A stretch of DNA of 20,358 bases from Pilaira anomala. Taxonomy: Eukaryota; Mucoromycota; Mucoromycetes; Mucorales; Mucoraceae. This document shows, one piece after another, positions 1-20,358 of the stretch; the first letter of the stretch is position 1, and the number at the start of each line of letters is the position of its first letter. Both the position numbers and the translations under genes were made by a program. Under the pieces are notes generated by a model, which saw nothing but the letters and a program-made list of their open reading frames with translations, did no database searches and had not been told where the DNA came from. Location: assembly GCA_025716855.1 (NCBI GenBank), contig JAIXMQ010000166.1, forward strand, positions 1 through 20,358, in the 5' to 3' direction.

Positions 1-2279
1 AGGCTCGGTTGTCCCTTAAACTTGAAAAATGTGAATTCGATGTTACTACTGTACAATTTCTTGGTTTTGTAATTAGCTCCGATAATATTGCTATGGATCC
101 TGAAAAGGTTGAAGCTATTCGTAACTGGAAGGATCTCTCTAGTGTTCATGATGTTCAAGTCTTCCTTGGTCTTACAAATTTCTATAAACGGTTCATTTCA
201 AACTACTCTAAACTTTGCGTCCCTTTAACTGCCTTACTTAAAAAGGATACTGCTTTTTCCTGGACGACAAAAGAAATCGAAGCTTTCAATCAATTAAAAA
301 CTGCCATAACAAGTAGCCCTATCCTCCGGTATTTTGATCCCAAGTTGCCCTGTATCATTGAAACAGACGCCTCTGACTTTGCCCTTGGTGCTGTATGTAG
401 CCAACAAGCCGATGATGGTCTTAACCACCCTATTGCCTTTTACTCCCGTAAACTCTTACCTGCTGAATTGAATTACCAAATCTATGACAAGGAACTCTTA
501 GCCATTGTAGCTGCTTTTAAACAATGGCGTCACTATTTGGAATTCTCTGTCGAAAGTACTATTGTTCTCACTGATCACAAGAATCTAGAATACTTTACAA
601 CAACCCGTAATCTTAGCCGTCGACAAGTACGTTGGGCTGAATTTCTTGGCGATTTTAACTATCAAATTCTGTATCGTGCTTCTAAACATAATGCTGCCGC
701 TGACTCTCTTAGTCGTAAGGATCGACCTTTGGTGGGGGATATCGACCGCGGAAAAACTCCTATGACACTCCTTGACCCGCGGATCTTCCTGAACTCTTTG
801 ACATCTGTACCCATTGAACCCGACACAAATGCCCTACTTACAAATATTATTAAAGCTCTCCCTGACGACTCTTACTTTGCTCCCATTATACAAGATATAA
901 AAAATAACGCTGACTCCAACCATGACCCCAAGTACTCCTACAATAATGATATACTCTTCTACCAAGGTCAAATATGTGTTCCCGATCATGCTGAGACTAA
1001 AAGAATTATACTTCAAGAATGTCATGACTCTCTTGCCTCTGGACATTTTGGAAATAGCAAAACATATGATATGGTATCTCGTAATTATTATTGGCCTGGT
1101 ATGCGTAAATACATCAAGGACTACATATCTGGATGTGAAACCTGTACTCGTAATAAAACAAATCATCATAAGCCATACGGTTTACTTCAATCATTGCCTA
1201 TTCCTGAATCACCTTGGACATCAATCTCTGTCGACTTCATCACTCAATTGCCGCCTTCAGGTCCTTATTCTGCTATCTGTGTATTTGTTGATAGATTTTC
1301 CAAGATGGCTCTCTTTGTTCCTACTACCAACCAAGTCAATGCAGAAGGAACCTCACAGTTATTTATTAATCACGTCTTCTGTCATTTTGGTCTACCTTCT
1401 GATATTGTATCGGATAGAGGTGTCACTTTTACTTCGAAGTTTACTCAAGCATTACTTAAAGGACTCAAGGTAAAACAAAATCTGTCTTCCGCCTTCCACC
1501 CTCAAACAGATGGTCAAACAGAGCGTGTCAACTCTATCCTGGAACAATATCTTCGCTGTTACATTAACTATCAACAATCCGATTGGCACGAATTATTAGC
1601 CATTGCACAATTTGCATACAACAACTCAAAACATTCATCGACCGATAATACCCCATTCTATGCTGTCTATGGTTATCATCCTCGCCTTTCTGTTACCTTA
1701 CCTCGAACCAATAAACATCAATCACCCTCTGATCTACGTCTCCAGCTTATCCATACATTACACGAAGAGATGAAGTTTAACATTGCCCTCGCTCTAGAAA
1801 AACATGCTTACTTCTATAATAAACGTGTGCAGCCTGGTCCCAAATATAAAGTCGGTGATAAAGTTTGGTTATCCTCAAAAAACATTAAATCCCAACGGCC
1901 TACAGGAAAACTTGATCATAAACTCCTCGGTCCATTTAAAATTATATCTGCTGTCGGTTCTCGATCATATAAGTTAGAACTACCTCCCACTATGCGTATC
2001 CACCCCGTATTCCATATGAATCTTCTAGAACCTCATCAAGAAGATAAAATAGAAGGTCGCCCACAACAAGAACTTCCACCAGTAGTGGTAAACGAACACC
2101 AAGAATATGAAGTTGAAAGCATAGTTGACTCAAGGATTCACCGTAACAAAATACAATACCTAGTACACTGGAAAGGTTATAGTACCATGGATCGAACTTG
2201 GGAGCCTCTCGCTAACCTTACCCACTGCGCTCAATTACTCAAAAGGTTCCATTCTGAAAATCCCTCTCGTCCTAAGTAA
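1..2279 (+). CDS. Ty3/gypsy chromovirus pol polyprotein, 3' part (RT thumb, RNase H, integrase, chromodomain)
   Basis: This is the C-terminal part of a retrotransposon polyprotein that reverse-transcribes the element RNA and integrates the cDNA. The frame is open to the window edge, so protease and most of RT lie outside; residues here count from the TTG at 9, which is not a start. Visible in order: RT thumb (YKRFISNYS); RNase H with acidic residues D120 (ETDASD), E162 (YDKE), D189 (TDHKN) and D232; integrase HHCC zinc domain H339, H346, C376, C379; catalytic core D409, D469, E505 with exactly 35 residues between the last two; a GPY/F-like module (LLGPFKI, IHPVFHMNLL); and a chromodomain at about 700-750 with aromatic residues in YEVESIVD, YLVHWKGY and TWEP. 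Chromodomains are known to steer integration to chromatin marks. No stop or frameshift interrupts 756 codons, so this copy looks recent. Assignment is firm; activity is unproven because half the element is unseen. Confidence 0.96.
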   Translation, partial: ARLSLKLEKCEFDVTTVQFLGFVISSDNIAMDPEKVEAIRNWKDLSSVHDVQVFLGLTNFYKRFISNYSKLCVPLTALLKKDTAFSWTTKEIEAFNQLKTAITSSPILRYFDPKLPCIIETDASDFALGAVCSQQADDGLNHPIAFYSRKLLPAELNYQIYDKELLAIVAAFKQWRHYLEFSVESTIVLTDHKNLEYFTTTRNLSRRQVRWAEFLGDFNYQILYRASKHNAAADSLSRKDRPLVGDIDRGKTPMTLLDPRIFLNSLTSVPIEPDTNALLTNIIKALPDDSYFAPIIQDIKNNADSNHDPKYSYNNDILFYQGQICVPDHAETKRIILQECHDSLASGHFGNSKTYDMVSRNYYWPGMRKYIKDYISGCETCTRNKTNHHKPYGLLQSLPIPESPWTSISVDFITQLPPSGPYSAICVFVDRFSKMALFVPTTNQVNAEGTSQLFINHVFCHFGLPSDIVSDRGVTFTSKFTQALLKGLKVKQNLSSAFHPQTDGQTERVNSILEQYLRCYINYQQSDWHELLAIAQFAYNNSKHSSTDNTPFYAVYGYHPRLSVTLPRTNKHQSPSDLRLQLIHTLHEEMKFNIALALEKHAYFYNKRVQPGPKYKVGDKVWLSSKNIKSQRPTGKLDHKLLGPFKIISAVGSRSYKLELPPTMRIHPVFHMNLLEPHQEDKIEGRPQQELPPVVVNEHQEYEVESIVDSRIHRNKIQYLVHWKGYSTMDRTWEPLANLTHCAQLLKRFHSENPSRPK

Positions 2280-2298
2280 GTCTCTCGGAGCTCGACCT

Positions 2299-2312
2299 AG
2301 AGAAGGAGCGAC
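2299..2312 (+). promoter_or_regulatory. Polypurine tract before the 3' LTR
   Basis: A purine-rich run (AGAGAAGGAGCGAC) lies 20 bases after the pol stop codon and directly before the TG that opens the LTR. In LTR retrotransposons this tract primes plus-strand DNA synthesis. The call rests on position and composition; the tract has a few pyrimidines near its end. Confidence 0.6.
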
Positions 2313-2362
2313 TGTCATGAACCCGAGTTCCAGGATCTGTCATAGACCCGAGTTCTAGGATT
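2313..2362 (+). repeat. 25-bp tandem duplication at the LTR edge
   Basis: Two adjacent 25-bp copies begin TGTCAT at 2313 and 2338 and share CCCGAGTTC and AGGAT. They differ at 4 of 25 positions, all transitions. The first copy is the extreme LTR end, the part integrase must recognise. Confidence 0.85.
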
Positions 2363-2439
2363 AAGTCAGTTACCGGTTATCTGGATCCGTTGTGTAATGT
2401 TATGTGTGTTGCATGAATGACTCAAGTAATAATCTGGTC

Positions 2440-2745
2440 CTAGTACCCAGCTCCCATGTACCCGTATCTTGTACTATGTTCCCATGTTCCCTTGTACTCT
2501 CGTACCCAGCTCCCCTGTACTCTGTTCCCATGTATCTTGTAACCAGTTCCCATGTATCTTGTAACCAGTTCCCATGTTCCCTTGTACTCTCGTACCCAGC
2601 TCCCTTGTACCCAGTTCCCTTGACAAGCATCTATTCCCATGCTTCCTTTGTACTCTGTTCCCATGCCCCTTGTATCCAGTTCCCACATCAAGTTCCTGTT
2701 CCCATGCTGTCTTGTACCCTGTTCCCACGTCTTGTACCTTGCATT
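2440..2745 (+). repeat. C/T-rich minisatellite within LTR U3
   Basis: Degenerate tandem units of about 20-22 bp contain GTTCCCATG, CTTGTA and CCAG elements. One 22-bp unit (TTCCCATGTATCTTGTAACC plus AG) occurs twice perfectly in succession near 2526-2569. A longer block with CCCTTGTACTCTCGTACCCA recurs near 2480 and 2578. The plus strand is strongly depleted in G. The overlapping open frames on both strands are by-products of the repeat and are not genes. Confidence 0.85.
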
Positions 2746-2785
2746 AGTTACGTCTTATTACTTAACCTTAATAGTTGTCATTTAA

Positions 2786-2793
2786 TATAAATA
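2786..2793 (+). promoter_or_regulatory. Putative TATA box of the LTR promoter
   Basis: TATAAATA lies downstream of the U3 minisatellite and about 45 bases before an AATAAA signal (2838-2843). This spacing fits an LTR promoter followed by the R region. No transcript data are available. Confidence 0.45.
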
Positions 2794-3619
2794 GACAACA
2801 TTTTTATAACTTCTTTTCTGTATTCAAGATCTTATCTAATAAATCATTTCTTACTTCACTTCTCTCTCTCTCTCTTATTTACTTTCCCCTTTATACTATA
2901 ATAGTATTTATATTATTATAGGTATAATTCTTTTTCCTTTGTATCAGATAATCAATCCCCTTGTTCCCTTGCCTGTTCCCCTCGTCGTCCGTGACAGACC
3001 CATCTTTCCTTTTTTTCATGCTCGACTTGATAGAAAAAAGAAATATTGCTTCAGCAAACAGATTTGTCGTTGCAACCAAAGGAAGAGAAAACCTGACTCA
3101 GAAAGACATTGTAAATCAAGCTACTGGAAAGTTGAACAAGAATATTGTATCTTCAGTACCGGCACAGATTCGTTCATCCTGCGCTTACAAAAGAAAAAAC
3201 TTTTTGGATTTACAAGCCATTTTTGAGAAACTTGGAGCTCCTCAGCTATTTTTAACTTTTACTTGCGATGATAAGAGTGCTGATTTCAAAAATTTACAAG
3301 ACGAAGGTATGAAATTCCCTTGGGAAGACCCAGTGTTATTTTCGCTTCACTTCAGAGAAAAATGGCTTGAATTCTTTACAAATTATATTTGTAAGCATTT
3401 TGCTAAACAAATTGGTGGAATCAATGATTTTAGTTGGGTTATGGAAATTCAAGACAGAGGTAGTCCACATATCCATATGGTGTTATGGACAAAAAAGAAT
3501 GTTCAAGAACTTATAGATATGGAAATTGTTCATACTTGGTTTCCTGAAGGTTCAAGTATTCGAGATCCTCTAATGCATAGCTTAGTAAATACATTGCAGA
3601 TACATAGGTGTAATGATAA

Positions 3620-3675
3620 GTAAGTTTAAGTTTTTATTGTGAAGAATGCAGTATTCACTCTTTTTAAATAAATAG
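3620..3675 (+). other. Spliceosomal intron 1 of the Helitron gene (56 bp)
   Basis: The donor is GTAAGT and the acceptor AAATAG. Removing it joins the two flanking frames (a phase change between them) and yields a continuous NDNYCKRGDPTKKCRFGYPK segment, the expected Rep sequence between the HUH and tyrosine motifs. Confidence 0.85.
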
Positions 3676-4187
3676 CTATTGTAAGAGAGGCGATCCTACA
3701 AAGAAATGCAGATTCGGGTATCCTAAGCCATTCTCTCCAGTAACGGCTCTCGACACTGAGCAGCGATGCACTTATAAGCGTGATGTGGGTGACGCTTATG
3801 TTAACAATTACAATCCCTATTTACTTGCAACATTTCGTACCAGTATGGATATTCAATATAATAACGGACCGCAAGCTGTCAGATATTTAGCAAAATATTT
3901 AGCAAAAGATGATTATGAAGCTAAAATTTTATTAAAGGGAATACAACAACAAAATCAGGGATATTATAAAAGAACTTCATATGTGAGCGAAAGGGAACAT
4001 TACTCAACTAGAATTGTCGGTGCAGTTGAAGCTACATATGATGTTCTTGGCTGGAGAAAACATAGTAATTCCAGAAATGTTATTTTTATTAATACAAGTC
4101 TACTTGGTCAAGATAGTAAACGTATTAGAGATGATATAAAAAGTGTAGATCCTGATTCAGATGACATATATTCTAGAACAAATGTTG

Positions 4188-4263
4188 GTAAAGTATTACA
4201 TACACAATTAAATATAGTAATTATAATAATTATACCTAAATCTAAATTAAAAAAAAATATTAG
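4188..4263 (+). other. Spliceosomal intron 2 of the Helitron gene (76 bp)
   Basis: The donor is GTAAAG and the acceptor ATATTAG. Splicing gives SRTNV-DIYKKRNGAS in frame, and the alternative read-through ends in a low-complexity isoleucine run and a stop. The intron body is extremely AT-rich. Confidence 0.8.
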
Positions 4264-4928
4264 ATATCTATAAGAAACGTAATGGTGCAAGCGACTTAAC
4301 TATGCCAGAGTTCTTTATGTTCTACAAGCGATATTATAAAAAAGACAGTTTTCCTATTATTTCTGATGTAAGCCGAGACTTTTACCCGAACCCCTTACCC
4401 AATTTTGTTTATAGCTCAAAACAAATCTATCAGTTGATTGTTCAAAAACCTTATGTATGGAGAACGTTTAATCAAAGTGAAATGAACGGAGAGAGTTTTT
4501 ATTACCAACAAGTCGTAACTAAGAAAGCAATCTACCGCAGCACATTTGAAAAAGAAAAAGGAGCAATGAGGTCTTGGAAAGGTAGTCTTGGTGAATTTCT
4601 TTGTTCATATAAATCACTAAAAATTTTTCAAACTTTAGATTATTATGAATATTTAATAAATCTTCCAGAAGGTGGGATTGAAGTGCATAGAAGAGTAAAC
4701 ATACAGTCATTAAGTGATGTTGCTGACGTAGAAAGAGGTTTAGAAACTTGTCGTGGAGAGCTTATAGCCATGCTAACCAGTGCTAACAATAGCCAAAGAA
4801 GTGTTTACAAACAAATAATTTATGAACTTCGAACAAATTCAACGGCTTTTGTATCTGGTGCCGCAGGAACTGAAAAATCTTTTGTATTGCGAATGCTCGA
4901 AAGGCATTATCGTTTAAAAGGATACAAA

Positions 4929-4996
4929 GTAAGTAAAAACATTAAGATGTGCTAAAAAACAATACATAATATTAATTTTTTGACTCTTTGTAATAG
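4929..4996 (+). other. Spliceosomal intron 3 of the Helitron gene (68 bp)
   Basis: The donor is GTAAGT and the acceptor TAATAG. Splicing joins RLKGYK to VFKLAPTGVAAHN, the conserved helicase stretch after Walker A, and restores the frame. Confidence 0.85.
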
Positions 4997-6098
4997 GTTT
5001 TCAAATTAGCTCCCACAGGTGTGGCTGCACATAATATATCAGGCGAAACAATTCACCGTTTTTTTGGAATAACCAATAGGTCTTCAGTTCCAAATTTTAT
5101 CAAGCTTGATGAATATGTCAAACTATATCCCAAGATGCTGCTTCTTATTGACGAATACTCAATGATTAGTGCAAAATTACTTGAATCTATAAATGAAGCA
5201 TCTATGAAAACGACTCAAAGAGCAACAAACATGGGCGGAATAAAAACAATATTCTTTGGTGATGTAGCACAACTGTTACCTAAACAAAAAAACGAAGGAT
5301 TAATATGGTAGTCCGAAATTTACACATCATCAAATAGATATAATCTTTTAGATCCTGTCAGACAAAAAGAAGCATATTTTGTTGAAATTTTAGAAAAAGT
5401 TAGAAATTATGTGTTTGATCAATCAGTCATTGAATTCATTAGCAGCAGAACTGTCCATAAGAATGAGCTACCTCTTTTCTGTCTCCGTTTATATACAACT
5501 AGGGAGAGGGTACGAATTGCTAACGAAAAAGACTTTAAAGACTTTCCTGGTGAAGGCCAAAACAATGATGCTTTCGACTCATATGTGGGAAACAAAGAAT
5601 CCGCAAAAAGAGCTTTACGAGAAACACGACTTCAAGAATATTTATTTCTTAAAGAGAATATGCCTGTTATGCTTATTCATAACTTGAATGTCGCTCTTGG
5701 TTGGGTCAACGGTACTATCGCTGCGGTGGAATATATAGAAGAGGAAAATATCTGCTTGAGGAAGCGTCTACCTGAAGGTGGTGATTCAATGTACTGGATA
5801 CAAAGAGTCAGTAGACAGGTTCCTAACACCAGTTACATCAGAACTCAATTTCCAATTGTCCCAGCCTTTGCCTCTACTATTCACAAATTTCCAAAGCGCA
5901 ACAATTGATTGTGTCGGAATCCATTTAGATAACATGCTTTCCCATGGCCAACTCTATGTTGCTATGTCTAGGGTCCGTAAAGCAGAAGATTTGTTTTTTT
6001 TCGGTGCGGATATACCTTTGAGTATAAAAAGAAAATTTGGAGCAGATAATGATGCAGTTGAAATTATCAGAAATCAGAATTCGGGATTATGCTTTTAA

Positions 6099-7061
6099 TA
6101 CACCTTTACAAATATATCCCAATATCTTATATCCTAGTATCCCTATAATATCTTAATTTTACAATATCCTATCCAGTACTATATAATTAAAACATACTAA
6201 TCATACAATAAATAATATAAAACTCAAATTAAACCTAGCATTTATATCCTTAAGGAGTAAAATTCTTAGATTTAGCAAAGAATAATATCAGTTTCTTGAA
6301 TAAGGATAATGTGGTTAGACTCAAGCACAAACTATAGGTCTGAAAAATCCTCGATCAATAGAACAGTACAAAAATGGAAAGGCCCCTGAAGAGAGAGCAT
6401 TATGATGGATGGTCACAGCCACAGACACATTTTCGTCTAGACGATTTTTTTTTTTTTTTTTTTTTTTTTACCTGCTTTATACTCAGAGACCCAAATTACT
6501 TAATGCATTTTGATCCTTTACGTATGCTTCTTGTTTATTTCACACCCTTATTCTTTTTATATTGTATAAGGACTTTTATATTTTTATATACCTTTTCATA
6601 ATGGTCTACTCAAATATTGTTACTGTGATTTTTTTTTTCCTTCTTTGTACGAGCTTTACCCTTGAGGATCATTTCTCAATCATAACTTTCGATATTTATT
6701 TCCACTATTAAGAGCTTATTCTAACAGACAGAAGACAATTTGTTAATGAACTTATCAAATATATACTTTCCGTCTAAAAAAATATACTGACAACTGATGA
6801 GTCCCATGGCAACAATTCACTACATTATACGAATGAGCAAAGACATAAACTTCTTTTTCTTTGACAAATAGTATATATTTACGAAGCTCTAGTAAAGCTT
6901 TAATATATACAAGCAATTTTGGTCTAAGGCATACATACAACCATGAAGTAGGCCCATATTCAATTTTTTTTTTTTTTTATAGAAGAAAATAAACAGAACT
7001 GTTATAATTTTAGGTAGAAAAAAAATTACTTTTTGAAATTTATGTATGTAAAAAAAAAAAA
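6099..7061. other. AT-rich stretch after the Helitron gene, no gene seen
   Basis: I find no supported coding sequence on either strand. It holds a perfect 10-bp palindrome CGTCTAGACG (6434-6443) followed by a 25-T run (6445-6469), and further A/T runs. A Helitron 3' terminus (hairpin then CTRR) should lie somewhere here, but I cannot place it with confidence. Confidence 0.6.
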
Positions 7062-7255
7062 AAGTTGTTTGATAAGTCTCCAAAATTGTTTGCTGCAAAC
7101 AATTAATCCGTATATTTTTTTCTTTTCCCGTCGTTTTCGGGTATATTAAAAAAAAAGAATAGTTGTTTGTAAAACGAACAATATTGTTTACAATTTCAAC
7201 ATCAATTGTTCGATTTGTTACCCAAGTTGTTTACAGCGAACAACCAATCCGCCAT
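7062..7255. repeat. Cluster of TTGTT...AACAA palindromes
   Basis: At least five half-sites of the type GTTGTTTG or its complement lie within 194 bp. The clearest is AATTGTTTGC-T-GCAAACAATT (7084-7104), a perfect palindrome with 10-bp arms. GTTGTTTACAGCGAACAAC is near 7225-7243, and TTGTTTG-TAAAA-CGAACAA near 7163-7181. Two of them are followed by the same tail, (C/T)AATCCG, so they are also direct repeats. The cluster ends where the neighbouring transposase pseudogene loses homology. Confidence 0.75.
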
Positions 7256-9025
7256 AGTGTCTACTTTCTAGAAAATGTCTAGCACAGCAAACAGATGCCC
7301 TTCCTGGATAGGGATTCTTACAATCCAACTTCCACTCGTTTCCTTCCAAATCATTCAGACACTGATTTCTTTCTTCTAAAATTTTTTTGATACCTAATAG
7401 AATCAAAAATTTATTTAAGAAAAAAATTATATAACTAATAATAAATATTTAGAAATAATTTTTACCTTTAAAATACTTTTCTTTACGAACTACAGACTTT
7501 CCTTTTCTGTTTTTTTATAGTAGAAAGACTGTTGAATAATCTTGCCATTGCTTAATTTGACAGAGGTATCTCTAAATTGATACTTGTCTTGAACTGTCGA
7601 GATCTTTTCATTTAATGTCATGCGACTAGCAACAAGAGCGTCATCAGCATAGGCAGAGTGATTGGAACTGTTGTCAAATAAGAACACGGCAGTACAGCCA
7701 GGATGCAAAAGATTGAAAAGTTCAATTACATCATCCTTAAGCTGTGCCACCATGTGCTTATATGTCCACCAGCTTTAAACATAACTCTTGATGTTCTTCC
7801 ACCGTATTTCATTGTTCCATGACAAGGGCATTGGAATTCACTTATCATAATGGAAGACCCTTGCCCCTTCTTTCTAATGTAATTTTCACCTTCTATTAAC
7901 CAAAAGATTCTTTTACCATCATTGGCGTAAAAAGTGCTTTCATCATGTGTTACGAAAACAATCTTTTTGGCAACATGTTCTTAAACAGGTTCCATTACTT
8001 TTTCTTGTTGCTCTCCTTCGTAAAATTCAGAACGTTCCATATACTCGACCATTCTTTTACTCCATTTTTCTCTATACTCAACAACATCGGGTCTTTCATG
8101 GCCATCAAAGAAAATGGCTTTTTCATTCTTGCGATATGAATAACCCCATTCATATAAGTAATTAGCTAATGTAGTTGCACATACATTACCTGTTACTCCA
8201 AGAAGAGAAGGAACAATTTCATCGCCAATAAAATTCAAAACATTGTCAATACTTCTGTACTGAGGTAAAGTTGTTTTGATTTTTTCTATTATTTTTAACT
8301 TCACATCATTATCATTCATAAAAGAAACTCTCTTGACGTGAGCACTTTGACAATGATCGGATAAGATTTTTTTATCAAGAAACTCGGCAGACCAATTGAG
8401 AAATACTTAATATCTATAATGCTTCGAACAATTAGGCCAAAGGTGGTAGGCGGCTTTCTTAGCGGATTCAATTTTGAGAAAACCTTCTAATCTAAAATTA
8501 CAATACAATTGGATAGACAAGTACCTAGCTCTATTATAAACATTAACATGGCTATTTTCATGCTTCTTATTCATTGTAGGCTTCGTATATTCAATTAAAG
8601 TGCTATAAAGATATTTGATCTTAAAGTTCTTTTTCATGAGATCCTACTTCATTCTTTTTTTTCTCATTAATATTGATTTCTTGAGGAACAGCAGTAAATC
8701 CAAAACTAGTTAATTTACCAGAGGGATGTACTTTTTGAGCTTCTTTCTGTCTTCTCCAAATTGTCGTTGTTGATTTCATGTCATAATTGCCTTTTCTAGG
8801 TCTTTTGTATGACAAACCATTATCGAAACGAACAGCATTAATGTCCAAATGGTTAACTTCAGGAACCAAATTGGTGTTATTTTCAACATTACGAAGTAAT
8901 TCTTCTGTATCAGCTTGCCAAATTTCCCAATCTTCAGGGTTCTCTTCAACAACGTGAGTAATTTTTCCTTCATCATCTCTAGCTCTTTTTCTGATAGCTA
9001 ATTGTCTTTTATTAAGACCAGGCAT
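7256..9025 (-). pseudogene. Fungal DDE transposase pseudogene (FDGHERPDVVEYR / DNSSNHSAYADDALVASR family), truncated
   Basis: Reading right to left, the start ATG at 9025 opens a charged N-terminal region. Then come a helix-rich DNA-binding-like region, FDGHERPDVVEYREKW (about 8110-8060), VTHDESTFYAND (about 7955-7920), KKGQGSS, FDNSSNHSAYADDALVASR (about 7680-7620), a 72-bp intron (7394-7465), then GIKKILEERNQ and CCARHFLESR. The THDES and FDNSSNH motifs resemble the first two catalytic aspartates of Tc1/mariner-like DDE enzymes, and I recall the whole pattern from repeated fungal proteins, but I cannot name the superfamily surely. Lesions: frame change near 8630; stops after HYRY (about 8408) and after EKVMEPV (about 7980); a frame change before MVAQLKDD (about 7755); a frameshift in the A-run at 7511-7517. 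The third acidic residue and C-terminus are missing. Non-functional. Confidence 0.8.
7394..7465 (-). other. Spliceosomal intron in the DDE transposase pseudogene (72 bp)
   Basis: On the minus strand the donor is GTAAAA and the acceptor CTATTAG. Splicing joins KEKYFK to GIKKILEERNQ in the frame that also continues into CCARHFLES, which is the expected protein order. The intron body is almost entirely A and T. Confidence 0.7.
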
Positions 9026-10126
9026 TTTGAATAGTTATTAGTTTTACGTAATAAATCAAGTCAAAAACTGGTTAATAGAGATGCGCACTTTAGTTACTGT
9101 TATATGTGACCCGTAAAAATGAATTTACTTTAACTTTCGCGAAAAAATTTATTTCCAAAAATTTCTTCCAATATTATTGGATATTTATGTTACGCACAAT
9201 GCTTACGGTTTTTTAATTAACCGCCCTTTTTTTTCAAAATCAAGCATTATCTTATGTCCTCCCTGCTTAAAAATTAAAAAACCGACCAATTTTGAACTTG
9301 ATCAGAAGAAAATATTTTTAATAAAATTAGCAATCCTAACTTTGACTTTTTTTAAGAATACTTTAATTTAAATATGTTAAAAAAAATAAAGTTGATATCT
9401 TTATTTTTGGGTCGTCTCATCTCTCTTGAAAATACTCCAAAAAATTTTAGGTTTAAGTCCGATGGCACGTTATCTGCAATTTTGATTGTATGATTCTCTG
9501 TTTTCAGCAATTGAGCTAGTCTAGTTTTTATAAAAAAACCTCCCCTCCCCAATGTAGTTTTTCGAAAAACGACAGCACAACAGTTACTGATTTGAAGGAG
9601 CAAAAAGCAGCTACTACTTCCTCTTCTAGCCATGTTTACTTTCAAAATAATATCCTCGTTGTTTAATAAAATCCTACACTTGAGATAAATATATATATGA
9701 AAAGAACTGTAGCAAAAAGAGACAACGAGAGGCTCTTCTCTTGTTTATTAGATAAAATAGTTACATTTATTGAACATAAGCAGTTCAACCCGTTATAATA
9801 GAAACTAGTAATTACTTTTACTGTATGACTCTTAATGTTTTTTATTAATATTAAAAGTTCTTCAAAATAATTGGAGGGGTTGATTGATAGTGATTTTTAG
9901 GGTTTGAAGTTAACGCGAGTCTTGGGTAAGTTGCTATAGTTATTGATACTTCAAAGATGGTATAAAAGAACGTGTATAACAACCAATGGTGGCCCCAATG
10001 CCATATTGAAAGCAATATCTTAAAAGGTTTTGGAAAAGAAACAGGCAGTTTACAAAGACTTTTAGAATTATACTAAAAAAAGGAGTTAGTTTTAATCTGG
10101 CCAAATATTAAAAATTAAGAGCTAAA
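9026..10126. other. AT-rich spacer, no convincing gene
   Basis: This is presumably the upstream flank of the minus-strand transposase pseudogene plus unrelated DNA. A minus-strand open frame at 9352-9645 (about 97 codons, starting MKVNMARRGSSS) has no recognisable domain, and its AT-rich end looks non-coding. I saw no terminal inverted repeat matching the palindrome cluster at 7062-7255. Confidence 0.5.
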
Positions 10127-10488
10127 AGTGTTGAAACTGATCCAAGCCCAGACCATTACACCCTTTAAGAAGACGATGTCTTCCAAAGGGCCTCAAACAC
10201 TGACAAAAAATAGCTTAACATCAAAAGCCTATCAATCTAGGCAAGAGTGTGATGAAACTGATCCAAGCCCAGAGCATTACACTCGCAAGGAAGGACTCAG
10301 TACACTCTTTAAGAAGACGATGCCTTCCAAAGAGCCTCATCACGAAAAACTATAAGTCATCACCAACTATCCATCACTTGGGATTAAAAAGTGTTGAAAC
10401 TGATCCAAGCCCAGAGCATTACACCCGCAAGGAATGACTCAGTACACCCTTTAAGAAGACGATGCCTTCCAAAGAGCCTCAAACACTG
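10127..10488. repeat. Three spaced copies of a 76-99 bp repeat
   Basis: Copies lie at 10127-10202, 10246-10340 and 10390-10488. All share GAAACTGATCCAAGCCCAGA and a CTTTAAGAAGACGATG(C/T)CTT block. The first lacks about 20 bp in the middle. Copies 1 and 3 begin AGTGTTGA and end TCAAACACT, so each has short inverted ends. Spacers between copies are 43-49 bp and differ from each other. Short open frames across the array follow the repeat and are not supported as genes. Confidence 0.88.
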
Positions 10489-10548
10489 GTAATAAATAAC
10501 TGGATGTCGAATATAAATGACAACAGCTACATAACCGTCCCTATATTA

Positions 10549-10584
10549 CACTGTACAATCCCCTACAATAATTCGTGTCAAAAA
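10549..10584 (+). repeat. Left TIR of transposon A
   Basis: It starts CACTGTACAATCCCCTACAA and continues TAATTCGTGTCAAAA. It is an exact inverse match to 11850-11879 over the part of the right TIR that is present. It is preceded by TA, the usual Tc1/mariner target duplication. Confidence 0.9.
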
Positions 10585-10677
10585 AATTAATTTCCGATTT
10601 AATTTAAATAGTAAGGAATGGCATGTATTCATTCTTTTTTCACTTCTTAATCATTAAATCATTACAAAACTTTAGAT

Positions 10678-11673
10678 ATGACTGAAATAAAGAGTACTAA
10701 AAAAGCTTATATAAAAGGAGGGATGAAAGCTAAGGATATTGCAACTGAAGTAAATCTGCCGCTAGGCACCGTGTACCGAATTATTAGAGAAGGTTACACA
10801 GAAGACGAAGTACCTCGTGAACAAAAAAGAGGACGTCCCCCAAAGTTTTCAGATAGAGATATTAGATCAGTAGTTAACTATGCAAAGGGTCAAAGAAGAG
10901 CAACTTTGGCAGAAATTACGAATGAATGTAACATTGATGCTCACCCTAACACCATTCGAAAAATGTTAAAGAATGCAGGGTTTAACAATAGAATAGCGCG
11001 TATGAAGCCTTTCTTAATGCCAAGGCATATCGTCATGAGGAAGATATATGCTAATGAGCATTTAGAATGGACACTTGATGACTGGAAGCAAGTAATTTGG
11101 ACTGATGAATCAACCTTTGAATTGGGCAAAAATTATCGGCAAATTCGAGTATGGCGTAAGGTGAATGAAGAGTTTGATCAAGACTGTATAGGATCAACAT
11201 TCAAAAGTGGAAGAACTACAGTGATGGTATGGGGGGCTATAGCTCACGGTAAGAAGTCTGAGCTAGTAATTTTAGACAAGGGAAGGCGTACGGCGACTGA
11301 TTTTGTTGATCAAGTGTATGAAGGTCCATTACTTGGATTTATGGATGGATTCACTGATCCTATTTTGATGTAGGACGGTGCACCCATACATAGAGCGAAA
11401 ACATCGCAGCTTTGGAGAGACGAGCATGACTTGCAGAAGCTTGTATGGCCTGCTCAATCACCAGATTTAAATCCTATTGAAAATTTATGGGCGATCATGA
11501 AAAATGCTGTACAAAAGTTACACAATCAGTCTGACACCACTGAGGACCTGATAAAAAATATCAAGGAAGCATGGGAGAACATTCCTATGGAAACTATTAA
11601 CCATTTGGTTGAGAGTATGCCAGCACGGGTTGGCGCTTTAAGGGAAAATAAAGGGAAAAGCACCCGGTATTGA
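10678..11673 (+). pseudogene. Tc1-type DD34E transposase A with one premature stop
   Basis: The enzyme would bind the TIRs and cut and paste the element at TA sites. The 331-codon frame is of normal Tc1 length. An N-terminal helix-turn-helix region (GGMKAKDIATEVNLPLGTVY) is followed by a GRPPKFS AT-hook-like linker and a second helix-turn-helix (ATLAEITNECNIDAHPNTIR). The catalytic core has D143 (WTDESTFELG), D233 (DGAPIH) and E268 (SPDLNPIENLW); 34 residues separate the last two, as in the Tc1 family. The only lesion is TAG at 11371-11373 (codon 232), immediately before the second catalytic Asp. Transposase B has GAG at this point, so a single GAG-to-TAG change explains it. The truncated product would lack two catalytic residues. 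A copy lacking the stop may exist elsewhere in the genome. Confidence 0.93.
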
Positions 11674-11712
11674 TTACTCCTTCGTTGTATAATTTGTATC
11701 AAAATAAACCTA

Positions 11713-11757
11713 TTTTTTTTTACATCTATTGAAAGCTATGAAGCGTATCTTTATTTT
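11713..11757 (+). repeat. Conserved 3' noncoding block, copy in transposon A
   Basis: A stretch starting TTTTTTTTACATCTATTGAA and ending in TATCTTTATTTT, about 40 bp after the transposase stop, matches the equivalent region of transposon B at about 41 of 44 bases in inverted orientation. The two elements have unrelated TIR sequences, so this block is better conserved than their ends. Confidence 0.75.
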
Positions 11758-11849
11758 GTATACTTTGAAGTGCTGTTATTTAACTGTTTTTTAAATGAAA
11801 GAGAAGAAAAAACAAAAAAAATCGATTTTTAATTCTTTGTTTTCGGTGA

Positions 11850-11879
11850 TTTTGACACGAATTATTGTAGGGGATTGTA
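11850..11879 (-). repeat. Right TIR of transposon A, interrupted
   Basis: This is the inverse of the left TIR from TTTTGACACG to GATTGTA. It stops at TA (11878-11879), which doubles as the left target duplication of transposon B. Confidence 0.9.
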
Positions 11880-11913
11880 CAGAGGCCGAAGAAAATTAAT
11901 GAGAAACATTTTT
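11880..11913 (+). repeat. Left TIR of transposon B
   Basis: CAGAGGCCGAAGAAAATTAA followed by TGAGAAACATTTTT. It matches the inverse of 13176-13209 with one difference, at position 11. Confidence 0.92.
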
Positions 11914-11994
11914 TTTTAAAGAAAAAAAAGGCAGTTTCTGTGTTTATAATTCATTGCCTTAGAAAACAATGCAACAACTATACCTCCAAGTCAA

Positions 11995-12038
11995 TAAAAA
12001 TAAAGATATGCTTTATAGCTTTCAATTGATGTAAAAAA
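11995..12038 (-). repeat. Conserved 3' noncoding block, copy in transposon B
   Basis: On the minus strand this reads TTTTTTTTACATCAATTGAA and ends in ATATCTTTATTTTT. It lies downstream of the transposase B stop, mirroring the block at 11713-11757 in transposon A. Confidence 0.75.
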
Positions 12039-12079
12039 AAAAAGAAAATTTTGAAATTGAATAAAATTTAATTGAAGGA

Positions 12080-13087
12080 TTAATAACGGGTGCTTTTTCC
12101 TTTATTTTTTTTTAAAGTAGCAACTCGTGCAGGCATTGTATCAACCAAACGGTTAATAGTCTCCATAGGAATGTTCTCCCATGCTTTCTTAATATGTTTT
12201 GAAAGATAACTTGCCGTATCAGATGGCTTATGAAGTTTCTGTACTTCATTCTTCATAATCGCCCAAAGATTCTCAATAGGATTCATGTCGGGTGATTGGG
12301 CAGGCCATATTATCTTCTGCAACTTATGGTCTTCTCTCCACTTCTGCAATTTCTTGGCCTTGTGAGTTGGAGCACCATCCTCCATTAGAAGAGGATCCAT
12401 AAGTTCACCCAAAAACCCGAGTAAAGGACCATCATATACTTGGTCAACAAAATAAGTGGCTGTCCGCATTGCCTTGTCCAAAACTCCCAACGGGGACTTC
12501 TTACCATAGGCTATCGCACCCCATACCATTACTGACGTTTTCCCACTTTTAAATGTTGAGCCTGTGCACTTAGGCTCAAACTCTTTATTCGCTCTACACC
12601 ATACACGAAGTTGGCGGCTTGTACCGCCCAACTCAAAGGTCGACTCATCAGTCCAAATTACTCGTTTTCATTCTTCAAGATTCCATTTAATATGGTCTTT
12701 AGCAAAAATCATCCTATTCACTACATGTCTGGACATCAAGAAAGGCTTCATACGCGCCACTCTGCTGTTAAACTTCTCCTCCTTCAGTATCTTGCGAATA
12801 GTACAAGGGTGAGCATTGATGTTACATCCATTACTAATTTCACGAAGAGTTACTCTTCTGTTTTTCGTTGCATAGCTTACCACAGACCTCTTATCTCTTA
12901 CTGAAAACTTTGGAGGACGTCCTCTTGTTTCCTTAGTAGCTACTGGATCTTTTGTGTATCCAGCCTTGAGTACTCGGTATACTGTTTTGAGGGGAACCTC
13001 CGCTTTAACTGCAATATCCTTGGGCTTCATTCCTCCCCCGCGCAATCCATTAATATAGGATTTATGGCTAGCTGTTAAATGAGTCAT
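12080..13087 (-). pseudogene. Tc1-type DD34E transposase B with one premature stop
   Basis: A 335-codon frame on the minus strand from ATG at 13087. Domain order is as in transposase A: helix-turn-helix (MKPKDIAVKAEVPLKTVY), GRPPKFS linker, second helix-turn-helix (VTLREISNGCNINAHPCTIR), then catalytic D147 (WTDESTFELG), D237 (EDGAPTHKA) and E272 (SPDMNPIENLW), with DD34E spacing. The single lesion is TGA at 12668-12670 (codon 140), where transposase A has TGG (DDWKQVIWTDES), so one TGG-to-TGA change suffices. Proteins A and B share long stretches, especially near the C-terminus (ENIPMETIN, KGKSTRY), but clearly belong to different element families. The truncated product would contain DNA-binding domains only, so it might bind TIRs without cutting; that is speculation. 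Confidence 0.93.
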
Positions 13088-13175
13088 AATTATAATATAA
13101 TGTAATTTTATTATATGGAAAGTGACATAAGATATAAAAGTATATCATCCTTATATAATATTTTTTTCGGGGTTT

Positions 13176-13209
13176 AAAAATGTTTCTCATTAATTTTCCT
13201 CGGCCTCTG
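13176..13209 (-). repeat. Right TIR of transposon B
   Basis: Inverse copy of the left TIR, ending TCGGCCTCTG and followed by TA (13210-13211), the right target duplication. Confidence 0.92.
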
Positions 13210-13211
13210 TA

Positions 13212-13714
13212 CAAACACATATTCACTTATCTTAAATGACTTGCTTGCTCGAATCAAATAGAGAATTATGAATACGTGAAAAAATGAAAAAAAAAACTCC
13301 TTGGCAACAACGACATCAACAGTAATAAAAGCAGTCATTTTAATTTGGTGACGTCAAAACGTATTAATTGATTTGCGCAGTTTTATTTTTTATCTTCTCA
13401 TTCATGTAAAGTTTTCAAAGTCTTCCATATAATTGTCCAACCAAATGAATTCTAAATTTTATAAGGGACAAGAAGGCACCTGTCCGGACTCCATCGACAA
13501 TTTCCTGAACCAAATTAGGTTCCTGGTCCATATACTTTTCGTACCTAATTAGGTAAAACTTCCCTTAATTTTTTCGATTTTTTCAATTTTCTCAATTTTT
13601 TAATTTTTAAAAATATGAAGTCACTCGAAAAAAAATTCCATGCCGGGGGGGGAGATAAATATGAGGGCAATCTTGTTTAATTCTAAGACTTTCGTACACT
13701 TTAAATTTCTAATC
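13212..13714. other. AT-rich spacer with small palindromes, upstream of the HMG-box gene
   Basis: No gene is supported. It contains a perfect 12-bp palindrome ACCTAATTAGGT near 13543 and a related imperfect inverted repeat (AACC...GGTT) around 13504-13530, both built on CAAATTAGG/CTAATTAGG. A G8 run near 13645 precedes the gene. Any promoter of the HMG-box gene should be here, but I see no clear TATA box. Confidence 0.5.
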
Positions 13715-14869
13715 ATGGATGAATATTCTGAACAATCTCAAAAATTAATCAAAGACGCGTTAGATAACTTAATTGCAGTAGTGGCTAAGGTAACATCTGA
13801 TGAAAACGTAACGCAGGACTCTGTTGAAGCTCAAATTGTATTACTTGGTCAAGTTAAGTCTTTTAATTTGAACAGAAGCTTAAACTCTTTTAATGTTTTT
13901 TTAAAATACTTCAAAAGCGAATATGCTGATAAGAAAGAGCAATTTAAAAATTCTCATCCTGACCGTAAGTTGCTTGGGCTCTCTTTCTTTAAGAAAAAGC
14001 GGTCACTAACGTGTTCTATAAATAGTCAAATTTGCTGTAATCGCAAAACTATATTACGATAAAATTAGTATAGAGGAGAAGGAAAGATTGGTTGCTTTAG
14101 AGAAAGAGAAAGCAAAAAAATTTATTACGGAAGATGACTCTGAAAGACTCCGTGCTGGTCTACACAAGATGGATGCAATTGCCAATCGGCTCTACTTTGA
14201 TTTGAAAGTAGAATCCTTCACTGGCTACTTTATTCCAAAGAAGAAAAAAGGCGACTTTGTAGTGAAAGCAACTTTTTCAGGAGGTAAAAAACTGAGCGGA
14301 AAGTTATAAGTGTGTGATATAAATTTAAAGCAACTTCAATTTTTAGAAAAGGGCGAAGAATACCGAAATTATTTCTTAGAAAAATTCAGAAGTATATCCA
14401 AAAAAAAATTAACAGGAGAATACTGAAAAATATTCTATAATTCTTCTCTATATTAATAATGTATATGTAGCAGGTCCCCGCAAAGTTACAAAAATTCCTA
14501 CCAAGACAGCTGAGTGGAATATGAGAAGAACAGATTTGAACAAGAGATTGTTAAGCGCATACAGTGAGTAGATACCATGATTAGCAAAGCTGTACTAATA
14601 AGCTTCTGCTGGGGACCAACAAGAATGTAAGTCGAATCCCTTACGGGAGTATGCTGTTGCCCGAGAGTGCAGTAAAATGCACAGGTTGGCCTGAAGGTGT
14701 ACCATTTGCAACACCTTCGACAGCAAATGGGGATGCTGTTATTCGCCTTGAGGAGGCGTTAGACAGGAACAATGTTAAGTTTTCTGTCGTTAGAGACATT
14801 CTTCCTGGGCCTGAAGTAAATGATATTGGAGGCCCTAACGAGCTGGATGATGATTGTCATATGGAATAA
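13715..14869 (+). CDS. HMG-box-like protein with C-terminal GWPEGVPF motif, multi-exon
   Basis: I do not recognise a named gene. Inferred exons are 13715-13964, 14026-14283, 14347-14391, 14474-14563 and about 14624-14869, giving roughly 295 residues. I chose the ATG at 13715 (TCATGGA context); in-frame ATGs at 13640 and 13661 are alternatives. Residues 54-115 resemble an HMG box: RSLNSFNVFLKYF, then a basic/acidic helix, NSHPDLKFAVIAKLYYDKISIEEKERL, then a lysine-rich stretch. The usual third-helix Trp is Tyr. A later domain contains RIPYGSMLLPES and GWPEGVPFATPSTANGDAV, and the end is acidic. HMG boxes bend DNA, so a nuclear role is plausible. The last exon is in the wrong frame for the strong GTGAGT donor at 14564, so there is either a one-base indel or an unusual splice. 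It could be a host gene, a decaying paralogue or a transposon accessory gene. Confidence 0.65.
13965..14025 (+). other. Intron 1 of the HMG-box gene (61 bp)
   Basis: The donor is GTAAGT, the branch point CACTAAC (14004-14010) and the acceptor AAATAG. Splicing gives NSHPD-LKFAVIAKLYYDK, continuing the HMG-like domain in frame. Confidence 0.85.
14284..14346 (+). other. Probable intron 2 of the HMG-box gene (63 bp)
   Basis: The donor is GTAAAA and the acceptor TTTTTAG. Splicing replaces a short read-through end (KKLSGKL, stop) with EKGEEYRNYFLEKFR, a plausible continuation. If unspliced, the protein would end at 14309. Confidence 0.6.
14392..14473 (+). other. Probable intron 3 of the HMG-box gene (82 bp)
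   Basis: The donor is GTATAT and the acceptor GTAGCAG. Splicing gives FRSPRKVTKIPTKTAEWNMR in frame. An acceptor three bases upstream would add one residue without changing the frame. Confidence 0.6.
14564..14623 (+). other. Probable intron 4 of the HMG-box gene (about 60 bp), frame not closed
   Basis: The donor is GTGAGT, the branch point TACTAAT (14593-14599) and the acceptor CAACAAG. All signals are canonical, but the resulting frame stops 18 codons later, while the conserved RIPYGSM...GWPEGVPF stretch is one frame away. This suggests a one-base indel close to 14624-14640. Confidence 0.5.
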
Positions 14870-14972
14870 AAAAACTCATTTTCAGGTATAATTTTTTTAG
14901 ATCATTTTCAACCTACTGTTCGAAAATATTGTATATTCAGATATAGCAATTGCTGCATTAAAATGCAAGAAG

Positions 14973-15152
14973 TTAATCAGTCTTCGTATATTTATATAAA
15001 AGCTGATCAAATTCTATATTACGCTTAGGTTGTTCGCCGAGTATCACTTTTCTAATGGCTCCCAGTGAAATCTTCTTCCAGTATTGTTTTCTTAAGGCCG
15101 TATCTGTAGCTTTGCTTGATGTTGGTTTGTTTCCACCTTTCCCCCTCCCACT
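14973..15152 (-). pseudogene. Orphan exon-like fragment (KATDTALRKQYWKKISLGAI)
   Basis: On the minus strand a 59-codon open stretch begins right after a CATCCTAG acceptor-like sequence and ends in TAA at 14973-14975. It reads with balanced, protein-like composition: KATDTALRKQYWKKISLGAI, then VILGEQPKRNIEFDQLLYKY. No ATG opens it, which fits a last exon whose upstream exons are lost or further right on the minus strand. I do not recognise the family. It runs opposite to the neighbouring HMG-box gene, and the two 3' ends converge 103 bp apart. It could be chance, given its length. Confidence 0.35.
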
Positions 15153-15548
15153 CTAGGATGATCATTCTTTTTTTTTTTTGTACTATTTTTATCAAGCAGT
15201 AAAATGTTTATTATTGTCGACTTTGGTGAGAAGATTGCTCACTTTCGCAATATACATTGTAAAGATGAAGAACAGGCAAGTTTAAAAAATAAGTTTAGTG
15301 CAAATTCTGACAACCTATTTTGTACGTATAGTTATCACTTACAGGCGGTAAGTGTTCAAATATTACTATCTTGTACAACAGGATAATGTAGCTCTGTCAT
15401 CAAAAAACATACTGTGGTTAAAATTCTCTCGTTGGCGAGGCTCCTTTCTTTCTATGTTATTTGCCCTAAGGTATGTGAATAATAAACAACTATAAGTACA
15501 TACACTTAATTAACTTAAGCTATAATGCTCTAGACACGGCCTCCATTC
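15153..15548. other. Spacer with weak coding traces
   Basis: A 12-T run near 15168-15179 is followed by a short plus-strand frame at 15204-15386 beginning MFIIVDFGEKIAHF, which loses protein-like character after about 25 codons, near a possible acceptor. I cannot assign it. The remainder is AT-rich. Confidence 0.4.
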
Positions 15549-15800
15549 TCTAGACGATAAGCTGTAGATGATGATGATAACATTGAAACTACTCAATAGG
15601 TAAAGCTCAATAACGGTACGTACCATTGTATTACATATAAGAGACATAGTTTATTATATATTAATAAGTATGATAATTTGATTTGCCAAGGTCTTAAAAG
15701 AAAAGATTGTAAGGCGAATGTTTTGATTGATAAATGGAATCCCCATCAAGTTTCCCACGCAACATTACCTTATCAAGTACAAGTTGATCTGTGTACGTGA
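15549..15800 (+). pseudogene. FLYWCH-like zinc-binding domain remnant
   Basis: The open stretch from 15609 reads NGTYHCITYKRHSLLYINKY, then DNLICQGLKRKDCKANVLID, then VSHATLP. The pattern of a tyrosine-rich strand pair, C-x7-C-x-A and a later His pair candidate (PHQVSHA) resembles FLYWCH or related WRKY-GCM1-type fingers that head MULE transposases, though the usual Trp before the first Cys is Ile. Upstream in the same frame is an acidic DDDDNIETTQ segment broken by TAG at 15600-15602. A stop at 15798-15800 ends the frame. It is likely the N-terminus of a decayed transposase or a paralogous gene. Domain assignment is moderate. Confidence 0.45.
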
Positions 15801-17043
15801 ATGTTACGTCGGAAATAAACTGAAGACATAAGTCCTTCCAACGTTACGGTCCCGCACCTCTCCAGTGCTTACATGTAAGTTTATTATTCAAACAAATTTT
15901 AAAAAAAATTACTTATCATTTTAATTTTAGGATAATTTGAAAAGAAGAAAATCCTGCTGCTGTTGTAGGCTCTACAGATATTCTGCTTTAATTAGAGTAT
16001 GTCTGAGATTAACGTTTGTTGTTGCTGGAACATATCGAGAGTCTTTCTATTTTCGTGAGATATGCAGGGCAGGTATACTAATCGTGAAACAGTAAAGTTG
16101 ATTGAAGCTGGCTGGCTTCTTTTTTATTTTGATGCAAGAGAAACTTTATAACGACAAATTAAGCAACATACAAGTCTACTTTGATGAAACACAAAAGCTG
16201 AAAAGTGACCATATCGGTAAACCATTATATCAAACTGTTATATTGTTCAAAAGACTAACTTGAATAAATAGATACGAGATTAGCCAAAACCCCTGCTGAA
16301 TCTTTAAGAAACAGAAGGAACGGATTCAGAAGATTTTGCAAACATATAATGATAGAATGCTGAACTTTCAGGTCAATCATATATGAAGAGTTAATTATTA
16401 CGGTTCTTTTACCCAAAGAATGGTGTGAAAAAAGTTAATCATTATGTATTTTGTAGGCTATTTTTTGGGCACCAGTTTGGACACTGTTCTAAAAAAAGGC
16501 TGTAGCCTTTAGGAGATCAGCTGGAATAAAGATATTGCACTTTGACTCGGGTGGAAATGTATGAATGAAGAACAGAAAAGCCCAAAGGTATGTCAGATGT
16601 CAAAATATTGCATTGAAGAAAAAATTAACTTTTTTTAAGTGAGATGTCTTGGTTGAAAAAAAATCAGGATGGAAGGCAAAAACTTGACAAGTGCCCTTTC
16701 AAGTGCTCGAATAACAATTCAACTGCTAACAATCCCGTATCATAATCGATGAAAACTGAACGAAAACGATAAATAGCTGAAGTTCACCGAATATCACTTG
16801 GTGGCGTTTATCAGTTACGATAGAGAAGACAATGATGTTAAAGCTGACGAAGTTAATGAAGTTAATTAAGTTGATTAAGTTGATCAAGTTCGGTGTGAGA
16901 TCCCTGTAAGTGAAGCTGGTGGTGGAGCAGAAGTTGTTTTAGTAGTTGAAGACGTTGTGACCGGAGACCTCAAAGTTAACGAAGATAATATTAATCTGGT
17001 GGGGCTTGTGGATGAGACTGAAGTTAAGGATCTGCGGGAATAA
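15801..17043 (+). pseudogene. Degraded continuation of a coding gene, many stops and frame changes
   Basis: Short protein-like segments in plus-strand order suggest one decayed gene downstream of the FLYWCH-like fragment: VNVTSEIN (15796-15819), an intron-like GTAAGT...TTTTAG (15875-15930), NRETVKLIEAGWLLFYFDAR (about 16080-16140), IGKPLYQTVILFKRLT (about 16214-16261), KERIQKILQTYNDRMLNFQ (about 16310-16371), TEYHLVAFISYDRED (about 16782-16830), and an acidic end EVVLVVEDVV...DETEVKDLRE stopping at 17041-17043. The order and the FLYWCH start would fit a MULE-like transposase, but I see no catalytic motif, so the family is an inference. No functional product is possible. Confidence 0.4.
16849..16890 (+). 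repeat. 9-bp tandem repeat (GAAGTTAAT / TAAGTTGAT)
   Basis: Two GAAGTTAAT units, two TAAGTTGAT units and a partial CAAGTT follow each other without gaps. In the inferred frame they encode alternating E-V-N and V-D, with TAA stops where GAA became TAA. This is a small repeat expansion in an acidic tail. Confidence 0.8.
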
Positions 17044-18121
17044 GTATTATTGTTTGAAATAAAAGGTAAGTTACTCAAATGTAATATAATGCAATGTTCT
17101 TTTGCTGTTTTTTTTAAAAAAAAATGAATAAATTTGAGATACGCGATGTCTATAACATTAAAAAATGTATTATGGGGTTTTGTGCATTTTTTAAAAGCTA
17201 GAATTAAACACAGATATGCATTGGCATACGGCTTTATCAAAATAGTTTATAAATGAGTTTTTTATCATGTATTGCTTAGTTCATACTGTAAATTATATAT
17301 AATGATCTGATTAGACATGCGAGTATGATAATTTAATAGTGTTATGTATGAAATATCCATTTATACCTGACTTTTAAAGAAGTATAAAAACTCCAGTAGC
17401 TCTCTTTTTTATATATGTAGTAATGATGATAATTAATTCTTTGGTTCTTTCGTTATGTTCCATTGTGTTGCTATTGTTATCTTTTTTTATTTAGTACCTA
17501 CCGGTGTAGATACAATACATTAGGCTGATTACAACCGAAGGTATATCGAGGATAGAAGGATGGAATGATTTTCATTTTAACTACCTCTCTGATTTTGTGA
17601 AGACCAGAATATGTTTCTTTTAGACGTTGGATTTAGAAAAGAAAACGAATTATTATTGAGCGTAGTTTTTCAATAACTTCCACTTACTAACATATAAACT
17701 TTTAAAAAAAAATAGATTGGATGTAGATTATTATAATTACCTTCATATTTAAAGTATATTTATAATTGACAGCTTTTTTATTGAAGGGATAAATAATAAA
17801 AATTTCTACCATGTGGTATTCTAAGCGATTACTACAATTGTAGGAGTACCCAAATAATCTAAAAAGATATACTTACCATTTTCATAATCATCATTTGAAT
17901 TAACTTCTTTTTTATTATTGTTTATATTTCAATATTATAACAGGTGTTCAAACTAAATATATATGCTAACTTAATTTTTATAGTAAAAATATGTTTGTAA
18001 TACCGTGAAAAATAATATAATACTTCTATTAATTTAAACGTTTACATTAAAGTGTTGACATAATCTAAAGAAAGTTATATTATTTATCAATAATAAAACA
18101 ATTGTGAAAAATACGTATGAT
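17044..18121. other. AT-rich spacer, no feature seen
   Basis: I found no coding, RNA or repeat signal on either strand. The minus-strand frame at 16884-17240 is a shadow of the degraded gene and of AT-rich DNA. Confidence 0.6.
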
Positions 18122-18128
18122 AAAAAAA
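18122..18128 (-). terminator. Pol III-type T7 terminator after the tRNA-like gene
   Basis: On the minus strand a run of seven T starts three bases after the tRNA-like 3' end, the normal distance for RNA polymerase III termination. Confidence 0.5.
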
Positions 18129-18131
18129 TAA

Positions 18132-18200
18132 GCTCACATCAGAGATTGAACCCTGGGCGTGCGCGTGAAATTTAATCGCCTTACCAATTAAGCCATGGGC
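18132..18200 (-). tRNA. Degenerate tRNA-like gene (anticodon unclear)
   Basis: The minus strand reads GCCCATGGCTTAATTGGTAA and onwards. It has a good A box (TGGCTTAATTGG, 18184-18195), a D arm whose GCTT pairs with AGGC, a B box (GGTTCAATCTC, 18142-18152), a T arm CAGGG/CTCTG with a shortened 6-base loop, partly paired ends, and a T7 terminator. The anticodon arm does not pair: the loop could read TTC or CAC depending on register. It is therefore a tRNA pseudogene or a tRNA-derived element such as a SINE head. The internal promoter still looks usable. A LINE is inserted at its 5' edge. Confidence 0.5.
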
Positions 18201-18203
18201 ATT
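18189..18203 (+). repeat. Left target-site duplication of the LINE
   Basis: TAAGCCATGGGCATT, identical to 19648-19662. It overlaps the first bases and A box of the tRNA-like gene. Confidence 0.9.
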
Positions 18204-19647
18204 CTTTGGCTCTCACTCTCAAGTCCAAGAGATGCTAAACCTAGCTGCATCCCACTCTCAAGAACTTGGTTACCGCTGGAGCCCGTCGAAATGTGCCATC
18301 CTCAATGCACCTTCTTCGGGTACCCCACTGTCCCTCTACGGTTCCATTCTTCCCACAGTTGACGAGTTCGTTTACCTTGGTGTTCCCTTTAGGAGTTCTG
18401 GTCTCTATGGTCCTGGTATTCTTGCCCTACGAAAGGCTAGTGCTGTCAAGACTATGGCTCTCCTCGTCTCGGTAGGTGCTCACCGTAATGGTTTCTCCCT
18501 CCTCCTCTCTTCGCGCCTGTATACCTGCTTTATCCGCCCTAAGATAGAGTATGGTTTAGCAATCTCCAATCTCTCTGGTGCAGATCTCAAGCACTTTGAC
18601 GATGCTCAGAATAAACTGGTCTCTATGTTCATTGGGGGTTCCTGGTTTAATGTTGCCAAACACATTACCTGTCTCCCTCCAATGAAACATCGGTACAACA
18701 CACTGGTTACTCGCTTCGTAAATCGTGCCAAGTATCTTCCTGAGGACTCCTTAGTGGTGTTACTGCAAACTTTACCCCGGCCACCCCGTTTAATAGGTTT
18801 CCTCCAAAAGAACCCATTATACAGGTCTCTTCCCCGGTCATCTGAACCCCTTCCAGATGTAGTCTTGCGTGGTATCATCCGCCAGTTCCTACAGACAGAG
18901 TTCGATAACGCTATGGCTAAGGCCGTCACTACTGGTCACCATGTCCTTGTACGTGCCTGCCGTCCGTGCACATCCAAACCTGATCCGATTCTTACATTGC
19001 CTATGCAACGTAGTGCACGTAGTCGTCTTGTACGATGGCGTCTTGGTCGATTCGCTAACTTGCGCGAAGAATGTCCTTGTCTCTCGGGTGAATTCATTAC
19101 TCGTTCCCATTACATCACTTGCCGTGCCATAGATCCTGCCCTTTGGGATGCAATGCCAGTGTCCCCCCGACCTGGTGTTCACCCAATTGACGCTGCCATT
19201 AACGGTCTGCCCGAAAAGGCTACCCACGGTCCACCCCCCTACTGGTCTGCCTTACTCCAATTGCTCTATGCAATCGACTGTCTTCGTCACCCTGCTGCTA
19301 GAATACCCCCAGATCCAGATCCAGGTAACCGTTGGTTACCACACGCTCCTCGACCAGCTCCTAGATGAAATATTAGTAGACTATCTTCCCATGCGACACC
19401 TCGGTGGTAAGTGTATATTATCAAAGTTCCCATCCGTTGGTTGTTCCCTGTGGATTAGAATACTCTTAGATTAGTCTTCCCGTTCCCCTTCTTCTCTCTT
19501 TTACTTTTTTTTCCTTTTATATTGGGTATATCCTAGGGTTTTTAGATCTTCCACATTTTCTTTTATAGAATTTTATCCATTATAATGTGGCAATTTATGC
19601 TCAATAGAGTCGCCGTATAATTATTTTTTATCAATAAAATTAAATCT
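18204..19647 (+). mobile_element. 5'-truncated LINE (non-LTR retrotransposon)
   Basis: Both sides carry the same perfect 15-bp duplication, as expected from target-primed reverse transcription. The 5' end is cut inside the reverse transcriptase gene, the normal result of incomplete reverse transcription. The 3' end is a 279-bp T-rich untranslated region and a short A/T tail (ATAAAATTAAATC) rather than a long poly(A). The inserted DNA is visibly richer in C and G than its surroundings. Confidence 0.92.
18205..19368 (+). pseudogene. LINE reverse transcriptase C-terminal fragment with zinc knuckle
   Basis: The frame is open from the insertion junction (FGSHSQVQE, the stretch just after the RT catalytic YADD region in LINE proteins) to TGA at 19366-19368. 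Counting from ATG 18232, it shows the RT end (ELGYRWSPSKCAIL, VDEFVYLGVPF), the thumb region (LLLSSRLYTCFIRPKIEYGL), a basic linker (RSARSRLVRWRLGRF), and a zinc knuckle C281-x-C283-x9-H293-x3-C297. There is no stop within about 388 codons, so the copy is young. It lacks the endonuclease and the polymerase active site, and no LINE start codon is retained, so it is inactive. Codons favour C at the third position, unlike neighbouring genes. Confidence 0.93.
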
Positions 19648-19662
19648 AAGCCATGGGCATTT
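19648..19662 (+). repeat. Right target-site duplication of the LINE
   Basis: TAAGCCATGGGCATT, a perfect copy of 18189-18203. The flanking bases differ on both sides, so the duplication is exactly 15 bp. Confidence 0.9.
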
Positions 19663-19757
19663 AAAAATTTCTGTCAACCTCAGATCCTTATAAGTATGAT
19701 TCTTTTCATATTAGCTACTACAATGCACCCTAAAGAGATTTACCGGAAATTTACTGG

Positions 19758-19791
19758 GTCCAGTATATCTTGAAAATTAGATATACTGGAC
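19758..19791. repeat. Perfect inverted repeat, 13-bp arms
   Basis: GTCCAGTATATCT and its exact inverse AGATATACTGGAC are separated by eight bases (TGAAAATT). TTACTGG occurs directly before the left arm and again just after the right arm, so a larger, partly duplicated structure may be present. Confidence 0.88.
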
Positions 19792-19971
19792 ATTTACTGG
19801 ACTTTGTTTATTTGGGTCCAAAATTTAGCGCTTATTTTTTTTACTTTTTTTTTTCCTTTTTTTTTTACATAATGTTGATAACAATTTTTAAATTTTTTTC
19901 AATTTTTTTATTTCTTCAATAGATGAAAAGTTGATTTCGTCATATAATTTACTTATATTCGCCATTTACAT

Positions 19972-19974
<3 letters not shown>

Positions 19975-20016
<42 letters not shown>
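19975..20016 (+). repeat. T42 homopolymer run
   Basis: Forty-two uninterrupted T bases, far longer than other runs in the window (the next is T25 at 6445-6469). It could be the reverse-strand poly(A) tail of a retrotransposed sequence or simple slippage. The exact length may be a sequencing artefact. Confidence 0.9.
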
Positions 20017-20017
<1 letters not shown>

Positions 20018-20358
20018 TATGTATATTCTTTTCAAAACTGTTCTTTCTTTTTTCTAATTCAAAGCCTTATTATTTTGTGTATCATAGTATATTTACTTTC
20101 TTTTCTTACTTTAAAGTAATACTTTTTTATTATTAACCTTTTTTTTTAAGCACGTAATAATAAAGAAGTATATATTTTAAACGCAGTATAGAAATATAGG
20201 CTATTAGTGTAAATCTTCCGATAATAAAGTTTTTTTTTTTTTTAATACTCAGCCAAAGTATATTCATGGATTTCACAGCTTGACAGTTAAATTTGAAAAT
20301 GGGTTCTTTATGAGTTACATTCGTTTTAGCAATTGATGCAGAAGTGATATTTCTTAAT

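Follow-up and report, generated by a model that had tools for sequence, protein, structure and literature searches.

Several described retrotransposons take tRNA genes as integration targets. NLTR-A of Dictyostelium purpureum is a non-LTR element with an APE-type ORF2 and an RNase H domain downstream of the reverse transcriptase (RT), and its copies are found upstream of tRNA genes, 2-6 bp from nucleotide 1 (Spaller et al. 2016, PMC5006619). The insertion sites of TRE5 lie 40-54 bp upstream of tRNA genes, with the element in the opposite orientation, and those of TRE3 40-150 bp downstream; these elements have oligo(A) tails, and the targeting of TRE5 involves ORF1 and TFIIIB (PMC5911963). Near the NeSL clade stand tRNA-specific LINEs with a restriction-like endonuclease, with a single tRNA type named for each: NeSL-1_TV (tRNA-Pro), LIN15_SM (Arg) and LIN25_SM (Glu) (PMC4640811). 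The yeast LTR elements Ty3, Tj1 and Tyl6 lie on the upstream side of tRNA transcription starts, only a few bp away, and the table of Pol III-targeting retrotransposons in the same source holds fungal LTR elements and no fungal LINE (PMC5911963). Grem-LINE1, a LINE from the Mucoromycotina, is described as surrounding centromeres (PMC7763443). In searches of the freely accessible literature, no title or opening of an abstract among the papers listed told of a tRNA-targeting fungal LINE; one paper on Grem-LINE1 mentions tRNA, but in a separate place.

The element described here resides in Pilaira anomala, a mould of the Mucorales; the window, the whole 20,358-nucleotide stretch that was analysed, holds a truncated copy, and the 34.25-Mb assembly (225 contigs) was searched for others. 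Very probably, this two-ORF APE-type LINE family uses tRNA genes, together with a tRNA-like A/B-box unit in the window, as its integration target, with a proposed nick between tRNA nucleotides 14 and 15 (A14/15), a duplication that rebuilds the target, and stacking of successive insertions. The family is a non-LTR retrotransposon of the APE-type two-ORF kind: the C97 copy has an ORF1 of 386 aa upstream of an ORF2 with RVT_1 (E 1.7e-27), Exo_endo_phos_2 (2.4e-11) and Exo_endo_phos (3e-7) domains. Its endonuclease domains are thus of the APE family and not the restriction-like type of R2 and NeSL. ORF1 of the C97 copy has no match in Pfam. An RNase H domain is absent, at E<=0.001 in Pfam, from the C97 ORF2 frame and from the C-terminal part of ORF2 in the window, and the latter matches no Pfam family at that threshold. 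Among solved structures ORF2 resembles LINE-1 ORF2 best (E 1.1e-19) and an R2-type protein next (6.6e-17); the L1 clade is a candidate placement.

The LINE 5' end is marked by two 16-mers, of which the assembly contains 7 and 9 copies (16 in total). At C84, C97, C158, C192, C54, C112 and C143 the distance to nucleotide 1 of a tRNA in matching orientation is, in that order, 0, 8, 1, 4, 3, 1 and 22 bp. The 0-8 bp at six of these seven places is close to the 2-6 bp of NLTR-A, although only two spacers (3 and 4 bp) fall inside that range, the others being 0, 1, 1, 8 and 22 bp. NLTR-A differs in its amoeba host and in having an RNase H domain, which Pfam does not detect in the Pilaira LINE; a cut internal to the A box and a rebuilding duplication are not described in the available part of PMC5006619. 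TRE5 and TRE3 are likewise LINEs directed to tRNA genes (PMC5911963), but the Pilaira spacers lie outside the 40-54 bp of TRE5, the 3' junction of the Pilaira LINE is confined to a single base of the A box, and the tail of this LINE is not poly(A). The NeSL-type elements share its specificity for tRNA genes (PMC4640811) and differ in endonuclease type and in that one tRNA type is named for each; the APE-type Pilaira LINE uses several. Ty3, Tj1 and Tyl6 are also fungal retrotransposons beside tRNA starts (PMC5911963), but they have LTRs and integrase and dispense with target-primed reverse transcription. Grem-LINE1, set beside the Pilaira LINE by description alone, is similarly a LINE of the Mucoromycota (PMC7763443). 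LINEs at tRNA genes being already known from dictyostelids and from a few elements with a restriction-like endonuclease, what appears to be new here, as read from the genome sequence, is the stacking of copies, the proposed cut in the A box and the duplication by which the target is rebuilt.

The features of the window that bear on this are the following.

18204..19646, plus strand: 5'-truncated LINE copy with the C-terminal part of ORF2 and the 3' UTR, without a poly(A) tail
18205..19368, plus strand: C-terminal part of ORF2, open, 387 aa and a stop
19369..19646, plus strand: LINE 3' UTR, terminal letters ..AATAAAATTAAATC
18189..18203, no strand: left 15-bp target-site duplication TAAGCCATGGGCATT, joined to the remainder of the tRNA-like unit
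19647..19661, no strand: right 15-bp target-site duplication TAAGCCATGGGCATT, the detached 5' stub of the tRNA-like unit
18122..18203, minus strand: tRNA-like unit (A box, B-box-like motif, T7 run), the insertion target
18184..18195, minus strand (read 18195-18184): A box TGGCTTAATTGG of the tRNA-like unit
18142..18152, minus strand (read 18152-18142): B-box-like motif GGTTCAATCTC of the tRNA-like unit
18128-18122, minus strand: seven-T run of the tRNA-like unit
13477..18203, no strand: repeat of about 4.8 kb whose right end is the tRNA-like unit and which extends about 25 bp past the LINE; 3 copies in the assembly

The first-pass annotation had placed the LINE at 18204-19647 between perfect 15-bp duplications. 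Those duplications are present at 18189-18203 and 19647-19661, and the left end of the LINE stands, but its right end was set one base too far, 19646 being correct. The 3' UTR terminates in AAATC, and the 3' end of the copy is 99% identical to that of a longer copy on C183. The duplication is exactly 15 bp long, the adjoining bases differing on both sides, and two other copies of the target, on C124 and C94, run through the insertion point without a LINE; the window duplication is therefore a true target-site duplication, and C124 and C94 are empty sites. By comparison with the other junctions, the first nick in the window would have been made after the base equivalent to tRNA A14, opposite 18189.

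The minus-strand target unit does have the A box, B-box-like motif and T7 run ascribed to it, and the A box remains intact on the LINE's 5' side, as had been claimed, the 3' copy being its first half only. It is not a recognised tRNA: ARAGORN finds no tRNA gene in the window, Rfam cmscan at E<=10 finds nothing on the window or on the C124 copy of the unit, and the fold of the unit is no better than that of shuffled sequences (z of -0.35 in the window and of -0.08 on C94). It is the end of a repeat present on C75 (the window), C124 and C94, the latter two about 96% identical to the window copy. The C124 and C94 copies are 99.3% alike, and the repeat, which contains an ORF at 13619-14062, is possibly mobile or a segmental duplication. 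Long ORFs occupy positions 1-13144 of the window. To all appearance these are a Ty3/gypsy-like pol with chromodomain (3-2279), Helitron-like pieces (2952-5908) and two Tc1/mariner-like transposases (10651-11373 and 12080-13144).

A search of the assembly with the window ORF2 protein gave at least 45 matches, merged by hand to about 32 copies. Tail-type 3' ends were readable at 25 junctions: 19 came from 3' flanks and six (L040, L041, L042, L043 and two at L045) from a motif-based search that required the tail together with the motif or a known stub. Copies without a readable 3' end were left out: L011 (at a contig end), L017, L026, L044 and C97:14872. Directly past the LINE tail, 24 of the 25 junctions have T....YA, the antisense of tRNA T8..A14, and all 24 stop at the same A-box position, antisense and opposite nucleotide 14. 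No P is given for 24/25, since the six searched junctions required the motif. Among the motif-independent junctions 18 of 19 fit, against a background of 161 in 3000 nearby positions; the resulting P of 2.5e-22 is nominal, the junction base having been set by hand with the A box in view. That base is fixed independently by the exact duplications at the window and at C193. The one misfit is at C46 (L022), whose terminus lies at TGAGCACA (TGAGCACAAAACTAGC) and has no A box; no target-site duplication was found in its available flanking DNA. Three further family members (L020, L024 and L030) end in poly(A) and have no tRNA at their 3' end; in this branch targeting may possibly have been lost or changed. 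Some 210-300 bp past the poly(A) end of L030 lies a sequence that by eye resembles a tRNA in antisense, one that has an intron or a long arm; ARAGORN with introns allowed does not call it.

In the flanks of the other LINE copies tRNA A boxes thus recur in a single orientation and at a single position, the outcome for which the first-pass annotation had looked. It had named insertion into random AT-rich DNA as the contrary outcome; of the tail-type ends C46 alone agrees with this, and the three poly(A)-tailed relatives may do so too. Most copies with a readable 3' end lie at a fixed place and orientation in tRNA genes, and the three poly(A)-tailed relatives do not.

The tRNA stubs behind the LINE tails are of many types. 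Fifteen of the 24 match tRNA genes that ARAGORN calls in the loci examined, of the types Ala (two sequence forms), Thr, Phe (an 11-nt match), His, Glu and Ile. Two more match Rfam-called tRNAs from their first base. The stub GCCCTGTTAGCTCA, which we take to be Lys-like, occurs seven times in the genome: four times at the first base of Rfam-called tRNAs (C1, C84, C147 and C200), twice at LINE 3' junctions (C1 and C141) and once, unassigned, at C190. By the form of their A boxes the remaining stubs are presumably Tyr-like, Leu/Ser-like (twice), Glu-CTC-like and Asp-like, with one more left unassigned and that of the window coming from the tRNA-like unit. On these sequence matches six tRNA types are confirmed as targets, and the additional stubs differ from these six. 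Beyond nucleotide 1, CACGTG follows at 58-78 bp in 10 of the 25 3' junctions, as would be expected of a displaced native tRNA upstream region. The tail itself belongs to the element: in four of five Ala copies its last base is C (T in L031) where the gene has T, and the last tail base must then be element-coded and the tail copied from the element. Tail type loosely follows tRNA class; pairing of the tail with the D loop beside the nick was considered, and the match by eye is at most about 3 bases.

At the other end of the element a complete tRNA gene stands in most cases. The 5' side of a LINE or stack is readable at 11 loci besides the window, and at seven (C59 Thr, C192 Thr, C85 Glu, C193 Ala, C148 His, C97 Phe and C54 His) the LINE or stack abuts, head-to-head, on a complete antisense tRNA whose type is that of the stub. 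The other four (C182, C112, C13 and C46) have no abutting complete tRNA of the same type. At C182 an intact same-type tRNA-Ile, its CACGTG upstream region kept, lies about 1.2 kb before a decayed LINE. At C112 a Pro-like tRNA adjoins one end, and the stub at the other end is of another type, which we assume to be Asp-like; the first bases of this tRNA-Pro (L036:5500-5572) are altered, and the copy may be damaged. No complete antisense tRNA was found on the available 5' side of C13 or C46; at C13 a same-strand tRNA-Ala lies about 3.5 kb before the LINE. Stub and complete tRNA agree in type at eight of the nine loci that have both on opposite strands.

Truncated copies with duplications are found in the window and at C59, C148 and C193. 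Compared outward from the stub, the two copies of the duplication are alike over 15 bp in the window, 14 bp at C193, 14-15 bp at C148 and 16-19 bp at C59, the ranges arising from bases shared by chance with the tail. The LINE-adjacent tRNAs at C1, C97, C183, C143 and C158 have Rfam bit scores equal to those of several other gene copies, and so look undamaged. ORF1 gives another view of the same arrangement: for 12 of its 57 matches in the assembly a tRNA is listed no more than 2.6 kb upstream, and in all 12 that tRNA is antisense. Seven of these lie beside Rfam-called tRNAs (63 of 1882 candidates were scored and 61 called tRNAs used), where 0.28 would be expected; the other five tRNAs come from LINE-selected loci and are not independent. 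The idea of a tRNA-targeting non-LTR element in a fungus, put forward from the window alone, is borne out by the junction counts and by these antisense pairs; the target in the window itself, tRNA-like and part of a repeat, makes a weaker case than that annotation had it. More than 2 kb separates the 5'-end 16-mer from ORF1 at L052 and C158:130640-133004, and there another insertion seems to be present in the 5' UTR.

Ten of the 25 junctions are stacked. Past the stub lies ORF1 or ORF2 of another family member in seven (L008, L009, L010, L028, L029, L042 and L043), 5'-end sequence of the family in two (L025 and L041) and a truncated family copy in one (L045). Six of the LINE 5'-end 16-mers correspondingly sit behind a tRNA stub inside a stack (C59, C97, C192, C54 and twice C193), and three (C68 and twice C90) are not tied to a tRNA in the available data. 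To judge from this order, the newer LINE inserts next to the rebuilt tRNA gene and leaves the older LINE on its far side, so that tRNA stubs separate the stacked LINEs.

Position, orientation, duplications and stacks are read from the genomic copies themselves; the strand of the first cut and the priming are what we infer from them, in the following scheme. Within the A box, the endonuclease would nick the tRNA-sense strand between nucleotides 14 and 15, and the 3'-OH of A14 would prime reverse transcription of a LINE RNA that ends in a short non-poly(A) tail, mostly of the TTTAAAC or TTTCAYC type. The other strand would be cut close to nucleotide 1 or a few bases before it, and the intervening 14-19 bp would thereby be duplicated: a complete tRNA gene would remain at the LINE 5' end, head-to-head with it, and the 5' stub, with the former upstream region, would be displaced behind the LINE 3' end. 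Because the target would be rebuilt, the same gene would stay open to later insertions, and LINE-stub-LINE stacks would result.

The notion that the stub is no target DNA at all, being instead the LINE's own tRNA-derived 3' tail, might draw on the element-coded last tail base of the Ala copies and on the TGAGC common to many copies. It is very improbable and was rejected. Copies that are 99% alike (C75 and C183; C97 and C1, the latter pair 99% in ORF1) carry different stubs, so the stubs must belong to the target and not to the element; stub type also agrees with the complete tRNA of its own locus, as given above (8/9); a tRNA-type upstream region follows the stub at 10 of 25 junctions and another LINE at a further 10 of 25; and C124 and C94 are empty sites. 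Chance, that is, free insertion of the LINE in AT-rich DNA with tRNA genes merely common nearby, has a negligible probability. C46 does lie at a non-tRNA site, and the window unit is a repeat, but chance is refuted by the 18 of 19 motif-independent junctions, the seven ORF1-tRNA pairs against 0.28 and the 12 of 12 antisense pairs.

How the LINE finds the tRNA gene is a subtler matter. Tethering, in which ORF1 or ORF2 protein would bind TFIIIB or TFIIIC on tRNA genes and the A-box position would be mere geometry, is compatible with targeting as proposed here, and we give it close to an even chance, falling just short of it; contact of ORF1 with TFIIIB is reported for TRE5. Tethering would accommodate the use of many tRNA types in the same orientation, a target in the window that has A and B boxes without being a tRNA, and poly(A)-tailed relatives without the pattern. 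Weighing against it, the 3' junction lies at the identical base in the 24 fitting cases, as against the 40-54 bp window of TRE5 (PMC5911963). A junction fixed to a single base suggests a role for the endonuclease itself, and guidance by ORF1 and TFIIIB in the manner of TRE5 could apply here as well.

The native upstream region of these tRNA genes has a conspicuous element of its own. Pairs of CACGTGA, with midpoints 61-71 bp upstream, accompany 20 of the 61 Rfam-called tRNAs (0.02 expected), and such a pair is likely to be a tRNA upstream element of Pilaira anomala; nothing on it was reported among the best matches of the literature search. In the matches the paired motifs are spaced 3-4 bp apart (for example, C24:166009-166027 and C200:66475-66493). 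By eye, some tRNA upstream regions are alike over about 100 bp, also between a Lys-like stub and tRNA-Ile; the look-alikes are the L019 3' flank and L042 from 3260, and the L012 and L031 3' flanks and the region upstream of the L039 tRNA-Ala. Similar upstream regions may themselves have been duplicated.

Relatives of the LINE are found in other fungi of this group. Where a species is named for an ORF2 match at E<=1e-38, it belongs to Rhizopus, Mucor, Cokeromyces, Phycomyces or Parasitella, all of the Mucorales. In an RT tree of 71 sequences, several deep nodes of which are weakly supported (0.38-0.65), copies with tRNA stubs occupy several separate branches, including the earliest (C85) and a group with His, Glu and Asp stubs; the poly(A)-tailed copies share one branch with L026, whose 3' end is unreadable; and proteins of Rhizopus stolonifer, R. 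delemar, R. arrhizus, Mucor velutinosus and Parasitella parasitica lie among these branches. One scan of viral contigs for relatives of the LINE confirmed none. That tRNA targeting extends beyond Pilaira is a prediction, the other species being represented by proteins alone. Tentatively, and at a probability somewhat under even, we propose that a LINE clade spanning the Mucorales has an endonuclease able to recognise the A box directly and to cut after the conserved A14. Each insertion would rebuild its own target, tRNA genes would become docking sites that can be loaded again, and the 5' end of the LINE would replace the native CACGTGA-pair upstream element.

The targeting of tRNA genes by LINEs, seen previously in social amoebae and in a few elements with a restriction-like endonuclease, is now seen in a fungus, where the junction sits at a single base of the tRNA gene's internal promoter. 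Duplication of the gene start would let the tRNA gene survive and take further insertions, a natural reusable landing site for target-primed insertion in a gene family that is present in every eukaryote. The system makes it possible to ask whether an APE endonuclease reads the A box alone or requires Pol III factors.
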